Below the pieces are notes generated by a model, which worked only from the letters and a program-made list of their open reading frames with translations, was not told where the DNA came from and did not search any database. Shown here piece after piece: positions 1 through 64,000 of a DNA stretch of 64,000 nt (the first letter of the stretch is position 1; each line of letters opens with the position of its first letter). Origin of the DNA: Rhizobium rosettiformans (lineage in GTDB: Bacteria > Pseudomonadota > Alphaproteobacteria > Rhizobiales > Rhizobiaceae); contig NZ_CP032405.1 in the NCBI RefSeq assembly GCF_016806065.1, forward strand, positions 690,001-754,000, in the 5' to 3' direction. Position numbers and translations under genes: made by a program.

Positions 1-2
1 TC

Positions 3-34
3 GCAGTTTGCCTGTCAGTCACGTCGCAAACTGC
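3..34. repeat. inverted repeat at the window edge
   Basis: Perfect 8-base arms, GCAGTTTG at 3-10 and CAAACTGC at 27-34, flank a 16-base loop. There is no T-run. It could be the terminator hairpin of a gene lying before the window, or part of the leader of the cobalamin riboswitch. A second inverted repeat, ATCACAG at 48-54 with CTGTGAT at 70-76, lies between it and the riboswitch core. Confidence 0.3.
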
Positions 35-73
35 TGGACATCGCTTTATCACAGGACCTAATCTCTCCTCTGT

Positions 74-258
74 GATGGTTCCGCCCCGACAAGACCGGAC
101 GGGCGGACGAAGAGGGAATACGGTGAGGACTACCCATCAGGGGCCGAAACCGTGGCTGCCCCCGCAACTGTGAACGGCGAGCGACGTCCGAAAAGCCATT
201 GGCCTTGAGCTGATAAGGCGGACCGAAGCCCTGACCCGTGAGCCAGGAGACCTGCCAT
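74..258 (+). promoter_or_regulatory. cobalamin (AdoCbl) riboswitch
   Basis: The stretch carries the landmarks of a B12 riboswitch in order: a paired arm CCGCCC (81-86) with GGGCGG (101-106), GGGAATACGGTG near 114-125, the core GCTGCCCCCGCAACTGTGA near 153-171, AAGGCGGACCGAAGCC near 215-230, and the terminal B12 box AGCCAGGAGACCTGCC at 241-256. It sits about 65 bases before the start of a CbiM-like permease. A short hairpin (CCGCGC 291-296 with GCGCGG 302-307) lies directly before the ribosome binding site and may be the expression platform. By family rule, ligand binding should lower expression of the transporter. Confidence 0.93.
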
Positions 259-323
259 CGCTTGGCGCCGTGAACGCGGCATTCACTCTCCCGCGCGGTG
301 GGCGCGGACGAAAGGACATAGTT

Positions 324-1007
324 ATGCATATTGAACCCGGCGTCGTGGACGGCGCCAAACTCGCTTTAAGCTACGCGACAGCAGCACTCTCCTTCGGGCT
401 TGTCGGCAAGATGGTTGTGGACGACCTCAAGGCGAAAGCGACCCCGACCGGTCTTGCGGCCAGGACCTTGATCACGACAGCTCTCGTCTTCTCCTTCTTC
501 GAAGTCCTGCCCCATCATCCGGTCGGCGTCTCCGAAGTGCATCTCATCCTCGGCTCGACACTCTTCCTGATCTTCGGTGCCGGCGCAGCCTCGATCGGCC
601 TGGCTCTTGGCCTCCTGCTCCAGGGGCTATTGTTCGCGCCGTTCGATTTGCCGCAATACGGGATGAACGTCACGACACTGATCGTGCCGCTCTTTGTCAT
701 CAGCCAGCTCGCCGCGCGGCTTATTCCGGAAAAGAAGGCATATGTGGATGTCGGCTATAAGGATGCACTTGCACTATCCACGGCCTATCAGGGCGGGATC
801 GTCGCCTGGGTCGCCTTCTGGGCGCTCTACGGCCACGGCTTCTCGGCTGAGAGCCTCTCAAGCATCGCAACCTTCGGTGCCGCCTATATGATGGTGATCC
901 TGGTCGAGCCGCTCGTCGACCTTGCCGTGCTCGCCGCCGCCAAGTCGCTTCGGCAGGCGACGGACAACGGCCTCTTCAACGGTCGCCTGCATCGCGCAGC
1001 CGTCTGA
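324..1007 (+). CDS. CbiM-like cobalt permease under B12 control
   Basis: A protein of 227 residues with several hydrophobic segments that opens with MHIEPGVVDGAKL. CbiM proteins of energy-coupling-factor cobalt transporters begin with a Met-His pair in which the N-terminus and His2 help bind the metal, and that Met-His is kept here. The start at 324 is preferred over upstream codons because it restores this N-terminus and has AAAGGA at 311-316. The usual partners CbiN, CbiQ and CbiO do not follow: the next gene is purC after a terminator. The protein may work alone, with remote partners, or may have changed role. The riboswitch upstream supports a link to cobalt or cobalamin. The family call is fairly sure; solo function is inference. 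Confidence 0.78.
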   Translation: MHIEPGVVDGAKLALSYATAALSFGLVGKMVVDDLKAKATPTGLAARTLITTALVFSFFEVLPHHPVGVSEVHLILGSTLFLIFGAGAASIGLALGLLLQGLLFAPFDLPQYGMNVTTLIVPLFVISQLAARLIPEKKAYVDVGYKDALALSTAYQGGIVAWVAFWALYGHGFSAESLSSIATFGAAYMMVILVEPLVDLAVLAAAKSLRQATDNGLFNGRLHRAAV

Positions 1008-1022
1008 CCACCTTTGATATAG

Positions 1023-1057
1023 AAAGCGCATGGGCAAGCCTCATGCGCTTTTTCTTT
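1023..1057 (+). terminator. rho-independent terminator after the CbiM-like gene
   Basis: Perfect 10-base arms AAAGCGCATG (1023-1032) and CATGCGCTTT (1042-1051) are followed by TTTCTTT. It starts 15 bases after the stop codon of the permease gene and separates it from purC. Confidence 0.85.
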
Positions 1058-1140
1058 GAAACCGCCGCCTCTTTCGGGTACCGCGGGACAACGGGCACAC
1101 CGTCAAACTTGCCACAGCCGACGAGACATCGAGGACATCC

Positions 1141-2085
1141 ATGCGCATCCTTTCCGAAGCCCATTATCCGGAACTGCCGAACTACTATCGCGGCAAGGTG
1201 CGTGAGAACTACGATCTTCCAGACGGCAGCCGCATCATCATCTCGACGGATCGTCTGAGCGCCTTCGACAGGATCCTCACCTGCATTCCCTATAAGGGTC
1301 AGGTTCTGACCCAGACGGCACGCTACTGGTTCGAAAAAACCAGCGACATCTGCCCGAACCACGTCATCTCCTATCCCGACCCCAACGTGGTGATCGGAAA
1401 GCGTCTGGAGATCCTGCCGGTCGAGATCGTGGTCCGTGGCTACCTCGCCGGCACCACCGGGACATCGATCCTCACGCTCTATAAGAAAGGCGAGCGTGAG
1501 ATGTACGGGATCACCCTGCCAGACGGCATGCGCGACAACGAAAAGCTCCCGACCCCGATCATCACGCCGACGAGCAAGGAATTCGACGGTGGCCACGACG
1601 AACCGCTGACGCCCGCCGAGATCGTCGAGAAGAAGCTTTTGACGGCCGAGCAGTGGGAAACGCTCTCAACCTATGCATTGGCCCTGTTTGCCCGTGGCCA
1701 GAAGCTTGCCGCCGAGCGCGGCCTGATCCTCGTCGACACCAAATATGAATTCGGCACGGACGAAAACGGCACGATCATCCTTGCCGATGAAATCCACACC
1801 CCCGACAGCAGCCGCTACTGGATTGCCGACAGCTACCAGGCGAGCTTTGAAAAGGGAGAGCGCCCGCAGAGTTTCGACAAGGATTTCGTCCGCGCATGGG
1901 TCGCCGAACGTTGCGATCCCTATGTCGATGCCATTCCGGAAATTCCGGCGTCACTGGTCGAGGAGACGTCGAAGGTCTATATTAGAGCGTTCGAAGCGAT
2001 CACGGGGCTGCCGTTCCAGCCTGATGACAGTGGCGAAAGCCCCTTCGCCCGTATCCGCCAAAATCTGGCCTCGTACTTCCCCTGA
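1141..2085 (+). CDS. purC: SAICAR synthase (long form)
   Basis: Phosphoribosylaminoimidazole-succinocarboxamide synthase joins CAIR and aspartate using ATP in purine synthesis. The 314 residues show the family's N-terminal glycine-rich segment ([12 protein letters not shown]), [20 protein letters not shown] near residue 98 and the [14 protein letters not shown] signature near residue 218. At 314 residues it is longer than the roughly 240-residue bacterial enzyme and resembles the fungal and animal type. Rhizobia often also carry a short purC next to purS/purQ, which is not in this window. The tetR gene begins 13 bases after the stop, so both may share a transcript. Confidence 0.93.
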
Positions 2086-2098
2086 GAAAGGTGGCCCC

Positions 2099-2764
2099 AT
2101 GGATCAGGACCCTCGCGCACGATCTGGCGCATGCTGCCCCAACACGGGTGCCGGCGCTCCCGTGCGTCGTCCGCGCCGGCCCGCTGAGGAGACGCGCGAA
2201 GAGATCCTGAATACCGCCGAGAAGCTTTTCCGGACCCATGGCTATGCCAGCGTCACGATCGCGGACATTGCAGCCGAACTGTCGATGTCGCCGGCCAATG
2301 TCTTCAAGCATTTTCGCACCAAGACGAGCCTTGTCGACGCGATCGCCACCCGCGCGATCGAACAGACGCTGCATGCGTTGAAGGCGCTTGCGAGCGACAA
2401 GCCCGCATCAGAACGGCTTGCCGCCCTCGCCCATCATTTGATGCAGGAGCATCTCGCCGAGCAAAAGGATGCACCCTTCGTTTTCGAGATGATCCTGGTA
2501 ACGATCAACGAGGAACTCGATTGTGGCGATCGGTTCCGCGAAATCGTCGTCGGCATGATCGCGGAAATCATCCATGCCGGCATTCGCGAAGGCGTCTACC
2601 ATGCAGACGACGTGCCGCGATTGGCAAACGCATCCTTTGATGCACTCGCCTGTGTCATCCACCCTGTCATGACGGGGATGGAGAAGGCTGGCATAATGGC
2701 AACACGTTGTCGGGAAGTCGTTGGCCTGATCGATGCTGCACTGCGGTCGCCACTTGCAAAGTGA
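2099..2764 (+). CDS. TetR-family regulator of the RND efflux operon
   Basis: A 221-residue DNA-binding repressor candidate. After a Pro/Arg-rich lead (RRPRRPAEETREEIL) the helix-turn-helix spans about residues 32-75, with FRTHGYASVTIADIAAELS and FKHFRTKTSLVDAIATRA. The C-terminal part is the variable ligand domain. The start at 2099 gives the full N-terminal helix and follows GAAAGG. It lies 13 bases after purC and ahead of adaptor, pump and outer membrane genes in the same direction, the arrangement seen for regulators of AmeABC/BepDE-type pumps in this order. A perfect inverted repeat overlaps its stop codon and may be its operator. The family is sure; the target is inferred from position. 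Confidence 0.88.
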   Translation: MDQDPRARSGACCPNTGAGAPVRRPRRPAEETREEILNTAEKLFRTHGYASVTIADIAAELSMSPANVFKHFRTKTSLVDAIATRAIEQTLHALKALASDKPASERLAALAHHLMQEHLAEQKDAPFVFEMILVTINEELDCGDRFREIVVGMIAEIIHAGIREGVYHADDVPRLANASFDALACVIHPVMTGMEKAGIMATRCREVVGLIDAALRSPLAK

Positions 2765-2786
2765 CGATTGTTTATTTACGTCACTT
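2759..2786 (+). promoter_or_regulatory. candidate TetR operator
   Basis: Arms AAGTGACG (2759-2766) and CGTCACTT (2779-2786) are perfect 8-base inverted repeats around a 12-base AT-rich spacer. The 28-base site covers the last codons and stop of tetR and lies 121 bases before the adaptor gene. It lacks a T-run, so an operator is more likely than a terminator. TetR-family repressors commonly bind imperfect or perfect palindromes of about this size. Confidence 0.5.
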
Positions 2787-2907
2787 CGACTGATGAGAAC
2801 CGTGTCCCTCGGATGCGCCCCCTCTCGCCGGCTTGCCAGCCCCTGAATCCAGTGGCGCTGGTCCCTGACTCGTAATGTTCTGTGACCTTTCTCAGTGGGA
2901 TCCCTTG

Positions 2908-4116
2908 ATGCGCCCAAGCTTCAGACTTGCCTCCGCCATTCTCGTTTGCACCGCGGCCCTGGCGGGTTGCTCCGATCAGGGAACGGCTGACGGCGGCGCC
3001 GCGGCGTCTGGCGGCGAACGCCCGCCTGCAGCGGTGAGCGTTCTGGTGATGAAGAAGGCGCCGCAGCCGTTGACCAGCACGCTGCCTGGACGCGCAACCG
3101 CCTTCCAGACCGCAGAAATTCGCCCCCGCGTCAGCGGCGTTATCAAGGAGATTGCCTTCAAGGAAGGCAATGAGGTTCAGGCGGGCGATCTGCTCTACAA
3201 GATCGAAGACGACACGTACCGCGCCGCCCAGGCCCAGGCTCAGGCAAGCCTGCAAAAGGCTGAGGCCGGCGTCCCCACCGCCCAATCCAATCTTGCCCGC
3301 CAGGAACGGCTCGTCGGCAGCGGCGCCACCCAGGTGGAACTCGAGAATGCCCGCGTGACGCTTCTGCAGGCAGAGGCCGATGTCGCCCAGGCAAAGGCTG
3401 CGCTGCGCTCTGCAGAGATCGAGCTTGCCCTCACGGAAATTCGCGCCCCCTTCGAAGGCGTGACCACCGCATCGCGCTACTCGGTGGGTAACGTCGTCAC
3501 GGCGAACCAGACCGACAGCCTTATGACCTTGCGCCGTCTCGATCCGATCTACATCGACCTGACGGAATCGAGCGTCAATCTTCTTCGTCTGCGTGAGGCC
3601 ATCAACTCTGGCCGCATCAACCGCAACGAAAACGGCGCGGCCGATATCCGGCTGACGCTTGAAGACGGCCACGAATACCCTGTTGTCGGCAAGCTCGACA
3701 TGTCGGAAATGGCGGTCAGCCTGACGACCGGCACCTATTCGATCCGTGCCGTGTTCGACAATCCCGATGGCCTTGTCCTGCCGGGCATGTATGTCCGCGC
3801 CACCGTGACCGTCGGCACGGAAGACGGCTTCCTGATCCCGCAGCGGGCTGCCACGCGCAGCGCCAATGGCGAGCTTTCGGCAAAGTTCGTCACAGCAGAA
3901 AACACGGTCGAGACCCGGATCTTCGACGAAGCACAGGTTTCCGGCAACAACTGGCTCGTGGCCAGCGGCATCAATGATGGCGACAAGCTCATCGTCGACG
4001 GCTTCCAGTGGATTGGTGACGGCGCCCCCGTCCAGCCGGTAGAGGCACAGATCGACGAGAACGGGATCGTCCAGGAAACTGCGGCGCCGGCTGCCGCCCC
4101 TGCTGCACAACCCTGA
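2908..4116 (+). CDS. RND efflux periplasmic adaptor lipoprotein
   Basis: Membrane fusion protein linking an inner membrane RND pump to an outer membrane channel. The 402 residues begin with a lipoprotein signal ending in ALAGC, so the mature protein is probably acylated on that Cys and anchored in the inner membrane facing the periplasm. ISGVIKEIAFKEGNEVQAGDLLYKI-type barrel-sandwich (lipoyl-like) segments flank an Ala/Gln-rich alpha-hairpin at about residues 95-165. The start at 2908, not the GTG/ATG codons further up, is chosen because it gives the signal peptide directly and has GTGGGA at 2895-2900. It is followed after 41 bases by the pump gene. Confidence 0.92.
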   Translation: MRPSFRLASAILVCTAALAGCSDQGTADGGAAASGGERPPAAVSVLVMKKAPQPLTSTLPGRATAFQTAEIRPRVSGVIKEIAFKEGNEVQAGDLLYKIEDDTYRAAQAQAQASLQKAEAGVPTAQSNLARQERLVGSGATQVELENARVTLLQAEADVAQAKAALRSAEIELALTEIRAPFEGVTTASRYSVGNVVTANQTDSLMTLRRLDPIYIDLTESSVNLLRLREAINSGRINRNENGAADIRLTLEDGHEYPVVGKLDMSEMAVSLTTGTYSIRAVFDNPDGLVLPGMYVRATVTVGTEDGFLIPQRAATRSANGELSAKFVTAENTVETRIFDEAQVSGNNWLVASGINDGDKLIVDGFQWIGDGAPVQPVEAQIDENGIVQETAAPAAAPAAQP

Positions 4117-4157
4117 TTGTGCGACAGACCAGGCAACCGAGGCGTAGAGGATAACCC

Positions 4158-7100
4158 ATGGCCCAGTATTTCATTCGACGCCCGATCTTTGCATGGGTGA
4201 TCGCGATCATCATCATGCTCGGCGGCGTGCTCGCAATCTCGACACTGTCGATTTCGCAGTACCCGGAAATCGCACCGACAACCGTACAGATCTCCGCAAG
4301 CTACAACGGCGCAAGCGCAGAGACGGTTGAGAAATCCGTCACATCGATCATCGAAGACGGCATGACCGGCCTCGATGACCTGACATATATGACGTCATCG
4401 TCGAGCACCGGCTCCGCCTCCGTTTCGCTGACCTTCGGCAACTCGATCGATCCGGAAATCGCCCAGGTCCAGGTGCAAAACAAGTTGCAACTCGTCCAGT
4501 CGCAGCTGCCGGATATCGTCCAGTCGGCCGGCATCTCGGTCACGCGCTCGACCTCGAGCATCCTGCTCGTCGGCGCACTGGTCTCGACCGACGGTGCACG
4601 CAGCAACGTCGAACTTGGCGATATCTTCTCCTCTCAGATCGAGGATCAGATCAAGCGTCTGGAAGGCGTGGGCAGCCTGGAAGTATTCGGCACCGGCTAC
4701 GCCATGCGCGTCTGGCTCGACCCGTTCAAACTCAACAAGTTCCAGCTGACACCAACGGACGTGACCTCCGCCATCCAGGCGCAGAACACCCAGGTCTCCG
4801 TTGGCGCCCTTGGCAGCCAGCCGGCACCGGCGGGTCAGCAGCTGACGGTTACCGTCACCGCACAAAGCCAGCTGCAGTCCGTATCCGACTTCGAATCCAT
4901 CATCCTGAAGACCGAGACAGACGGCGCCACCGTGCGACTGAGCGATGTTGCACGCATCGAGATCGGCCAGGAAAGCTACGCCACCAAGACCCGCTCCAAC
5001 CGCAATCCGGCCACCGGTTTCGCTGTCAACCTGGCAACCGGTGCCAATGCCTTGGACACGGCAGAGCGCGTGAAGTCGCAGCTTGCGACGATTGCCCCTT
5101 CGCTGCCGGAAAACGTGGTCATCACCTATCCCTACGACACCACGCCCTTCGTGCAGCTGTCGATCGAAAAGGTCGTTCACACCCTGCTTGAAGCCATCGT
5201 GCTGGTCTTCGTGGTCCTGCTCGTTTTCCTGCAGAACCTGCGTGCCACCATCATTCCGATGATTGCGGTGCCCGTCGTTCTACTCGGCACCTTCGGCATT
5301 CTGGCGCTGACAGGCTACTCGATCAACACGCTCACCATGTTCGCCATGGTTTTGGCAATCGGCCTGCTCGTCGACGATGCGATCGTCGTCGTCGAAAACG
5401 TCGAACGCATCATGTCCGAGGAAGGACTGTCGCCGCTTGAAGCCACCCAGAAGTCTATGGGCGAGATCACCGGCGCCATCGTCGGCATCGCGCTTGTCCT
5501 GACGGCCGTCTTCATTCCGATGGCCTTCTTCGGCGGCTCCACCGGTATCATCTACCGCCAGTTCTCGGTGACCATTGTCTCGGCGATGCTGCTTTCGGCT
5601 GTCGTCGCCCTCGTTCTGACGCCGGCCCTTTGCGCAACGATGTTGAAGCCGGTCGACCACCACAAGCCCAAGGGCGGCCTCGGTGGCTGGTTCAACCGCA
5701 ATTTCGATCGTGCGACCGGCGGTTATGTCTCGTCGATCGGCTATCTTCTCAACCGCCCTCTTCGGGTCATGCTGATGTTTGCAATTGTGATCGCTGGCAT
5801 GAGCTGGTTCTTCATGCGCCTGCCCTCTTCCTTCCTTCCGGAAGAGGACCAGGGCGTGCTGATGACCATCGTCCAGCTGCCGAACGGCGCCACGGTCACG
5901 CGTACCGAAGAGATCATCAAGAAGATCGAGGACTACTATCTCGATCAGGAAAAGGACGCGATCCAGGACGTCTTCTCCGTCTCCGGCTTCTCGTTTGTCG
6001 GCGCTGGCCAGAACTACGCGCTGGTTTTCGCTAAACTGAAGGACTTCGAACTGCGCACAGACGCTCAGCTCGCAGCGCCTGCCGTCGTCCAGCGCGCCAT
6101 GGGCTATTTCTTCACGCTTCGTGATGCGATGGTCTTCCCCCTGGCGCCGCCTGCGATCCCGGGTCTCGGCACCTCGAGCGGCTTCTCCATGTATCTGGTC
6201 GACAGCGGCAAGAGAGGCAACGAGGCGCTAACGGCCGCATCGCAGCAACTGATGCAAGCGGGCAGCGCCAATGCGAACGTAAGCTCGCTGCGCTCGAACA
6301 ACCCGCCGGCGGAAACCCAGCTGAAGCTTCTGCTCGATCAGGAAAAGATGGGCGCCATGGGTCTCGACATTGCGACCGTCAACAGCATGCTGTCGACCAT
6401 CTTTGCGGGTCGTGACGTCAACGATTTCACCCTCAACGGCGAGCTGAAACCCGTCTACGTCCAAGGCGACGCGCCTTACCGCATGCAGGAAACCGCGATC
6501 AACGACTGGCATGCCCGCAATGCCAACGGCGAGATGGTTCCCTTCTCATCCTTCATCGAGACGCAGTGGATCAGCGGCGCACCGACGCTGAGCAGGTTCA
6601 ATGGAGTCGGTGCGATCTCGATGGAAGGTGCCGCCGGCGCCGGAGTGAGCTCGGGTGCAGCCATGGATACGATGGAGCAGCTGACGGCCGATCTGGGTGG
6701 TGGCTATACCGTCGCGTGGCAGGGCATCTCCTATCAGGAGCGCCTATCCGGTTCGCAGGCCCCCATGCTCTACGCGCTCTCGGTTCTGATCGTCTTCCTC
6801 TGCCTTGCGGCGCTCTATGAAAGCTGGTCGATCCCGTTCTCGGTCATTATGGCGGTGCCGGTCGGTGTTCTGGGGGCGGTGGCTGCGGCCTATGTCTTCG
6901 GCCAATCGAACGACGTCTATTTCAAGGTCGGTTTGCTCACGACGATTGGTCTCGCGGCAAAGAATGCGATTCTCATCGTGGAGTTCGCGAGAGATCGCCA
7001 AGGCCCCGGAATTAGTGTCATTGATGCAACACTCGAAGCTGCAAAGCTCCGTTTGCGTCCGATCATCATGACCTCGCTCGCCTTTGGTCTCGGCGTGGTG

Positions 7101-7274
7101 CCGCTGGCAATTGCCAAGGGTGCGGGCTCGGCAGCGCAGAACTCGATCGGTATAGGCGTGCTGGGCGGTGTCTTTACGGCAACAGCGCTCGGGATTTTCT
7201 TCGTACCGTCATTCTTCGTGATTATTCGCAAGATTTTCGGTGGTGCAAAACCGAAGGAAGTGCTGTCGTCGTGA
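4158..7274 (+). CDS. RND multidrug efflux permease (HAE1 / AcrB family)
   Basis: Proton-driven drug exporter of 1038 residues, the usual AcrB length. It starts with the typical MAQYFIRRPIFAWVIAI first membrane helix and contains the paired aspartates of the proton relay in GLLVDDAIVVVEN (Asp406 and Asp407), plus the second set of helices near residues 870-1020. Large periplasmic loops lie at about residues 40-330 and 560-860. It would form a trimer and work with the adaptor before it and the NodT-type channel after it. The closest named systems in related bacteria are AmeABC and BepDE, but I do not assign a symbol because substrates cannot be read from the sequence. Confidence 0.95.
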   Translation: MAQYFIRRPIFAWVIAIIIMLGGVLAISTLSISQYPEIAPTTVQISASYNGASAETVEKSVTSIIEDGMTGLDDLTYMTSSSSTGSASVSLTFGNSIDPEIAQVQVQNKLQLVQSQLPDIVQSAGISVTRSTSSILLVGALVSTDGARSNVELGDIFSSQIEDQIKRLEGVGSLEVFGTGYAMRVWLDPFKLNKFQLTPTDVTSAIQAQNTQVSVGALGSQPAPAGQQLTVTVTAQSQLQSVSDFESIILKTETDGATVRLSDVARIEIGQESYATKTRSNRNPATGFAVNLATGANALDTAERVKSQLATIAPSLPENVVITYPYDTTPFVQLSIEKVVHTLLEAIVLVFVVLLVFLQNLRATIIPMIAVPVVLLGTFGILALTGYSINTLTMFAMVLAIGLLVDDAIVVVENVERIMSEEGLSPLEATQKSMGEITGAIVGIALVLTAVFIPMAFFGGSTGIIYRQFSVTIVSAMLLSAVVALVLTPALCATMLKPVDHHKPKGGLGGWFNRNFDRATGGYVSSIGYLLNRPLRVMLMFAIVIAGMSWFFMRLPSSFLPEEDQGVLMTIVQLPNGATVTRTEEIIKKIEDYYLDQEKDAIQDVFSVSGFSFVGAGQNYALVFAKLKDFELRTDAQLAAPAVVQRAMGYFFTLRDAMVFPLAPPAIPGLGTSSGFSMYLVDSGKRGNEALTAASQQLMQAGSANANVSSLRSNNPPAETQLKLLLDQEKMGAMGLDIATVNSMLSTIFAGRDVNDFTLNGELKPVYVQGDAPYRMQETAINDWHARNANGEMVPFSSFIETQWISGAPTLSRFNGVGAISMEGAAGAGVSSGAAMDTMEQLTADLGGGYTVAWQGISYQERLSGSQAPMLYALSVLIVFLCLAALYESWSIPFSVIMAVPVGVLGAVAAAYVFGQSNDVYFKVGLLTTIGLAAKNAILIVEFARDRQGPGISVIDATLEAAKLRLRPIIMTSLAFGLGVVPLAIAKGAGSAAQNSIGIGVLGGVFTATALGIFFVPSFFVIIRKIFGGAKPKEVLSS

Positions 7275-7304
7275 AGATTGACAAACTATGTTAACCAACT
7301 AATG

Positions 7305-7328
7305 CGTAGGCTGCTGCGGTAGCCTACG
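7305..7328 (+). repeat. hairpin between pump and channel genes
   Basis: CGTAGGCT (7305-7312) and AGCCTACG (7321-7328) form a perfect 8-base stem with an 8-base loop in the 132-base gap between the RND gene and the outer membrane gene. No T-run follows. It could protect the upstream message from 3' decay or weaken read-through so that the channel is made at a different level from the pump. Confidence 0.4.
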
Positions 7329-7406
7329 TGTGTAAGTCGGTCGTTGGCTCGGGGTTAGAAAAAACCTCGTCGTGGCAAGACCGGGGGACTTTTACAGGAA
7401 CACGTG

Positions 7407-8831
7407 ATGCTCAAGATTCGTGCCGCCGCACCACTCGCAATGCTCCTCCTTTCCGGCTGTGTCGTCGGCCCGAATCATGAGGCGCCGCAGACGGCTCTCC
7501 CCGTCAAGTTTTCCGAAGGCAGCGCACGCGCGTCGGCCGACGTGACATTGGCTCCGTGGTGGACCGCCTTCAACGATCGCCGTCTGAACGGTCTGGTCGA
7601 AACAGGCCTCGGCCAGAACCTCGATGTGCTGCAAGCGATTGAGCGCATCACCTCTGCGGAAGCCAATTTTGAAGCCGCCGACTCTGCTGCGTTTCCGCAG
7701 CTGAACGTCTCGGCCGACCATCAGGTCTCGAGGACCAATGGCACTGGCGCGCTGGTTAGCCGTGACAGCGACACCACCAACACGACGAGCGGCACGCTCG
7801 GCGTGTCCTGGCTGATCGATCTCTTCGGCCAGTATCGCCGCTCCAAGGAAAGCGCGAAAGCGACGCTCGATGCAGCCTATGCAGGCGCCGATGTGGCGCG
7901 TCTGACGTTCCTCTCCAGCGTCGTGACGGCCTATGTCGATGCACGTTATTACCAGGAACGCATCGCGATCGCCCGCAAGAACCTGTCCTCGCGTAGGGAA
8001 ACTCTGGAACTGACCCGCCTGCAGCTGGAGGCCGGCGCAGCTTCGCGTCTCGACGTTGTCCAGTCCGAAGGTCTGGTGAATTCGACCCTTGCTGAAATTC
8101 CGGCGCTTGAGATCTCCTTCCGCCAGTCGGTGCATCGCATCTCGCTGCTGCTCGGCCTGCCGGCAACCAGCCTGCTTGCCGACCTTCAGAAGGGTGCATC
8201 CCAGCCTTACGCCCGTCGCGGCGTGAATGCCGGCGTTCCGGCCGATCTGATCCGCAACCGCCCGGACATTCGCGCAGCCGAGCGCAATCTCGCTGCGGCC
8301 ACCGCGGAAATCGGCGTTGCGGAAGCAGCACTTTATCCGTCGATCACCCTCAGCGGCTCGATTTCGCCGACTCTGGTCGCCACATCTGCGGCGAGCGGTA
8401 GCGCAACATCATGGGGTTTCGGTCCGAGCCTCAACCTGCCGATCTTTGATGCCGGCGCACGCCGAGCCAATATCAAGGCACGTGAAGCGGCGGCCCGCGA
8501 AGCCTATCTCGCCTGGAAGCAGACGGTCTTGAGCGCCGTTTCCGAAGTCGAGAACGCACTGGTCGCAGTCAGCCGCACCCGCCAGACGGTCTCGGCCCTG
8601 ACATCTACCGTTCGCTCCTACGAGGAAGCACTCTCGCTCGCCACAGCGAGCTACCGTGACGGCGCCTCCTCGCTGCTCGACGTCCTCGATGCCCAGCGCA
8701 ACGTTGCCAGCGCCCAGGCCAATCTGGCCCAGGCAGTTCAGCAGTTGGCAAATGGCTATGTCGCCCTCAATGTGGCGATCGGCGGCGGCTATGCATGGGA
8801 CGGATCAAAGGCGGTCGTCGCCAGCAGGTAA
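7407..8831 (+). CDS. NodT/OprM-type outer membrane efflux lipoprotein
   Basis: Outer membrane factor of 474 residues that completes the tripartite pump. The signal peptide ends with LLLSGC, a lipobox, followed by VVGPNHEAP as in OprM-like proteins. Two repeats of the OEP domain are visible, one at about residues 55-250 and one at about 270-465, each with the long helical pattern that builds the periplasmic tunnel (for example SYRDGASSLLDVLDAQR near the end). The ATG at 7407 is preferred over the GTG just before it because of AGGAA at 7396-7400. A clear terminator follows at 8852-8887. Confidence 0.92.
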   Translation: MLKIRAAAPLAMLLLSGCVVGPNHEAPQTALPVKFSEGSARASADVTLAPWWTAFNDRRLNGLVETGLGQNLDVLQAIERITSAEANFEAADSAAFPQLNVSADHQVSRTNGTGALVSRDSDTTNTTSGTLGVSWLIDLFGQYRRSKESAKATLDAAYAGADVARLTFLSSVVTAYVDARYYQERIAIARKNLSSRRETLELTRLQLEAGAASRLDVVQSEGLVNSTLAEIPALEISFRQSVHRISLLLGLPATSLLADLQKGASQPYARRGVNAGVPADLIRNRPDIRAAERNLAAATAEIGVAEAALYPSITLSGSISPTLVATSAASGSATSWGFGPSLNLPIFDAGARRANIKAREAAAREAYLAWKQTVLSAVSEVENALVAVSRTRQTVSALTSTVRSYEEALSLATASYRDGASSLLDVLDAQRNVASAQANLAQAVQQLANGYVALNVAIGGGYAWDGSKAVVASR

Positions 8832-8851
8832 GAGCCTCCGGCAAATACACG

Positions 8852-8887
8852 AAGCCCGGCACCAGAAACGGTCGCCGGGTTTTTCTT
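8852..8887 (+). terminator. terminator of the efflux operon
   Basis: CCCGGC (8855-8860) pairs with GCCGGG (8874-8879), extended by AAG with TTT, and is followed by a T-rich run to 8887. It lies 20 bases after the channel gene and just before the 3' end of the convergent regulator gene. Confidence 0.8.
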
Positions 8888-8896
8888 TGCCCGGCC

Positions 8897-9715
8897 TCAG
8901 AAGGTCGCAGGCGTGTTTATCCAGATGAGGACTGTCTCGCCACTCGAGATGTTGCGCCAGGAATGCGGCCTGCGGCTTTCGAAATAGAAGCTGTCGCCGG
9001 CATGAAGCTCGAAGAACTGGTCGCCGTCGAGGATGATCTCGAGGCTTCCGGAGAGCATGTGAATGAACTCCTCGCCCTCGTGCTGATAGGCACCCTCGCT
9101 CGACGCGCCCGGGGCAAGCTGGAAGCGGTTGCATTCCATCAGGTTGCGCCCCTCCGCCAGAACCTGGACGGCAACACCGGACGAGGTGGTCGGCCATGAC
9201 GACCACTTGCCATCACGGATCAGGCTTTCGCCGCCCCTGCCCTCTTCCTGACCACTGAGCGACGCGAGTGTCGTGCCGAGATGCCGGGCGACTTCATGCA
9301 GAGCGGTGAAGGACAGCCCTTGCGAGGTCCGCTCGAAGGTCGAAAGCTGTGACACCGAAACGCCGGTTGCCTGGGCGACGGTTTCGAGCGTCTTGCCCGC
9401 TTCCCGTCTGAGGCGCCGCATTCGCGTGCCCGCTCTAATGTCGGAAGCGTCATCCTCGGTTTCGACGCCCTCTTCGTCGACATCAGGAGAAAACTCCCGC
9501 AGCGTCTCTCGGATTGCTGCCGGATTGAGTCCCTTCTCCGTGCGCAGCCAGGCGATCCGTTTCAGCCGATCTACCAGCGCCCGATCATAGACGCGCTGGC
9601 CCGTCGGTGTCCGGATCGGCTGGATCAGGTCCTGGCTTTCCCAGAGGCGAAGTGTCGATGGCGACACCCCCGCCATGCGCGCTGCCTCCGCAATCTTGAA
9701 CCGGATATCGTCCAC
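8897..9715 (-). CDS. MerR-XRE-cupin regulator divergent from gabTD
   Basis: A regulator of 272 residues with three domains. A MerR winged helix is at about residues 5-70 (FKIAEAARMAGVSPSTLRLWE and RIAWLRTEKGLNPAAIRE). An XRE-type helix-turn-helix follows at about 95-145 (KTLETVAQATGVSVSQLSTFE). A cupin-2 barrel fills about 190-265 (HEGEEFIHMLSGSLEI and HAGDSFYFESRRPHSW). The GTG at 9715 is chosen because GAGGG stands six bases before it; a TTG 15 bases upstream lacks such a site. XRE-cupin regulators often control catabolic or polyamine genes and bind a small ligand in the cupin. The divergent position to gabT-gabD suggests control of GABA use. Two DNA-binding domains in one chain is unusual. 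Confidence 0.85.
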   Translation of the reverse strand: MDDIRFKIAEAARMAGVSPSTLRLWESQDLIQPIRTPTGQRVYDRALVDRLKRIAWLRTEKGLNPAAIRETLREFSPDVDEEGVETEDDASDIRAGTRMRRLRREAGKTLETVAQATGVSVSQLSTFERTSQGLSFTALHEVARHLGTTLASLSGQEEGRGGESLIRDGKWSSWPTTSSGVAVQVLAEGRNLMECNRFQLAPGASSEGAYQHEGEEFIHMLSGSLEIILDGDQFFELHAGDSFYFESRRPHSWRNISSGETVLIWINTPATF

Positions 9716-9751
9716 GCTGCCCTCAATCAAATGTCGCAGTCATGCGTGATA

Positions 9752-9827
9752 ATGCCGATAAGGCATATTGCAAGTCTACAGAAAAAATGTAGGAAATATG
9801 TCACCGCGCGATTGCAGACCTCTGCAA
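9752..9827. promoter_or_regulatory. three inverted repeats in the gabT/regulator control region
   Basis: Between the divergent genes stand ATGCC-N5-GGCAT (9752-9766), CTACA-N7-TGTAG (9776-9792) and TTGCAG-N4-CTGCAA (9812-9827), all perfect. The regulator next door has two separate DNA-binding domains, so more than one site class would make sense. Which repeat is bound by which domain cannot be told from sequence. Confidence 0.45.
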
Positions 9828-9861
9828 CGCCGCTGGCAACCCTTCGCACAGGACGAAAACG

Positions 9862-11142
9862 ATGAAGAACGCCGAAATCTCAGCTCGCAAGAATGACGCC
9901 ATTTCCCGCGGCGTCGGCATGACCACGCAGATCTATGCCGACAAGGCTGAGAATTCGGAGATCTGGGATGTCGAGGGCCGACGCTACATCGATTTTGCCG
10001 GCGGCATCGCTGTCCTCAACACCGGCCATCGCCATCCGAAGGTCGTCGAAGCCGTGAAGGCCCAGCTCGACCGCTTCACCCACACCTGCCACCAGGTCGT
10101 GCCCTATGAGAACTACGTCGCGCTCGCCGAACGCCTGAACAAAATGGTGCCCGGCAATTTCGAGAAGAAGACGATCTTCGCGACCACAGGCGCCGAAGCG
10201 GTCGAGAACGCCATCAAGATCGCCCGTTGCGCCACAGGCCGCACTGCCGTCATCGCGTTTACCGGCGGCTTCCACGGCCGTACCTTCCTCGGCATGGCGC
10301 TGACCGGCAAGGTCGTGCCCTACAAGGTCGGCTTCGGCCCGATGATGGGCGACGTCTTCCATGTGCCCTTCCCGCTCGAAATGCACGGCATCGACGTCGA
10401 GACCTCGCTTGACGTGCTCGACAAGCTGTTCAAGGCCGATGTCGACCCGAAGCGCGTCGCCGCCATCATCTTGGAACCCGTCCAGGGCGAAGGCGGCTTC
10501 TATGACGTCCCGCGCGCTCTGATGAAGGCCCTGCGCGAACTCTGTGACGAACACGGCATTCTCCTCGTCGCCGATGAAGTCCAGACCGGCTTTGCTCGCA
10601 CCGGCAAGATGTTTGCCATGGAGCACTACGATGCCGTTCCGGACCTGACGACGATGGCCAAGAGCCTCGCCGGTGGCTTCCCGCTTTCCGCCGTCACCGG
10701 CCGCGCCGAACTGATGGATGCCCCTGGCCCCGGCGGCCTCGGCGGCACCTATGCCGGCAACCCGCTGGCGATCGCAGCTGCTCATGCCGTTCTTGACGTG
10801 ATCGAAGAGGAAAACCTCTGCGACCGCGCCAACCAACTCGGCAACCGTCTGAAGCAGCGCCTCGAAGCCATCCGTGCCGATGTACCGCACATCATGGATA
10901 TCCGCGGCCTTGGTTTCATGAACGCTGTTGAATTCAAGATCCCGGGAACCGACAAGCCGAATGCGGATTTCACCAATGCGGTGCGTCTGAAGGCGCTGGA
11001 GAAGGGCCTGATCCTTCTCACCTGCGGCGTCTACAGCAACGTCATCCGCTTCCTCGCCCCGATTACCATTCAGGACGAGGTCTTCAACGAGGCACTCGAT
11101 CTGATCGAAGCTTCGATCCGCGAAGTTGCAGCAGGAGTCTGA
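9862..11142 (+). CDS. gabT: 4-aminobutyrate aminotransferase
   Basis: PLP enzyme that moves the amino group of GABA to 2-oxoglutarate, giving succinate semialdehyde and glutamate. The 426 residues are the usual GabT length. Visible are the TTGAEAVENAIKIAR cofactor phosphate region, VADEVQTGFARTGKMFA with the aspartate that contacts the PLP ring, and the Schiff-base lysine at position 267 in TTMAKSLAGGFP. The gene is followed after three bases by gabD, so the product passes straight to the next enzyme. A class III aminotransferase with other omega-amino substrates is possible, but the gabD partner favours GABA. Confidence 0.93.
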   Translation: MKNAEISARKNDAISRGVGMTTQIYADKAENSEIWDVEGRRYIDFAGGIAVLNTGHRHPKVVEAVKAQLDRFTHTCHQVVPYENYVALAERLNKMVPGNFEKKTIFATTGAEAVENAIKIARCATGRTAVIAFTGGFHGRTFLGMALTGKVVPYKVGFGPMMGDVFHVPFPLEMHGIDVETSLDVLDKLFKADVDPKRVAAIILEPVQGEGGFYDVPRALMKALRELCDEHGILLVADEVQTGFARTGKMFAMEHYDAVPDLTTMAKSLAGGFPLSAVTGRAELMDAPGPGGLGGTYAGNPLAIAAAHAVLDVIEEENLCDRANQLGNRLKQRLEAIRADVPHIMDIRGLGFMNAVEFKIPGTDKPNADFTNAVRLKALEKGLILLTCGVYSNVIRFLAPITIQDEVFNEALDLIEASIREVAAGV

Positions 11143-11145
11143 TGC

Positions 11146-12630
11146 ATGACCATCTCGAACATTCTGACGGACAAACTCAAGGACCCGACGCTGGCAACCG
11201 ACAAGTCACTGGCCGGCAACGAGTGGCTGGCCGCCAGCCAGTCGGGCAAGACATTCGAAGTGACCAATCCGGCCACCGGCGAGGTCATCGCCGTGCTCCC
11301 GGATCTGAGCAAGGCAGAAGTCGAAAAGGCGATCGATGCGGCTTATACCGCCCAGAAAGCCTGGGCCAAGAAGACCGGCAAGGAGCGTGCGGCCATTCTG
11401 CGCAAGCTCAACGACCTGATGGTTGCCAATGCCGACGACCTGGCCACAATCCTGACGATGGAAATGGGCAAGCCTTGGCCCGAGGCGCGCGGCGAAATCC
11501 TCTACGGCGCATCTTACGTCGAGTGGTTCGCCGAAGAAGCCAAGCGTGTCTATGGCGACACGATCCCGGGCCATCAGGCAGACAAGCGGATCATGGTCAT
11601 CAAGCAGCCGGTCGGCGTCGTCGGGGCCATCACGCCGTGGAACTTCCCGAACGCCATGCTCGCCCGCAAGGTCGCCCCGGCACTCGCCGTCGGCTGCGCC
11701 ATGGTATCCAAGCCGGCCGCCCAGACCCCGCTCTCGGCGCTGGCTCTTGCCGTTCTCGCCGAGCGCGCCGGTCTGCCCGCCGGTCTCTTTTCGGTGCTGA
11801 CCTCCACCGATGCGGCCATGGTCGGCGAGGAGATGTGCGCCAACGACAAGGTCCGCAAGCTGACCTTCACCGGATCGACCAATGTCGGACGCATCCTGAT
11901 GCGTCAGGGGGCGGATCAGATCATGAAGCTTGGCCTGGAACTTGGCGGCAATGCGCCCTTCATCGTCTTCGACGATGCGGATCTCGATGCTGCCGTCGAA
12001 GGCGCCATGATCTCCAAGTATCGCAATGCCGGTCAGACCTGTGTCTGCGCCAACCGCCTTTATGTCCAGTCGGGTATCTATGACGCCTTTGCTGAAAAGC
12101 TGGCAGAGAAAGTCAAACAGTTGAAGGTCGGCGATGGTTTCGCTGATGGCGTTACCACGGGCCCGCTGATCGACGCCAAGGCGGTCGAGAAGGTCAAGGA
12201 GCATGTGGCGGATGCTGTCTCCAAGGGTGCCAAGGTTGCTGTTGGCGGTGAGCCTTCTTCCGCTGGCGATCTGTTCTTCGAACCGACGATCCTGACCGGC
12301 GTCACCACCGCGATGAAGGTCGCGACTGAAGAGACCTTCGGCCCGGTTGCACCGCTCTTCAAGTTCGAGACCGAAGAAGAGGTAATCGAGCTCGCCAACG
12401 CCACCGAATTCGGCCTCGCTTCCTATTTCTACTCGAAGGACATCGCCAAGATCTTCCGGGTCGCGGAAGCGCTCGAATACGGCATGGTCGGCGTCAACAC
12501 CGGCCTCATCTCGACTGAAGTGGCACCCTTTGGCGGCATCAAGCAGTCGGGCCTCGGCCGCGAAGGCTCGAAATATGGCATCGATGACTATACTGAGATC
12601 AAGTATATCTGCCTCGGCGGCATCGCCTGA
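11146..12630 (+). CDS. gabD: succinate-semialdehyde dehydrogenase
   Basis: Oxidises succinate semialdehyde to succinate with NAD(P), the second step of the GABA shunt. The 494-residue chain has the aldehyde dehydrogenase fold with TPWNFPNAML, the base Glu265 in LELGGNAPF and the catalytic Cys299 in GQTCVCANR. The second Cys two residues on, as in GabD, can form the redox-regulating disulfide. The start follows AGGAG inside the end of gabT and lies only three bases after its stop, which implies translational coupling. A strong terminator follows. Confidence 0.94.
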   Translation: MTISNILTDKLKDPTLATDKSLAGNEWLAASQSGKTFEVTNPATGEVIAVLPDLSKAEVEKAIDAAYTAQKAWAKKTGKERAAILRKLNDLMVANADDLATILTMEMGKPWPEARGEILYGASYVEWFAEEAKRVYGDTIPGHQADKRIMVIKQPVGVVGAITPWNFPNAMLARKVAPALAVGCAMVSKPAAQTPLSALALAVLAERAGLPAGLFSVLTSTDAAMVGEEMCANDKVRKLTFTGSTNVGRILMRQGADQIMKLGLELGGNAPFIVFDDADLDAAVEGAMISKYRNAGQTCVCANRLYVQSGIYDAFAEKLAEKVKQLKVGDGFADGVTTGPLIDAKAVEKVKEHVADAVSKGAKVAVGGEPSSAGDLFFEPTILTGVTTAMKVATEETFGPVAPLFKFETEEEVIELANATEFGLASYFYSKDIAKIFRVAEALEYGMVGVNTGLISTEVAPFGGIKQSGLGREGSKYGIDDYTEIKYICLGGIA

Positions 12631-12638
12631 ACCATCTG

Positions 12639-12666
12639 AAATCCCCGGCACTGCCGGGGATTTTCA
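12639..12666. terminator. bidirectional terminator between gabD and the LysR gene
   Basis: AATCCCCGGC (12640-12649) pairs with GCCGGGGATT (12653-12662) around a three-base loop, followed by TTTT on the plus strand and by AAA before the stem. It touches the stop codon of the convergent regulator gene, so it can serve both. Confidence 0.85.
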
Positions 12667-13590
12667 TTTGACGTCCCCGGACTGGAATATTCGTTCAGCC
12701 ACAGTTCGCCCGAGACCGGCAAGGGCCTCGAAATGGTTCCCGCGCGCCGATGACCGACGCCAGAAGAAGCCGATATCGCGAATCCCCTGCCAGTCTTGGA
12801 TGGTCAGAAGTTTGACCCCATCCTCCTTGCCAAACTCGGAGCGGACATAGAGTTCGGGAAACAGGGACAGTCCCATTTCGATGGAAACCATCTGACGGAT
12901 AGCGTCGAGACTCGATCCTTCATACTCTTCGGCGAGAACGGCACCGGACATGTCCGCTAAGCGCCGTACCTCGTCCATCAGTCGGTGCCCCGCTCCGAGC
13001 GTCAGCAGCTTCTCGCCCTTCAGTTCCTGTGAGGTAATGGTCTCGAATGCGGCCAGCCGATGGGCCTTGGGCACACCAAGCAGGATGCGCTCCCGGCATA
13101 TCTGGAACGCCACCAGGCCTTCTTCGTTGGAAGGAAGCGGTCCAAGCCCACACTCCGTCTCGCCCTCCAAAACGGCCCGCTCCAACTGGCGGGGTCTGTC
13201 TTCCCGGATATAGACCTTCAGCTCCGGATAAGTCTGGTGGAGCGGCGGAAGAAGATAGGGCATGAAATAGGGCCCGAAGGACGGTGCGACACCCAACCGG
13301 ATCGCCCCTCCCAAATTGGCCTTCGATCCCATGGCAAGCGCCCTGATCTCATCAAGCCCATTGAGAATGACCTTCGCCGCCGCAATGATCTCGGCGCCGA
13401 CAGGCGTCGGCATTACCTGACCCGGCATACGATCGATCAGCGTCACGCCGAGCTGTTTCTCGAGCAGCGACACCTGCACCGAAAGCGTCGGCTGGGAGAC
13501 GTTGCACCTCTTGGCCGCCTCGCCGAAATGCCCGGTCTCACCAAGCATGACAAGATATTCCAACTGCCGATGACTTGGACGAAATGGCAT
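12664..13590 (-). CDS. OxyR-like LysR-family regulator lacking the redox cysteine
   Basis: A 308-residue LysR-type regulator: winged helix at residues 5-65 (GHFGEAAKRCNVSQPTLSVQ), then a substrate-binding domain. It is very like hydrogen peroxide regulators in wording, for example RQLEYLVMLGETGHF and LLTLGAGHRLMDE. In OxyR the matching segment is GHCLRDQ, where the Cys senses peroxide; here position 203 is Arg. The only cysteines are at 29, 147 and 165. Thus a classical OxyR switch is not expected, though another cysteine pair might act. A rhizobial LsrB-type regulator is one possible identity, not established. A site with the OxyR pattern lies 9 bases before the start codon, suggesting self-control. 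Confidence 0.82.
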   Translation of the reverse strand: MPFRPSHRQLEYLVMLGETGHFGEAAKRCNVSQPTLSVQVSLLEKQLGVTLIDRMPGQVMPTPVGAEIIAAAKVILNGLDEIRALAMGSKANLGGAIRLGVAPSFGPYFMPYLLPPLHQTYPELKVYIREDRPRQLERAVLEGETECGLGPLPSNEEGLVAFQICRERILLGVPKAHRLAAFETITSQELKGEKLLTLGAGHRLMDEVRRLADMSGAVLAEEYEGSSLDAIRQMVSIEMGLSLFPELYVRSEFGKEDGVKLLTIQDWQGIRDIGFFWRRSSARGNHFEALAGLGRTVAERIFQSGDVK

Positions 13591-13598
13591 GAAGACCT

Positions 13599-13617
13599 CG
13601 ATAGATGGAACCTATCG
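13599..13617 (-). promoter_or_regulatory. OxyR-type binding half-site
   Basis: CGATAG (13599-13604) and CTATCG (13612-13617) form a perfect palindrome. It contains ATAG-N7-CTAT with T and A at the two inner positions favoured by OxyR. A second, weaker half (ATAC-N7-GAAT) follows at the 22-base spacing of an OxyR tetramer site. It lies between the regulator start and the divergent small gene. Confidence 0.6.
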
Positions 13618-13690
13618 AAATCATACAATCAATGAATTGGAACAATCAACTGGGAATGCGCATATTGGCATGGCACGAAAGGAGATAGCC

Positions 13691-13921
13691 ATGAAGCAAC
13701 TGCTGAAAGCCCTGAGAGCCCGTCATTCGATCGTTGCCGCAAAGATCGATGAGGAACAGCGCCGTCCCCGCCCGGACGGAATCCGGGTCCGCGCCTTGAA
13801 GAAGATAAGGCTGCATTTGAAGGAGCAGATCACGTTGCTCGAACGGGGCGATGCCATGAAGGCAACCGCCGCCCGCCCCAAGGCATCGAATTTCGGCAGT
13901 CCCCTTCTCGCCGGACGCTGA
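13691..13921 (+). CDS. DUF465 / YdcH-family small protein
   Basis: A 76-residue protein beginning MKQLLKALRARHSIVAAKI. DUF465 proteins share the pattern of a leading helix with His-Ser, then a Pro-Asp segment, then LKK and L-K-x-x-I; here HSIVAAKID, PRPDGIRVRALKKIRLHLKEQI fits. The start at 13691 is set by AAAGGAG immediately upstream at 13678-13684. The role of the family is unknown; the predicted fold is a short coiled-coil hairpin. It is transcribed away from the OxyR-like gene and may share its operator. Confidence 0.75.
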   Translation: MKQLLKALRARHSIVAAKIDEEQRRPRPDGIRVRALKKIRLHLKEQITLLERGDAMKATAARPKASNFGSPLLAGR

Positions 13922-13966
13922 GCACACCTGCGCGCCGTGATGGTGCAGGCGTGACCGGGGAGAGCG

Positions 13967-13995
13967 GCCGGCGGGGCACCCTGCGCCCCGCCGGC
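13967..13995 (+). terminator. GC-rich hairpin after the DUF465 gene
   Basis: GCCGGCGGGGC (13967-13977) and GCCCCGCCGGC (13985-13995) form a perfect 11-base stem with a 7-base loop, 46 bases after the stop codon. No T-run follows, so termination may be Rho-assisted or the stem may only stabilise the message. Confidence 0.45.
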
Positions 13996-14022
13996 ATTCG
14001 GGGGAACCACGACCTCAAACGC

Positions 14023-14051
14023 AAAAACCCGGCGTGATCCACGCCGGGTTT
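14023..14051 (-). terminator. terminator of efp
   Basis: CCCGGCGTG (14028-14036) and CACGCCGGG (14040-14048) close on a three-base loop. On the minus strand the stem is followed by a run of five T (14027-14023). It lies 24 bases after the efp stop codon. Confidence 0.82.
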
Positions 14052-14074
14052 CGCATATCAGCCGTTCGGCGCGC

Positions 14075-14644
14075 TCAGTTCTTGGCGCGCTCGACGTAGG
14101 AATTGTCTTCGGTCGCGATGACGACACGGACGCCGGCATCGATATGCGGCGGCACCATGGTACGGATACCGTTGGACAGCATCGCGGGCTTGTAGGACGA
14201 CGAAGCCGTCTGCCCCTTGACGACCGGCTCGGTCTCGACGATCTCGAGCGTCACGTGACGCGGCAGCTGGATGGCGAGCGCGACGCCTTCATGCATCGAA
14301 AGAATGCAGACCATGCCTTCCTGCAGATAGGCCTTCTGGTCACCCATGGTTTCGACGTCAACGACAACCTGGTCGTAGTTCTCAGGGTTCATGAAGTGGA
14401 AGCCTTCGCCGTCCTCGTAAAGGAACTGATGGTTCACGTCTTCAACGAAAGCGCGCTCTACCTGCTCGGTCGTGCGCCAGCGCTCAGAAACCTTCACGCC
14501 ATCAACGATGCGGCGCATGTTGACCTGCGTTACTGGCGTGCCCTTGCCGGGGTGGAAGTTTTCGGCAGTGAGCACGACATAAAGCTTGCCGTCGACATCG
14601 ATAACATTGCCCTTGCGGACGGAAGAGGCGATAACCTTGACCAT
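14075..14644 (-). CDS. efp: elongation factor P
   Basis: EF-P binds between the P and E sites of stalled ribosomes and helps form bonds in polyproline stretches. The 189 residues match the family length exactly, with three OB-like domains and the family C-terminal signature. Lys34 in FHPGKGTPV is the residue modified by beta-lysylation. The start at 14644 gives that numbering and follows AAGGAA; the longer upstream reading frame adds unrelated residues. The genes for the two modifying enzymes, epmA and epmB, run divergently from 14782, so this EF-P is almost surely of the lysylated type. Confidence 0.97.
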
Positions 14645-14781
14645 TGGAATTCCTTGTATCTGCGTGAGACCCGTCGTAAAGGACGGCCGTCCCTGCTGAC
14701 GTCTTCGAATTTCTCGGGCGGGACTAACCCAAATCCGGCAAAATAGCCAGCCCGTGTTGAGAGAAGGATCGAGAATCCGGA

Positions 14782-15849
14782 ATGTCTGACCGCAGCCGTT
14801 CAGCCTCTGCGTGGTGGACATCGTCGGCACATGCTGATCGACGCCCATTCCTGATTGGGCGCAACCAGATCCAGTCGGCATTTCGCGCTTGCTTCGCCGA
14901 ACAGGACTTCGTCGAGGTCGACACAGCGACCCTGCAGGTATCCCCCGGCAACGAGGCCCATCTGCATGCCTTTCAGACCGAAGCGATCGGTCATGATGGC
15001 TCTGCTGTGCCGCTCTACCTGCACACCTCGCCGGAATTCGCCTGCAAGAAACTGCTCGCCGCCGGCGAGACCCGTATCGTCTGCTTCGCGCATGTCTATC
15101 GAAACCGTGAGCGAGGACCGCTGCACCACCCGGAATTCACCATGCTGGAATGGTATCGGGTCGGCGAAAGCTATGAACAACTGATGCAAGACTGCGCCGA
15201 ACTGATTGCCTTGGCCGCACGCACCGCCGGAACACGGCAATTCGCATTCGCCGGCAAGACCGTCGACCCCTTCGCCGAACCCGAACGCATCTCCGTTGCG
15301 GACGCCTTCGCACACCACGCCGGCATCGATCTGTTGGCCACGATCGGAACGGATGGCACGACGGATCGCGATGCCCTGGCCGGGCAACTCGCAGACGCTG
15401 GCATTCGCACGGCAGATGACGACACCTGGGCCGACCTGTTCAGCCGGGTCATAGTCGAGAAGGTGGAACCCAAGCTCGGCAACGGCCGCGTGACCATGCT
15501 GGATCGTTACCCGGTGGCCGAAGCAGCGCTTGCGCGCCCGTGCCCCGACGATCCCCGTGTCGCGGAACGCTTCGAGGTCTATGCCTGTGGCGTCGAACTC
15601 GCCAATGCCTTCGGCGAGCTGACGGATCCTGCCGAACAGCGCCGGCGCTTCGAAGCCGAAATGGTCGAGAAGAACCGCGTCTATGGAGAGACCTATCCCC
15701 TCGATGAGGACTTCCTCGAAGCCCTCGCAGACATGCCGGACGCATCGGGCATCGCGCTCGGCTTTGACCGTCTCGTGATGCTGGCGACAGGCGCGCTGAG
15801 GATTGACCAGGTGATCTGGGCGCCGGTGGCGGAGACGCATTTTGGCTGA
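14782..15849 (+). CDS. epmA: EF-P--(R)-beta-lysine ligase
   Basis: A truncated class II lysyl-tRNA synthetase homologue (PoxA/GenX) that attaches beta-lysine to Lys34 of EF-P. The 355 residues hold the catalytic core only, without a tRNA anticodon-binding domain. Motif 2 appears as [25 protein letters not shown] (seen as FAHVYRNRE and [11 protein letters not shown]), and motif 3 as [13 protein letters not shown] near residue 330. It is divergent from efp and overlaps epmB by eight bases, which ties the three genes functionally. Confidence 0.93.
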
Positions 15850-16882
15850 GACGACCCTACGCTCCATCGCCGACCTCGTGGCACAAGGCCTCGTTAGCGA
15901 GGAGGAAACCACAAGGCTCGACGCCGTGGCCGAACGCTACGCGATCGCACTCACTCCCACGGTGCGCGCCCTCATCGACCCGACAGATCCGCACGATCCC
16001 ATCGCCGCCCAGTATATTCCCTCATCTGCCGAGCTAATCGATCATCCGGCAGAGCGCCTCGATCCGATCGGCGACCATCCGCATTCCCCTGTCGAGGGTA
16101 TCGTTCACCGTTATCCTGACCGGGTTCTCCTGAAGCTCGTGCATGTCTGTCCGGTCTATTGCCGCTTCTGCTTCCGCCGCGAAATGGTCGGTCCGCAGGG
16201 CGACGGCAATCTTGCGGGTGAGCGCCTGAAAAGCGCGCTCGACTATATCGCAGCAAATACGGGCATCTGGGAGGTCATCCTGACGGGCGGCGATCCACTG
16301 ATCCTGTCTCCACGACGCCTGCGGGACGTGTCCGAGCGTCTGTCTGCCATGGATCATGTCAAGGTCCTGCGGATCCACACCCGCGTGCCCGCCGTCGATC
16401 CCGAGCGCATTACGGCCGTGATGGTCGAGGCGCTGACGCTGAGCGGCAAAAGCGTGATCCTTGCGCTGCACGCCAACCATCCCCGTGAACTGACGCCGGA
16501 TGTGCGCGCAGCTTGTCGGCGGCTGATCGCCGGCGGCGTCCTGTTGGTCAGCCAGAGCGTGCTCCTCAAGGGCGTGAATGATGACGCCGACACGTTGACG
16601 GCGCTGATGCGCGGCTTTGTCGAGACCGGCGTGAAGCCTTACTATCTGCATCACCCCGACATGGCGCCGGGCACCGGCCACTTCCGCCTCTCGATCGCCG
16701 ACGGTCAGGCCCTGATGCGGGAACTCCGCACGCGGATATCCGGCATCTGCATCCCGCACTATATCCTCGATCTGCCTGGCGGCCACGGCAAGGTGGCGCT
16801 TGGCGAAGACGCTGTCCGCGATCTCGGTGATGGACGGTACGCGATACGAGACCGCAAGGGCGAGGAACACGTCTACCCTTGA
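15842..16882 (+). CDS. epmB: EF-P beta-lysylation protein (lysine 2,3-aminomutase)
   Basis: Radical SAM enzyme that turns L-alpha-lysine into (R)-beta-lysine for EF-P. The 346 residues contain the iron-sulfur motif CPVYCRFC with Cys103, Cys107 and Cys110, followed by FRREMVG, and the PLP lysine region near the C-terminus (HGKVALGED). The start is a TTG that overlaps the last codons of epmA, and GGAG lies about nine bases upstream. Coupled translation with epmA is likely. General KamA aminomutases are longer; size and context favour EpmB. Confidence 0.92.
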   Translation: MAETTLRSIADLVAQGLVSEEETTRLDAVAERYAIALTPTVRALIDPTDPHDPIAAQYIPSSAELIDHPAERLDPIGDHPHSPVEGIVHRYPDRVLLKLVHVCPVYCRFCFRREMVGPQGDGNLAGERLKSALDYIAANTGIWEVILTGGDPLILSPRRLRDVSERLSAMDHVKVLRIHTRVPAVDPERITAVMVEALTLSGKSVILALHANHPRELTPDVRAACRRLIAGGVLLVSQSVLLKGVNDDADTLTALMRGFVETGVKPYYLHHPDMAPGTGHFRLSIADGQALMRELRTRISGICIPHYILDLPGGHGKVALGEDAVRDLGDGRYAIRDRKGEEHVYP

Positions 16883-16978
16883 AGACCCGCGCCAGCCGGC
16901 CGACCATGCACGATCACTGGCACTGTTTCCGGCCTGTTAAACTTTCATGCACACCATGGCCCGATTTGTGGCAGAGCA

Positions 16979-18694
16979 TTGACAGACGGGACAACAGCGG
17001 TGGTGGACATTTCGGCTTCGAGGGCGCGTGATCGAAAAACGCTGCCTCATTTTCTTTCGTCGCCAATCACTTGGCTCTGGCTAACGGTCGCCGCGGTTCT
17101 CGCCCTGCTGACACTCCCGCTCGCCGTGCCGATCGGCCCGATGTACTGGGACACCTATATCTATCTGGATGCCGCACAGCGCATCCGAATGGGCCAGATC
17201 CCGAGCCTCGACTTTTCCACGCCCGTGGGCGCTTTGGGCTACTACCTCTTCGCCTGGGGCCTGGATCTCCTCCCGCGAGCGCAACCGCTTCTTCTCGTGC
17301 AATGGTCACAGCTTGCGGTCACTGCACCGCTGATGACGCTGGTGCTCATCGACGCCGAAAAGAAAAGCCGCGCTGTGGCGTTCCTCCTGCTGATCCCCTT
17401 TCTCGTCTTTGCCGCCTTCCCGGCCAATGCCCAATTCTTCCATTCCTATCCGGGCCTTGACGGCTTTGGCATCTACAACCGGCAAACCTCGCTTCTCCTC
17501 TATGTCCTGACATCAGGCCTCGTTTTCATGCGCGGCGGCCCGCGCTTTGCGCTCTTCTGCGCCCTGGCCATGCTGGCCCTGTTTCTCACCAAGATCACAG
17601 GCTTCCTCGTCGGCGGCCTGATCGGCCTCGGCGCCGTGCTCGCCGGCCGCATTTCACTTGCCAATCTCGCACTCGCGGCAATCGCCTTTTTGCTTCCACT
17701 CGCGGTTATCGAACTCGGCACAGGGATGATCTCGGCCTACATCCGGGACATCCTCGACCTGATCGCGATGAATCAGGATGCCTTGCTTCCGCGTTTCCTG
17801 ACCGTCGCCTCGGGCAAGCTCGACGTGCTGATGCCGGCAGGTCTGCTTCTGCTGGTGATGATCTGGGCGGATCTCAACTATGCATCCGAGCCAAGACGGT
17901 TCTTCGACCGCTCCTTCTGGTGGTTCGGGATTTCCCTGCTCGGCGGAACGATCCTCGAGACGCAGAACACGGGCAGCCAGGAATTCATCTTCATCTGGCC
18001 GGTTCTGCTGATGGCCTATGACCGACTGCCGCAAGTGGTCGACCGGACGAAGATAGCCTTTCTCGTGCTGGCCGCCTTCTGCACCGTCCCGACACTCAGC
18101 AAGGTCGCACACAAGACCCTGCGATCGGTCGCGGTCGCTCCAACCTATGTAACGCCGGATGTTCCTCTGCTGCGGAATATGCAGCAGGTCTCGACCCGCA
18201 AGGACGTGATGGAGCGAGCCGTGTTGCTGGAGAACCATTACGCCACCCAGGGCGCGGCATATATTGACCTCGCAAACCAGGGACAACTGCCGAGCTGGCA
18301 ACTCTACAGCGAGCTCGACTATCAAACCTACTGGATCATTTCCGCCGACATCCTGGTCAAAGCGCTGCTGCAGTTCGAGACCGATAACCAGATCCGCCTG
18401 CAAAGTCTGATGACCCTTGATTTCGTCAATCCATTTCCCTGGATCCTCGACCGCGACGCGACCCGCAAGATCCAGATCGGGGCAGACCCTTTCCGAACCG
18501 TAAGACAGGTTTCATCCGAAGCACTGAAAGCGGTTCAAGCGACCGACGGCGTACTTCGCCCGAAATGCCCTGTCACGACCGGGCGGCGGATGCTTGAGGA
18601 ACGTTATGCGCAAGCGCTCGCCGGACGCCAGGTGGTCGCACTCGACCCTTGCTGGGATCTCCTGCTGCGTCCGGGCATCTTAAAGGCCCAATAA
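16979..18694 (+). CDS. polytopic membrane protein, GT-C glycosyltransferase-like
   Basis: A 571-residue protein with roughly ten hydrophobic segments between residues 30 and 375, followed by a soluble C-terminal part of about 190 residues. After the first helix comes a loop with MYWDTYIYLDAAQRIRMG. An acidic residue in the first large loop is the catalytic hallmark of GT-C enzymes that use polyprenyl-phosphate sugars. I do not recognise a closer family. It lies next to, and convergent with, the operon that may make a polyprenyl-phosphate pentose, so it is a candidate transferase for that donor. The start is uncertain: TTG at 16979, or GTG at 17000/17003. Confidence 0.6.
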   Translation: MTDGTTAVVDISASRARDRKTLPHFLSSPITWLWLTVAAVLALLTLPLAVPIGPMYWDTYIYLDAAQRIRMGQIPSLDFSTPVGALGYYLFAWGLDLLPRAQPLLLVQWSQLAVTAPLMTLVLIDAEKKSRAVAFLLLIPFLVFAAFPANAQFFHSYPGLDGFGIYNRQTSLLLYVLTSGLVFMRGGPRFALFCALAMLALFLTKITGFLVGGLIGLGAVLAGRISLANLALAAIAFLLPLAVIELGTGMISAYIRDILDLIAMNQDALLPRFLTVASGKLDVLMPAGLLLLVMIWADLNYASEPRRFFDRSFWWFGISLLGGTILETQNTGSQEFIFIWPVLLMAYDRLPQVVDRTKIAFLVLAAFCTVPTLSKVAHKTLRSVAVAPTYVTPDVPLLRNMQQVSTRKDVMERAVLLENHYATQGAAYIDLANQGQLPSWQLYSELDYQTYWIISADILVKALLQFETDNQIRLQSLMTLDFVNPFPWILDRDATRKIQIGADPFRTVRQVSSEALKAVQATDGVLRPKCPVTTGRRMLEERYAQALAGRQVVALDPCWDLLLRPGILKAQ

Positions 18695-18718
18695 AAAGGC
18701 CGGGCAAGAGGCCCGGCC
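18693..18718 (-). terminator. terminator of the pentose-lipid operon
   Basis: GGCCGGGC (18698-18705) and GCCCGGCC (18711-18718) pair around a five-base loop. Read on the minus strand the stem ends in five T (18697-18693). It is 24 bases past the aminotransferase stop codon and touches the stop of the convergent membrane protein gene. Confidence 0.85.
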
Positions 18719-18742
18719 GGCAGGCGTTCATGGTCGAGGCTT

Positions 18743-20206
18743 TCATTTCACCTGAGCGGTGACGAAATCCTTCACGATCCTGATGATGCCGCGTGACATC
18801 ACCTCATCCAGCGCCGCGATGAACTGGTCGACATGTTCGCGTTCGCAGATCAGCGGCGGCTCAAGCCGGATGACATTGCGGTTGTACTCGGTGAAGGCGA
18901 CGAGCACGCCGTGATCACGCAGCAGATGGCTGCCGATGAAGCCGGGCAACGAGCCCTTGAGCTTGTCGTCGAGCATCGCGATGACCGGACGGAGCACCAG
19001 CGGCATGGTCTGCGAGAAGTCGTGGAATTCGAGACCGACCATCATGCCCTGACCACGAACTTCCTTGATCAGGCTCGGATAGCGAGTCTGCAGGGTCCGG
19101 AGCTGATCAAGCAGGTAGTCGCCGACCTCTGCCGTGCGGTCGATCAGACCCTCGTCATAGAGGACGTTGAGCGCCTCGATCGAGGTAATGCAGGCCTCGC
19201 CGATGCCGCCGAAGGTCGCCATGGCATGGATCATCGCCGTCTTCGGCGTGCCATAGGCTTTCATGTAGACCTCGCGTCGGGCAATCATCGCCGCCATCGC
19301 CGTCTTGCCGCCGCCAAGCGACTTGGCAAGGGCCGTGACATCAGGCACGACGCCATAGTGTTCGAACGCATAGAACTTGCCGGTACGGCCGAGACCGCAC
19401 TGGACTTCGTCGGCAACCCAGAGCACGCCATACTGGTCGCAGAGCTGGCGTAGCTTCTGCCAGAAAGCCGCATCCGCCTGGATGATGCCGCCGCCGCCCT
19501 GGACGGTTTCGAGCACGATGACACCGATCTCCGGATCGCTGCGGAAGGCGTTCTCGATGGCTTCGATATCGCCGAACGGCACGCGAACGGTGTTGTCGAC
19601 GAGCTTGAACTGACCACGATAGAGCGAGCCGTCGGTGATCGAGAGCACGCCCTTTGTCTTGCCGTGGAAAGAGTTCTCGGCATAGACGACCTTCGGCTTC
19701 TGCGGGCCAGCGGCACGTTCAGCCACCTTGATTGCAGCCTCCATGGCTTCCGATCCGGACGAGCCGAGAAAGACCATGTCGAGATCACCCGGCGAGCAGG
19801 CTGCCAGATTATGGGCGAGCGCCGTCGCATATTGCGACATGAAGGCGATCGCGATCTCGTGGCGCTTCTCGTCCTGGAAGGTCTTGCGCGCCTCAATGAT
19901 GCGCGGGTGGTTATGGCCGAAGGCCAAGGAGCCGAAGCCGCCGAAGAAGTCGAGGATCTTCCGGCCGTTCTGATCGTAGTAATACATGCCCTCGGCACGC
20001 TCGACCTTGATCTTGTGGAAGCCGAGCAACTTCATGAAATGCAGCTGGCCGGGATTGAGGTGCTGCGTGAAGAGGTCGGTCATCTGCGGAAGGTCAAGCG
20101 CCTTGGCCTGGTCGACCGACAGAAGCTTCGGCTTTTCGGTCTTGACGCGCGGCGCCTTTGCCGCATCGAGGGTCGGCTGTTCGTTCAGTCTGACTGCAGT
20201 ATTCAT
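18743..20206 (-). CDS. class III aminotransferase in the pentose-lipid operon
   Basis: PLP-dependent enzyme of 487 residues, last gene of a five-gene minus-strand operon. Seen are the GSSGSEAMEAAIKVAER phosphate site, the ring-binding Asp in VADEVQCGLGRTGKF and the Schiff-base lysine in TALAKSLGGGK. It has about 40 extra residues before the usual fold. The start at 20206 follows GAGGAGAC. Annotation by similarity would call it an acetylornithine or 4-aminobutyrate aminotransferase. Its position ten bases after an epimerase and downstream of UbiA and DprE1-like genes instead suggests amination of a sugar or of a small acceptor used on the glycan. The substrate cannot be read from the sequence. 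Confidence 0.85.
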   Translation of the reverse strand: MNTAVRLNEQPTLDAAKAPRVKTEKPKLLSVDQAKALDLPQMTDLFTQHLNPGQLHFMKLLGFHKIKVERAEGMYYYDQNGRKILDFFGGFGSLAFGHNHPRIIEARKTFQDEKRHEIAIAFMSQYATALAHNLAACSPGDLDMVFLGSSGSEAMEAAIKVAERAAGPQKPKVVYAENSFHGKTKGVLSITDGSLYRGQFKLVDNTVRVPFGDIEAIENAFRSDPEIGVIVLETVQGGGGIIQADAAFWQKLRQLCDQYGVLWVADEVQCGLGRTGKFYAFEHYGVVPDVTALAKSLGGGKTAMAAMIARREVYMKAYGTPKTAMIHAMATFGGIGEACITSIEALNVLYDEGLIDRTAEVGDYLLDQLRTLQTRYPSLIKEVRGQGMMVGLEFHDFSQTMPLVLRPVIAMLDDKLKGSLPGFIGSHLLRDHGVLVAFTEYNRNVIRLEPPLICEREHVDQFIAALDEVMSRGIIRIVKDFVTAQVK

Positions 20207-20216
20207 CACTGTCTCC

Positions 20217-21227
20217 TCACGCAGCCTTCGATGCTGCGGCCTGGGGTTCAAGACGGCCTTCGACCGATTTCCGGTATTCGCTATAGGCTGCGATCAGCAT
20301 GTCCTCGTCGCGATACTGCGGCACCCAGCCGAGTTCGCGTTCGCCCTTGGACACGTCGAGAATGCACATCTCGTCGGCGATCAGATATTGCTCCGGGTCC
20401 ATCAGCGGCATGTTGAGAAGGTCGAGGAAATCGAGCGTGCGCTTGACCGCCCAGGCGGGCGTCGGCACCAGGATCGACTTCGAGCCGGCATGTTTGACCA
20501 GATCGCCAAGCAGCTTCTTTACCGGTGGCGGATTGAGAGAGCCGAGATTGTAGACCTCGTTCGGCACGCCAGCCTTGTAGGCGGCGTGCGCCGCCGATGC
20601 GCAATCGAACACCGAGATGAACTGATAGGGGTTCTTGCCCGAGCCGATCATCGGCACCGGCAGATTGTTGTCGATCAACTTGAAGAGCTTGGCGAGAATG
20701 CCGAGACGCCCCGGACCGATGATCAGACGCGGGCGAAACAGGCTGACATTCATGCCGCGCTTGCGCCAGTCGGCCGCCAGTTCCTCGGTCTTCAGCTTGG
20801 AAAGCCCGTACTCGCCGAGCGGCTTGCACGGATGGTCCTCCGTCTGCGGCCAGCTATAGGTATGGCCATAGACCATGTCGGTGGTGAAATGCACCAGCGA
20901 CTTCGCGCCGGCCGCATCCATCGCCTTGATGATGTTTTCAGTGCCGTAGTAATTGACCGGGAAGAAGAAGTCGTGCCGCTTGGCGCGCACCTGGATCGGC
21001 GACAGCATCTTGGCGGACAAGTTGTAGACCATGTCGTCGGCGCCGATGCCGAGCTTCCGGATCGAATCCGGATCCGTGACATCCGTCGGGACGAAGCGTG
21101 CATCGCGATAATGCGGCAGGTCGCTCTTCACGATGTCGGCGACCACGACCTCGTGCCCGTCGGCGAGCAGTCTGGGTGCCAGATAGCGACCAACGAAGCC
21201 GTCTCCACCGAAGATGATGTGTTTCAT
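20217..21227 (-). CDS. NAD-dependent epimerase/dehydratase (extended SDR)
   Basis: A 336-residue extended short-chain dehydrogenase with the nucleotide site GGDGFVGRYLAPRL at residues 7-20 and the catalytic pair YGLSK near residue 140, preceded by FTTDMVYG. Such enzymes act on nucleotide sugars or similar hydroxyl carbons. In this operon it follows a DprE1-like oxidase, so it could supply the reduction that mycobacteria perform with DprE2. DprE2 is a shorter classical SDR of about 250 residues, so this would be a substitute, not an orthologue. An ordinary nucleotide-sugar epimerase is the simpler alternative. Confidence 0.82.
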   Translation of the reverse strand: MKHIIFGGDGFVGRYLAPRLLADGHEVVVADIVKSDLPHYRDARFVPTDVTDPDSIRKLGIGADDMVYNLSAKMLSPIQVRAKRHDFFFPVNYYGTENIIKAMDAAGAKSLVHFTTDMVYGHTYSWPQTEDHPCKPLGEYGLSKLKTEELAADWRKRGMNVSLFRPRLIIGPGRLGILAKLFKLIDNNLPVPMIGSGKNPYQFISVFDCASAAHAAYKAGVPNEVYNLGSLNPPPVKKLLGDLVKHAGSKSILVPTPAWAVKRTLDFLDLLNMPLMDPEQYLIADEMCILDVSKGERELGWVPQYRDEDMLIAAYSEYRKSVEGRLEPQAAASKAA

Positions 21228-21281
21228 GTTCTAAACCCCGTTTTCTTCTTGGTTTTTTGTCGTGTCAGATTGGTTTGAAGC

Positions 21282-21704
21282 TCAGGTCTCGACCGCCTTC
21301 GCGATCGAGCTGTCTTCCGCAGTTTTCGTGCTGCTGCTGCCGCTTTGGGCAATCAGGACGGTGCCGATGCAGATGAAGGCGATGCCGGCAATCTTCAGTG
21401 TGCCGATCTCCTCCTTGAAGAGCAGCCAGGCGCAGAGCGCGACAGCGACATAGGCAAGGCTGAGGAAGGGATAGGCGAAGGAAAGATCGACCTTCGAGAG
21501 CACGTAGAGATGCGAGGCCATCGACACCACGAACATGGCAAGACCGAAGAAGACCCAGGGATTGAACAGGATCTGGAAGATCCGTTGGATCATAGTATCG
21601 GCCGAGAAGCTGATCGGTCCAAGCGTGATCATGCCGTATTTCAGCATCAGCTGGGCGGCTGCATTGGTCATCACCGTGAACAGGATGAAGGGGATGTATT
21701 TCAT
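21282..21704 (-). CDS. small EamA/SMR-type membrane transporter
   Basis: A 140-residue protein with four predicted membrane helices, starting MKYIPFILFTVMTNAAAQL and containing SFAYPFLSLAYVAVALCAW in the third helix. It resembles small multidrug resistance-like halves such as ArnE/ArnF, which flip undecaprenyl-phosphate aminoarabinose across the inner membrane. Placed between a DprE1-like gene (34 bases) and an epimerase gene (54 bases), a lipid-linked sugar flippase is the most sensible role. The Ser/Thr-rich tail after residue 122 is not part of the fold. Drug export is the alternative. Confidence 0.72.
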   Translation of the reverse strand: MKYIPFILFTVMTNAAAQLMLKYGMITLGPISFSADTMIQRIFQILFNPWVFFGLAMFVVSMASHLYVLSKVDLSFAYPFLSLAYVAVALCAWLLFKEEIGTLKIAGIAFICIGTVLIAQSGSSSTKTAEDSSIAKAVET

Positions 21705-21738
21705 GATGTCCTCTCGTAGGATGGTCTGGCCGGTCTCG

Positions 21739-23067
21739 TCATGAGCGCGGTGAATTCAGTGCGGCGCGTTGCCAGAAGTTTGATGAGAACCCCGGATCGC
21801 GCCACGTCTCGAGTTCGGACCAGTTGGGAAAGCCGGCCTTGAAGGTGGCCGGGCTCATCCGCTGGTCCTTGTAGGGATTGACCCGCCCTCCGGCATTGAT
21901 CGTGAGGCGGTCGAGTGTCTCAAGAAGCGCAAGCGTCCGCGCTCCGCGGTTGGGAAAGTCCATGGTCAGCGTGTAGCCCGGTCGCGGGAAAGACAGGAGA
22001 CCGAGAGAACTGATATCGCCGAAACGCTTCAACACTGTCAGGAAGGAGGCGTGACCAGCATCCCGGCTCGCCTGGAGCAACAGCGGGATCGTCTGCCGTG
22101 CGGCTTCGAACGGAATGACGCTCTGATGCTGGAAAAGGCCACGCGGACCATAGAGCCTGTTCCAGTGACCGATACCGTCGAGGGGATAGAAGAAGCTGCC
22201 GTAGCTCGCCCGGTGCATGCCGTGTTTCCGGCTCTTCGCGGCGAAATAGGCTGCGTTGAAAGCCGAAAGGCTGAGGCGGTTGAGGGCCGAGAATGGAAGA
22301 TCGAAGGGGACGGACAAACGGCTGGCCCGCGTCGCGACCTCCCGATTGCCATTGTCGGAATGATTGCCGGTGATCAGCACGCCGCGCCCGGCGGAACGAC
22401 CAGCAGCCAACTGGTCGACCCAGGCCACCGCATATTCGTTGATCCGGTCGGCCTCTTCGGCCCGATCGAAGTAGTCGTCAAGATTGGCAAAGGCGACGAC
22501 CTCTTCGTCAACATCCAGCGAAGACACACGCATCAGCTTGAGCCGTACGCGGGTGATGATCCCGGTCAGTCCCATGCCGCCGATCGTCGCGGCAAACAGA
22601 CGTGGATTGCTCATTGCCGAACAATGATGGCTTTCGCCGTCGGAACGGAGAAGCTCGAAACTCTCCACATGGCAGCCAAACGTGCCGCGCAGATGGTGGT
22701 TCTTGCCGTGGACATCGTTGGCGATGGCCCCGCCGAGCGTCACATGGCGCGTCCCCGGCGTCACCGGCAGGAAGAAGCCATGCGCTGCGATCAGGGCTAT
22801 GACATCCTCGAGCGTGACGCCGGATGCAGCGTCTAGGTGACCGCTTTCTGGGTCAAGCGACATATCTGCCAAGGGCGCACGCATCGGCACCAGCGCGCCG
22901 CCGTCATTGTGACAGCTGTCCCCATAGGACCGACCATTGCCGAACGGGAGAAGCGTCAAACCAGCGCCATCCGCTGAGCCCCGCAATCTCGCGAGGGCGT
23001 CTGCCACCGGCAACGCCATGCGCTGGCGCCGATCGACTCTTCCGAAGCTATCAAAAGCCCCCAGCAT
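21739..23067 (-). CDS. DprE1-like FAD oxidoreductase
   Basis: A 442-residue vanillyl-alcohol-oxidase-type flavoprotein. The FAD domain shows FGNGRSYGDSCHN near residue 45 and GGAIANDVHGKNHH near residue 115, both typical of DprE1, which oxidises the 2'-hydroxyl of decaprenylphosphoryl ribose. The C-terminal block LLSFPRPGYTLTMDFPN and GGRVNPYKDQR aligns with the DprE1 active site as I remember it: the essential lysine (418 in M. tuberculosis) is kept, while the cysteine hit by benzothiazinones (387) is Thr here. The ATG at 23067 overlaps the stop of the UbiA gene by one base; a GTG three bases earlier is equally possible. Confidence 0.85.
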   Translation of the reverse strand: MLGAFDSFGRVDRRQRMALPVADALARLRGSADGAGLTLLPFGNGRSYGDSCHNDGGALVPMRAPLADMSLDPESGHLDAASGVTLEDVIALIAAHGFFLPVTPGTRHVTLGGAIANDVHGKNHHLRGTFGCHVESFELLRSDGESHHCSAMSNPRLFAATIGGMGLTGIITRVRLKLMRVSSLDVDEEVVAFANLDDYFDRAEEADRINEYAVAWVDQLAAGRSAGRGVLITGNHSDNGNREVATRASRLSVPFDLPFSALNRLSLSAFNAAYFAAKSRKHGMHRASYGSFFYPLDGIGHWNRLYGPRGLFQHQSVIPFEAARQTIPLLLQASRDAGHASFLTVLKRFGDISSLGLLSFPRPGYTLTMDFPNRGARTLALLETLDRLTINAGGRVNPYKDQRMSPATFKAGFPNWSELETWRDPGFSSNFWQRAALNSPRS

Positions 23068-24506
23068 CACACCATCCCGGCTGCGATGAGGAGCACCGCG
23101 CCAATTGCGATGAAAATCTGACTACGCCAGTCCAAGGCAATGAACACGACGGGATCGTCGTTCATTTCCCGGCGATGGGCGAGCACCCAGACGCGCATGT
23201 TGATGTAGAGCACGATCGGCACCAGCGGCCAGATCAGCCACGGCTCGGAATAGAGGTTACCGACGACGTCGCTGTTGATGTAGAGCGCGAGAACAAGCGC
23301 GGCCGTGAAGCCGGACGAGACGCCGCTCTGGCCCACAATGCCGATGTCTTCTGGCCTGTAACCGCGGCCAGCGATCCGTGACTGCTCCGGGGCTCCAGAA
23401 TTCTGCAGTTCGACATAGCGCTTCAGGAACGCGAGCGAGAGGAAGAAGAACAACGCAAAGGCCATCAGCCAGAAGGACATTGGGATGTTCGCCGCCAGCT
23501 TGCCGCCGAGGAGTCGCAGCGCATAGAGCCCTGCGAGGCAGATGACGTCGAGCAAAAGCATCCGCTTGATGGCCAGCGAGTAGGCCGTAGTGCTAACGAT
23601 ATAAACAGCGATAATCGCGGCGAACATCGGCGGCTGGAAGAAGCAGATCGCCGCAGCAATCGCCAGGAGTGCAGCAGAGCACGAAAGGCCGAAGGGGATC
23701 GACAGGGCACCACTGGCAAAGGGTCGATGCCGTTTGCGCGGGTGCACGCGATCGAGCGGCAGATCGATGATATCGTTGATGATGTAGATCGCCGAGGCCG
23801 ACGCCGAAAAGGCGAAAAAGGCCAGCGTCGCCGAAAACATCGTTTCGGCAATCAGGAAATCATGGGCCAGCACCGCCGGAGCGAACACCAGAAGGTTCTT
23901 CAGCCACTGATGCACCCGCAACATCTTGAGATATGTCTTGAAACTGGTGCGGGGCGCGTCGAAATGCATGGTGTCATGCGCCTGCTGGAAGCGCGAGGCC
24001 GCCCGGTCGGGCGCAACGACGACGGCGTTGCGGGCACGGTCGAAGATCGCAAGGTCAGCGCGATCATTGCCCGCATAGTCGAACCCGTATTCCCCGTATT
24101 CGTTGACCAGCGCCGAGGCTTTCGCCGCGCTGGCGAGATTGATCCCGTCGCGGGTGGCAAACACCTTCGAGAAAATCCTGAGATGCGCGGCAACAGCCTG
24201 CGCCAGCGGCTCTGCAGCAGCAGTCGCCAGGACGATCGTGCGGCCTGAAGCACGTTCCGCCCTGAGATAGTCGAGGAAGTCCTGACGATAGGGCAGCCGC
24301 GATACGTCGAGCGTTACGCGTCGGGCAAGTTCGAGTTTGAGGCGCGCCTTGCCGGCCAGCGCCCAGATCGGAAGCAGAAAGACGATGAGCGGGTTGGTCT
24401 TGAGGGCGAGAAAGATCGTCTCCCACAGAAGATCCGTCGCAATTAGCGTCCCGTCCAGATCGACCGCAAGCGGCAGATCCCGGCTTTCTTGTAATCTGGC
24501 GTCCAT
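23067..24506 (-). CDS. HAD phosphatase-UbiA prenyltransferase fusion
   Basis: A 479-residue two-domain protein, first gene of the operon. Residues 1-190 are a HAD-like domain with LAVDLDGTLIATDLLWE and a later ATAAAEPLAQAV segment. Residues 200-479 are a UbiA-type membrane domain with the first Asp-rich motif INDIIDLPLDRVHPRKRHRP and a second near YSLAIKRMLLLDVICLAG. The UbiA part resembles decaprenyl-phosphate phosphoribosyltransferase (Rv3806c type), which uses PRPP. The HAD part could remove the 5-phosphate of the product. The ATG at 24506 is chosen over an upstream TTG because the protein then begins close to the HAD fold. Confidence 0.83.
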   Translation of the reverse strand: MDARLQESRDLPLAVDLDGTLIATDLLWETIFLALKTNPLIVFLLPIWALAGKARLKLELARRVTLDVSRLPYRQDFLDYLRAERASGRTIVLATAAAEPLAQAVAAHLRIFSKVFATRDGINLASAAKASALVNEYGEYGFDYAGNDRADLAIFDRARNAVVVAPDRAASRFQQAHDTMHFDAPRTSFKTYLKMLRVHQWLKNLLVFAPAVLAHDFLIAETMFSATLAFFAFSASASAIYIINDIIDLPLDRVHPRKRHRPFASGALSIPFGLSCSAALLAIAAAICFFQPPMFAAIIAVYIVSTTAYSLAIKRMLLLDVICLAGLYALRLLGGKLAANIPMSFWLMAFALFFFLSLAFLKRYVELQNSGAPEQSRIAGRGYRPEDIGIVGQSGVSSGFTAALVLALYINSDVVGNLYSEPWLIWPLVPIVLYINMRVWVLAHRREMNDDPVVFIALDWRSQIFIAIGAVLLIAAGMV

Positions 24507-24847
24507 TCTCGCTGCACTCCCAGAACGCAATACCAATCAAAGGTGCATCGCAGCAGGCCCAATCCGGCATGCAAACAACTGAAACAAGGGAAGCACTGCG
24601 CCGTGCTTCTGATCACTTGATGCGCCCTCACCTTCGCAAGGCTGGTGTCGCCCATGACATTGAACATCTTACACGGCGGAGAGTGACGCCTGCCTTCAAC
24701 AGGCATAGCCCCCTCACGAACCTGTGAAACGCTAGGTGTCCAGGCATGAATTCGGAGTTAATGGGGTACTGAAGTGGGCGGGTTTAAAGGAATGTTCACG
24801 CCCCTAACTGAGAATAAGGTTTAAGAATTGCATCTCGAAAAAGTATC
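24507..24847. other. intergenic control region between two divergent glycan operons
   Basis: No supportable gene. The stretch has a perfect hairpin GAAGCAC (24590-24596) with GTGCTTC (24603-24609) and a small one TGCCT (24691-24695) with AGGCA (24701-24705). It is less GC-rich than its flanks towards 24840. Promoters for the UbiA operon (minus) and the glycosyltransferase pair (plus) must lie here, but I cannot place them with confidence. Confidence 0.4.
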
Positions 24848-26062
24848 GTGTCTCGCATAGGTGGCGATTTGTCCTTGCATCTGGTCTTCGTCACGTCGCT
24901 CGTTGCACAATCCAATCCTTCAACAGGTTATGAACTTGCCAATGCAGCCCTGCTGGAAGGCTTGGCACGGGCAGGCGTGCGCACCACGGTCATCGGCTGC
25001 GCCTGGCCAGGACAGACCGTCGCTCCGGATGCAGAGCCCGCTCTGGGCGAGGTGGAAGTGCGAACCGAAAAGGCTGGCCCCTGGCTTAAGATCAAATGGC
25101 TACTCATGTCCCTTGCGACGGGACTACCGATGTCGAGCGCCAAGCTGCGTGTGATACGAAAAGAGGCTGTGCGAAGCGCAATCACGGCCGCTGGCCCGTT
25201 CGACGGCTATGTCTTGAACGGCGTCGCCCTCGCGGGAGCCTTTCCGGATCTCTTCACCGGCAAGCCATCGATCTTCGTCGCTCACAATGTCGAGCATCGC
25301 TCGTCGGCCGAGAACGCCCGCAACGCAGGTTCGTTGATGAAGCGCATTCTGTTCGCCCGTGATGCGCGATTGCTGAAGACACTCGAGCACAGGCTCAGGG
25401 ACCGGTCGACCGGCGTCGTGACCTTTGCAGCCGAAGACGCGGTCGATCTCGGCGTTCCGCCGGACCGCTCCGTATTCCTCCCCTTGAGCACTGCGAGACC
25501 GACGCAGCTCCCGGAGACAAGAAATCTGGCGCACGATCTTGCCCTCTTGGGTACCTGGACATGGCATCCCAATCGGATCGGGCTGGAATGGTTCTTGAAC
25601 GATGTAAAGCCGAAGCTGCTCGATGATGTGCGCATCCGTGTCGCTGGCAGCACGCCCGCCGATCTTGCCTCTGCCTGGCCCGATGTCGATTTCGTCGGAA
25701 GGGTGGATCGCGCGACGGACTTCGTCGCAGCAAGCGCCGTGATCCCGCTGATCAGTCGGGCCGGCACGGGCGTCCAGTTGAAGACGATTGAAACCTTCTC
25801 GCTCGGCCTGCCAAGCGTGGCGACGACAAGCTCGGTCCGCGGCATTGCAGCGATCCCGGACAATTGCACCATTGCTGACGATCCCGAAAGTTTCGCTGCA
25901 GCGCTCAACCACAAGATCCTTCGGGCGCGGGCGGGCGACCTTCAGCGGCTCGATGGCCGGGTCTTTGCCGAAGCACAGGCACAGCTGATGGATGCCGGCA
26001 TCAGACAGATGCTGAACATGCTGACCGGGGCGACATCAGGCGCAAAGGAAGCTCTGTCATGA
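24848..26062 (+). CDS. glycosyltransferase, GT4-like
   Basis: A 404-residue GT-B type protein. The N-terminal part has LVFVTSL and GYELANAALLEGLARAG as in the acceptor domain, and AHNVEHRSSAENARNAG near residue 140. The C-terminal part has a GTWTWHPNRIGLEWFLNDV segment, then PLISRAGTGVQLKTIETFSLGLPSVAT, which matches the donor-binding E-x7-E region of GT4 enzymes. The start is a GTG at 24848; later TTG codons at about 24869 are possible because the first eight residues look atypical. It overlaps the next gene by four bases (ATGA). Likely adds a sugar to an exopolysaccharide repeat unit; donor unknown. Confidence 0.78.
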   Translation: MSRIGGDLSLHLVFVTSLVAQSNPSTGYELANAALLEGLARAGVRTTVIGCAWPGQTVAPDAEPALGEVEVRTEKAGPWLKIKWLLMSLATGLPMSSAKLRVIRKEAVRSAITAAGPFDGYVLNGVALAGAFPDLFTGKPSIFVAHNVEHRSSAENARNAGSLMKRILFARDARLLKTLEHRLRDRSTGVVTFAAEDAVDLGVPPDRSVFLPLSTARPTQLPETRNLAHDLALLGTWTWHPNRIGLEWFLNDVKPKLLDDVRIRVAGSTPADLASAWPDVDFVGRVDRATDFVAASAVIPLISRAGTGVQLKTIETFSLGLPSVATTSSVRGIAAIPDNCTIADDPESFAAALNHKILRARAGDLQRLDGRVFAEAQAQLMDAGIRQMLNMLTGATSGAKEALS

Positions 26063-26922
26063 GGACAGCCATTGTTACCGCGAGCTATCACGCGGATTTC
26101 GAACGTTTCCGTTTGCTCTGCGAGACGCTGGACACGCATGTCACGGAATACACCAAACATTATGTGCTCGTCGAAGACCGCGATGTTCCGCTGTTCCGGC
26201 AACTGCAATCGCCGCGCAGGGTAATCATCGGAGAGAAGGACCTCTTGCCATCTTGGCTGAAAGTCTTTCCCGATCCGCTGACCATGGGCCGACGCCGCAT
26301 CTGGCTATCCTTGAAGACCAAGCCGCTTCGCGGTTGGCATGTGCAGCAGTTTCGCCGCATAGCGATCGCCGACATCGTCGAGGACGATGCGTTTCTCTAT
26401 CTGGATTCCGATGTCGCTTTCCTTCGGCCCTATGATTGCAGCCAGCTCTGGCGCGACGATGCGCTGCGCCTGCTGGTCAGGCCTGGTGCCTTGACGGGAG
26501 ACTCCATGGGCGAACATCGCCGCTGGTCCGCGAATGCCGGCACGTTGTTGGGTCTGCCCGAAACGCAGCACTCCACGAACGACTATGTCGGCACGATGAT
26601 CGCCTGGAAACGAAGCAGCATCAGAGAGATGTGTGCGCGGATCGAGAGCGTCACGGGCGAGCACTGGATCGCGGCGATGGGCAAGCAACGCTGTTTCTCG
26701 GAATGCATGATGTATGGCCGCTTCGTGGATGATGTCGAGCACGGCGCGGGGCACTTCCACGACCAGACAGAGCTTTGCAAGGTCTTCTGGCTGGCTCCGC
26801 CGCCCACGGAAGACGAATTCCGTGCCTTCGTGGCGGACATGGCACCTGAACAGGTGGCGCTCGGCATGCAGTCTTTCCTGGGTCTTGAACCCGCAGAAAT
26901 CCGACGTATCCTCGGCCTATGA
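26059..26922 (+). CDS. DUF6492-like putative glycosyltransferase
   Basis: A 287-residue soluble protein opening MRTAIVTASYHADFERF. It carries DDAFLYLDSDVAFLRPY near residue 115, a D-x-D motif as in nucleotide-sugar binding glycosyltransferases, and TNDYVGTMIAWKR and AMGKQRCFSECMMYG later. This matches the DUF6492 type found in rhizobial polysaccharide loci. The ATGA overlap with the GT4 gene means coupled translation. Function in exopolysaccharide or surface sugar assembly is inferred from motif and place. Confidence 0.7.
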   Translation: MRTAIVTASYHADFERFRLLCETLDTHVTEYTKHYVLVEDRDVPLFRQLQSPRRVIIGEKDLLPSWLKVFPDPLTMGRRRIWLSLKTKPLRGWHVQQFRRIAIADIVEDDAFLYLDSDVAFLRPYDCSQLWRDDALRLLVRPGALTGDSMGEHRRWSANAGTLLGLPETQHSTNDYVGTMIAWKRSSIREMCARIESVTGEHWIAAMGKQRCFSECMMYGRFVDDVEHGAGHFHDQTELCKVFWLAPPPTEDEFRAFVADMAPEQVALGMQSFLGLEPAEIRRILGL

Positions 26923-26953
26923 CTACGACTGGTCAGGTTCGCCGCGAGAACCG

Positions 26954-28216
26954 TCAAACCCGCTTGGCCGGCAGCCTCAGGCTCGAATAGGTGAAGATCG
27001 CCGAGATCACATAGAGACCGGCAAAGACACCATTCAAAGCGATGATCCAGTCCTGCCCCTCATGTGCGAAACTGTTGAGCAGCAGCGCGATCAGCCCTGC
27101 CTTGCTCAGTGTCAAAAGGGCAAGGCATAGCGTACGCAGCCAGCTTTGCCCACGCGCATACATCAGCTCCCCCTGGTACTCCGCGAGATTGCGAAACCCG
27201 GGTACAAGCAGAACGAGCGGCAGCAGTTCGGCGACCGGCGCCACGTTGCGGCCGAGTGCATTCGGATAGAGATGCAGGAGGAAGGCAAGCGTCGCGAGCC
27301 CGGCAACGGAGACGATCATCAATCCCGCTTCGATGAGCACCCTGATTTTCAGCGACCTCAACATGTCAGGGCTCTGCATCAGCTTCTGCACCAGGATCGT
27401 ATTGAAGGAGCGGATCGGCAGCGCAGTCAGGTCAACGACCCGCATGATGATCGCATAGAGACCGGCAACGGCCGGCCCACCGATCCCGAGTACCATCAGC
27501 TTGTCGAGCTCCGACTGCAGGTAGAACAGCAGTTCCGCACCCGCGACGGCGAGCGAATCCTGTACGCGCCGAAGATAGAGCCGCATATCGAAACGCAGGC
27601 GAACGCGGGGGTAGAAGTAGAGGGCAACGACCAGCGATGCGGCATTCGCACCAATGTACCACCATGCCCAATGGTCGAGGTCCTGGACTGAGGCCTGGCT
27701 CCAGAAGAGGCCGGCCGCGGCCGCGCGTGTTGCAGTTCCAAGGATCACAAGGACGGCAGCGAGCCCGAAACGCTTGAGCCCATTGTTGACGATGATGACG
27801 ATCTCGGCCGACCGCCAGAGCAAAATCTCGGCGATCATCACCAGGGAAAAGGTGAGCAGACCGACATCGTCGGAAAAGAACAGAAAATAGATCAGCAGCG
27901 CCGCGATGATGACGAGCGGCAGCGAGAGAAGAGAAGCGAGCAGATAGCCAACTGTGTAGACGCCGAGAAGTCGCGGCTTGACGACAGCAATGCGATAGAG
28001 TGGTGAACTGAAACCGAGCGCCAGAAGCCGGGAGAGGACGAGCCCGGCGCCAGACGCCGTGGCGAAGATCCCGTAGTCCGCAAGGGGCAGTGTGTTTGCC
28101 AGCACAACAAAGTAGGCGAGAGACACGACCAGTCGCCCGGCAGATCCCGATATCACCGAGACATAGGCGTGCAGGAGCTGCCGGTTTGATGAAAGGTGCC
28201 GAAGGATCGCGTTCAC
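26954..28216 (-). CDS. Wzx-like polysaccharide flippase
   Basis: A 420-residue integral membrane protein of the MATE/polysaccharide exporter type with about 12 helices. It has the early ISGSAGRLVVSLAYFVVLANTL and YGIFATASGAGLVLSRLLALG segments typical of lipopolysaccharide/exopolysaccharide flippases, and a central charged helix pair with LYLQ-like SELDKLMVLG. It would move lipid-linked repeat units to the periplasmic face. The GTG at 28216 has GGACACC upstream; another GTG at 28249 adds 11 residues. It runs against the two transferase genes before it and away from the chain-length gene after it. Confidence 0.75.
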   Translation of the reverse strand: MNAILRHLSSNRQLLHAYVSVISGSAGRLVVSLAYFVVLANTLPLADYGIFATASGAGLVLSRLLALGFSSPLYRIAVVKPRLLGVYTVGYLLASLLSLPLVIIAALLIYFLFFSDDVGLLTFSLVMIAEILLWRSAEIVIIVNNGLKRFGLAAVLVILGTATRAAAAGLFWSQASVQDLDHWAWWYIGANAASLVVALYFYPRVRLRFDMRLYLRRVQDSLAVAGAELLFYLQSELDKLMVLGIGGPAVAGLYAIIMRVVDLTALPIRSFNTILVQKLMQSPDMLRSLKIRVLIEAGLMIVSVAGLATLAFLLHLYPNALGRNVAPVAELLPLVLLVPGFRNLAEYQGELMYARGQSWLRTLCLALLTLSKAGLIALLLNSFAHEGQDWIIALNGVFAGLYVISAIFTYSSLRLPAKRV

Positions 28217-28290
28217 GTGGTGTCCAGAGTTGCTGAAGGCGCAGGTCACATTTCGGACGGCGGCGACACCTGCAGAAGCTACGTCCCAAC

Positions 28291-28314
28291 GGTTAATTTT
28301 CCGATCTTTTAACC
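28291..28314. promoter_or_regulatory. AT-rich inverted repeat before the chain-length gene
   Basis: GGTTAA (28291-28296) and TTAACC (28309-28314) are perfect arms around a 12-base spacer, inside a strikingly AT-rich stretch (28285-28350) of otherwise GC-rich DNA. The site lies between the divergent flippase and chain-length genes and is a candidate operator for both. Confidence 0.4.
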
Positions 28315-28377
28315 ATTTGTTTTTGATAAAAAATTAAATTTGCGCCACGCGAACCATTTCCCGAAGCAAGGGCTGAC

Positions 28378-30072
28378 ATGTATCTGCGCGATGATCGCAC
28401 CAGTCACGGAGGCAAAGAGCCCGGCGCCGCAGGTGCGGAGCGCCTATCCGGACACTCCGCAGACACCCGTGTCGGGCGACCTTCCCTGCGGGACATGCTG
28501 GAACGCCACGACGACTACCTCGATTTTCTGCGCGCCCGCGTCTCCATGCTTGAGGGCCAGGTCAACAGCATGGAGGTCGGGGAATCCAGACCTTCCGCTC
28601 CGTCTGCTGTCCCGAAACAGCAGCCCTCGCCCGAAATCTCCACGGACAATCGTCAGGATGAAAACCGCGACGGCACCGCCGTTCCGCGGGATCAGACGGA
28701 ATGGAAGCCTCTGATCGATCCCTTCATCGTCGTCGACATTCTCAAGCGGTCCCATCGCATCCTGATTGCCTCGACGGTGATCGGTGGCCTCTTTGGGTCC
28801 GCCTATGCACTGACCCTACCGAAAATGTGGGTGGCAAGCAGTGACATCCTCGTAGACCCCCGACAGATCCGAACCGTCGGCGACCAGTTGACCACCGACC
28901 AACTGCCGACAGATGCGTCGCTCGCCGTGGTCGAAAGCCAGGCGCGCATCGTCAAGTCGAACAGTGTCTTGCTGAAAGTCATCGAGCAGGCCGACCTCAA
29001 GCAGGACCCGGAATTCAACGGGACCCTGAAGCCCTCCGGCCTGAGCACCTTCTGGTCGAGTGGATCCCAGAGTGACGCTCAGAGCATCGAGTCACGCGTT
29101 CTGAACCACCTTCACGAAGTCATCGACGTGAGCCGGGATCAGAAGACATTCATCTTTTCGATCTCCGCAGAAACGCGGGATCCGGAGAAGTCCGCGCGTC
29201 TGGCCAACATCGTCAGCGGCGTCTTTCAGCGTGAATTGGCCTCAATGCAATCCGACGCTGTCCGCCGCACATCGGACGAACTGTCGAGCCGCCTTACCGA
29301 CCTGCGCATGAAGCTCGAAGAGGCGGAAAAGGCCGCCGAAAGCTTCCGCAACTCGAATGACCTCGTGAATGTCGATGGCAGACCGATCGTGGACAACGAT
29401 CTGAAACTGCTGAATGAAAGACTGAGTTCGCTGCGCGTCGAAACTGCGGGCCTGCGCGCCAAGATTACCAGTATCGCAAAGATGGCGGCCTCCAGCGGCG
29501 GTGAACTGGCGCTCCCCGAAGACGTGAGTTCCGACACGATCGCAGTCCTGCGCACGCGTTATGCCGATCTGCGCAAGGAACTCGAATCGATCGCGGCCCG
29601 CTATGGACCGCAACACCCGAGATATATCGAAGCACAATCGCAGGCCAGCGGGATGCTCAACCAGATCCGCGAAGAACTCGGCCGCATCCGCAGCGCCCTG
29701 CAGGTAGAGCTGGATCGCTCCCTCCAACAGGAAGTGGCACTTACCAGCCGCCTACGGGAACTCAAGGACACTCAGGCGTCGAACAATGACAGCCTCGTCA
29801 CCTTGCGCGAACTCGAGCGCGAGGCGGCGGCACGCCGTTCGGTCTACGAATCCTTCCTGCTCAGAACCCGCGAAACCGGGGAACAGGAAGCCATTACACT
29901 CGCCAATATTCAGGTCCTGTCGGAGGCGCGCCCACCGCTTGATCCGGTCGGCCCCTCTCGCAAGGTCATTGCACTCGGCGGCCTGATCGCTGGATTTGGC
30001 TTCGGCGTTCTGCTCGCCCTTGGCCTCAATCTGACTCATTTGAGGAAACGCCGCGAAGGCGCACAGGCCTGA
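28378..30072 (+). CDS. polysaccharide co-polymerase (Wzz/ExoP N-terminal type)
   Basis: A 564-residue inner membrane protein that sets chain length in Wzy-dependent polymers. Residues 1-105 are a polar cytoplasmic segment, the first membrane helix is at about 125-145 (ILIASTVIGGLFGSAYAL), then a Wzz domain (MWVASSDILVDPRQIR), a long periplasmic coiled coil (about 290-490), and a second helix at about 530-552 (LGGLIAGFGFGVLLALGL). Proteins such as ExoP go on with a cytoplasmic tyrosine kinase; here the chain stops 12 residues after the helix, so the kinase is absent. No separate kinase gene is nearby. Confidence 0.85.
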   Translation: MYLRDDRTSHGGKEPGAAGAERLSGHSADTRVGRPSLRDMLERHDDYLDFLRARVSMLEGQVNSMEVGESRPSAPSAVPKQQPSPEISTDNRQDENRDGTAVPRDQTEWKPLIDPFIVVDILKRSHRILIASTVIGGLFGSAYALTLPKMWVASSDILVDPRQIRTVGDQLTTDQLPTDASLAVVESQARIVKSNSVLLKVIEQADLKQDPEFNGTLKPSGLSTFWSSGSQSDAQSIESRVLNHLHEVIDVSRDQKTFIFSISAETRDPEKSARLANIVSGVFQRELASMQSDAVRRTSDELSSRLTDLRMKLEEAEKAAESFRNSNDLVNVDGRPIVDNDLKLLNERLSSLRVETAGLRAKITSIAKMAASSGGELALPEDVSSDTIAVLRTRYADLRKELESIAARYGPQHPRYIEAQSQASGMLNQIREELGRIRSALQVELDRSLQQEVALTSRLRELKDTQASNNDSLVTLRELEREAAARRSVYESFLLRTRETGEQEAITLANIQVLSEARPPLDPVGPSRKVIALGGLIAGFGFGVLLALGLNLTHLRKRREGAQA

Positions 30073-30084
30073 ACGAAAGACAGC

Positions 30085-31419
30085 TCAGGCAAGTATTCGC
30101 GGGATGGGCACTCTCGCCACGAGCCTGAGGCCGATCACCCCGAAGAAGCAGAGCATCCAGACCGGGTCCATGCGACGGAAGAAGAAGCTCTCCATCATCG
30201 CATTCAGCGTTGTGAAGAAGACGATCATCATGAAGAAGTCCGCGAGCAACCTGTTCTCCCGGACCGGCCTGCAGCGCATGTAGTCGACCAGCGGAAGCAG
30301 GATCAGGACCGCCAGCGCGATGATTAGGGCAGGTATCCCCATGGAGATCGCGATATCGAGATAGCCGTTATGGGCATGCACGATGCCGCGCACATCCCAG
30401 TCGAGATAATAGGGATTGGCGGCATAGCGGACCAGATCCGTACTCCAGAAACTCTCATAGCCGAAGCCCGTGAGCGGGCGATCGGCCAGTGCATCGAGCC
30501 CGAACTTCCAGATCGAGACACGGCCGGTAAATGTCGGGTCAATGCCGAGCCACAGAACGAACTGGTGGATCGGTTCGATGAGGACGGACCCGAAGGTCAG
30601 GAGAGCGAAGGCAAGCTGGCAGCAGAACACCGCGATCGGTGTCAGCACGCGAAGCCCAACCGCACTCGGAACAAGAACCAGGAGCGCCGCAACGGGCACC
30701 AATCCGAGTGTGGTCTTGGAGCCGGTCTGACTGACGAAAATGAGTGCCGACAGACCGATCAAGACGCCGACCCAGCGGTCGCCGCGCCGCCAGAGATAGA
30801 TGGCAGCAAAGGCGAATGCCGCCATGACCGGCCCGGCGATATTTTTGTGCGTGAAGACCCCGCGCCAGAGATAGGAATTCTGAGGCTCCAGCGCGTCGAA
30901 GCCATGGGTTGCCAGAGAGGGGGCCAAGGGTAGCCCGGCATAGCAGATGAAGATCAGCATGCCTGCGACCACGCTCAACATGCGGGCATAGCCATCTCCA
31001 TCCTGCGGCAGTGCTAGGACGGTCACGATCGTCATCATCACGATCAGGGTCAAAATGATACCGCGCAAGGTCGCACTAGGATCTGGAGCGGTGAACCCCG
31101 AGAACACAAGAAATCCGATCATCAGCAACCAGGCCGGACCGATCAGGGACGGCAGCCTGCGCAGATCGGCCAGCGTCAGCAGTGAGCAGAGCGCGATGAG
31201 ACCAAGCAGGCCAAAGCCCAGCTGATTAATTAGATTGCCGCCTTCTTCCACACCCTCATGAACCGGCGAGAAGGGCTGAAACGAGATCAGCATGACCGCA
31301 AACAGCAGGATGCTGACAACAACGGCCGCCCGGCGCAGCGTCTGCGCGGGATAAGCAGGCCTCACCCCCGCGACGTCGCGGTCAGCGCCCGTCCGTATGT
31401 CGATACTGTTCATCGGCAT
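30085..31419 (-). CDS. O-antigen ligase/polymerase-type membrane protein
   Basis: An approximately 444-residue protein with 11-12 membrane helices and the Wzy_C signature: FTGRVSIWKFGLDALADRPLTGFGYESFW followed by VHAHNGYLDIAISMG near residue 345. This is the large periplasmic loop of ExoQ/Wzy and WaaL enzymes, where a conserved His (HAHNGYL) is important. As it lies with Wzx-like and Wzz-like genes, a repeat-unit polymerase is favoured over a lipid A ligase. The start is uncertain (31461, 31419 or 31413) and overlaps the end of the GT2 gene. Confidence 0.8.
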   Translation of the reverse strand: MPMNSIDIRTGADRDVAGVRPAYPAQTLRRAAVVVSILLFAVMLISFQPFSPVHEGVEEGGNLINQLGFGLLGLIALCSLLTLADLRRLPSLIGPAWLLMIGFLVFSGFTAPDPSATLRGIILTLIVMMTIVTVLALPQDGDGYARMLSVVAGMLIFICYAGLPLAPSLATHGFDALEPQNSYLWRGVFTHKNIAGPVMAAFAFAAIYLWRRGDRWVGVLIGLSALIFVSQTGSKTTLGLVPVAALLVLVPSAVGLRVLTPIAVFCCQLAFALLTFGSVLIEPIHQFVLWLGIDPTFTGRVSIWKFGLDALADRPLTGFGYESFWSTDLVRYAANPYYLDWDVRGIVHAHNGYLDIAISMGIPALIIALAVLILLPLVDYMRCRPVRENRLLADFFMMIVFFTTLNAMMESFFFRRMDPVWMLCFFGVIGLRLVARVPIPRILA

Positions 31420-32410
31420 ATCCGAAATGTGCGAGCGTCCTGCCGAGGCCGACATGGACATAGTAGAGGCTGTTTTGCAGCGATCCGAGGCGACGAGCGG
31501 CCATGATCGCCTTCCACGGCGAGAGGGTCAGCAGTGCAACGCTCTTCAGGAAGACCCGAACGGCCCCCAAGGGCTCGCTGGCGCGCCGTCCTTTTTCGAC
31601 CAGGCTGGAGATGACACCATCGCGAATGCCGCGCGCACGTAGCCAGGATCGCTCAAGACGGTTTGCAGGCACGGTCTCGAGGACCGGCGCCTCGTGACAC
31701 CAGGCGGTTTTGAAACCCTTGCGCACAGACTGATCAATGAAGTTCGCATCCCCGCCACCGGTGAAGTTGAACCTCGGGTCGAGAAACGGATAGGTATTCG
31801 CCTCAAGCAGAACGCGGGAGACCAGGAGATTGCCGGAGGAATAGAGGAGCGGCACAAGCCCAGTCGTCTGATAAGGCGGCGTGAACACCGGATGTAGAGG
31901 CACATCGCCGGTTTCAGTCGTCGGGAAGACCGGCACTTGCGGGCCACCGACCAGATCGGCACCAAACATTTCCTTAATGCGGCTCATGGCCTCGATCCAG
32001 TCCGGATCGGCAATCTCGTCATCATCGATAACAAGCAGATGGGACATGTTGGGGAAGTGCTGAAGTGCCGTCAGCCAGGCGGCATTATAGGCATTACAAT
32101 TTCCCCTGAGCGTCTCGACTATCAGGATGCCGTTGATCTGCCCCGTTTCGAACAGGGGCCGGGCCGCCACCACACCCTCGCGGTGATCACTGTCATTGTC
32201 GACCAGCACGATGGCATAACGACGGTTTGTCTTTTGGGCCGTAAGACTTTCAAGCGTCTTGAGAAGGTGCACAGGGCGCCGAAACGTCGGCACCGTGACC
32301 ACGACTGTGACGGCGTCATGCGCCAGATCAGGCGTCTGCGTGACCAGCTCAATGTGATCCGGTAAGGCCAATCGGGAGCTCTTTCGAATGTGCGGAACTT
32401 CGTCGAGCAA
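31382..32410 (-). CDS. family 2 glycosyltransferase
   Basis: A 342-residue GT-A enzyme with VTVVVTVPTFRRPVHLLKTLESL at residues 34-56, the nucleotide-binding VLVDNDSDH, the metal-binding LLVIDDDEIADPDW near residue 128 (D-x-D type), and FTGGGDANFIDQSVRKG near 220. A helix near residues 285-310 may sit at the membrane. The reading frame starts with TTG at 32410 and no better start is visible. Its 3' end overlaps the polymerase gene by about 38 bases, so both are probably co-expressed. Confidence 0.82.
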   Translation of the reverse strand: MLDEVPHIRKSSRLALPDHIELVTQTPDLAHDAVTVVVTVPTFRRPVHLLKTLESLTAQKTNRRYAIVLVDNDSDHREGVVAARPLFETGQINGILIVETLRGNCNAYNAAWLTALQHFPNMSHLLVIDDDEIADPDWIEAMSRIKEMFGADLVGGPQVPVFPTTETGDVPLHPVFTPPYQTTGLVPLLYSSGNLLVSRVLLEANTYPFLDPRFNFTGGGDANFIDQSVRKGFKTAWCHEAPVLETVPANRLERSWLRARGIRDGVISSLVEKGRRASEPLGAVRVFLKSVALLTLSPWKAIMAARRLGSLQNSLYYVHVGLGRTLAHFGYADEQYRHTDGR

Positions 32411-32467
32411 ATACCAAAACTGTTGATACCAGCTTAACCCCTCAGCCGTTTCGGACGGCTGGCCGTC

Positions 32468-33526
32468 TCAGGGACGCTCAAGGCCTGGACAGCCTTCCGA
32501 CGCACCGAGGAAATCGTTGAGCACGGGCGCAAGACCACTGAGCTGGGGCCGGTCTCCACTCTTGGTCGGCTGGATGTTGAGTTCTTCGGTCTCTGGCCAC
32601 CAGTCACCTGCCGCCCAATAGGTCCAGCCGATCCACGATGTCTTGTCCTCGTCGAGCAGCTTCACCACCTCCGTCAGCACGGTCGTACATTCTGGCGTTC
32701 CCGGAACACCGAACTCGCCGAGGAAGCCTCTCTGACCGGTTTCCTTCAACCAGTCTCCAACCTCGCGGATGGCATCAACCGCATCGGCAGCACGGCTGCA
32801 ATTGTTCAAGGTCCCGGAAAAATCGTCATCGAAATACTGGTGAATCTCGAAGGCATAATTGTTCGCCGGGTCCTTGATGCTCAAAAGCACCTCTGCATTC
32901 GCCCCGCCATACCAGTCGCCGAACCAACTATGCGCGCCAGTCCAGGACGTGCCCGGAACGAGGATAAGGTTGTCTGCACCAACCTCACGAATGCCCGCGA
33001 TTGCTTCGTTGGCGACATCACGCCAATCTGTCGATGAGATGTCGAAGGGCTCGTTCATCAGGCCGAAGACCACATGTCGGTCTCCTTCAAACTCCTTCGC
33101 CAGCCGCTGCCAGAAATCGACAAAGGCCGACACGGGAACCTCTTCGGTCCCGATCAGCTTCTCGAAATAGCGTGCATAGTTATGCGGATCGAGGATGACC
33201 GTATGATTGAAGGATCCGATCGTCGCGACGGTTTCCTTGAGACGGCTGAGCTCCGCAGGATCGAAGTCGCTGTTCAGCTTCGGCTGCAGGCGCTCCCAAA
33301 GGAACGGGAGCCGCACCGTATTGAAGCCCTTCCCCGCGAAATAGGCAATCGTCTCCAACGAAGGATAGATATAGCCTTCGCCGAACACGCCCTGCAGATT
33401 GCCGAATTCGGCACCGGCCAGGTTTATGCCACGAAAGCACGCGCCACTCGACGCGGCAGTTGAACCAGATGGCGTGGCCATGGTCAGCGCAGCGGAAATC
33501 AGGCCAAGCGTCAAATTCCGTTTCAT
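32468..33526 (-). CDS. secreted GH5 glycoside hydrolase (cellulase-like)
   Basis: A 352-residue exported hydrolase. A signal peptide (MKRNLTLGLISAALTMATP) ends before residue 30. The GH5 barrel shows RGINLAGAEFG, FNTVRLPFLWERLQP, the acid/base Glu159 in GLMNEPFD and the nucleophile Glu271 in GFLGEFGVPG. ATG at 33526 is taken because the signal peptide begins there; the frame extends only to an upstream TTG. It sits at the end of the exopolysaccharide region, so trimming or clearing of a beta-linked glucan or of the locus's own polymer is more likely than feeding on plant cellulose. Confidence 0.86.
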   Translation of the reverse strand: MKRNLTLGLISAALTMATPSGSTAASSGACFRGINLAGAEFGNLQGVFGEGYIYPSLETIAYFAGKGFNTVRLPFLWERLQPKLNSDFDPAELSRLKETVATIGSFNHTVILDPHNYARYFEKLIGTEEVPVSAFVDFWQRLAKEFEGDRHVVFGLMNEPFDISSTDWRDVANEAIAGIREVGADNLILVPGTSWTGAHSWFGDWYGGANAEVLLSIKDPANNYAFEIHQYFDDDFSGTLNNCSRAADAVDAIREVGDWLKETGQRGFLGEFGVPGTPECTTVLTEVVKLLDEDKTSWIGWTYWAAGDWWPETEELNIQPTKSGDRPQLSGLAPVLNDFLGASEGCPGLERP

Positions 33527-33961
33527 GGTTCTCAACCCACCTTGTCCTGTATTCGCCAGAGGTTTTAGCGGGAGACTGGCCCGATGTCATTCTGGTTCTA
33601 CCGGCAGTATTCATGCGTGGGGGTCCAGACCGCGTCGCAAATCACACTTTGTCGAGCGACGCCGCAAGACATCCCCATGCAGGCATGCACAAATCGCTGG
33701 CAACCGATGAGAACAGCGCTGCAGATTTCACCTTGATCACGAGACGAACGGCGAAGATGCGCCCTGGAAAGACGCAATGGGAACGGGGTTTTACATTTCC
33801 TGCCCTAATCTCTGGCCATCGCAAAGGAGCGGAAACCGCAGGCGCGCGTGCCGACTTCCTTTGAAAGACGATGAGGATCAGCAACACCGCACGCTTCCGA
33901 TCGTGTCGGACATGCGATAGAGACACGGCGCCTGCGCCATGCCGAGGAGATGAGAGAACAG
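33527..33961. other. intergenic stretch without a supportable gene
   Basis: 435 bases between the divergent GH5 gene and purU. Short open frames exist on both strands but none has a convincing start site, coding bias or familiar product. Promoters of both neighbours must lie here. The only clear signal is the purU ribosome binding site GAGGAGA at 33944-33950. Confidence 0.5.
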
Positions 33962-34846
33962 ATGACGAGCTATGTTTTGACCGTATCCTGCCAGTCGACC
34001 CGCGGCATCGTGGCGGCGATTTCCGGCTATCTCGCCGAGCAGGGCTGCAACATCGTCGACAGCTCGCAGTTCGACGACCTGCATACAGGCCAGTTCTTCA
34101 TGCGCATTTCCTTCATCTCGGAGGAAGGTGCCAACGAAGCCAAGCTCGAGAAGGGCTTCATTCCCGTCGCCGAGAAGTTCGGCATGAACTGGAACCTGCA
34201 TGATGCCGCCAAGCGCATGAAGGTCCTCCTGATGGTATCGCGTTTCGGGCACTGCCTGAACGACCTGCTTTATCGCTGGAAGATCGGTGCGCTGCCGATC
34301 GAGATCGTCGGCGTCGTGTCAAACCACTTCGACTACCAGAAGGTCGTCGTGAACCATGACATTCCCTTCCACCACATCAAGGTGACCAAGGAAAACAAGC
34401 CGGAAGCCGAAGCCAGGATCATGGATCTGGTCGAGCAGACTGGCACCGAACTCATCGTGCTTGCCCGCTACATGCAGGTCCTCTCCGACGACATGTGTAC
34501 GAAGATGTCAGGCAAGATCATCAACATCCACCACTCCTTCCTGCCGAGCTTCAAGGGTGCGAACCCTTACAAGCAGGCTTTCGAACGCGGCGTGAAGCTG
34601 ATCGGTGCCACGGCCCATTACGTCACCGCTGATCTCGACGAAGGTCCGATCATCGAGCAGGACGTTGCCCGCATCACCCATGCCCAGTCGGCAGATGATT
34701 ACGTCTCGATCGGCCGCGACGTTGAAAGCCAGGTGCTGGCACGCGCGATCCACGCCCATATCCATCACCGCACCTTCATCAATGGCAACCGTACGGTGGT
34801 CTTCCCGGCAAGCCCGGGCTCCTATGCCTCCGAGCGCATGGGCTGA
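33962..34846 (+). CDS. purU: formyltetrahydrofolate deformylase
   Basis: Hydrolyses 10-formyltetrahydrofolate to formate and tetrahydrofolate, balancing one-carbon units. The 294 residues comprise an N-terminal ACT domain (YVLTVSCQSTRGIVAAISGYLAEQG) and a formyltransferase-like domain from residue 88 (KVLLMVSRFGHCLNDLLY, NIHHSFLPSFKGANPY, IGATAHYVTADLDEGPII with the catalytic Asn-His-Asp set). The ATG at 33962 is taken because GAGGAGA lies too close to the alternative ATG at 33950. A terminator hairpin follows. Confidence 0.95.
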   Translation: MTSYVLTVSCQSTRGIVAAISGYLAEQGCNIVDSSQFDDLHTGQFFMRISFISEEGANEAKLEKGFIPVAEKFGMNWNLHDAAKRMKVLLMVSRFGHCLNDLLYRWKIGALPIEIVGVVSNHFDYQKVVVNHDIPFHHIKVTKENKPEAEARIMDLVEQTGTELIVLARYMQVLSDDMCTKMSGKIINIHHSFLPSFKGANPYKQAFERGVKLIGATAHYVTADLDEGPIIEQDVARITHAQSADDYVSIGRDVESQVLARAIHAHIHHRTFINGNRTVVFPASPGSYASERMG

Positions 34847-34853
34847 GTATGGT

Positions 34854-34880
34854 AAGGGCGTCGGAAACGGCGCCCTTTGT
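34854..34880 (+). terminator. terminator of purU
   Basis: AAGGGCGTCG (34854-34863) pairs with CGGCGCCCTT (34868-34877) over a GAAA tetraloop, followed by a short T-rich stretch. It begins eight bases after the stop codon. Confidence 0.7.
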
Positions 34881-34962
34881 CGTTTGCCCACACGGTTCTG
34901 CGGGATAGACGCGACACTAGGCTCTGCTAATCTCCCGACATGATTCCCGTGGGAGGAAACGT

Positions 34963-37890
34963 ATGGCCGACTCGGCTCTGCTCCAGCGCACCGAACTGCC
35001 GCGCCCGAACGTCACGCTGGCCGATGCCAGGGTCATCTTCAACGAATTCTACGGCTTCAGCGGCACGATCCAGGAACTCGGCAGCCAGCAGGACCGCAAT
35101 TTCCTGATCGACACCGGCGAAGAACGGCTGGTTCTCAAGGTCACACGGGCTGACTATCCCCAGCAGGAACTGGATGCCCAGAACAGGGCCATGGAGCACC
35201 TGCGCAATCTTGATCTCGGCTTGCGCATACCCGAGCCGATCCCGGCCCTGACCGGGGAATACATCCCCCAGATCGAAGTGGGAGGGCAGTATTACTGGGT
35301 CAGGCTCCTGTCCTATCTGGATGGCGAGCCCCTGACGCGCCAGAAGTACCTCGCTCCCGAGGTCGTGGCGTCTTTCGGTGACGTGGTCGCCCGGATTGCA
35401 GGCGGGCTCAAGGACTTCCGTCACAGCGGACTGGAACGGGAACTGCAATGGGATCTGCGCCGCGCAGGCCCGGTCGCCCTGCATCTCCTGAAATCGGTTG
35501 CGGACCGGAAACAGCGGGACCGCATCGCCAAGGCGATGATCATGGCGGTGAAGCGCCTGCAGCCACTGGCCTCGGAACTGCGCATTCAATGCATTCATCA
35601 CGACATCACCGACGACAACGTCGTGGCCACACCGAACGCAACCGGCCGTCTCATGCCCGATGGCGTCATCGACTTCGGTGATGTTCTCTATGGATGGCTG
35701 GTGGCCGACCTCGCGGTGACCTGCGCCGCACTCCTGCACCACGCCGATGGAGACCCCTTCTTCATCCTGCCTGCCGTCAAGGCCTTCCACACGCGCTTCC
35801 CGCTGAGCGAAGCGGAATTGAAGGCGCTCTGGCCGCTAATCGTCGCGCGCGCCGGCGTGCTTGTCGCCAGCAGCGAACAGCAGCTGTCGATCGACCCCGA
35901 CAACGACTATGTGCTCGGCAATATCGAGCACGAGCGGACGATTTTCGAGGTGGCGACCTCTGTGCCCTATCCGCTGATGGAAGCGGCCATCCTGGACACC
36001 GCCGGCATGCTTCCGGACGAACCGGAGCTTACGGTGCCGCATCCGCTTCTTCCCTCGCTTGCACCCGCAGACTTCCGCCTGACGGACCTGACGGTGACGA
36101 GCCCGGACCTGCCGCGCGACACCTGGAGCGATCAAGGGATCGACTGGAAGCTTCTGGCCCGAGCGGCCATGGAGACGGGCGTTTCTTCGACACGCTATGG
36201 CGAATTCCGTCTATCCTACACCAAACCTTTGTCCCCTACACCGCCAGCGACCTTCGCCCTGCATATCGATGTCTGCCTGCCAGGCGCGACGGAAGCCTTC
36301 GCGCCCTTCGACGGGACCATTCTGCTCGATGGCCATCACCTGATCCTGTCATCGCCCGATCTGTCGCTTCATCTGGATGGCATCGATTGCAGCCTGGAAG
36401 ATGGCACGGCCGTCAAGGCGGGCGACGCGATCGGCGCGGTTGCCGGCGCAGCAGGCGGCGTCGGCGGCCTGCGCATCCAGCTTTGCCGCGATCCGGATCT
36501 CGTCCCACCACTCTTTGCCAAGCCGCAGCAAAGCGCAGTCTGGCGTCGCATATGCCCCTCACCTTCCCAGCTCCTCGGCGTCGGCGTCGATGCACAGGCA
36601 CCGGAAAGCCATGCGCTTCTGGAACGCCGCAAGAAGAGCTTCGCCAAGCCGCAGAAGAACTACTATGCCGACCCACCACAGATCGAACGGGGCTGGCGAG
36701 AGCATCTCTTCGACGTGAACGGCCGCGCCTATCTCGACATGGTCAACAATGTCACGATCCTCGGCCACGGCAATCCACGCTTGGCGGAGGCGGTCGGCAG
36801 ACAATGGGCCATGCTCAACACGAACTCGCGCTTTCACTATGCCGCAGTCGCCGAATTCTCGGATCGCCTCGCGTCGCTCGCGCCAGAGGGGCTAGACACG
36901 GTCTTCCTCGTGAATTCGGGCTCCGAAGCCGTGGATCTTGCCTTGCGACTTGCCTGGGCCCATAGCGGCCACCGCAACATCCTGAGCCTCCTCGAAGCCT
37001 ATCACGGCTGGACAGTCGCCAGCGATGCGGTTTCGACCTCACTGGCCGACAATCCCCGCGCCCTGGAAACACGTCCGGACTGGGTGCACCCGGTGCTCTC
37101 GCCCAACACCTATCGCGGCAAACACCGTGGCGAAGACGCGACCGATGGCTATGTTCAGGCCGTGATCGACAAGATCGCCGAGATCGAAAATGCGGGCGGA
37201 CAGCTTGGCGGTTTCATCGCAGAGAGTGTTTATGGCAATGCCGGCGGCATTCCCTTACCGCCGGGTTATCTCCAGGAGGTCTATAAACTCGTCCGCGAGC
37301 GCGGCGGTCTCTGCATCGCTGATGAAGTTCAAGTCGGATACGGCCGCCTCGGTCATCATTTCTGGGGCTTCGAACAGCAGGGCGTCGTCCCCGACATCAT
37401 CACGGTCGCCAAGGGCATGGGCAACGGCCACCCGCTCGGCGCCGTGATCACGAGGCGCGAGATCGCCGACAGCCTCGAAAAAGAGGGCTATTTCTTCTCA
37501 TCCTCCGGCGGCAGCCCTGTGAGCTGTGTCGTCGGCATGACCGTTCTCGACATCATGCGGGACGAAAAACTGCAGCTAAATGCCCGAGACACCGGTGACC
37601 ATCTGAAAGCACGACTTGAAGCTTTGGGTCAGCGTTTCCCGATCGTTGGGGCCGTGCACGGAATGGGCCTCTATCTCGGACTGGAATTCGTGCGTGATCG
37701 CGAGACGCTGGAACCTGCGACGGAAGAAACTTCAGCGATCTGCGACCGCCTGCTTGATCTCGGCGTCATCATGCAACCAACGGGCGATCATCTTAACGTT
37801 TTGAAAATAAAGCCGCCGCTCTGCCTTGGCAAAGAGAGCGCCGATTTCTTCGCGGACATGCTGGAAAAGGTGCTTTCCGACGGATGGTGA
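34963..37890 (+). CDS. fused APH-type kinase / M23-like / class III aminotransferase-fold phospho-lyase
   Basis: A 975-residue three-part protein. Residues 25-300 are an aminoglycoside-phosphotransferase-like kinase with HHDITDDN (Asp214, Asn219) and IDFGD (Asp237). Residues 425-545 resemble an M23 peptidase barrel but have LRIQLCRD where M23 enzymes have the zinc motif HLHFE, so this part is probably inactive. Residues 560-975 are a class III aminotransferase fold with VNSGSEAVDLALRLA, IADEVQVGYGR and the PLP lysine 817 in VAKGMGNGHPLG. Family knowledge: animals use an APH-like hydroxylysine kinase and AGXT2L-type phospho-lyases acting on phosphohydroxylysine or phosphoethanolamine. Inference: one chain phosphorylates an amino alcohol and eliminates phosphate and ammonia to give an aldehyde. 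The nearby amaB product would oxidise aminoadipate semialdehyde, favouring 5-hydroxylysine; ethanolamine is the main alternative. Confidence 0.8.
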   Translation: MADSALLQRTELPRPNVTLADARVIFNEFYGFSGTIQELGSQQDRNFLIDTGEERLVLKVTRADYPQQELDAQNRAMEHLRNLDLGLRIPEPIPALTGEYIPQIEVGGQYYWVRLLSYLDGEPLTRQKYLAPEVVASFGDVVARIAGGLKDFRHSGLERELQWDLRRAGPVALHLLKSVADRKQRDRIAKAMIMAVKRLQPLASELRIQCIHHDITDDNVVATPNATGRLMPDGVIDFGDVLYGWLVADLAVTCAALLHHADGDPFFILPAVKAFHTRFPLSEAELKALWPLIVARAGVLVASSEQQLSIDPDNDYVLGNIEHERTIFEVATSVPYPLMEAAILDTAGMLPDEPELTVPHPLLPSLAPADFRLTDLTVTSPDLPRDTWSDQGIDWKLLARAAMETGVSSTRYGEFRLSYTKPLSPTPPATFALHIDVCLPGATEAFAPFDGTILLDGHHLILSSPDLSLHLDGIDCSLEDGTAVKAGDAIGAVAGAAGGVGGLRIQLCRDPDLVPPLFAKPQQSAVWRRICPSPSQLLGVGVDAQAPESHALLERRKKSFAKPQKNYYADPPQIERGWREHLFDVNGRAYLDMVNNVTILGHGNPRLAEAVGRQWAMLNTNSRFHYAAVAEFSDRLASLAPEGLDTVFLVNSGSEAVDLALRLAWAHSGHRNILSLLEAYHGWTVASDAVSTSLADNPRALETRPDWVHPVLSPNTYRGKHRGEDATDGYVQAVIDKIAEIENAGGQLGGFIAESVYGNAGGIPLPPGYLQEVYKLVRERGGLCIADEVQVGYGRLGHHFWGFEQQGVVPDIITVAKGMGNGHPLGAVITRREIADSLEKEGYFFSSSGGSPVSCVVGMTVLDIMRDEKLQLNARDTGDHLKARLEALGQRFPIVGAVHGMGLYLGLEFVRDRETLEPATEETSAICDRLLDLGVIMQPTGDHLNVLKIKPPLCLGKESADFFADMLEKVLSDGW

Positions 37891-38052
37891 TGACGGACGC
37901 AATCACTACTATCCCCCTAATTCCGTGCTCCGAAACACGATAGCTGCGTAAAGGAAACGCAAAGCCCAAATCTGGGTACACTAAATGGCAGCTTCACAGC
38001 GTTTTGGAGAGTGGTCTATCTTCGGACAGAACATACAGCCGAAGGAATATTC

Positions 38053-38460
38053 ATGCCCACCATCCCGGAGCAAATCGCCAGTGATCTTTTGATCTGGGCC
38101 GTCGCTCTGTTCGTCATCAAGCATCTCTTGGCCGATTTTCTGCTTCAGACCGGTTGGATGGCAACAGGCAAGGAGCGGCTTAAAGGGTGGATAGCCCCTT
38201 TGTTCGCGCATGTTGTCGTCCATGCCTTGGGAACGCTGTTGATCTGCCTCACGATGGCACCGCAATTCGCCTGGCTTGCGCTTGTCGATCTTGTCGTTCA
38301 CGGACTGATCGATCGAAGCAAGGCATTGATCCAGCAGCGTTACCACTTCAAGGTAGACCAGGCCGCCTATTGGTGGCTTTTCGGCACCGACCAGACCCTG
38401 CACCACTTGACCCATCTCGCTTTCGCCGTCTGGATTGCGGCTGCAGCAAGTTCCCTGTGA
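38053..38460 (+). CDS. DUF3307 membrane protein
   Basis: A 135-residue protein with three to four hydrophobic segments, including HLLADFLLQTGWMA, APLFAHVVVHALGTLLI and, near the end, FGTDQTLHHLTHLAFAVWIA. The conserved His and Asp/Gln in these helices mark DUF3307, a family of unknown role. The ATG at 38053 is set by GAAGGA 12 bases upstream; the frame extends further upstream without support. It is convergent with the LysR gene, ten bases apart. Confidence 0.78.
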   Translation: MPTIPEQIASDLLIWAVALFVIKHLLADFLLQTGWMATGKERLKGWIAPLFAHVVVHALGTLLICLTMAPQFAWLALVDLVVHGLIDRSKALIQQRYHFKVDQAAYWWLFGTDQTLHHLTHLAFAVWIAAAASSL

Positions 38461-38470
38461 CCAGAAGCTG

Positions 38471-39370
38471 CTAGCGCTGGGCAAGCTCCTTGACGATCCA
38501 ATCCCGGAAGGCAACCAGCGGCGGATAGGCCGCCCTCTCCCGCGGAAAGGCGAGATAATATCGTTGCGCGCTCTGCATCGGGCGATCGACTGCGGCTACC
38601 AACTCGCCCCGTGCAAGCTCGTCCTGGATGAGGAAGGTCGGAAGCAGCGCCACGCCAAGACCGCCGATCGCCGCCTGTGATGCAGTGGCGAACTGGTCGA
38701 AGAGCATGCCATGCACGGTTTCGAAGGCGACACCGGTTTCTGTGAACCAGCGTTCCCAGGCATCCGGTCGGGTCGTGAGATGCAGCAGAGGCACGCGCAG
38801 AAGATCGGATGGCGCTTCGATCCCATGCGCTTGCTTGAAGTCCCGGCTGCATGCAGGGATCGTCTCCTCCCGCATCAAGAGTGTCAGTTCCGCGCCCGGC
38901 CAAACCGCATCGCCGAAATGGATCGCCGCATCGATCGAATCCAGTCGGAAGTCGAATGGCGACAGTCGCGTCACCAGATTGATCGTGATCCCGGGATTGG
39001 CGGCCAGAAACTGACCGAGGCGCGGGGCGAGCCAACGGGCACCGAATGTCGGTAGGATTGCAAGATTGAGCGTACCGCCATGCGGATTGGCGCGCAGGTT
39101 CAAGGACGCGCTGGAGATGCGGCGAAGCGCTTCCCGGATCTCACGGGCATAGCTGTCGCCGGCGACGGTCAGTCGGATCGTCTGACGCTCGCGCAGAAAC
39201 AGTTCGACACCGAGCTGGCTCTCCAATGCCTTGATCTGTCGGCTGACCGCGCTTTGCGTCAGATCGAGCTCCCGTGCCGCAGCCGTGATGCTTCCCGTCC
39301 GGGCCGCGGCCTCGAATGCCGTGAGCAACGAAAGCGATGGAAGGAAACGTCGGGCAGGCAGCATGGTCAT
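38471..39370 (-). CDS. LysR-family regulator (GcvA type) of the amaAB pair
   Basis: A 299-residue LysR regulator with the helix-turn-helix at residues 10-70 (GSITAAARELDLTQSAVSRQIKALE) and a GcvA-like effector domain (LAILPTFGARWLAPRLGQF, DAAIHFGDAVWPG). It is divergent from amaA with 152 bases between them, the usual layout for a regulator of the neighbouring catabolic operon. The LysR at 55847 belongs to the same subgroup and stands next to glutaryl-CoA dehydrogenase. Candidate half-sites lie around TTCTAGAA (39425-39432). Confidence 0.85.
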   Translation of the reverse strand: MTMLPARRFLPSLSLLTAFEAAARTGSITAAARELDLTQSAVSRQIKALESQLGVELFLRERQTIRLTVAGDSYAREIREALRRISSASLNLRANPHGGTLNLAILPTFGARWLAPRLGQFLAANPGITINLVTRLSPFDFRLDSIDAAIHFGDAVWPGAELTLLMREETIPACSRDFKQAHGIEAPSDLLRVPLLHLTTRPDAWERWFTETGVAFETVHGMLFDQFATASQAAIGGLGVALLPTFLIQDELARGELVAAVDRPMQSAQRYYLAFPRERAAYPPLVAFRDWIVKELAQR

Positions 39371-39522
39371 GCCTTTTTGGAATGATCTCTTGAGAATTTA
39401 TCGCTGGAATGGCGTAGAATGCTCTTCTAGAAATCACAAGACTGTACGGGGCGGAATGACATGGGACACGCAGTGATCTCGTGCGGCCAGCCCCGGCACA
39501 TTGCAGATCTCGGGGCCACACC

Positions 39523-40806
39523 ATGCTGAACGATCCTCGCTCCCACGGACTTTGGGAAAAGACGGCCCCTGCCGCGCCCCAGACGGCGCCCCTCTACGGC
39601 GGCGCAACTGCGGATGTGGTGATCGTCGGCGGCGGCTATACCGGCCTTTCCGCAGCCCTGCACCTCGCCGAAGCCGGCACCAGCGTGATCCTCCTCGAAG
39701 CGAAGGAGATCGGCTTCGGCGGTGCAGGCCGCAATGTCGGACTGATTAATGCCGGCATGTGGGTCATGCCCGACGACCTGCCCGGTGAACTCGGCCCAGT
39801 TTATGGCGAACGGCTACTGGATCTTCTCGGCAATGGACCTCGCACCGTGATGGAGCTGATCGATCGCCACGGGATCGAATGCGAGCTGGAGCGCTCGGGC
39901 ACACTTCACTGCGCCGTGGGCAAAGCCGGCCAGAAGGAGATCGAGGCGCGCGCCGAGCAATGGCAGCGCCGCGGCGCACCCGTCGACTTGCTGGACAAGG
40001 TCGAAACGGAATCCAAGATCAGCACCCGCGCCTACCAGGGGTCCCTGCTCGATCGCCGCGCCGGCACCTTGCAACCGCTCGCTTACGCCCGGGGCCTCGC
40101 CCATGCGGCGATAAAAGCTGGAGCCATCCTGCATACCGCAAGCCCCGTGACATCCTACGAGAAGGCCGCATCGGGATGGCGCGTCTCAACGCCGGAAGGC
40201 ACAGTCGATGCCCAATGGATCGTCGTCGCAACCGATGCCTACAGCCACGGCCCCTTCGCTGCCGTTCGCGAAGAACAGGTCCACCTGCCCTATTTCAACT
40301 TCGCCACCGTCCCCTTGAGCGATAATCTGCGTAAGTCGATACTGACAGAGCGCCAGGGCTGCTGGGACACAAAGGAAGTGCTTTCCTCCTTCCGCATGGA
40401 CAAGGCCGGCCGTATGGTCTTCGGCAGCGTCGGCGCCCTGCGCGGCACGGGCCTTTCGATCCATCGCGCCTGGGCACGCCGTGCACTGAAGGCGATCTTC
40501 CCACAGATCGGCGATATCGCCTTCGAAAGCGAATGGTATGGCCAGATCGGCATGACCACGAACGCCCTGCCCCGCTTCCACAAGTTTGCGCCCGGCGTCA
40601 TCGGCTTCTCCGGCTACAACGGCCGCGGCATCTCGCCCGGCAGCGTCTTCGGCAAGACCATCGCAAGCCACATCCTCGGCCAGATCTCCGAGGAAGAACT
40701 ACCACTGCCCCTCACCGATCCACACGCACCGGCCTTCCGCACCCTCAAGGAAGCATGGTACGAGGCCGGCGCCCAGGTGGCGCATCTGGCCGGCGCACGA
40801 TTTTGA
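39523..40806 (+). CDS. FAD-dependent amine oxidase, L-pipecolate oxidase-like
   Basis: A 427-residue DAO-family flavoprotein. The FAD site is ADVVIVGGGYTGLSAALHLAEAG at residues 30-52, followed by FGGAGRNVGLINAGMW, and the C-terminal GFSGYNGRGISPGSVFGK completes cofactor binding. Relatives are gamma-glutamylputrescine oxidase (PuuB), OrdL and the pipecolate oxidase AmaA. The gene 38 bases downstream encodes a piperideine-6-carboxylate/aminoadipate-semialdehyde type dehydrogenase, as in the amaA-amaB pair of lysine breakdown in Pseudomonas, so the pipecolate reading is preferred. The ATG at 39523 gives the normal N-terminus. Confidence 0.8.
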   Translation: MLNDPRSHGLWEKTAPAAPQTAPLYGGATADVVIVGGGYTGLSAALHLAEAGTSVILLEAKEIGFGGAGRNVGLINAGMWVMPDDLPGELGPVYGERLLDLLGNGPRTVMELIDRHGIECELERSGTLHCAVGKAGQKEIEARAEQWQRRGAPVDLLDKVETESKISTRAYQGSLLDRRAGTLQPLAYARGLAHAAIKAGAILHTASPVTSYEKAASGWRVSTPEGTVDAQWIVVATDAYSHGPFAAVREEQVHLPYFNFATVPLSDNLRKSILTERQGCWDTKEVLSSFRMDKAGRMVFGSVGALRGTGLSIHRAWARRALKAIFPQIGDIAFESEWYGQIGMTTNALPRFHKFAPGVIGFSGYNGRGISPGSVFGKTIASHILGQISEEELPLPLTDPHAPAFRTLKEAWYEAGAQVAHLAGARF

Positions 40807-40844
40807 ACGAACAAGAACCAGGTAGACCTGACGGAAGGACCATC

Positions 40845-42386
40845 ATGACCCTCGCCACTCTCAAGTTTTCCGCCGAAACAGCATCGCTGATGGCAAGCTT
40901 CGGCGTCGACGCCAACGCACTGACCGGCGGCACGCTCTCCGTCCGCTCGCCGATCAACGGCGAGACCATCGCAGCTGTGGCCGAGATCTCCGCCGACGAC
41001 ACCCGCAAGGCTATCGACGCAGCCCACAAGGCCTTCCTCGAATGGCGCCTCGTACCGGCCCCGCAGCGCGGCGAACTGATCCGCCTGCTCGGCGAGGAAT
41101 TGCGCGCCGCCAAGACCGAACTCGGCCGCCTCGTCTCCATCGAAGTCGGCAAGATCACCTCGGAAGGCCTCGGCGAAGTCCAGGAAATGATCGACATCTG
41201 CGATTTCGCCGTCGGCCTGTCACGCCAGCTTTACGGCCTGACGATCGCGACGGAACGCGCCGAACACCGCATGATGGAAACCTGGCACCCGCTCGGCGTC
41301 ACCGGCATCATCTCGGCCTTCAACTTCCCCGTCGCCGTCTGGTCCTGGAATGCAGCGCTTGCGCTCGTCTGCGGCAACTCGACGATCTGGAAACCCTCGG
41401 AAAAGACCCCGCTCACCGCCATCGCCACCCAGGCGATCTTCGAAAAGGCCGTCAAGCGCTACAACGCGCAAGGCGGCAAGGCCCCGGCAAATCTCTCGAC
41501 ACTGCTGATCGGCGGCCGTGACATCGGCGAAATCCTCGTCGACAACCCCAAGGTCCCGCTGATCTCGGCAACCGGTTCGACCGCCATGGGCCGCGCCGTC
41601 GGCCCGCGTGTCGCCGCCCGCTTCGGTCGCTCGATCCTCGAGCTCGGCGGCAACAATGCCGCCATCGTCGGCCCGACCGCCGATCTCGACCTGACGCTCC
41701 GCGGCGTCGCCTTCTCGGCCATGGGGACCGCCGGCCAGCGCTGCACCACGCTCCGTCGTCTCTTCGTCCACGAAAGCGTCTACGACACGCTCGTCCCGCG
41801 CCTGATCAAGGCCTATGGCTCCGTCACCATCGGCAACCCGCTGGAAGCCGGCAATCTGATCGGACCGCTGATCGACAAGGGCTCCTACGAGCGCATGCAG
41901 CACGCCCTGGAAGCTGCCAAGGCCAATGGCGGCAAAGTGCATGGCGGTGACCGCGTCCGCTCTGACGAAGCAGCAGATGCCTTCTACGTCCGCCCGGCCC
42001 TCGTCGAGATGCCGGAGCAGTGCGGCCCGGTCGTCGAGGAAACCTTCGCGCCGATCCTCTACGTCATCAAGTACTCGAACTTTGACGATGCTCTCGCACT
42101 GAACAACGACGTACCGCAGGGCCTCTCCTCGTCGATCTTCACCAATGACATCCGCGAAGCCGAAGCCTTCGTCTCCGACCGTGGTTCGGACTGCGGCATC
42201 GCAAACGTCAACATCGGCCCCTCGGGCGCCGAAATCGGTGGCGCCTTCGGTGGTGAAAAGGAAACCGGCGGCGGCCGCGAATCCGGCTCGGACAGCTGGA
42301 AGGCCTATATGCGCCGCCAGACCAACACGGTGAACTACGGCCGCACTCTGCCACTCGCCCAGGGCGTCAAGTTCGACATCGAGTAA
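40845..42386 (+). CDS. amaB: aminoadipate-semialdehyde / piperideine-6-carboxylate dehydrogenase
   Basis: A 513-residue aldehyde dehydrogenase of the ALDH7 (antiquitin) group, which oxidises alpha-aminoadipate semialdehyde to aminoadipate. It has FNFPVAVWSWNAALALVCGNS, Glu266 in LELGGNNAAIVG, the catalytic Cys300 in GQRCTTLRRLFVH, and the ALDH7-specific end GGAFGGEKETGGGRESGSDSWK. The start at 40845 follows GGAAGGA; the frame runs on upstream into the oxidase gene in another phase, which is not coding. It sits in the oxidase operon and ends at a good terminator. Confidence 0.9.
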   Translation: MTLATLKFSAETASLMASFGVDANALTGGTLSVRSPINGETIAAVAEISADDTRKAIDAAHKAFLEWRLVPAPQRGELIRLLGEELRAAKTELGRLVSIEVGKITSEGLGEVQEMIDICDFAVGLSRQLYGLTIATERAEHRMMETWHPLGVTGIISAFNFPVAVWSWNAALALVCGNSTIWKPSEKTPLTAIATQAIFEKAVKRYNAQGGKAPANLSTLLIGGRDIGEILVDNPKVPLISATGSTAMGRAVGPRVAARFGRSILELGGNNAAIVGPTADLDLTLRGVAFSAMGTAGQRCTTLRRLFVHESVYDTLVPRLIKAYGSVTIGNPLEAGNLIGPLIDKGSYERMQHALEAAKANGGKVHGGDRVRSDEAADAFYVRPALVEMPEQCGPVVEETFAPILYVIKYSNFDDALALNNDVPQGLSSSIFTNDIREAEAFVSDRGSDCGIANVNIGPSGAEIGGAFGGEKETGGGRESGSDSWKAYMRRQTNTVNYGRTLPLAQGVKFDIE

Positions 42387-42394
42387 AGCTATGG

Positions 42395-42427
42395 AGGGGT
42401 CGGCAGCCAACCGCCGGCCCTTCTTTC
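42395..42427 (+). terminator. terminator of the amaAB operon
   Basis: AGGGGTCGGC (42395-42404) pairs with GCCGGCCCTT (42413-42422), with two G-T pairs, over an eight-base loop, followed by CTTT. It starts nine bases after the stop codon. Confidence 0.7.
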
Positions 42428-42511
42428 CTGCGACAATGGTCCATGCGCCAGGCGCTGGCCTTTGATCATCGGATGAGTGAGACTGAAGCAACCGTCAGAC
42501 ATGAGGGATGC

Positions 42512-44053
42512 ATGACAGTCGAGGACCAGTCCGCCGCCATCGCCTTTCTCCGCGATCCCGAGAGCCATGGCATCACCTCGTCTGTCGAGGTGATCGAAAC
42601 CCATATCTCCCTCATCTTCCTGGCCGGCGACAAGGCCTACAAGCTGAAGCGCGCGGTGAAGCTGCCCTATGCTGACTTCTCGACACTCGATCTCAGAAAA
42701 CGCTACTGCCACAGAGAAGTGGAGCTGAACTCGCGAACCGCGCCGGAAATCTATTCCGGCGTCAGGGCGATCGGCCGCGACACGACCGGAAAACTCGCTT
42801 TCGACGCCGAAGCATCACCCATCGACTACGTGGTCGAAATGCACCGCTTCTCGCAAGACAAGCTGTTTGACAGGATGGCGGAAACCGGCAGCTTGCCGAA
42901 GACCTTGATGGAAGAAACGGCCGAGCGCATTGCAGACTTTCACAAGACAGCGGAGGTGCTGCACACGGGTAGCGGTGAAGCAAACCTCGCCGCTGTTCTC
43001 GAGATCAACCATGCAGCTTTTTCCGCCGTACCGCTTTTCTCAGCCGACGAGACAAACCGTCTGAACAGGCTCTTCCGGGAGGCCCTCGATCGTCACGCTT
43101 CATTGCTGAACGAACGCGAACACCGAGGCATGATCCGCCACTGCCACGGCGATCTTCATCTGCACAACATCTTCCTTGGGCCCGAGGGTCCGCGCATGTT
43201 CGACTGCATCGACTTCAACGAAGGCCTTGCCACCTCCGATATCCTCTATGACCTGGCTTTCCTGTTGATGGACCTCTGGCATCGAAACCTGCCGGATTAT
43301 GCCAGTGCCGTGGTCAATCGCTATCTTGACCGAACGGGCGACGACGCCGGCTATGGGCTCATGCCTTTCCTCCTCGCCTTAAGGGCCGCGATCCGCGCTC
43401 ATGTCGGCGCGACACTGGTGCGCGACCTCGGAGACCGCACCGGCCATGGCGCAGAGGAAGCGATTGCCTATCGCAATTTGGCGCTCGACCTGCTGCAGCG
43501 AAAGGAGCCGGTACTGGTCGCGATCGGGGGACTGAGCGGCTCTGGCAAATCCACCCTCGCCGAAGCCATGGCGCCCCGTCTGGGGCTCGCTCCCGGCGCG
43601 CGCCTGCTCGAGAGCGACCGCCTGCGCCGCGTAATGCTCGGCCATCCTCGGGGACATCCCATGCCTCAGGAAGCCTACAAGCCGGAAGTATCAGCACGCG
43701 TCTATGCGACCCTCGCTGAAAAGGCGGATGTGGTTCTGAGATCGGGCGGCTGCGTCGTCGCCAATGCCGTCTTCGCCCATGCTGACGAAAGAATGGCAAT
43801 CGAGGCGGTCGCGCGGACAAACCACGTGCCTTTCGTCGGACTGTGGCTGGATGCGGACCCGGATGTGCTCAGAGCCCGCGTCGAGGCCCGACCGGTTGTC
43901 GACTCGGACGCCACCGTGAGCGTGCTCGACAAACAGCTAGAGAGCGGTACGGGTCCGATCGGCTGGCATCGCATCAATGCGGCAAGCCCCCCCGCATCCG
44001 TGGCGCAGGCGGCGCTGGATCTCGTGGCCGCCTGCAAACTCAGCGAAGGTTGA
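42512..44053 (+). CDS. APH-like / P-loop kinase two-domain protein
   Basis: A 513-residue protein. The first about 330 residues look like an aminoglycoside-phosphotransferase fold with IRHCHGDLHLHNIFLG and FDCIDFNEGLATSDILYD, the catalytic and metal motifs. From about residue 350 a second domain has the Walker A sequence GGLSGSGKST and behaves like a small-molecule kinase of the AAA_33 type. This pair is common in proteobacteria and the substrates are not known. The ATG at 42512 has GAGGG at 42503-42507 and is preferred to ATGs at 42443 and 42473. The last 14 bases overlap the end of the convergent tonB gene. Confidence 0.8.
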   Translation: MTVEDQSAAIAFLRDPESHGITSSVEVIETHISLIFLAGDKAYKLKRAVKLPYADFSTLDLRKRYCHREVELNSRTAPEIYSGVRAIGRDTTGKLAFDAEASPIDYVVEMHRFSQDKLFDRMAETGSLPKTLMEETAERIADFHKTAEVLHTGSGEANLAAVLEINHAAFSAVPLFSADETNRLNRLFREALDRHASLLNEREHRGMIRHCHGDLHLHNIFLGPEGPRMFDCIDFNEGLATSDILYDLAFLLMDLWHRNLPDYASAVVNRYLDRTGDDAGYGLMPFLLALRAAIRAHVGATLVRDLGDRTGHGAEEAIAYRNLALDLLQRKEPVLVAIGGLSGSGKSTLAEAMAPRLGLAPGARLLESDRLRRVMLGHPRGHPMPQEAYKPEVSARVYATLAEKADVVLRSGGCVVANAVFAHADERMAIEAVARTNHVPFVGLWLDADPDVLRARVEARPVVDSDATVSVLDKQLESGTGPIGWHRINAASPPASVAQAALDLVAACKLSEG

Positions 44054-44969
44054 AGCGCACGGGTGCCGTGATCGTCTTGTTCACGCCGACAGGAGGGGCC
44101 GGCACCGGCGAAGCCGCACGCACCATGTCGAGAACCGCGTTGTCGAGCGTCGGATAGCCCGATGAGCGAGACAGGGAGACGGAAAGAACATTGCCGGAAT
44201 CGTCGATCCTGAACCGGACATAGACGGTGCCTTCTTCCCGGTTGCTGCGGGCAGCACTCGGGTAACGCTTGCGGCGCTCAAGATGCGACATCAGCCGAGA
44301 CTGCCATCTCGCCGGGGAGACACTGCGACCGGCACCGCTGGCGGTTGCCGCAGCCGCATTGCGGGTCGATTGAGCGACCTCCGCCTTGGCCGTTCGGGCC
44401 GCCTGCGAGGCGGGAGGCGTGGCCTGCTTCTTGACCACTTTCTTCGGTGCCGGTTCCTTCTTCTTCTCGATCTCCGGTTTCGGTACCGGCGGACGCAGCA
44501 TCGGGATCGGAACCTCGACATTCTCCAGTTCCGCCATCACCATCTGCTCGATCGGATCGATCTCCGGCAGAGGTTCCGGCAGCGGCTCGGGCTCGATCAG
44601 CGGCGGGACTTCGGGCTGAAGCTCTGCGACCTCAGGCTCCGGTTCTGGCTCCGGAGGCGGCGGCTCAGGGAGGGGCTGCTCCACAGACTCCGGAATGGGC
44701 TCCGGCAGCGGCTCGCTCGTTGCGGTCTTCACCTCTTCCGCATCGACCTGTTCGGTCGAGATCTCGGTCTCGTCGGTGATGACGGCCTCGGGTTCCGGCG
44801 CAAGTTCGATCATGATCGCCGGCGGCGGCCCACTATCGGCCATCACCATGTCCGGTTCGCGCAACAGAACAGCCACCGCACCCGCATGGGCCGTGGCGAT
44901 CAGCACGCCGGCCGTTGTCCACAACAGCCCCTCACCAAGGATCCGTTTCGTGGAGCGAGGCTCGATCAT
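44040..44969 (-). CDS. tonB: TonB energy transducer
   Basis: A 309-residue TonB. It has one N-terminal membrane helix (residues 12-35), a very long Pro/Glu-rich span at about 55-165 (repeated PEPLPEP units) and a Lys/Pro stretch that crosses the periplasm, and the C-terminal TonB fold (LERRKRYPSAARSNREEGTVYVRFRIDDSG and the SSGYPTLDNAVLDMVR segment). It passes the energy of the ExbB-ExbD proton channel to outer membrane receptors for siderophores or haem. Its start overlaps exbD by four bases. No receptor gene is in the window. Confidence 0.92.
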   Translation of the reverse strand: MIEPRSTKRILGEGLLWTTAGVLIATAHAGAVAVLLREPDMVMADSGPPPAIMIELAPEPEAVITDETEISTEQVDAEEVKTATSEPLPEPIPESVEQPLPEPPPPEPEPEPEVAELQPEVPPLIEPEPLPEPLPEIDPIEQMVMAELENVEVPIPMLRPPVPKPEIEKKKEPAPKKVVKKQATPPASQAARTAKAEVAQSTRNAAAATASGAGRSVSPARWQSRLMSHLERRKRYPSAARSNREEGTVYVRFRIDDSGNVLSVSLSRSSGYPTLDNAVLDMVRAASPVPAPPVGVNKTITAPVRFNLR

Positions 44970-45448
44970 GGTGCGGGTCCTACGGGCTCTGCCGCTGCTG
45001 CAGCACCGTCAGGCGCCGGCGTGGCCGCAACCGCTTCAAGCCCCACCAGAGCGATCTTCAGGTATCCCGCATCCCGCAAGAGGTTCATGACCTCCATGAA
45101 CTGACCGTAATCGACCGTCTTGTCGGCACGCAGGAAGATGCGCGCGTCCTTGTTACCTTCGGTCATCCGGTCGAGCGACGTGCCGAGCGTCTCGCGTGCG
45201 ACGGTATCGTTTCCAAGCGCCAGACTCATGTCTTCCTTGAGCGTGACATAAACTGGCTCGTCGGGACGTTCGGCCGGCTTCGCCGTGGACGCCGGGAGAT
45301 CGACATTGACATCGACCGTCGACAAGGGTGCCGCGACCATGAAGATGATCAACAGCACCAGCATGACGTCGATGAAGGGCGTCACGTTGATCTCGTGGTT
45401 CTCCGCCAGATCGTCGCCAGAACCGTTTTCCCTGATACCACCGGCCAT
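44966..45448 (-). CDS. exbD: ExbD proton channel subunit
   Basis: A 160-residue protein with one membrane helix near residues 20-42, INVTPFIDVMLVLLIIFMV, carrying the essential Asp of the ExbD/TolR family, and a periplasmic domain (PVYVTLKEDMSLALG and the FLRADKTVDYGQFMEVMNLLRDAGY segment). The Ala/Pro-rich tail after residue 145 is extra. The start at 45448 follows GAGTAAACCAATG with a weak site and lies four bases after exbB. With exbB and tonB it forms one operon. Confidence 0.92.
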   Translation of the reverse strand: MAGGIRENGSGDDLAENHEINVTPFIDVMLVLLIIFMVAAPLSTVDVNVDLPASTAKPAERPDEPVYVTLKEDMSLALGNDTVARETLGTSLDRMTEGNKDARIFLRADKTVDYGQFMEVMNLLRDAGYLKIALVGLEAVAATPAPDGAAAAAEPVGPAP

Positions 45449-45452
45449 TGGT

Positions 45453-46643
45453 TTACTCCGCCGCCATCGCCATGGACTTGGTCGCCTGGGCGATGCGGGC
45501 ACTCTTGCGGAAGTCGAGATCACGGCTGACCAGCCGCTCGATGCCGGCACCGGCATCGGCGAGAAGCTGGCGATAGCCCGTCACGGATCGTGCAAAGACG
45601 TTGTAAATGATGACAGCCGGAATGGCCGCGACGAGACCGATGGCTGTGGCCAGCAGCGCTTCTGCGATACCCGGCGCGACGACGGCAAGATTGGTAGTCT
45701 GCGTCTCGGCAATGCCGATGAACGAATTCATGATACCCCAGACCGTGCCGAACAGACCGACAAAGGGTGCTGTGGAGCCGATGCTGGCGAGAACGCCCGT
45801 GCCCTTCGACATGCGGCGTCCTGCACCGGCTTCGATCCGCGCCAGCGCCGAGCCAACGCGCTCCTTGACGCCTTCGCCACCCACCTGGTCGATCGCCGCA
45901 TCGGAAAGACTAACCTCATGCTGGGCGGCACGAACCATGGTCGCCACCACACCACCGCGATTTTCAAGTACCTGAAGAGCGTCACGCAATTGGCGGGCAT
46001 TCGCGACGGCCTTGAGGCCGCGCTTGGCGCGTGCCCGCGCACCGAAAAGCTGCAAAGATTTCGCAAGCCACACCGTCCAGGTCAGAACCGAAGCCACGGC
46101 CAGCGAAATCATCACTGATTTAACCACCCAATCGGCAGCCATGAACATGCCCTCAGGCGAGAGATCATGCGGCATGGTCTTCATCGGCGGCACATCTGTG
46201 CCCGTGTCGGCGGGGACCGCATCCACTTCTGAGGCAAGCGAATCCGTCGGAGATTGCGCGGCTTCACCGCCGATGGCAGCAGCATCGGCCGGCTGCACGG
46301 CAGAAGGAAGGTTGGCAGCGTCGGAGACTGGGACCTGCGGGCTCGGAGTAGCAACGGCCTCAGGTGCTGGTGGAGAAGCCTCACTGTTGGGGTTCGCAGG
46401 CGAAACGGGAGCGGCCGTCGCTGCCGGAGGCGTGGAAGCGTCGGGCTGCGTTACGACGCGAGGCGACGTTGCAGAGCTTTCACGTGTAGCCGGCGCAGCT
46501 GTCGCGCCAGTCTGAGGCGAGACGACAGGTGTTTCCGTGGCCGCCGGAGCCGGCTGCTGCGCCTGCACCAGTGATGCAGACAGAAGAAAAGTAAGAAGAA
46601 GGCCAAATCGCTTCAGCGAAGGTCCCGAATGGTTGAGCGACAT
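45453..46643 (-). CDS. exbB: ExbB proton channel subunit with long N-terminus
   Basis: A 396-residue ExbB. A signal-like helix (residues 8-24, [17 protein letters not shown]) is followed by about 130 residues rich in Ala, Pro, Ser and Thr in the periplasm, a feature of alphaproteobacterial ExbB. The MotA/ExbB core fills about residues 165-380, with [27 protein letters not shown] and [23 protein letters not shown] is placed well before the ATG at 46643. It is the first gene of exbB-exbD-tonB. Confidence 0.92.
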
Positions 46644-46707
46644 TGGGAGCTCCTTATGAACTTGTGATACAAAACAGGCGCTCATCCCGCGCCGTCACGC
46701 TGCCTTC

Positions 46708-46738
46708 CCCATATAAAACTTGATAAACGGTGACAAGT
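46708..46738 (-). promoter_or_regulatory. candidate promoter of exbB-exbD-tonB
   Basis: On the minus strand TTGTCA (46736-46731) and TATGGG (46713-46708) are spaced 17 bases apart, about 65 bases before exbB. The inverted repeat ACTTG-N11-CAAGT (46718-46738) overlaps the -35 box and could be a regulator site. I see no perfect Fur, RirA or Irr box. Confidence 0.35.
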
Positions 46739-46790
46739 AATAAAACAACCAAAGCGCGGTTTTCCCGGCGTCGCAATCGCTCCTTGGCGA

Positions 46791-47723
46791 TCAGCTGCCT
46801 TTTTGCCGCTCGCGCTCGTAGAGATCGACGACATCCTTCTGGCGGCAGAGCTCCGTGCCCGGCGTCATGACAGCCGCAGCACCGGCCGCCTGGCCGAAAC
46901 GGAAGGCGTCGCCGATAGCGTAGCCCTGGGCCAGTGACCACACCATGCCCGCGACAAAGCTGTCGCCAGCCCCAGTCGCAGAATTGACCGGCACATCGAT
47001 CGCCGGCAGGCGAATGATCTCGTCGGCAGAGGCAAGGATCGCACCGTCGCCCCCGAGGGTGACGGCGATATGTTCGGCAGCGCCCGTGCGGACATGCGCC
47101 TGCGCTGCTGCCCCCACCTCCTCATGCGCCAGCTTACGCCCCAGGATGGCTTCGAACTCACCGAGGCTGGGCTTTACCAGGAACATCCGCGATCGCGACA
47201 ATGCCTGCGAAAGCGGAGCTCCGGACGTATCGAGGACGAACCTGGCACCCCGCGCCGCGACGAGATCCGCAAGACGCACATAGGTGTCATCAGGCACGCC
47301 CCTCGGCAGGCTGCCACTTGCGACGACATAATCGGCATCGCTAGCTGCGACCGCATCGAATACGGGCTCGAGCTCTGCCTCGGTTACCAGCGGGCCTTCC
47401 GGCACGAAACGATATTCGAGATTGGTCGAGGTCTCATGCACGGCAAAAGCCACCCGAACGGGATCGTGAATCCGGAATGTTCGCTCCATGATCGGCAGGG
47501 GTTTCAACATGGCCTCAAGCAATTCGCCCGTGGCCCCGCCTGACAGGAACATCAGCTCGCATGTCCCGCCGAGGGCGACGATGACGCGGGCGACATTGAT
47601 CCCGCCGCCACCTGGAAATTGCTGTTGATTATAGGTTCGGGTCTTGTGGGTGTGACGCACCACCTCCGCGTCGCTGGAGATGTCGATCGCCGGATTGAGT
47701 GCGAGGCAAAGGATTTTGGTCAT
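46791..47723 (-). CDS. PfkB-family sugar-phosphate kinase
   Basis: A 310-residue ribokinase-fold enzyme of the 1-phosphofructokinase/tagatose-6-phosphate kinase/6-phosphofructokinase-2 branch. It starts MTKILCLALNPAIDIS, has FPGGGGINVARVIVALGG at about 35-52 (first PfkB signature) and NSATGAGDSFVAGM near 245 with the catalytic Asp in GAGD. The typical substrate is fructose 6-phosphate or fructose 1-phosphate. The ATG at 47723 gives the normal N-terminus; one at 47738 adds five residues. It stands alone, 147 bases before exbB. Confidence 0.86.
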   Translation of the reverse strand: MTKILCLALNPAIDISSDAEVVRHTHKTRTYNQQQFPGGGGINVARVIVALGGTCELMFLSGGATGELLEAMLKPLPIMERTFRIHDPVRVAFAVHETSTNLEYRFVPEGPLVTEAELEPVFDAVAASDADYVVASGSLPRGVPDDTYVRLADLVAARGARFVLDTSGAPLSQALSRSRMFLVKPSLGEFEAILGRKLAHEEVGAAAQAHVRTGAAEHIAVTLGGDGAILASADEIIRLPAIDVPVNSATGAGDSFVAGMVWSLAQGYAIGDAFRFGQAAGAAAVMTPGTELCRQKDVVDLYERERQKGS

Positions 47724-47953
47724 AGAAGGGGCCACCATGGAAAAGTCGGAGTGCCAGACTGCAACAAAGCTACGACAGATCTAGGACAGCCAGGGACCTG
47801 TCCGCAACCCGATCGAAAGCCGCAGGTGCTCAACTGATGGGAGATCACCGCGTTCCCGATTGCCCAGATGGTGAACACTGAGGTATTGCCGCGGGGCATT
47901 GTCTTTGGCGCCTGAGACATTACCTTCCCAACGCATTCACCGAGGAAAGCAGC

Positions 47954-48574
47954 ATGTATACCGGCATCGTCCAGACAGTCGCCCCGATCAAATCCGTCAT
48001 CCGCCATGATGGCTACACGACGTTCTACGTCGAATTCCCTGAGCGGCTGATGGTGGATCTGCAATTGGGTGCAAGTGTTTCGGTCGAAGGCGTATGTCTC
48101 TCCGTAACCTCGATGGAGGGCACTGTCGTCACTTTCGACGCCATGGACGCAACGCTCGCGCGCACCAATCTGGGCACGCTTCAGGCCGGGGACCGCGTCA
48201 ACATCGAACGCTCGGCCAAGCCGACCGACGAAAATGGCGGCCACAACATTGCCGGACATATCGCGACAACTGCCGAACTCGTGGCGTCGAAGATGGAAAT
48301 GCCGGGTGCGTTCATCCGCTTCCGCGTGCCCGAGGAATGGGCGAAGTATGTCTTCAAGCGCGGTTATCTTGCCGTGAATGGCGCAAGCCTCACGGTGGCG
48401 GAGGCCGAAGACGACACATTTACGATCAACCTCATCCCGGAGACGCTGCGCCAAACCACGTTTCCGCGTTACAAACCCGGCGATGCCCTGAACATCGAGG
48501 TCGATCATCAGACCATGGTGATGGTTGATGTGGTTGAGCGCACGCTCGAACGCTTGATGTCCAAGCGCGCCTGA
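47954..48574 (+). CDS. riboflavin synthase, alpha chain type
   Basis: A 206-residue protein with two lumazine-binding repeats, each of about 95 residues. It begins MYTGIVQTV, as riboflavin synthase does, and has SVEGVCLSVTS, ENGGHNIAGHI near residue 95, VNGASLTVAE and LIPETLRQTTF near 160. It converts two lumazines to riboflavin plus a pyrimidine. It resembles the E. coli enzyme more than the copy usually present in rhizobial ribD-ribE-ribH operons, and here it is a lone gene without an FMN riboswitch. It may be a second synthase or a lumazine-type flavin protein. Confidence 0.85.
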   Translation: MYTGIVQTVAPIKSVIRHDGYTTFYVEFPERLMVDLQLGASVSVEGVCLSVTSMEGTVVTFDAMDATLARTNLGTLQAGDRVNIERSAKPTDENGGHNIAGHIATTAELVASKMEMPGAFIRFRVPEEWAKYVFKRGYLAVNGASLTVAEAEDDTFTINLIPETLRQTTFPRYKPGDALNIEVDHQTMVMVDVVERTLERLMSKRA

Positions 48575-48581
48575 CGCGATA

Positions 48582-48974
48582 TTAGTGCTGCCCACCCGGT
48601 CGCGGCGGCGGCACGTCGTTCAGGATGGAAACCAGAACCTTCCCGTAGTCTGCAGGCTTCGGTGCGCAAAGCTCCGGCGGTATGCCGTTCTGCTCGATCT
48701 CCCGGATGGCTGATCCCGAGACGATGCGAAACGGTATTCCGCTGCGGCGCAAGCGCTGAACGATCGGCGTCACGTCCCCATCACGAACCTTGAAGTCAAG
48801 GATCGCCCCAGAAATATGCTCGTTTTCGAGAATTTCGAGCGCGTCTCGGACCGTTTCGGTCGTGATGACATTGACCCCGGCGCGCGCAACCGCGTCGGCG
48901 GCGTCCATGGAAATGAAGACATCGTCTTCGACAATGAGGATCGTATCGATGGCAAGGGGCTGTCCTGGTCTCAT
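48582..48974 (-). CDS. stand-alone response regulator receiver domain
   Basis: A 130-residue CheY-like protein: LIVEDDVFISMDAADAV with the acidic pocket (Glu16, Asp17), the phosphate acceptor Asp60 in GAILDFKVRDG, the conserved Thr/Ser position in FRIVSGSA, and the Lys in CAPKP near residue 106. No output domain and no nearby histidine kinase. AAGGAG precedes the ATG at 48974. Such single receivers are often diverted partners of HWE/HK kinases in rhizobia. The role is unknown. It is convergent with the riboflavin synthase gene, eight bases apart. Confidence 0.85.
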   Translation of the reverse strand: MRPGQPLAIDTILIVEDDVFISMDAADAVARAGVNVITTETVRDALEILENEHISGAILDFKVRDGDVTPIVQRLRRSGIPFRIVSGSAIREIEQNGIPPELCAPKPADYGKVLVSILNDVPPPRPGGQH

Positions 48975-49172
48975 CTTCGTTCTCCTTTTGCCACCACAAC
49001 GCCCACAACCCCTGTTTGTTCAGATTTTCATAAATTGCCAAACGATATGGTAAACATAGACTTAACAGCCCAAGCAAAGCACATGTTACTCGCATAAATG
49101 GAACCTGCGGCCCGATGGAACATCCCTGCGAAGCCACGCGTTTCCCATGCCGGAAACCACGGGAGATCATCC

Positions 49173-49559
49173 ATGCAGATCATCGGAACGGAAGTCATTG
49201 AAGGCCACGATGCAAAAGGTGGCTTTGTCGTCGAATTCCTCGGAGACGGTGGCGAGAAGGTATCGGTCCATATGGCACAGTCTGAAAACGGCAGCCTGAA
49301 CCGAGACAACGCCCTGCAGAAGGCACAAGTTCTGCTCGTGCAGGCGAGCCGCTTCGGCGCAACCGCCGAAAGCGAAGGCGGTGACGGCGCCGATGAACCG
49401 AGCGATGCGGTCGAAAGCCTGCGTCAGGAGCAGCACGAAAAGGTCGACAGCAAGAATAGCGAGTCAGCACTGCAGGAGGGTCTCGAAGATACCTTCCCTG
49501 CAAGTGATCCCGTATCTGCGTCCTACACATCCACCATTGCCAGCGACCGGAAACATTGA
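49173..49559 (+). CDS. small rhizobial protein with FPASDP tail
   Basis: A 128-residue acidic, soluble protein without recognised domain. Residues 1-55 could form a small beta-rich fold (MQIIGTEVIEGHDAKGGFVVEFLG, then VSVHMAQ). The C-terminal third is charged and disordered and ends in LQEGLEDTFPASDPVSASY. A short LEETFPASDP-like motif recurs at the end of otherwise different small proteins of alphaproteobacteria, so this tail may be a docking or processing signal. The ATG at 49173 has GGGAG at 49161-49165. The longer upstream frame lacks support. Confidence 0.65.
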   Translation: MQIIGTEVIEGHDAKGGFVVEFLGDGGEKVSVHMAQSENGSLNRDNALQKAQVLLVQASRFGATAESEGGDGADEPSDAVESLRQEQHEKVDSKNSESALQEGLEDTFPASDPVSASYTSTIASDRKH

Positions 49560-49595
49560 TCCTGAAGGAAATCGGTACCGTCAGGAATTCGGCAA

Positions 49596-50084
49596 ATGCC
49601 CTCTGAACTGAACAGCTTCGGCACCGCGACCACTCTGGAACTGTCGGCCATCGTCATCAGGCTACTGATCGCGATGGTCTGCGGTGCCTGTATCGGCCTG
49701 GAGCGCGAATGGCGCAGTCACGCTGCCGGCTTGCGGACCCATATTCTTGTCTGCCTCTCGGCGGCGATCGTGGCGATTTTGACAATCGAGATCGCCCATC
49801 ACGGTGCATTCGATCGGGAAGAGATCCGACTTGACCCGCTCCGTCTGGTCGAAGCAGTCACCGCAGGTGTCGCCTTCCTTGCGGCTGGAATGATCGTCTT
49901 CAACAAGGGAGAAGTGAAAGGTCTGACGACGGGCGCTGGCCTCTGGTTTGCCGGTTCCATTGGCCTCTCTTGCGGTCTCGGTTTTTGGCAGATCGGCCTT
50001 ATTGCAAGCGGTTTTGCGCTCGGCGTGCTTTGGCTATTGCGGCTGATCGAGAACCGGCTGCCGCTTCCTCCCGAGCGCGACTGA
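49596..50084 (+). CDS. MgtC/SapB family membrane protein
   Basis: A 162-residue protein with four to five membrane helices. The MgtC signature is GACIGLEREWRSHAAGLRTHILVCLSAA at residues 29-56, and EAVTAGVAFLAAGMIVFNKGEVKGLTTGAGLWF near 85-117. MgtC proteins influence growth at low magnesium and the F-ATPase in pathogens; many family members only share the membrane part. The C-terminal cytoplasmic domain of full MgtC is missing, so this is the short SapB-like type. Confidence 0.85.
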   Translation: MPSELNSFGTATTLELSAIVIRLLIAMVCGACIGLEREWRSHAAGLRTHILVCLSAAIVAILTIEIAHHGAFDREEIRLDPLRLVEAVTAGVAFLAAGMIVFNKGEVKGLTTGAGLWFAGSIGLSCGLGFWQIGLIASGFALGVLWLLRLIENRLPLPPERD

Positions 50085-50106
50085 AGTCGCGCTCGGCAAG
50101 GCGATC

Positions 50107-50895
50107 CTACCTCAACAGGCTCTGGCCACCATCGACCCAGATCGGCGTTCCGGTCACATGGCGCGATGCATCAGATGCGAGAAAGCCAATCACATCGGCC
50201 ACCTCCTCTATCGTGCCGGGTTCCCCACCCGTCAAAGGAATGTCGCCGTCGGGGAACTTCGCCGGGACCTCGGTCCGAGTTTTTTTGCGGATATGCGTGT
50301 TGTCGTCGATGTCGGTCTCGATTGCACCCGGGCAGATCGCATTGATCCGTATGCGATGGCGGCCGAGTTCGAGCGCCAATTGCTGCACCATGGCGAGTTG
50401 GGCGGCCTTGGTCGCCGAATAGGCTGTTGCACCCGGTGAGGTGAACGTGCGGGTCCCATTAATCGAGGAAATCACCACGATCGAGCCACCGTTCTTCTTC
50501 ATATGCGGCACAGCGTGATGCAGGGTGAGATAGGTGCCGCGCAGGTTGATCGCGATCGTCTTGTCGAATTCCTCGGGCTTGAGGTCATCGATCGGCGCCC
50601 AAGTGCCGTTGATCCCGGCATTTGCGACGACGATGTCCAGCCACTTTCGTTCGTTGACCAGTCGCGCCAGCGCCTCTTCCATCTCCTTGTGATCGCTCAC
50701 ATCGGCAACCAGCACCATCCCCTCGCCACCGGCCCCACGGATTTCGGCGAGCGTTTCGTCCAACTCCTCTCGGGTCCGCCCTAACAAGCCGACGAAAGCT
50801 CCACTCTCGGCCAGATTGAGAGAGGCTCCCTTGCCGATCCCGGAGCCTGCTCCAGTCACCAGGGCGGTTCTCCCTTTAAGTTCGTCGCGGCTCAT
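50107..50895 (-). CDS. SDR-family oxidoreductase
   Basis: A 262-residue classical short-chain dehydrogenase with the cofactor site VTGAGSGIGKGASLNL at residues 14-29, NAGINGTW, the catalytic Ser in VVISSINGTR and the Tyr-Lys pair YSATKAA. It ends with WVDGGQSLLR, as 3-oxoacyl reductase and sugar alcohol dehydrogenase relatives do. The substrate cannot be told. It overlaps the DUF3008 gene by four bases. Confidence 0.85.
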   Translation of the reverse strand: MSRDELKGRTALVTGAGSGIGKGASLNLAESGAFVGLLGRTREELDETLAEIRGAGGEGMVLVADVSDHKEMEEALARLVNERKWLDIVVANAGINGTWAPIDDLKPEEFDKTIAINLRGTYLTLHHAVPHMKKNGGSIVVISSINGTRTFTSPGATAYSATKAAQLAMVQQLALELGRHRIRINAICPGAIETDIDDNTHIRKKTRTEVPAKFPDGDIPLTGGEPGTIEEVADVIGFLASDASRHVTGTPIWVDGGQSLLR

Positions 50896-51083
50896 GACTT
50901 GCCCTCGACATGCTCAGGCTTGCCCTGACGCTTCGTCGAGGCGAGCTCTTCAAGCTCTTTCTTGCTCATGCTCTTTTCCATGCTGCGCGACGCGCCCTTC
51001 AGATCGGACACCTTTGCCTCGCCCCGTTTTGCGGCCAGTGCTGCGCCAGCCGCTTTCTGCTGCGCCTTAGATTTCGCAGGCAT
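50892..51083 (-). CDS. DUF3008 small basic protein
   Basis: A 63-residue Lys/Ala-rich protein starting MPAKSKAQQKAAGAALAAKRG and continuing LKGASRSMEKSMSKKELEELA, the DUF3008 pattern found in stress-linked neighbourhoods of many proteobacteria. The ATG at 51083 is fixed by the family N-terminus; AGGAGGG lies upstream on the minus strand. Its stop overlaps the SDR start (ATGA), so both are made together. Function unknown. Confidence 0.82.
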   Translation of the reverse strand: MPAKSKAQQKAAGAALAAKRGEAKVSDLKGASRSMEKSMSKKELEELASTKRQGKPEHVEGKS

Positions 51084-51221
51084 CTTTGCCCCTCCTGTTC
51101 GGTTCAATCTCGCTGCGAGGCAAACCGGCCAAGGAGCTGAAAGTTCCTGCCGGAGAAGGGCTTGGAACAAAGCTTCGCGTTCGGGAATTAAGCTGCGCAA
51201 CTCCAGACATCAGAGGATCAG

Positions 51222-53300
51222 ATGGACGCCAAGAGCACGCATTTTCATGTCACGCCGGGCGAATGGCACAGTCTCGGCGCGTGCTTCGATGGAGAGGGCA
51301 CGAACTTTGCCCTCTTTTCCGCCCATGCGGAACGCGTTGAGCTCTGCCTGTTCGATGACAGCGGCAGCGTCGAGATCGCTCGCCTCGAGCTTCCGGAATA
51401 TACGAACGAGGTCTGGCATGGCTATGTGCCGGGCGTGAGGCCTGGCCAGCTTTATGGCTACCGAGTTCACGGACCCTACGAGCCGGAAAACGGTCATCGT
51501 TTCAATCCGAACAAGCTGCTCCTCGACCCCTATGCCCGGGAAATCGTCGGCGATTTCGCCTGGTCGAAGGCCCATTTCGGCTATGATTTCGACGCGGAAG
51601 AAAAGGATCTCTCCTTCAACGCACTTGACAGCGCGTCATGCTCGCCGAAATGCCGGGTCATTGATCCGAACGAAAGCCGCATTTCAAACGGCTTCGCCCG
51701 TATCCCCTGGGCCGAAACGATCGTCTACGAGACCCATGTCAAAGGCTTCACCAAGCTTCATCCCGCGATCCCTGACAATCTCAGGGGCACGTTCGAGGGA
51801 CTCGGCCACAAGGCAGCGGTCGACTACGTAAAGAGCCTCGGCATCACCTCGATCGAACTCCTGCCGGTGCATGCCTTCCCGGACGACAGCCACCTGATGG
51901 ACAAGGGGCTTCATAACTTCTGGGGTTACAACACGATCGGCTTCTTCTCGCCCGCGAGCCGCTATTACGGTCCCAAAGGCCTGCTGGGCTTCCGCGACAT
52001 GGTGCGCGCTTTCCACGATGCCGGGATCGAAGTCATTCTCGACGTCGTCTACAACCACACGGCTGAAGGCAATGAACTCGGCCCGACGCTCTCCTTCAAG
52101 GGCATCGACAATTTCTCCTACTACCGGACGATGCCGGACAACCATCGTTACTACATTAACGACACGGGCACCGGTAACACGGTCAACACGTCCCATCCGC
52201 GTGTCCTGCAGATGGTGATGGACAGCCTGCGTTACTGGGCGGAGGAAATGCATGTCGACGGCTTCCGCTTTGATCTCGGCACCATCCTTGGCCGAGAGCC
52301 GGAAGGTTTCGACCAGCGCGGTGGCTTCTTCGACGCCGTCACCCAGGATCCGGTCCTGTCGAAGGTGAAGCTCATCGGCGAGCCCTGGGACATCGGCCCC
52401 GGAGGCTATCAGGTCGGTGGCTTCCCGCCGGGCTGGGCCGAATGGAACGACAAGTATCGCGATTCAACCCGCGAGTACTGGTTAAACGCCGACAACACCT
52501 CTCAAGACTTTGCTGCCCGCCTCCTCGGCTCAGGCGACATCTACGACCTGCGCGGCCGTCGCCCTTGGGCAAGCGTCAACTTCATCACCGCCCATGACGG
52601 CTTCACCCTGAACGACCTTGTTTCCTACGACCAGAAGCACAACGAAGCGAATGGCGAGGACAACAACGACGGCCATGACCATAATCGCAGCCACAATTAC
52701 GGCCACGAAGGCCCGACGGACGATGCGGAGATGAATGCGATCCGCGACCGTCAGAAGCGGAACCTCCTGGCCACCCTGTTCTTCTCCCACGGCACGCCCA
52801 TGCTGCTGGCAGGCGACGAATTCGGCCGCTCGCAAATGGGCAACAACAACGGCTATTGTCAGGACAGCGAGATCAGCTGGCTGCACTGGGAGGACCTTCC
52901 GCAGACATGTGAAGACCTTCGGGAATTCACACGCCGGCTGATTGCTCTCCGCAAGGAGCAACCTCTGCTGCGCCGCTCGAACTGGCGGGATGGCATGATC
53001 ATCGACTGGTACCATGTCGAAGGCGGCCATCAGGAAGCCGAGCACTGGTACGATGGCAACCCGCTGGCATTGAAGCTCCTGAGGCCGGACCTCGAAAGCG
53101 AAGAGGGTGTATGGCAGGAGGTGCTTTTGCTCTTCAATCCGGTCGCCGAGGACATTGATTTTGTCCTTCCTGAAACCGGCGGCGGGAATTGGCAACTCGA
53201 GCTCACGACCTTCGACGTGGAGAGACACGGCGATATCGCGGAAGAGGGCAAGGCCTTCAGGCTGGAGGCGCGGTCGCTGGCTCTACTCAGACGCGCCTGA
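51222..53300 (+). CDS. glgX: glycogen debranching enzyme
   Basis: A 692-residue isoamylase-type enzyme of GH13. An N-terminal CBM48 domain (FDGEGTNFALFSAHAERVELCLFD) precedes the TIM barrel with DVVYNHTAEGNE, the nucleophile Asp in VDGFRFDLGTILG, the Glu in KLIGEPWDIGPGGYQVG and ITAHDGFTLNDLVSYD, plus the QKHNEANGEDNNDGHDHN loop of GlgX. It removes alpha-1,6 branches of glycogen. It stands alone, without glgA/B/C/P in the window. Confidence 0.94.
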   Translation: MDAKSTHFHVTPGEWHSLGACFDGEGTNFALFSAHAERVELCLFDDSGSVEIARLELPEYTNEVWHGYVPGVRPGQLYGYRVHGPYEPENGHRFNPNKLLLDPYAREIVGDFAWSKAHFGYDFDAEEKDLSFNALDSASCSPKCRVIDPNESRISNGFARIPWAETIVYETHVKGFTKLHPAIPDNLRGTFEGLGHKAAVDYVKSLGITSIELLPVHAFPDDSHLMDKGLHNFWGYNTIGFFSPASRYYGPKGLLGFRDMVRAFHDAGIEVILDVVYNHTAEGNELGPTLSFKGIDNFSYYRTMPDNHRYYINDTGTGNTVNTSHPRVLQMVMDSLRYWAEEMHVDGFRFDLGTILGREPEGFDQRGGFFDAVTQDPVLSKVKLIGEPWDIGPGGYQVGGFPPGWAEWNDKYRDSTREYWLNADNTSQDFAARLLGSGDIYDLRGRRPWASVNFITAHDGFTLNDLVSYDQKHNEANGEDNNDGHDHNRSHNYGHEGPTDDAEMNAIRDRQKRNLLATLFFSHGTPMLLAGDEFGRSQMGNNNGYCQDSEISWLHWEDLPQTCEDLREFTRRLIALRKEQPLLRRSNWRDGMIIDWYHVEGGHQEAEHWYDGNPLALKLLRPDLESEEGVWQEVLLLFNPVAEDIDFVLPETGGGNWQLELTTFDVERHGDIAEEGKAFRLEARSLALLRRA

Positions 53301-53313
53301 CCGACACGGTCAG
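53297..53313. terminator. short hairpin spanning two convergent stop codons
   Basis: CTGACC (53297-53302) and GGTCAG (53308-53313) pair over a five-base loop. The stop codons of glgX (53298-53300) and the convergent PAS gene (53310-53312) lie in the two arms. There is no T-run, so a termination role is only possible. Confidence 0.35.
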
Positions 53314-54317
53314 TCGTCAGAAGCGCGCTGAAGCACCTCGAAATCATAAAGCTGCCCGGCAACGGAAATGCGCCGGGCAGAAATCATCACGGGGACGACT
53401 TCTCCGGACGAATGGCGGATCTCGCCACGCATGCCCGCATAGCCGCCATCGCGATCGAGCAACGTGAGACGCTCGGCACGAGCCTCGCTTCCCGAGACGA
53501 CGCCGGACGCGACCATCTCGCTGCCGCGGATCTCGTCCCAGGTCTTGCCGACGAGATCGAGATAGGCCTGGTTCACTCTGACATAGCGGGAGCTTTTCTG
53601 GCCGATGCTGGAGATCGAAAAGGCAACGGGCGAGAGTTCGAAGAGGGCCTGGATAACGGGACCAGAGAGCGCATTGGTCTCGGCCATTTCGATCGTTTCG
53701 CGGGACGGCAATCTGTCCTCGCCGGTTGCCATCATCTCGTAGTCGGCCGGCATGGCCAGCTCGTCACGCAGCACGGCCACCAGCCGCCACAGGTCGACTT
53801 CCATGAAGAATGATTTATGGGCTTCGTCGACCTGCTCCAGACGCGCGGGCAATGACGCAACAGCATCCGACAATCGTTGCATCTCGCGCGGATTGCGGGC
53901 CGCGTCGCGCAGGGCTCGTAGCTTGTCCAAAGCGATGCCGTGAAGGGTCTCATAGGCTCCCTGCAACGCCGTTGCACGCTCGGCTTCGACATCGTCGAGC
54001 GGACGTGTTCCATCCGCGACCGGGAGTGATTCAAGCAAGGCCCAGACCGTGCGCTCCTCGGGACATTCCTCCACCTCGGCAGTCCCCTGCGGAGCATAAC
54101 GAATGAGACTGAGAACGGTGTCGATGCCGAACCGGTTCACGTCGGCAGGCAGGACCTTTCCATCGCTGCCCTCTTCGAGCGCGGTCAGCCGGGTCGGTCC
54201 ACCATTGTCGTCGAAGTAGATGCAGACCTCTGAGATCGCATCCGGGAAATCCAGCCAGGGGTGTTCGCTCCGGAACGCCGCGAGCGCAGAGTGGTCGAGC
54301 ACTGTTAGAGCATACAT
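53310..54317 (-). CDS. PAS-domain protein of unknown output
   Basis: A 335-residue soluble protein. The last 115 residues look like a PAS domain (PVIQALFELSPVAFSISSIG, YVRVNQAYLDLVGKTWDEIRG, and the ending GEVVPVMISARRISVAGQLYDFEVLQ). The first about 200 residues have no motif I recognise; they are acidic and partly helical (DALQGAYETLHGIALDKLRALRD-like). No kinase, cyclase or helix-turn-helix follows, so it may signal through contact. The ATG at 54317 is preceded by a GC-rich region with GAGGA upstream. Confidence 0.7.
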   Translation of the reverse strand: MYALTVLDHSALAAFRSEHPWLDFPDAISEVCIYFDDNGGPTRLTALEEGSDGKVLPADVNRFGIDTVLSLIRYAPQGTAEVEECPEERTVWALLESLPVADGTRPLDDVEAERATALQGAYETLHGIALDKLRALRDAARNPREMQRLSDAVASLPARLEQVDEAHKSFFMEVDLWRLVAVLRDELAMPADYEMMATGEDRLPSRETIEMAETNALSGPVIQALFELSPVAFSISSIGQKSSRYVRVNQAYLDLVGKTWDEIRGSEMVASGVVSGSEARAERLTLLDRDGGYAGMRGEIRHSSGEVVPVMISARRISVAGQLYDFEVLQRASDD

Positions 54318-54498
54318 GACGCGTCCTCCACAACCGGCCGTAGCATATAGCAAAAGGCATCCTGCCTCATAGGTCAGGAATCGCCAAACACAAGCATAAA
54401 GCAAACATCGCGGCTTCTGAATGTGTTTCTAGCCACGGACAAGTATATGAATGTTTAAGCTGAAATCTTGGAGTTTCGGAGGTGGCGCAAGAATGCGA

Positions 54499-54542
54499 CA
54501 GTCCGGCGCCCAAACCCATAAATAGTAAGGGACGCCGGACTG
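54499..54542. repeat. 10-base inverted repeat downstream of gcdH
   Basis: CAGTCCGGCG (54499-54508) and CGCCGGACTG (54533-54542) are perfect arms with a 24-base AT-rich loop, in the 244-base gap between the PAS gene and glutaryl-CoA dehydrogenase, 20 bases after the latter's stop. It lacks a T-run on the minus strand. It may be a 3' stabilising stem, a Rho-assisted terminator or a protein site. Confidence 0.4.
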
Positions 54543-54561
54543 CTGGAGCTCGATCGAGCAA

Positions 54562-55749
54562 TCAGAAGAAAGCCTGGATACCGGTTTGCGCACGTCCAAG
54601 GATCAGCGCATGCACGTCATGCGTGCCTTCATAGGTGTTCACGGTCTCCAGGTTCTGCGCATGGCGCATCACGTGATATTCGATCTGGATGCCGTTGCCG
54701 CCGTGCATGTCGCGGGCCATGCGGGCGATGTCGAGCGCCTTGCCGCAATTGTTGCGCTTGACGATCGAGATCATCTCCGGCGCAAACTGGTGCTCGTCCA
54801 TCAGACGGCCGACGCGCAGTGAGGCCAGCAGACCAAGCGAGATTTCGGTCTGCATATCGGCCAGCTTCTTCTGGAAGAGCTGCGTACCGGCAAGCGGCTT
54901 GCCGAACTGCTTGCGATCGAGCCCGTACTGACGCGCACGATGCCAGCAATCTTCAGCCGCACCGAGCACGCCCCAGGAAATGCCATAACGGGCGCGGTTG
55001 AGGCAACCGAAGGGACCCTTGAGACCGGAAACGTTGGGCATCAGCGCATCTTCGCCGACTTCGACGCCCTCCATGACGATTTCGCCTGTCACGGACGCAC
55101 GCAGCGAAAGCTTGCCGCCGATCTTCGGCGCCGAGAGGCCCTTCATGCCCTTTTCGAGAATGAAGCCGCGGATCTCGCCGCCATGCGCTTCCGACTTCGC
55201 CCAAACGACGAAGACGTCGGCGATCGGCGCATTGGAGATCCACATCTTCGAGCCGCGCAGACGATACCCGCCTTCGATCTTTTCGGCGCGCGTCTTCATG
55301 CCGCCGGGATCGGAGCCGGCATCCGGCTCGGTCAGGCCGAAGCAGCCGATCAGCTCGCCGGAGACGAGACCGGGCAAATACTTGTCCTTCTGTTCCTCGG
55401 AACCATAGGCATAGATCGGATAGATCACCAGCGACGACTGCACGCTCATCATCGAGCGATAGCCGGAGTCGATGCGCTCGATTTCGCGGGCGACGAGGCC
55501 ATAGGAAACATAATTGGCGTCAGCAGCGCCGTATTTTTCGGGCAGGGTCACACCAAGCAGGCCGGCCTTGCCCATCAGCCGGAAGATTTCCGGCTCGACC
55601 GTTTCACCGAGATAGGCGTCGGCGACGCGCGGCGCGAGCTCGGCTTCAGCAAAGGCCGCCGCCGAATCCTGGATCATCCGCTCGTCCTCGCTGAGGATCT
55701 CGGACATCAGGAAGGGGTCACTCCAGGAAAAGGGTCGCATCTCGCTCAT
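54562..55749 (-). CDS. gcdH: glutaryl-CoA dehydrogenase
   Basis: A 395-residue acyl-CoA dehydrogenase-fold flavoprotein that oxidises and decarboxylates glutaryl-CoA to crotonyl-CoA, the late step of lysine, hydroxylysine and tryptophan breakdown. Seen are [35 protein letters not shown] and, decisive for the family, [19 protein letters not shown] with the catalytic Glu. The start is not certain: ATG codons at 55758 and 55749 are three residues apart. It is divergent from a LysR gene with 97 bases between the chosen starts. Confidence 0.93.
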
Positions 55750-55846
55750 CGGTCTCATCCATTTGTTTCGTTACGCCAGATTGCTCATGTCGGAGCGCAA
55801 TTCAACCCATGTTTACTCATGTTGCTATTAGGTCTATTCATATCGC

Positions 55847-56767
55847 ATGCTCACACACCAACGCCGCTTCCTGCCATCGACGAGTGCTCTCGCCGCCTTT
55901 GATTCCGTCGCCAAGCTCGGCAGCTTCTCGGCCGCCGCCAGCGAGCTGGCGCTGACACAAGGCGCGATCAGCCGCCAGATAGGCCTTCTCGAGGACCAGC
56001 TCGGCGTCAAGCTTTTCGAGCGAACCAATCGCGGCGTGGAGTTGACGGCCATCGGCCGAACCTATGCAAAAGGTATCGGCGACGCACTGGCCACGATCCG
56101 CACTCTGTCGCTGGAGGCCATGGCGACCCGCGACGACACCCATCTGCGCCTCGCCATCTTGCCGACCTTCGGCACCCGCTGGCTGATGCCGCGCATTCCG
56201 GACTTCCTCGCGAAGAACCCAGCCATCATCATGGACTTCGCCACCCGCATAGGCCAGTTCGATTTCGAAGGCTCCGGTCTCGATGCCGCGATCCATATCG
56301 GTGAACCAAACTGGCCAGGCACCGATTGCCAGTTTCTGATGCACGAACTGGTCGTCCCAGTGTGCAGCCCCTCGTTCCTCGCCGACAACCCGGTGAACCG
56401 GCCGGAAGACCTGCTCGCGAAACCGCTCTTCGACATGGCGTCCCGCCCGCGGGCCTGGGAGCACTGGTTTTCAAGCCTCGGCATCAGCGAGGGTCGCGGC
56501 GGCGGCATGCGCTTCGAGCAGTTCTCCAACGTCGTCCAGGCCTGCCACGCAGGTCTGGGGATCGCGCTCGTCCCGACATTCCTGATCGAGCCGGAACTTT
56601 CAAGCGGGCAGCTGGTCCGCGCCTGGGATCACGAGGTGAAAAGCGCAAGCGCTTACTACCTGGTCCGACCGCTCTCGAAGATGGCCTATGGGCCGGCCAG
56701 CACCTTTGCCGCCTGGATCCTCGAACAGGCAAGAAGCTTCAGCGAGCGACGCCCCGCGAGTGCTTGA
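55847..56767 (+). CDS. LysR-family regulator next to gcdH
   Basis: A 306-residue LysR regulator with helix-turn-helix GSFSAAASELALTQGAISRQIGLLE at about 26-50 and a GcvA-like effector domain (LRLAILPTFGTRWLMPRIPDF, DAAIHIGEPNWPG). The same words occur in the regulator next to amaAB at 38471, so the two are paralogues. The divergent position and the known gcdR-gcdH layout in Pseudomonas suggest it controls glutaryl-CoA dehydrogenase in response to glutarate or a relative. This is inference from context. Confidence 0.86.
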   Translation: MLTHQRRFLPSTSALAAFDSVAKLGSFSAAASELALTQGAISRQIGLLEDQLGVKLFERTNRGVELTAIGRTYAKGIGDALATIRTLSLEAMATRDDTHLRLAILPTFGTRWLMPRIPDFLAKNPAIIMDFATRIGQFDFEGSGLDAAIHIGEPNWPGTDCQFLMHELVVPVCSPSFLADNPVNRPEDLLAKPLFDMASRPRAWEHWFSSLGISEGRGGGMRFEQFSNVVQACHAGLGIALVPTFLIEPELSSGQLVRAWDHEVKSASAYYLVRPLSKMAYGPASTFAAWILEQARSFSERRPASA

Positions 56768-56872
56768 AGACCACCAAGAAATGACTCGCAGGGTGTGTCC
56801 TGTGCCGATTGACAAGCCTCCGTCATAAGCAAAGACTAACCTCCGAAGCCATGATCAGGCTTGGAGGGGACC

Positions 56873-59800
56873 ATGTTTACGAACCGTTTTTCGGCGTTGC
56901 TCACAGTCGCGCTGGCTCTATTGCCATTATCCCCTTCAGCTTACGCGCAGGATATCAGGACAATCGAACGCATTGACGATGCGGACTATTTCGGGTTCGA
57001 CCTGCGAACCGAAAAGAACGTCTCCATCGATGAATGCGAGGCGAGCTGCATTGGCGACGCGTCATGCCGCGCCTTCACTTATAACCCGAAGGTCAACTGG
57101 TGCTTCCTGAAGTCCGACTATGACCAGTTGAACAGCTTCCCGGGCGCGATCGCGGGCCGCATCGTCGTTCAGACGGCGGAAGACGACATCGGTGCTCCGC
57201 CGGCGCTGACCTTCGTCTCGGACTACCTGAAATCGGAAGCCCGCAATCAGCGCAGCAATCTTGTCATTGCCGCCGAACAGCAGGGCCTGGGACGGGACTC
57301 GCTTATTGAAATAGGGCGCGCCTCCTTTGCCAGTGGCAACATCGACTACGCCATGCTGTCCCTGAAGGGTGCGCTGGCGATCGATGCAGACGACGAAGCA
57401 CTCTGGCTCGAAATGGCCCGCATGGCCAATACCGTCATCAACAATTACGGCATGGCCAATGAAGGCGCGATGTCGTCGATCAACGGCTATCTCTTGACCC
57501 GCGGCGCCTCCACCCGCGCCGAGGCGCTCGCCACGCTGGCGAAGTCCCTTGAGAACAGCGAGAACTGGCGTCCGGCGCTGAGCGCCTACAAGGCAAGCCT
57601 CGAACTCGCGACGAATGCGCAAGTACGCGCCGCCTTCGAAGACCTGCGCTCTCGCCAGGGTTTCCGCGTCGTCAACAACACGGTTGATTCCGACAGCGCC
57701 TCGCCGCGCGCCTGCGTCGAATTCTCCGAACAGCTGGTCAAGCGCGGCGTCGACTACTCGTCCTTCGTCACCCTCGACGGCAAGACGCCCAAGGCGCTCG
57801 AAGCGAAGAACAACCAGATCTGCGTCGAGGGCCTGGAGCATGGCGGACGCTACCGCCTCGCACTCCGTGCCGGCCTGCCCTCATCGGTGGACGAAAACCT
57901 GGAAGCCCCGGTCGAACTCGAGGTGTATGTCCGCGATCGCAGCGCAACCGTGCGCTTCACCGGCGACAGTTTCGTTCTCCCCTCCTCCGCTCGTCAGGGC
58001 ATTCCGCTCGTCTCTATCAACACGGACAGCGCCAATCTCGAACTCTATCGGATCGGCGACCGCAACATCGCTCCGCTGCTGGCATCCTCGCAGTTCCTCA
58101 CCCAGATGGACGGCTACACCGCCGGCCGCGTGAAGGATGAACTGGGCGAACTCGTCTGGCAGGGCTCGGTCGAGATCGCCAACGAGCAGAACAAGGAGAT
58201 CGTCACCAGCATTCCGCTGCAGGAAGCGCTGCCGACCCGCAAACCCGGCATCTATGTGATGACTGCGGTCTCCCCGACCGGTGTCACCGAGAACTGGGAC
58301 AGCCGCGCGACGCAGTGGTTCGTGGTTTCCGACATCGGCCTTTCGACCTTTGCCGGCACGGACGGGCTGCATGTCTTTGCTCGTTCGCTCGCATCGGCAG
58401 GCCCGCTTGCCAATATCGAGCTACAACTGATCGCCAAGAACAACGAGATCCTGGCGACCGCGACGACCGATGCCGAAGGCCGCGCCCGCTTTGATGCCGG
58501 TCTCGTCCGCGGCGGCGCAGCCCTTGCTCCGGCCGTCATCGCAGCCCGCAGTGGTGCCGACGACAATGTCTTCCTCGACATGACCCGCGCCGGTTTCGAC
58601 CTCTCCGACCGTGGCGTCACCGGACGCCCTGCCCCCGGCCCGGTCGACATTCTCGCCTGGACCGAACGCGGCATCTATCGCCCCGGCGAAACCGTGCATG
58701 CCGCAGCGTTGGCCCGCGACATCAATGCCGACGCCATCTCGGGCCTGCCGCTGACCTTTCTGTTTTCCCGGCCGGACGGGGTCGAGTTCCGCCGCATCGC
58801 GGTGACTAGCGAAACGCTGGGCGGTTATGCGGTCGACATGCCGATCCTTGCCAATGCGATGCGGGGCACCTGGACAGTCGCCATCCACACCGACCCGAAA
58901 AAGCCGGCAATCGCCCGCTCGACATTCCTGGTCGATGACTTCGTGCCTGACCGGTTGGACCTGAAGCTCTTCAGCGAAGCGAAGGCGGTCTCGCCTAAGG
59001 AGCCGATTGCGGTCTCCGCTGATGGCCGCTACCTCTACGGCGCACCGGCAGCCGGCCTGACGCTCGAAGGCGAGGTGGTGATCCGTCCGACCACAAGCCA
59101 TCCCGATTTCCCCCGTTACAGCTTCGGCCTTTCGGACGAAGAGGGCATCGAAGACATGCGTCTGCCACTCGAAGGGCTGGACGCGCTCGATGACGATGGC
59201 CTCGCCGAGATTGATGTGGCGCTGACCGATCTACCCTCGACGACACGCCTTCTGAACGCAGATACTGTTTTGCGTCTGCGCGAAAGCGGAGGCCGCGCGG
59301 TCGAGCGCACGCTGACCCTTCCCGTCACCCCTGACGGACCAATGATCGGCATCAAGCCGGAATTCGAAGGCGAGGTCTCCGAAAACTCGAATGCCGCCTT
59401 CAACCTGATCGCGCTCGGCCCCGATGGCGAGCGTCAGGCCTTGGCCGGCGCATCCTGGAAGCTCATCAAGCTGGATCGGAACTACCAGTGGTATCGCGAC
59501 GGTTCCTCCTGGCGCTACGAGCCGATCATTACGACCAAGCTCGTGGCCGACGGAACCGTTGATATCGCAGCGGAAGGCACACCGCTTTCGGTGCCCGTCA
59601 CCTGGGGCAGCCACCGCCTCGAAGTCGAACAGGGCGGCGCCGTCACCAGCGTTGACTTCGATGCCGGCTGGTTTGTCACCGCAAGCTCTACCGAAACGCC
59701 GGACGCGCTGGAGATCGGCCTCGACAAGCCGGCTTACAATGTCGGCGATACCGCAAAGCTGAAGATCTCGCCGCGTTTCGCAGGCCAGATCATCGTCACC

Positions 59801-62317
59801 TCGGGCACGGATGCTCTGATTTCGACGCAGGTTGCCGAAGTCCCGGCCTCGGGCACGGAAATCGAGATCCCCGTCACATCCGAATTCGGCGCCGGCGCCT
59901 ATGTGACCGCAACCCTCTTCCGTCCGGGTGACGCCGAGGAAAGCCGTATGCCGGCGCGTGCGATCGGCATTGCCTGGCTCGCCGTAGATCCAGGCGCCGA
60001 CAAGCTGGCCATCGAGCTTTCGCCGCCGGAACAGACCCTGCCCCGCCAGTCGCTGGATATCCCGATTGAAGTGACCGGCGCCGGCATCGGCGAAGAAGCC
60101 TATGTGATGGTCGCCGCCGTCGATGTCGGCATTCTCAACCTCACCCGCTATGAAACGCCGAATCCGGAAACCTATTATTTCGGCCAGCGCCGTCTCGGCC
60201 TCGAACTTCGCGACCTCTATGGCCGTCTGATCGACGGATCGCTCGGAGCGACCGGACGTCTGCGCACCGGTGGTGACGGAGGACAGGTTGCGCTTCAGGG
60301 CAATCCACCGCGCGAAAAGCTCGTCGCCTTCTTCTCCGGTACCGTGAAGCTCGATGCAGAGGGCAAGGCAATCGTCTCCTTCGACATCCCGCAATTCAAC
60401 GGCACGGCCCGTGTGATGGCCTGGGCCTGGTCGAAGACCGGCGTCGGCCACAGCGAGACGGACGTGATCATCCGCGACCCGGTCGTCGTGACAGCGAGCA
60501 TGCCGAAATTCCTCGCACCCGCTGACGAGAGCAGCCTTCGCCTCGACATCGCCGCGACAGACGCTCCATCCGGCACCTACACGCTGGCCGTGACCGGCAA
60601 CGGTCCCGTCAGTATCGAAGGATCGGAAAGCCAGGAGGTCACGCTGACGGCGGGTGAAACCACCACCGTCACGCTGCCGCTCACTGCCAACACGCCCGGC
60701 GGCGGCGCCATCGACATCGCGCTCTCGGGTGGCGACGGCATCGCTGTCAGCCAGTCTCTCGATCTTCCGGTGCGTCCGGCAACGCTGCCGATCACCGAAC
60801 GCCAGGTCATTACGCTGGCACCCGGCAAGAGCCTGACCGTCGATGGCGATCTGCTCGCCGACAGCCTGCTGCAGGGCGCCTCGGTCAGCCTCAATGTCGC
60901 TCGCGCCGATGGCCTCGACATCCCGGGCCTGCTGATGGCCCTCGACCGCTATCCCTATGGCTGCGCCGAACAGACGACCAGCCGTGCGCTGCCGCTTCTC
61001 TACTTCGATGAACTGGCCAAGCTCTCCGGCCTGCCGGAAGACGAGGCGATCAACAAGCGCGTTCAGGATGGCATCCTGCGTGTGCTCGCCTATCAATCGT
61101 CGAGCGGCTCCTTCGGCCTCTGGGCACCCGGTTCCGAAAGCCTCTGGCTCGACGCCTATGTCACCGATTTCCTGACCCGTGCCCGCGAACAGGCATTCGA
61201 TGTGCCGGAGGAAGCTCTGGTCCAGGCCTTGCAGAACCTGCAGAACCGCATCGCCTATGACAACGACATCCGCACACGCGGCAACGAGATCGCCTATGCG
61301 CTCTACGTGCTGTCCCGCAGCCGCAAGGCCTCGCTGAGTGACCTTCGCTACTACGCGGACACGATGCTCGGCGACTTTCCGACGCCCCTGTCGAAAGCAC
61401 ATCTGGCAGCGGCACTCTCGCTCTACGGTGATAGCGAACGAGCCAACGCCGTCTTCCTCGATGCAGCCGGCATGAGCGCACAGGCCCGTATGACTCCGGT
61501 CAGCTTCTCCCGTTCCGACTATGGCTCGGCGCTTCGCGATGCAGCCGGCGTTCTGGCGCTTGCCGCCGAAAGCCGCCCGGTTCCGCCTGTCGTTCCGATC
61601 TTGGCAAAGGTCGTGGCCGACGAGTGGAAGGCCAAGCAGACACTCAGCACCCAGGAACAGACCTGGATGCTGCTCGCCGCCCGCGCACTCCAGCAGGATG
61701 ACAAGGGGCTTAAGCTTGAGGTCAACGGTGCCGAAAAGATCGGCGCCTATGCCGCCACGATCCCAGGTGACGCGCTCCTTGAGGCGCCGCTGACGCTGAC
61801 CAACACCGGCCTTGATCCCGTCAGCGCTGCGGTCACCACGGTCGCAGCTCCGGCCCTGCCTCCGGCAGCCGGCGGCGAAGGCTTCGAGATCAGCAAGACC
61901 TACTACAGCCTGACCGGTGAAGAGGCCAACATCACCGAGGTCATCCAGAACGAGCGCTATGTCGTGGTGCTGGAAGTGACGGAAGCGGATGACTGGCCGG
62001 CCCAGCTTCTCGTGACCGACCTGCTACCGGCTGGGTTCGAGATCGACAATCCGAGCTTGGTCGACAGCGCGGCGCTCGCGAACTTCGACTGGATCGGCCA
62101 GACAGAGACTGCGCATCTCGAATTCCGCAGCGATCGTTTTGTCGCGGCGATCAACAGGAACGAAGGCGAGAACGGCACGATGACACTGGCTTACGTGGTG
62201 CGCGCCGTCACACCCGGGACATATGACCTGCCGGCCGCAAATGTCGAAGACATGTATCGTCCACAGCTGTCGGCGCGCACGGCAGCCGCTGCGATGACGG
62301 TCTCGACGGCGCCCTGA
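56873..62317 (+). CDS. bacterial alpha-2-macroglobulin with PAN domain
   Basis: An 1814-residue periplasmic protein that traps proteases. A signal peptide (MFTNRFSALLTVALALLPLSPSAYA) is followed by a PAN/apple-type domain with paired cysteines (DECEASCIGDASCRAFTYN and NWCFLKSDY), then several MG domains, the bait region area, and the thioester motif GCAEQ with Cys1364 and Gln1367. No lipobox is seen after the signal, so it is probably soluble. The ATG at 56873 has GGAGGGG at 56863-56869. It overlaps the penicillin-binding protein 1C gene by one base. The pairing with PBP1C is well known and thought to guard against proteases after wall damage. Confidence 0.92.
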   Translation: MFTNRFSALLTVALALLPLSPSAYAQDIRTIERIDDADYFGFDLRTEKNVSIDECEASCIGDASCRAFTYNPKVNWCFLKSDYDQLNSFPGAIAGRIVVQTAEDDIGAPPALTFVSDYLKSEARNQRSNLVIAAEQQGLGRDSLIEIGRASFASGNIDYAMLSLKGALAIDADDEALWLEMARMANTVINNYGMANEGAMSSINGYLLTRGASTRAEALATLAKSLENSENWRPALSAYKASLELATNAQVRAAFEDLRSRQGFRVVNNTVDSDSASPRACVEFSEQLVKRGVDYSSFVTLDGKTPKALEAKNNQICVEGLEHGGRYRLALRAGLPSSVDENLEAPVELEVYVRDRSATVRFTGDSFVLPSSARQGIPLVSINTDSANLELYRIGDRNIAPLLASSQFLTQMDGYTAGRVKDELGELVWQGSVEIANEQNKEIVTSIPLQEALPTRKPGIYVMTAVSPTGVTENWDSRATQWFVVSDIGLSTFAGTDGLHVFARSLASAGPLANIELQLIAKNNEILATATTDAEGRARFDAGLVRGGAALAPAVIAARSGADDNVFLDMTRAGFDLSDRGVTGRPAPGPVDILAWTERGIYRPGETVHAAALARDINADAISGLPLTFLFSRPDGVEFRRIAVTSETLGGYAVDMPILANAMRGTWTVAIHTDPKKPAIARSTFLVDDFVPDRLDLKLFSEAKAVSPKEPIAVSADGRYLYGAPAAGLTLEGEVVIRPTTSHPDFPRYSFGLSDEEGIEDMRLPLEGLDALDDDGLAEIDVALTDLPSTTRLLNADTVLRLRESGGRAVERTLTLPVTPDGPMIGIKPEFEGEVSENSNAAFNLIALGPDGERQALAGASWKLIKLDRNYQWYRDGSSWRYEPIITTKLVADGTVDIAAEGTPLSVPVTWGSHRLEVEQGGAVTSVDFDAGWFVTASSTETPDALEIGLDKPAYNVGDTAKLKISPRFAGQIIVTSGTDALISTQVAEVPASGTEIEIPVTSEFGAGAYVTATLFRPGDAEESRMPARAIGIAWLAVDPGADKLAIELSPPEQTLPRQSLDIPIEVTGAGIGEEAYVMVAAVDVGILNLTRYETPNPETYYFGQRRLGLELRDLYGRLIDGSLGATGRLRTGGDGGQVALQGNPPREKLVAFFSGTVKLDAEGKAIVSFDIPQFNGTARVMAWAWSKTGVGHSETDVIIRDPVVVTASMPKFLAPADESSLRLDIAATDAPSGTYTLAVTGNGPVSIEGSESQEVTLTAGETTTVTLPLTANTPGGGAIDIALSGGDGIAVSQSLDLPVRPATLPITERQVITLAPGKSLTVDGDLLADSLLQGASVSLNVARADGLDIPGLLMALDRYPYGCAEQTTSRALPLLYFDELAKLSGLPEDEAINKRVQDGILRVLAYQSSSGSFGLWAPGSESLWLDAYVTDFLTRAREQAFDVPEEALVQALQNLQNRIAYDNDIRTRGNEIAYALYVLSRSRKASLSDLRYYADTMLGDFPTPLSKAHLAAALSLYGDSERANAVFLDAAGMSAQARMTPVSFSRSDYGSALRDAAGVLALAAESRPVPPVVPILAKVVADEWKAKQTLSTQEQTWMLLAARALQQDDKGLKLEVNGAEKIGAYAATIPGDALLEAPLTLTNTGLDPVSAAVTTVAAPALPPAAGGEGFEISKTYYSLTGEEANITEVIQNERYVVVLEVTEADDWPAQLLVTDLLPAGFEIDNPSLVDSAALANFDWIGQTETAHLEFRSDRFVAAINRNEGENGTMTLAYVVRAVTPGTYDLPAANVEDMYRPQLSARTAAAAMTVSTAP

Positions 62318-64000
62318 TGGGCCGCGCCCGGCGCATCGGTGCAAGCTTGGGGGTGGCTGCCATCACGGCCACCGCCTCGCTCTTTGCGCTGGATTGGGCA
62401 GATAGGAACTACCCTCCCCCGCTGGAGGACGCGCGCGAAATCTCGACCGAAATTCTCGATCGCGACGGCCAGCTCTTGCGCGCCTTTGCCACGAAAGAAG
62501 GCCTTTGGCGCCTGGCAACAACCGTCGATGACGTCGACCCTTCCCTGCTGAAAATGCTGGTCGCCTATGAGGACCGCCGCTATGAGAGCCACTCCGGCGT
62601 CGATCTCCTGGCGCTGGGCCGCGCTGCCTGGCAACTGGCCGCGAACGGCCGCATCGTTTCGGGTGCCTCCACCCTCTCCATGCAGGTCGCCCGCCTGATC
62701 GAACCTCGTCGCGAGCGATCACTGACCGCCAAACTCAGCCAGATCGCCCGCGCGATCCAGTTGGAACGGCGTCTTTCGAAGACCGAGATCCTCAATCTCT
62801 ACCTGACCCATGCCCCCTATGGCGGCAATCTGGAAGGCGTGCGCGCAGCTAGCCTCGCCTGGTTTGGCAAGGAGCCGAAGCGGTTGTCGACTGCGGAGGC
62901 CGCTCTCTTGGTCGCCCTTCCGCAACTGCCCGAGAAACGCCGCCCGGATCGCTACCGCGACAATGCACTCGAAGCCCGCAAGCGGGTTCTGGAGCGCGCA
63001 CGCGAGGCCGACGTCGTCGACGAGACGGAGGTCGAACTCGCGCTCAACGCATCCCTCCCGACTATGCGCAGGCAGTTGCCGGCTCTAGCCCCTCATTTGG
63101 CGGAAGCCGCCAGACGAAAGGCACCCGCAGAACAGCTTCACCAGACCACCATTTTACGCCCCGTGCAGGAAAAGCTGGAAAAGGCGGCCCTCGAAGCGGG
63201 CCGCAAGCTCGACCCCAAGGTCTCGCTCGCTTTGCTGATGGCCGATGCCACCACCGGGGAGATCGTCGCCGAAGTCGGGGCCGCCGACTATTTCGATGCA
63301 TCCCGCTCCGGTTGGATCGACATGACGCGGGCTCAGCGTTCACCCGGCTCGGCGCTGAAACCCTTCATCTACGGCCTCGCCTTCGAGCAGGGGCTGGTGG
63401 CGCAGGAAACAATCATCGAGGATCGTCCTGCCGACTTCTTCGGCTACCGCCCGAAGAATTTCGACATGCAGTATCAAGGCGACGTCAGCATCCGTCAGGC
63501 GCTGCAATTGTCTCTCAACGTACCCGCTGTCCGTCTTCTCGATGCCGTTGGTCCCTCGCGCCTGATGGTGCGCCTGCGCCGCGCCGGAGTGAAACTAAAG
63601 CTGCCGCCGAACGAAGCGCCGGGCCTGGCGATTGCGCTGGGCGGTGCAGGGATCACACTGAAAGACCTCGTGCAGCTTTACGCCGGTCTCGCAAACCGCC
63701 AACAGCCGGTCCGGCTGGGGGACGGCATCCGCGACTTGGCCGAACAGATCGACGAAGAGCCACTTTTCGAACCCTCTGCGGCCTTTACCGTCGCAGACGT
63801 GCTTGGCGACGTTCTCCCGCCGACCGGAAGCCCGCCTGCCGGCATAGCTTACAAGACGGGCACCAGCTACGGCTATCGTGACGCCTGGTCGGTCGGCTAT
63901 GACGGGCGCTATGTGCTCGGGGTCTGGATCGGCCGCCCGGACAATGCCGCCGTCCCCGGCATTTCCGGCTATCAGACCGCAGCCCCCATCCTCTTCGAAG
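62317..64000 (+). CDS. pbpC: penicillin-binding protein 1C (truncated by window end)
   Basis: At least 561 residues, open at the window edge. An N-terminal membrane segment (residues 5-28) leads into a GT51 glycosyltransferase domain with the catalytic Glu in YEDRRYESHSGVD near residue 88 and STLSMQVARLIE. The transpeptidase domain has the active Ser345 in SPGSALKPFIYG and YKTGTSYGYRDAW as the third motif. The C-terminal BiPBP-type end lies beyond 64000. The ATG at 62317 shares its A with the stop codon of the A2M gene. Confidence 0.92.
   Translation, partial: MGRARRIGASLGVAAITATASLFALDWADRNYPPPLEDAREISTEILDRDGQLLRAFATKEGLWRLATTVDDVDPSLLKMLVAYEDRRYESHSGVDLLALGRAAWQLAANGRIVSGASTLSMQVARLIEPRRERSLTAKLSQIARAIQLERRLSKTEILNLYLTHAPYGGNLEGVRAASLAWFGKEPKRLSTAEAALLVALPQLPEKRRPDRYRDNALEARKRVLERAREADVVDETEVELALNASLPTMRRQLPALAPHLAEAARRKAPAEQLHQTTILRPVQEKLEKAALEAGRKLDPKVSLALLMADATTGEIVAEVGAADYFDASRSGWIDMTRAQRSPGSALKPFIYGLAFEQGLVAQETIIEDRPADFFGYRPKNFDMQYQGDVSIRQALQLSLNVPAVRLLDAVGPSRLMVRLRRAGVKLKLPPNEAPGLAIALGGAGITLKDLVQLYAGLANRQQPVRLGDGIRDLAEQIDEEPLFEPSAAFTVADVLGDVLPPTGSPPAGIAYKTGTSYGYRDAWSVGYDGRYVLGVWIGRPDNAAVPGISGYQTAAPILFE

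Follow-up and report, generated by a model that had tools for sequence, protein, structure and literature searches.

The operon considered here raises the question of what a cell would make when a UbiA-type enzyme and a DprE1-like oxidase are encoded alongside an aminotransferase. In the window, i.e., the whole stretch of 64,000 nucleotides of Rhizobium rosettiformans DNA that was analysed, five minus-strand ORFs form a tight operon with gaps of -1, 34, 54 and 10 bases, and re-reading the coordinates confirmed the genes, strand and gaps given in an earlier note on this DNA; the ORF tool places the starts of the HAD-UbiA and aminotransferase genes further upstream than the coordinates used here. 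The Pfam families matched are, in order, UbiA with HAD, FAD_binding_4, EamA, Epimerase and Aminotran_3. The operon probably makes a polyprenyl-phosphate-linked aminopentofuranose donor, for which we infer the product, the position and the acceptor from the lines of evidence below.

The exact five-gene order, which the earlier note had proposed to look for in other genomes, recurs on the same strand in 78 of the 80 kept loci, these being the best 80 of 384 ranked by likeness to the SDR (here and below, genome and locus counts are raw numbers that ignore kinship). The order is not a matter of chance, and the operon is a real and widespread module. Its setting is more variable: the placement beside exopolysaccharide genes holds for Rhizobium, Shinella and Devosia loci, where polysaccharide clusters adjoin the operon, but not for most Phyllobacterium, Mesorhizobium and Aminobacter loci, which have other neighbours. 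Two further associations were dropped, namely arabinosylation of Nod factors (no nod gene among the 20 window proteins scanned) and a tie to EF-P lysylation (EpmA/EpmB matches in L003-L006 only).

The HAD phosphatase-UbiA fusion (23067..24506, minus strand) is a predicted polyprenyl-phosphate phosphoribosyltransferase and 5'-phosphatase, as judged from its Pfam families, its matches to PRK08238 (624 bits) and to the mycobacterial DPPR synthase 8j8j (4.6e-26), and its individual residues. Its D16/D18, N244, D245, D248, D252, R363 and E366 are residues studied in ORF15, a proven polyprenyl-phosphoribose synthase (PMC11127046); they include the HAD nucleophile (D16/D18) and the loop IV pair (R363/E366). 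N244, D245, D248 and D252, which make up the NDxxDxxxD motif, are each found in 85/85 aminotransferase-bearing loci, a count in which L007, whose aminotransferase is cut by a contig end, and L158, which has none, are grouped with the loci lacking that gene. A UbiA proper, i.e., a 4-hydroxybenzoate prenyltransferase, was rejected, since TIGR01474 scores 29.6 bits, its cut-off being 275, and the phosphoribosyltransferase residues are kept.

The next gene (21739..23067, minus strand) encodes a FAD oxidase matching DprE1 in the PDB at 1e-66, a predicted maker of a lipid-linked 2-keto-pentofuranose. The DprE1 active-site residues Y60, H132, K134, Q334, Q336, K367 and K418 are kept as Y48, H120, K122, Q313, Q315, K347 and K400, and threonine stands at the positions of DprE1 N385 and C387 (the latter as T368). 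The protein is called DprE1-like rather than a curated equivalog because its score with NCBIfam NF053785 (319 bits) falls below the cut-off of 500. With the synthase residues and most key DprE1 residues kept, the earlier reading of UbiA plus DprE1 as a route through polyprenyl-phosphate-ribose to a keto-pentose is supported at the level of sequence. The two kept loci that depart from the five-gene order (L053 and L066; 2/80) have UbiA-SMR-SDR-aminotransferase only, and, being without a linked DprE1, they count against a DprE1-based pathway.

The operon ends in a class III, PLP-dependent aminotransferase (18743..20206, minus strand; Aminotran_3, 301 bits), with the PLP lysine K295 and D266 present in 86/86 rows, and its predicted role is to aminate the keto-pentose in the place that DprE2 holds elsewhere. 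The distribution of the two enzymes supports this. In the order sample of 150 genomes, DprE1 occurs in 23, which divide into 17 with a DprE2-type reductase and six with the aminotransferase, disjointly and with no remainder; in the class sample, a DprE2-type SDR without an orthologous aminotransferase is found at 18/18 DprE1 loci, as it is at 13 of 20 further loci, the other seven having the module. In the window's own genome, the best match to a DprE2-type reductase reaches 74.4 bits, while three control genomes of the DprE2 type give 125-275, and no DprE2-type gene is found at 1e-30 with a query taken from genome G425. The earlier suggestion of an amino-modified product appears to be the most likely reason for the presence of the aminotransferase, its occurrence complementing that of DprE2 across 23/23 DprE1-bearing genomes of the order. 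Moreover, the DprE1 tree has two changes of aminotransferase label, with 0/200 bootstrap trees having one change, and it needs two origins of the DprE1-aminotransferase association, L156 representing the second joining of an aminotransferase to UbiA-DprE1. A point on the other side comes from the nearest relatives of the aminotransferase among profiles and solved structures, i.e., PigE, 4ppm and putrescine aminotransferase: these act on terminal aldehydes, not sugar ketones, and this preference counts against amination of a sugar ketone.

The principal alternative, which is unlikely, starts from the role that the earlier note suggested for the extended, NAD-type SDR (20217..21227, minus strand), i.e., the DprE2 step; the operon would then make ordinary polyprenyl-phosphoryl-arabinose, and the substrate of the aminotransferase would be some other molecule. 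The SDR and the aminotransferase share one context, since in the family sample all 103 SDR-bearing genomes are among the 106 that have the aminotransferase, and genome G425 retains DprE1 and the SDR without the aminotransferase. However, G425 also has a DprE2-type gene, on another contig (G425 being the source of the DprE2 query as well), and the converse is seen in G548 and G717, where DprE1 and the aminotransferase are kept with no SDR and no DprE2-like match above 64.4 bits; the former is a single genome, and the latter two belong to one genus, with G717 79% complete. The protein itself is also epimerase-like: among PDB chains it comes closest to GalE-like epimerases (best 1.8e-20), its beta-2 ends in Asp, and its GGDGFVG, D31, T116-D117-M118 and Y140/K144 are invariant or nearly so across the aligned rows. 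With an SDR that coexists with a DprE2-type gene in G425 and is absent from the aminotransferase-bearing G548 and G717, the assignment of the DprE2 step to it is not upheld. Because of the complementary occurrence, the state of G425 and the strong purifying selection on the aminotransferase of G548/G717 (dN 0.008, dS 0.35), it is most likely the aminotransferase, not the SDR, that takes the place of DprE2 and aminates the lipid-linked 2-keto-pentose.

The SDR, as a candidate C3 epimerase or second oxidation enzyme, could alternatively make a second ketone, e.g., at C3, for the aminotransferase to aminate, with DprE1 merely adjusting C2. Amino-sugar pathways commonly pair an NAD-type oxidoreductase with an aminotransferase, and L053 and L066 have just such a pair with no linked DprE1; nevertheless, this is distinctly unlikely given that the aminotransferase is under strong purifying selection in the lineage without the SDR and complements DprE2, an enzyme that acts on the DprE1 ketone. 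Very unlikely is a role of the aminotransferase in acceptor or amine metabolism of the same surface structure rather than on the lipid-linked sugar, which would suit the many amine substrates of class III enzymes and public names such as 'aspartate aminotransferase family protein' and 'ornithine--oxo-acid transaminase' (among the 120 close matches listed from 8000 candidates scored in a public protein database), but leaves unexplained both the complement with DprE2 and the second UbiA-DprE1 association in L156.

On the preferred reading, that of an aminopentofuranose donor, DprE1 would oxidise C2 to a ketone, as its homology suggests, and the class III aminotransferase would convert this ketone to an amine, as the complementary occurrence and natural deletions suggest; in ordinary arabinose systems, the same ketone is reduced by DprE2. 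The SDR may serve for further tailoring, perhaps C3 epimerisation as with Citrobacter ORF13; the ArnE/F-related protein would flip the lipid-linked sugar, which would then be moved to a surface acceptor by a GT-C-like protein convergent with the operon, or elsewhere by a second GT-C-like protein. The fuller form of this proposal—a widespread alphaproteobacterial polyprenyl-phosphoryl-2-amino-2-deoxy-pentofuranose, formed by transamination of the DprE1 product and placed on a surface glycan by either of two sequence-unlike GT-C-like proteins—is plausible, falling a little short of probable.

The candidate flippase is a small SMR-type membrane protein (21282..21704, minus strand) with an EamA match and weak likeness to ArnF (58 bits against an NCBIfam cut-off of 99) and ArnE (43 against 92), scores that mark it as related only. 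It is matched in 80/80 kept loci and 0/31 DprE2-type stretches, consistent with the flippase role earlier proposed for it; in the DprE2-type loci, GtrA proteins occur in 10/31 and an ArnE/F-like protein in 0/31. This type of flippase is not specific to amino sugars, because in L120 and L125 an ArnE/F-like protein follows UbiA with neither DprE1 nor the aminotransferase nearby.

Parallels may be struck with several known systems. The 4-amino-4-deoxy-L-arabinose pathway (ArnBCDEFT) likewise places an aminopentose on polyprenyl phosphate, here as a prediction, and shares the ArnE/F-related protein and a GT-C fold match to ArnT; it differs in starting from UDP-glucuronate and in using ArnB, an aminotransferase of another class, and Pfam and NCBIfam show no nucleotide-sugar enzyme of the Arn type in the five-gene set. 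The mycobacterial decaprenyl-phosphoryl-arabinose pathway (Rv3806c, DprE1, DprE2) has the UbiA-type phosphoribosyltransferase and a DprE1 oxidase with most of the same key residues, whereas the R. rosettiformans genome has no DprE2-type gene at the thresholds used, has an aminotransferase and an ArnE/F-related protein instead, and has its phosphatase fused as HAD. The three-component pentofuranose systems of Citrobacter youngae O1/O2 (PMC11127046) resemble the operon in the HAD-UbiA fusion synthase, an extended-SDR tailoring enzyme (ORF13, a C3 epimerase, likened to the SDR through the GalE likeness and YxxxK of the latter only), a flippase and a GT-C transferase; they differ in their MATE-type flippase and GT136 GT-C, and the word 'aminotransferase' is absent from the main text of that paper, which names Araf systems with DprE1/E2 homologues. 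The rhizobial noeCNHOP operon for Nod factor arabinosylation, in the portions of PMC5080398 and PMC2443382 drawn on here, has products assigned to decaprenylphosphoryl-arabinose steps and a proposed phosphatase, NoeN, but ends in noeP (a proposed arabinosyltransferase), adjoins nod genes and has no aminotransferase described in those portions.

By titles and the starts of abstracts, the open-licence literature searched yielded no aminotransferase joined to DprE1/UbiA in these bacteria, and transamination is a fate of the DprE1 ketone not met there. If the proposal is true, lipid-linked amino sugars would be built straight from PRPP without a nucleotide sugar, and the ketone formed by DprE1, which is an intermediate in a pathway targeted by tuberculosis drugs, would naturally have two fates. 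Many rhizobia and their relatives would likewise carry an unrecognised cationic pentofuranose on their surface, with a charge effect comparable to that of aminoarabinose.

Convergent with the operon lies a gene left out of the earlier note (16979..18694, plus strand), which codes for a 571-aa GT-C-like membrane protein, a candidate periplasmic aminopentose transferase. It has no Pfam or NCBIfam match at 0.001; its structure model (pLDDT 88.2) finds ArnT at 8.5e-6, AftB at 1.9e-3 and AftA at 7.1e-3 with Foldseek, and D58 and D64 are invariant in 46 rows, so that the model points to a GT-C protein by its fold and an acidic residue in the first periplasmic loop. A single family for both GT-C-like proteins was rejected (profile comparison probability 0.9%, E 0.063). 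Lipid A as the acceptor in Phyllobacterium was dropped: a word search of a Phyllobacterium trifolii lipid A study found none of the pentose words sought in its text, the sole match lying in a reference title; record L076, of this species, has the module. Near displaced GT-C genes, no acceptor clues were seen, the neighbours looking by eye like housekeeping genes, and in 6/23 kept loci without the 571-aa gene, both GT-C-like genes are missing from the surrounding 8.5 kb or so. At the level of genomes, the 571-aa protein is present in 66 of the family sample, 65 of which have the aminotransferase, and the other 41 of the 106 aminotransferase-bearing genomes all have the second GT-C-like protein.

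Five minus-strand genes, encoding a HAD-UbiA fusion (23067-24506), a DprE1-like oxidase (21739-23067), an SMR protein (21282-21704), an extended SDR (20217-21227) and an aminotransferase (18743-20206), form the single tight operon of the earlier note, whose positions and gaps of -1, 34, 54 and 10 bases were verified. The exact gene order, a search for which had been proposed there, recurs widely: when species genomes were scanned for the SDR, 384 relatives turned up, and the same order and strand is seen in 78 of the best 80 loci kept from these. They include Agrobacterium/Rhizobium, Shinella, the Brucella/Ochrobactrum group, Devosia, Mesorhizobium, Phyllobacterium, Aminobacter and relatives of Aurantimonas. 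The five-gene set is a real, widespread and coherent module, and in most of these 80 loci the SDR and aminotransferase are more similar to those of the window than are the UbiA protein and DprE1. The remaining two (L053 and L066) have no DprE1 between UbiA and SMR. The module is accessory even inside the genus, since in one congener (G634) the SDR, the aminotransferase and the convergent GT-C-like gene (16979-18694, plus strand) all go unmatched. At another locus, L030, the matches to the oxidase, SMR and GT-C-like protein are fragmented, possibly through decay or assembly error, and those to UbiA, SDR and aminotransferase are each long and in one piece.

That the aminotransferase occupies the place of DprE2 is well supported by the genomics. 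A HAD-UbiA relative was found in 34 of the 385 genomes of a class-wide sample (1e-40; some via the UbiA part alone), and among the 33 loci from other genomes than the window's, taken with about 8 kb on each side where the contig permits, 18 have DprE1 and exactly the same 18 carry classical SDRs, all from one family. Of the two members tested, one matched PF00106; they score 160 and 168 bits with the NCBIfam DprE2 model, short of its cut-off of 250, and both exceed that of NF005489. The window's SDR and aminotransferase are absent from all 33 loci, with weak relatives (23-28% identity) in six. Twenty further loci divide into 13 with the classical SDR, three of which carry weak relatives (24-26%) of the window's SDR or aminotransferase, and seven with the module. 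In an order-level sample of 150 genomes, DprE1 (1e-40) occurs in 23; 17 genomes have the DprE2-type SDR (1e-30, query from genome G425) and six the aminotransferase (1e-90). The latter two sets are disjoint and their union is exactly the 23 DprE1 genomes, a split with a chance of 1 in 100,947 under random assignment without correction for kinship. These 23 span 14 families, one of which (f184) has both states. Two loci, L120 and L125, have a HAD-UbiA gene followed by an ArnE/F-like SMR relative, with no DprE1 seen nearby, and are perhaps plain ribofuranose systems with the ArnE/F-like type of flippase.

Natural deletions bear on the role of the SDR, which the earlier note had assigned to the DprE2 step. 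G425 keeps UbiA-DprE1-SMR-SDR together with the convergent GT-C-like gene, lacks the aminotransferase, and has a DprE2-type gene on a different contig (DprE2 model 197 bits, NF005489 340 bits); it may not be the sole such case, the SDR search having spanned part of the order sample. Conversely, G548 and G717 carry UbiA-DprE1-SMR-aminotransferase-GT-C with the SDR gene missing between SMR and aminotransferase; their congener G648 has it in its usual place. Elsewhere, the SDR relatives in G548 are all weak, at 53 bits or less, and none is found at 1e-12 in G717 (79% complete); their best DprE2-like matches reach 64.4 and 61.7 bits, respectively. Between these two genomes the aminotransferase shows dN of 0.008 and dS of 0.35. 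Hence, the aminotransferase appears to function where the SDR is missing, and the SDR can persist without the aminotransferase where a DprE2-type gene is present, which does not support the SDR as the enzyme of the DprE2 step. Given these deletions, the aminotransferase would take the lipid-linked ketone in place of DprE2, and the SDR would be a separate tailoring enzyme, like Citrobacter youngae ORF13. Our best inference, as distinct from a result, is that the aminotransferase makes a 2-amino-2-deoxy-pentofuranose on polyprenyl phosphate. L053 and L066, lacking a linked DprE1, do not fit easily with an aminotransferase acting on the ketone.

The module also appears in a second assembly. At L156 (genome G205), in a different order, the SMR, SDR and aminotransferase are 65% identical to those of the window, the UbiA protein lacks HAD and is 31% identical over residues 193-384, and DprE1 is 41% identical. 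A DprE1 tree was built from 57 rows (31 of DprE2 type and 26 of the module, including the aminotransferase-less L158 and the SDR-less L201 and L202). On it the module/DprE2 label requires two changes. None of 200 bootstrap trees allows a single change, and DprE1 of L156 groups as sister to the DprE1 of a DprE2-type locus (support 100/100). Either the SMR-SDR-aminotransferase set was combined with a UbiA-DprE1 pair on two occasions, or the pair beneath the set was exchanged; both favor a working link.

The proteins carry the Pfam domains UbiA and HAD, FAD_binding_4, EamA, Epimerase and Aminotran_3. The HAD-UbiA protein exceeds the cut-off of its top NCBIfam model (PRK08238, 624 bits), its UbiA part resembles mycobacterial DPPR synthase of known structure (8j8j, 4.6e-26), and it retains N244, D245, D248, D252, R363 and E366 in the UbiA part and D16 and D18 in the HAD part, the residues mutated in Citrobacter ORF15 (motifs matched by eye). 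The oxidase matches DprE1 at 1e-66 (NCBIfam DprE1 319 bits, under the cut-off of 500) and retains equivalents of the DprE1 active-site residues Y60, H132, K134, Q334, Q336, K367 and K418. The N385 and C387 positions are Thr; the latter is Thr in 81 of 83 aminotransferase-bearing rows versus Ala in 30 of 33 others, which include L007 and L158, two loci belonging with the module. The SMR protein scores 58 bits with ArnF (cut-off 99). The SDR, which reaches the cut-off of none of the NCBIfam models listed, is closest to GalE-like epimerases among PDB chains; its beta-2 ends with Asp, which we take to mark an NAD-type SDR, and it has Thr-Asp-Met where dehydratases have Thr-Asp-Glu. The aminotransferase keeps its PLP lysine and aspartate in 86/86 rows and reaches no cut-off among the best 25 of 69 NCBIfam models; PigE is its top profile (358 bits; cut-off 850), and its closest solved relatives are 4ppm and putrescine aminotransferase. 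The source names of its close relatives, 'aspartate aminotransferase family protein' or 'ornithine--oxo-acid transaminase', are probably misleading. HAD-UbiA, DprE1, SDR and aminotransferase queries each give one match in the window's genome at the threshold used, with a second, weak one for DprE1 (1.8e-9).

The plan of HAD-UbiA synthase, epimerase, flippase and GT-C is already known from Citrobacter, where ORF15 is a proven HAD-UbiA polyprenyl phosphoribose synthase, ORF13, the tailoring enzyme to which our SDR is likened, turns lipid-linked ribofuranose into xylofuranose, and Araf systems have DprE1/E2 homologues (PMC11127046). An aminotransferase in such a system was not found in the titles and abstract starts listed by searches of open-licence papers. 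In PMC9045290 the Brucella ovis DprE1-like protein is named 'Potential L-gulonolactone oxidase', and the nearest structure given for it is DprE1 4AUT.

Polysaccharide genes beside the operon (exopolysaccharide genes in the earlier note) are seen in the window (24848-33535: GT4, DUF6492, Wzz/GNVR, Wzy_C, GT2, GH5) and in Rhizobium, Shinella and Devosia loci, where similar clusters include a GH10-family gene (Pfam GT2, Wzx-type and GH10 in the representatives L018 and L032; Wzy_C and DUF6492 relatives by BLAST); they are not seen in most Phyllobacterium, Mesorhizobium and Aminobacter loci, which have different neighbors. This pattern makes a polysaccharide acceptor possible in part of the group. 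On the other side, EpmA-like and lysine-2,3-aminomutase-like (EpmB-related) genes (14782-16882, plus strand) adjoin the GT-C-like gene, a pair matched among the best 80 loci in L003-L006 only. Farther out, a second class III aminotransferase and an aldehyde dehydrogenase with an adjoining LysR regulator (9862-12630, plus strand) suggest an amine-catabolic function with no connection to the operon.
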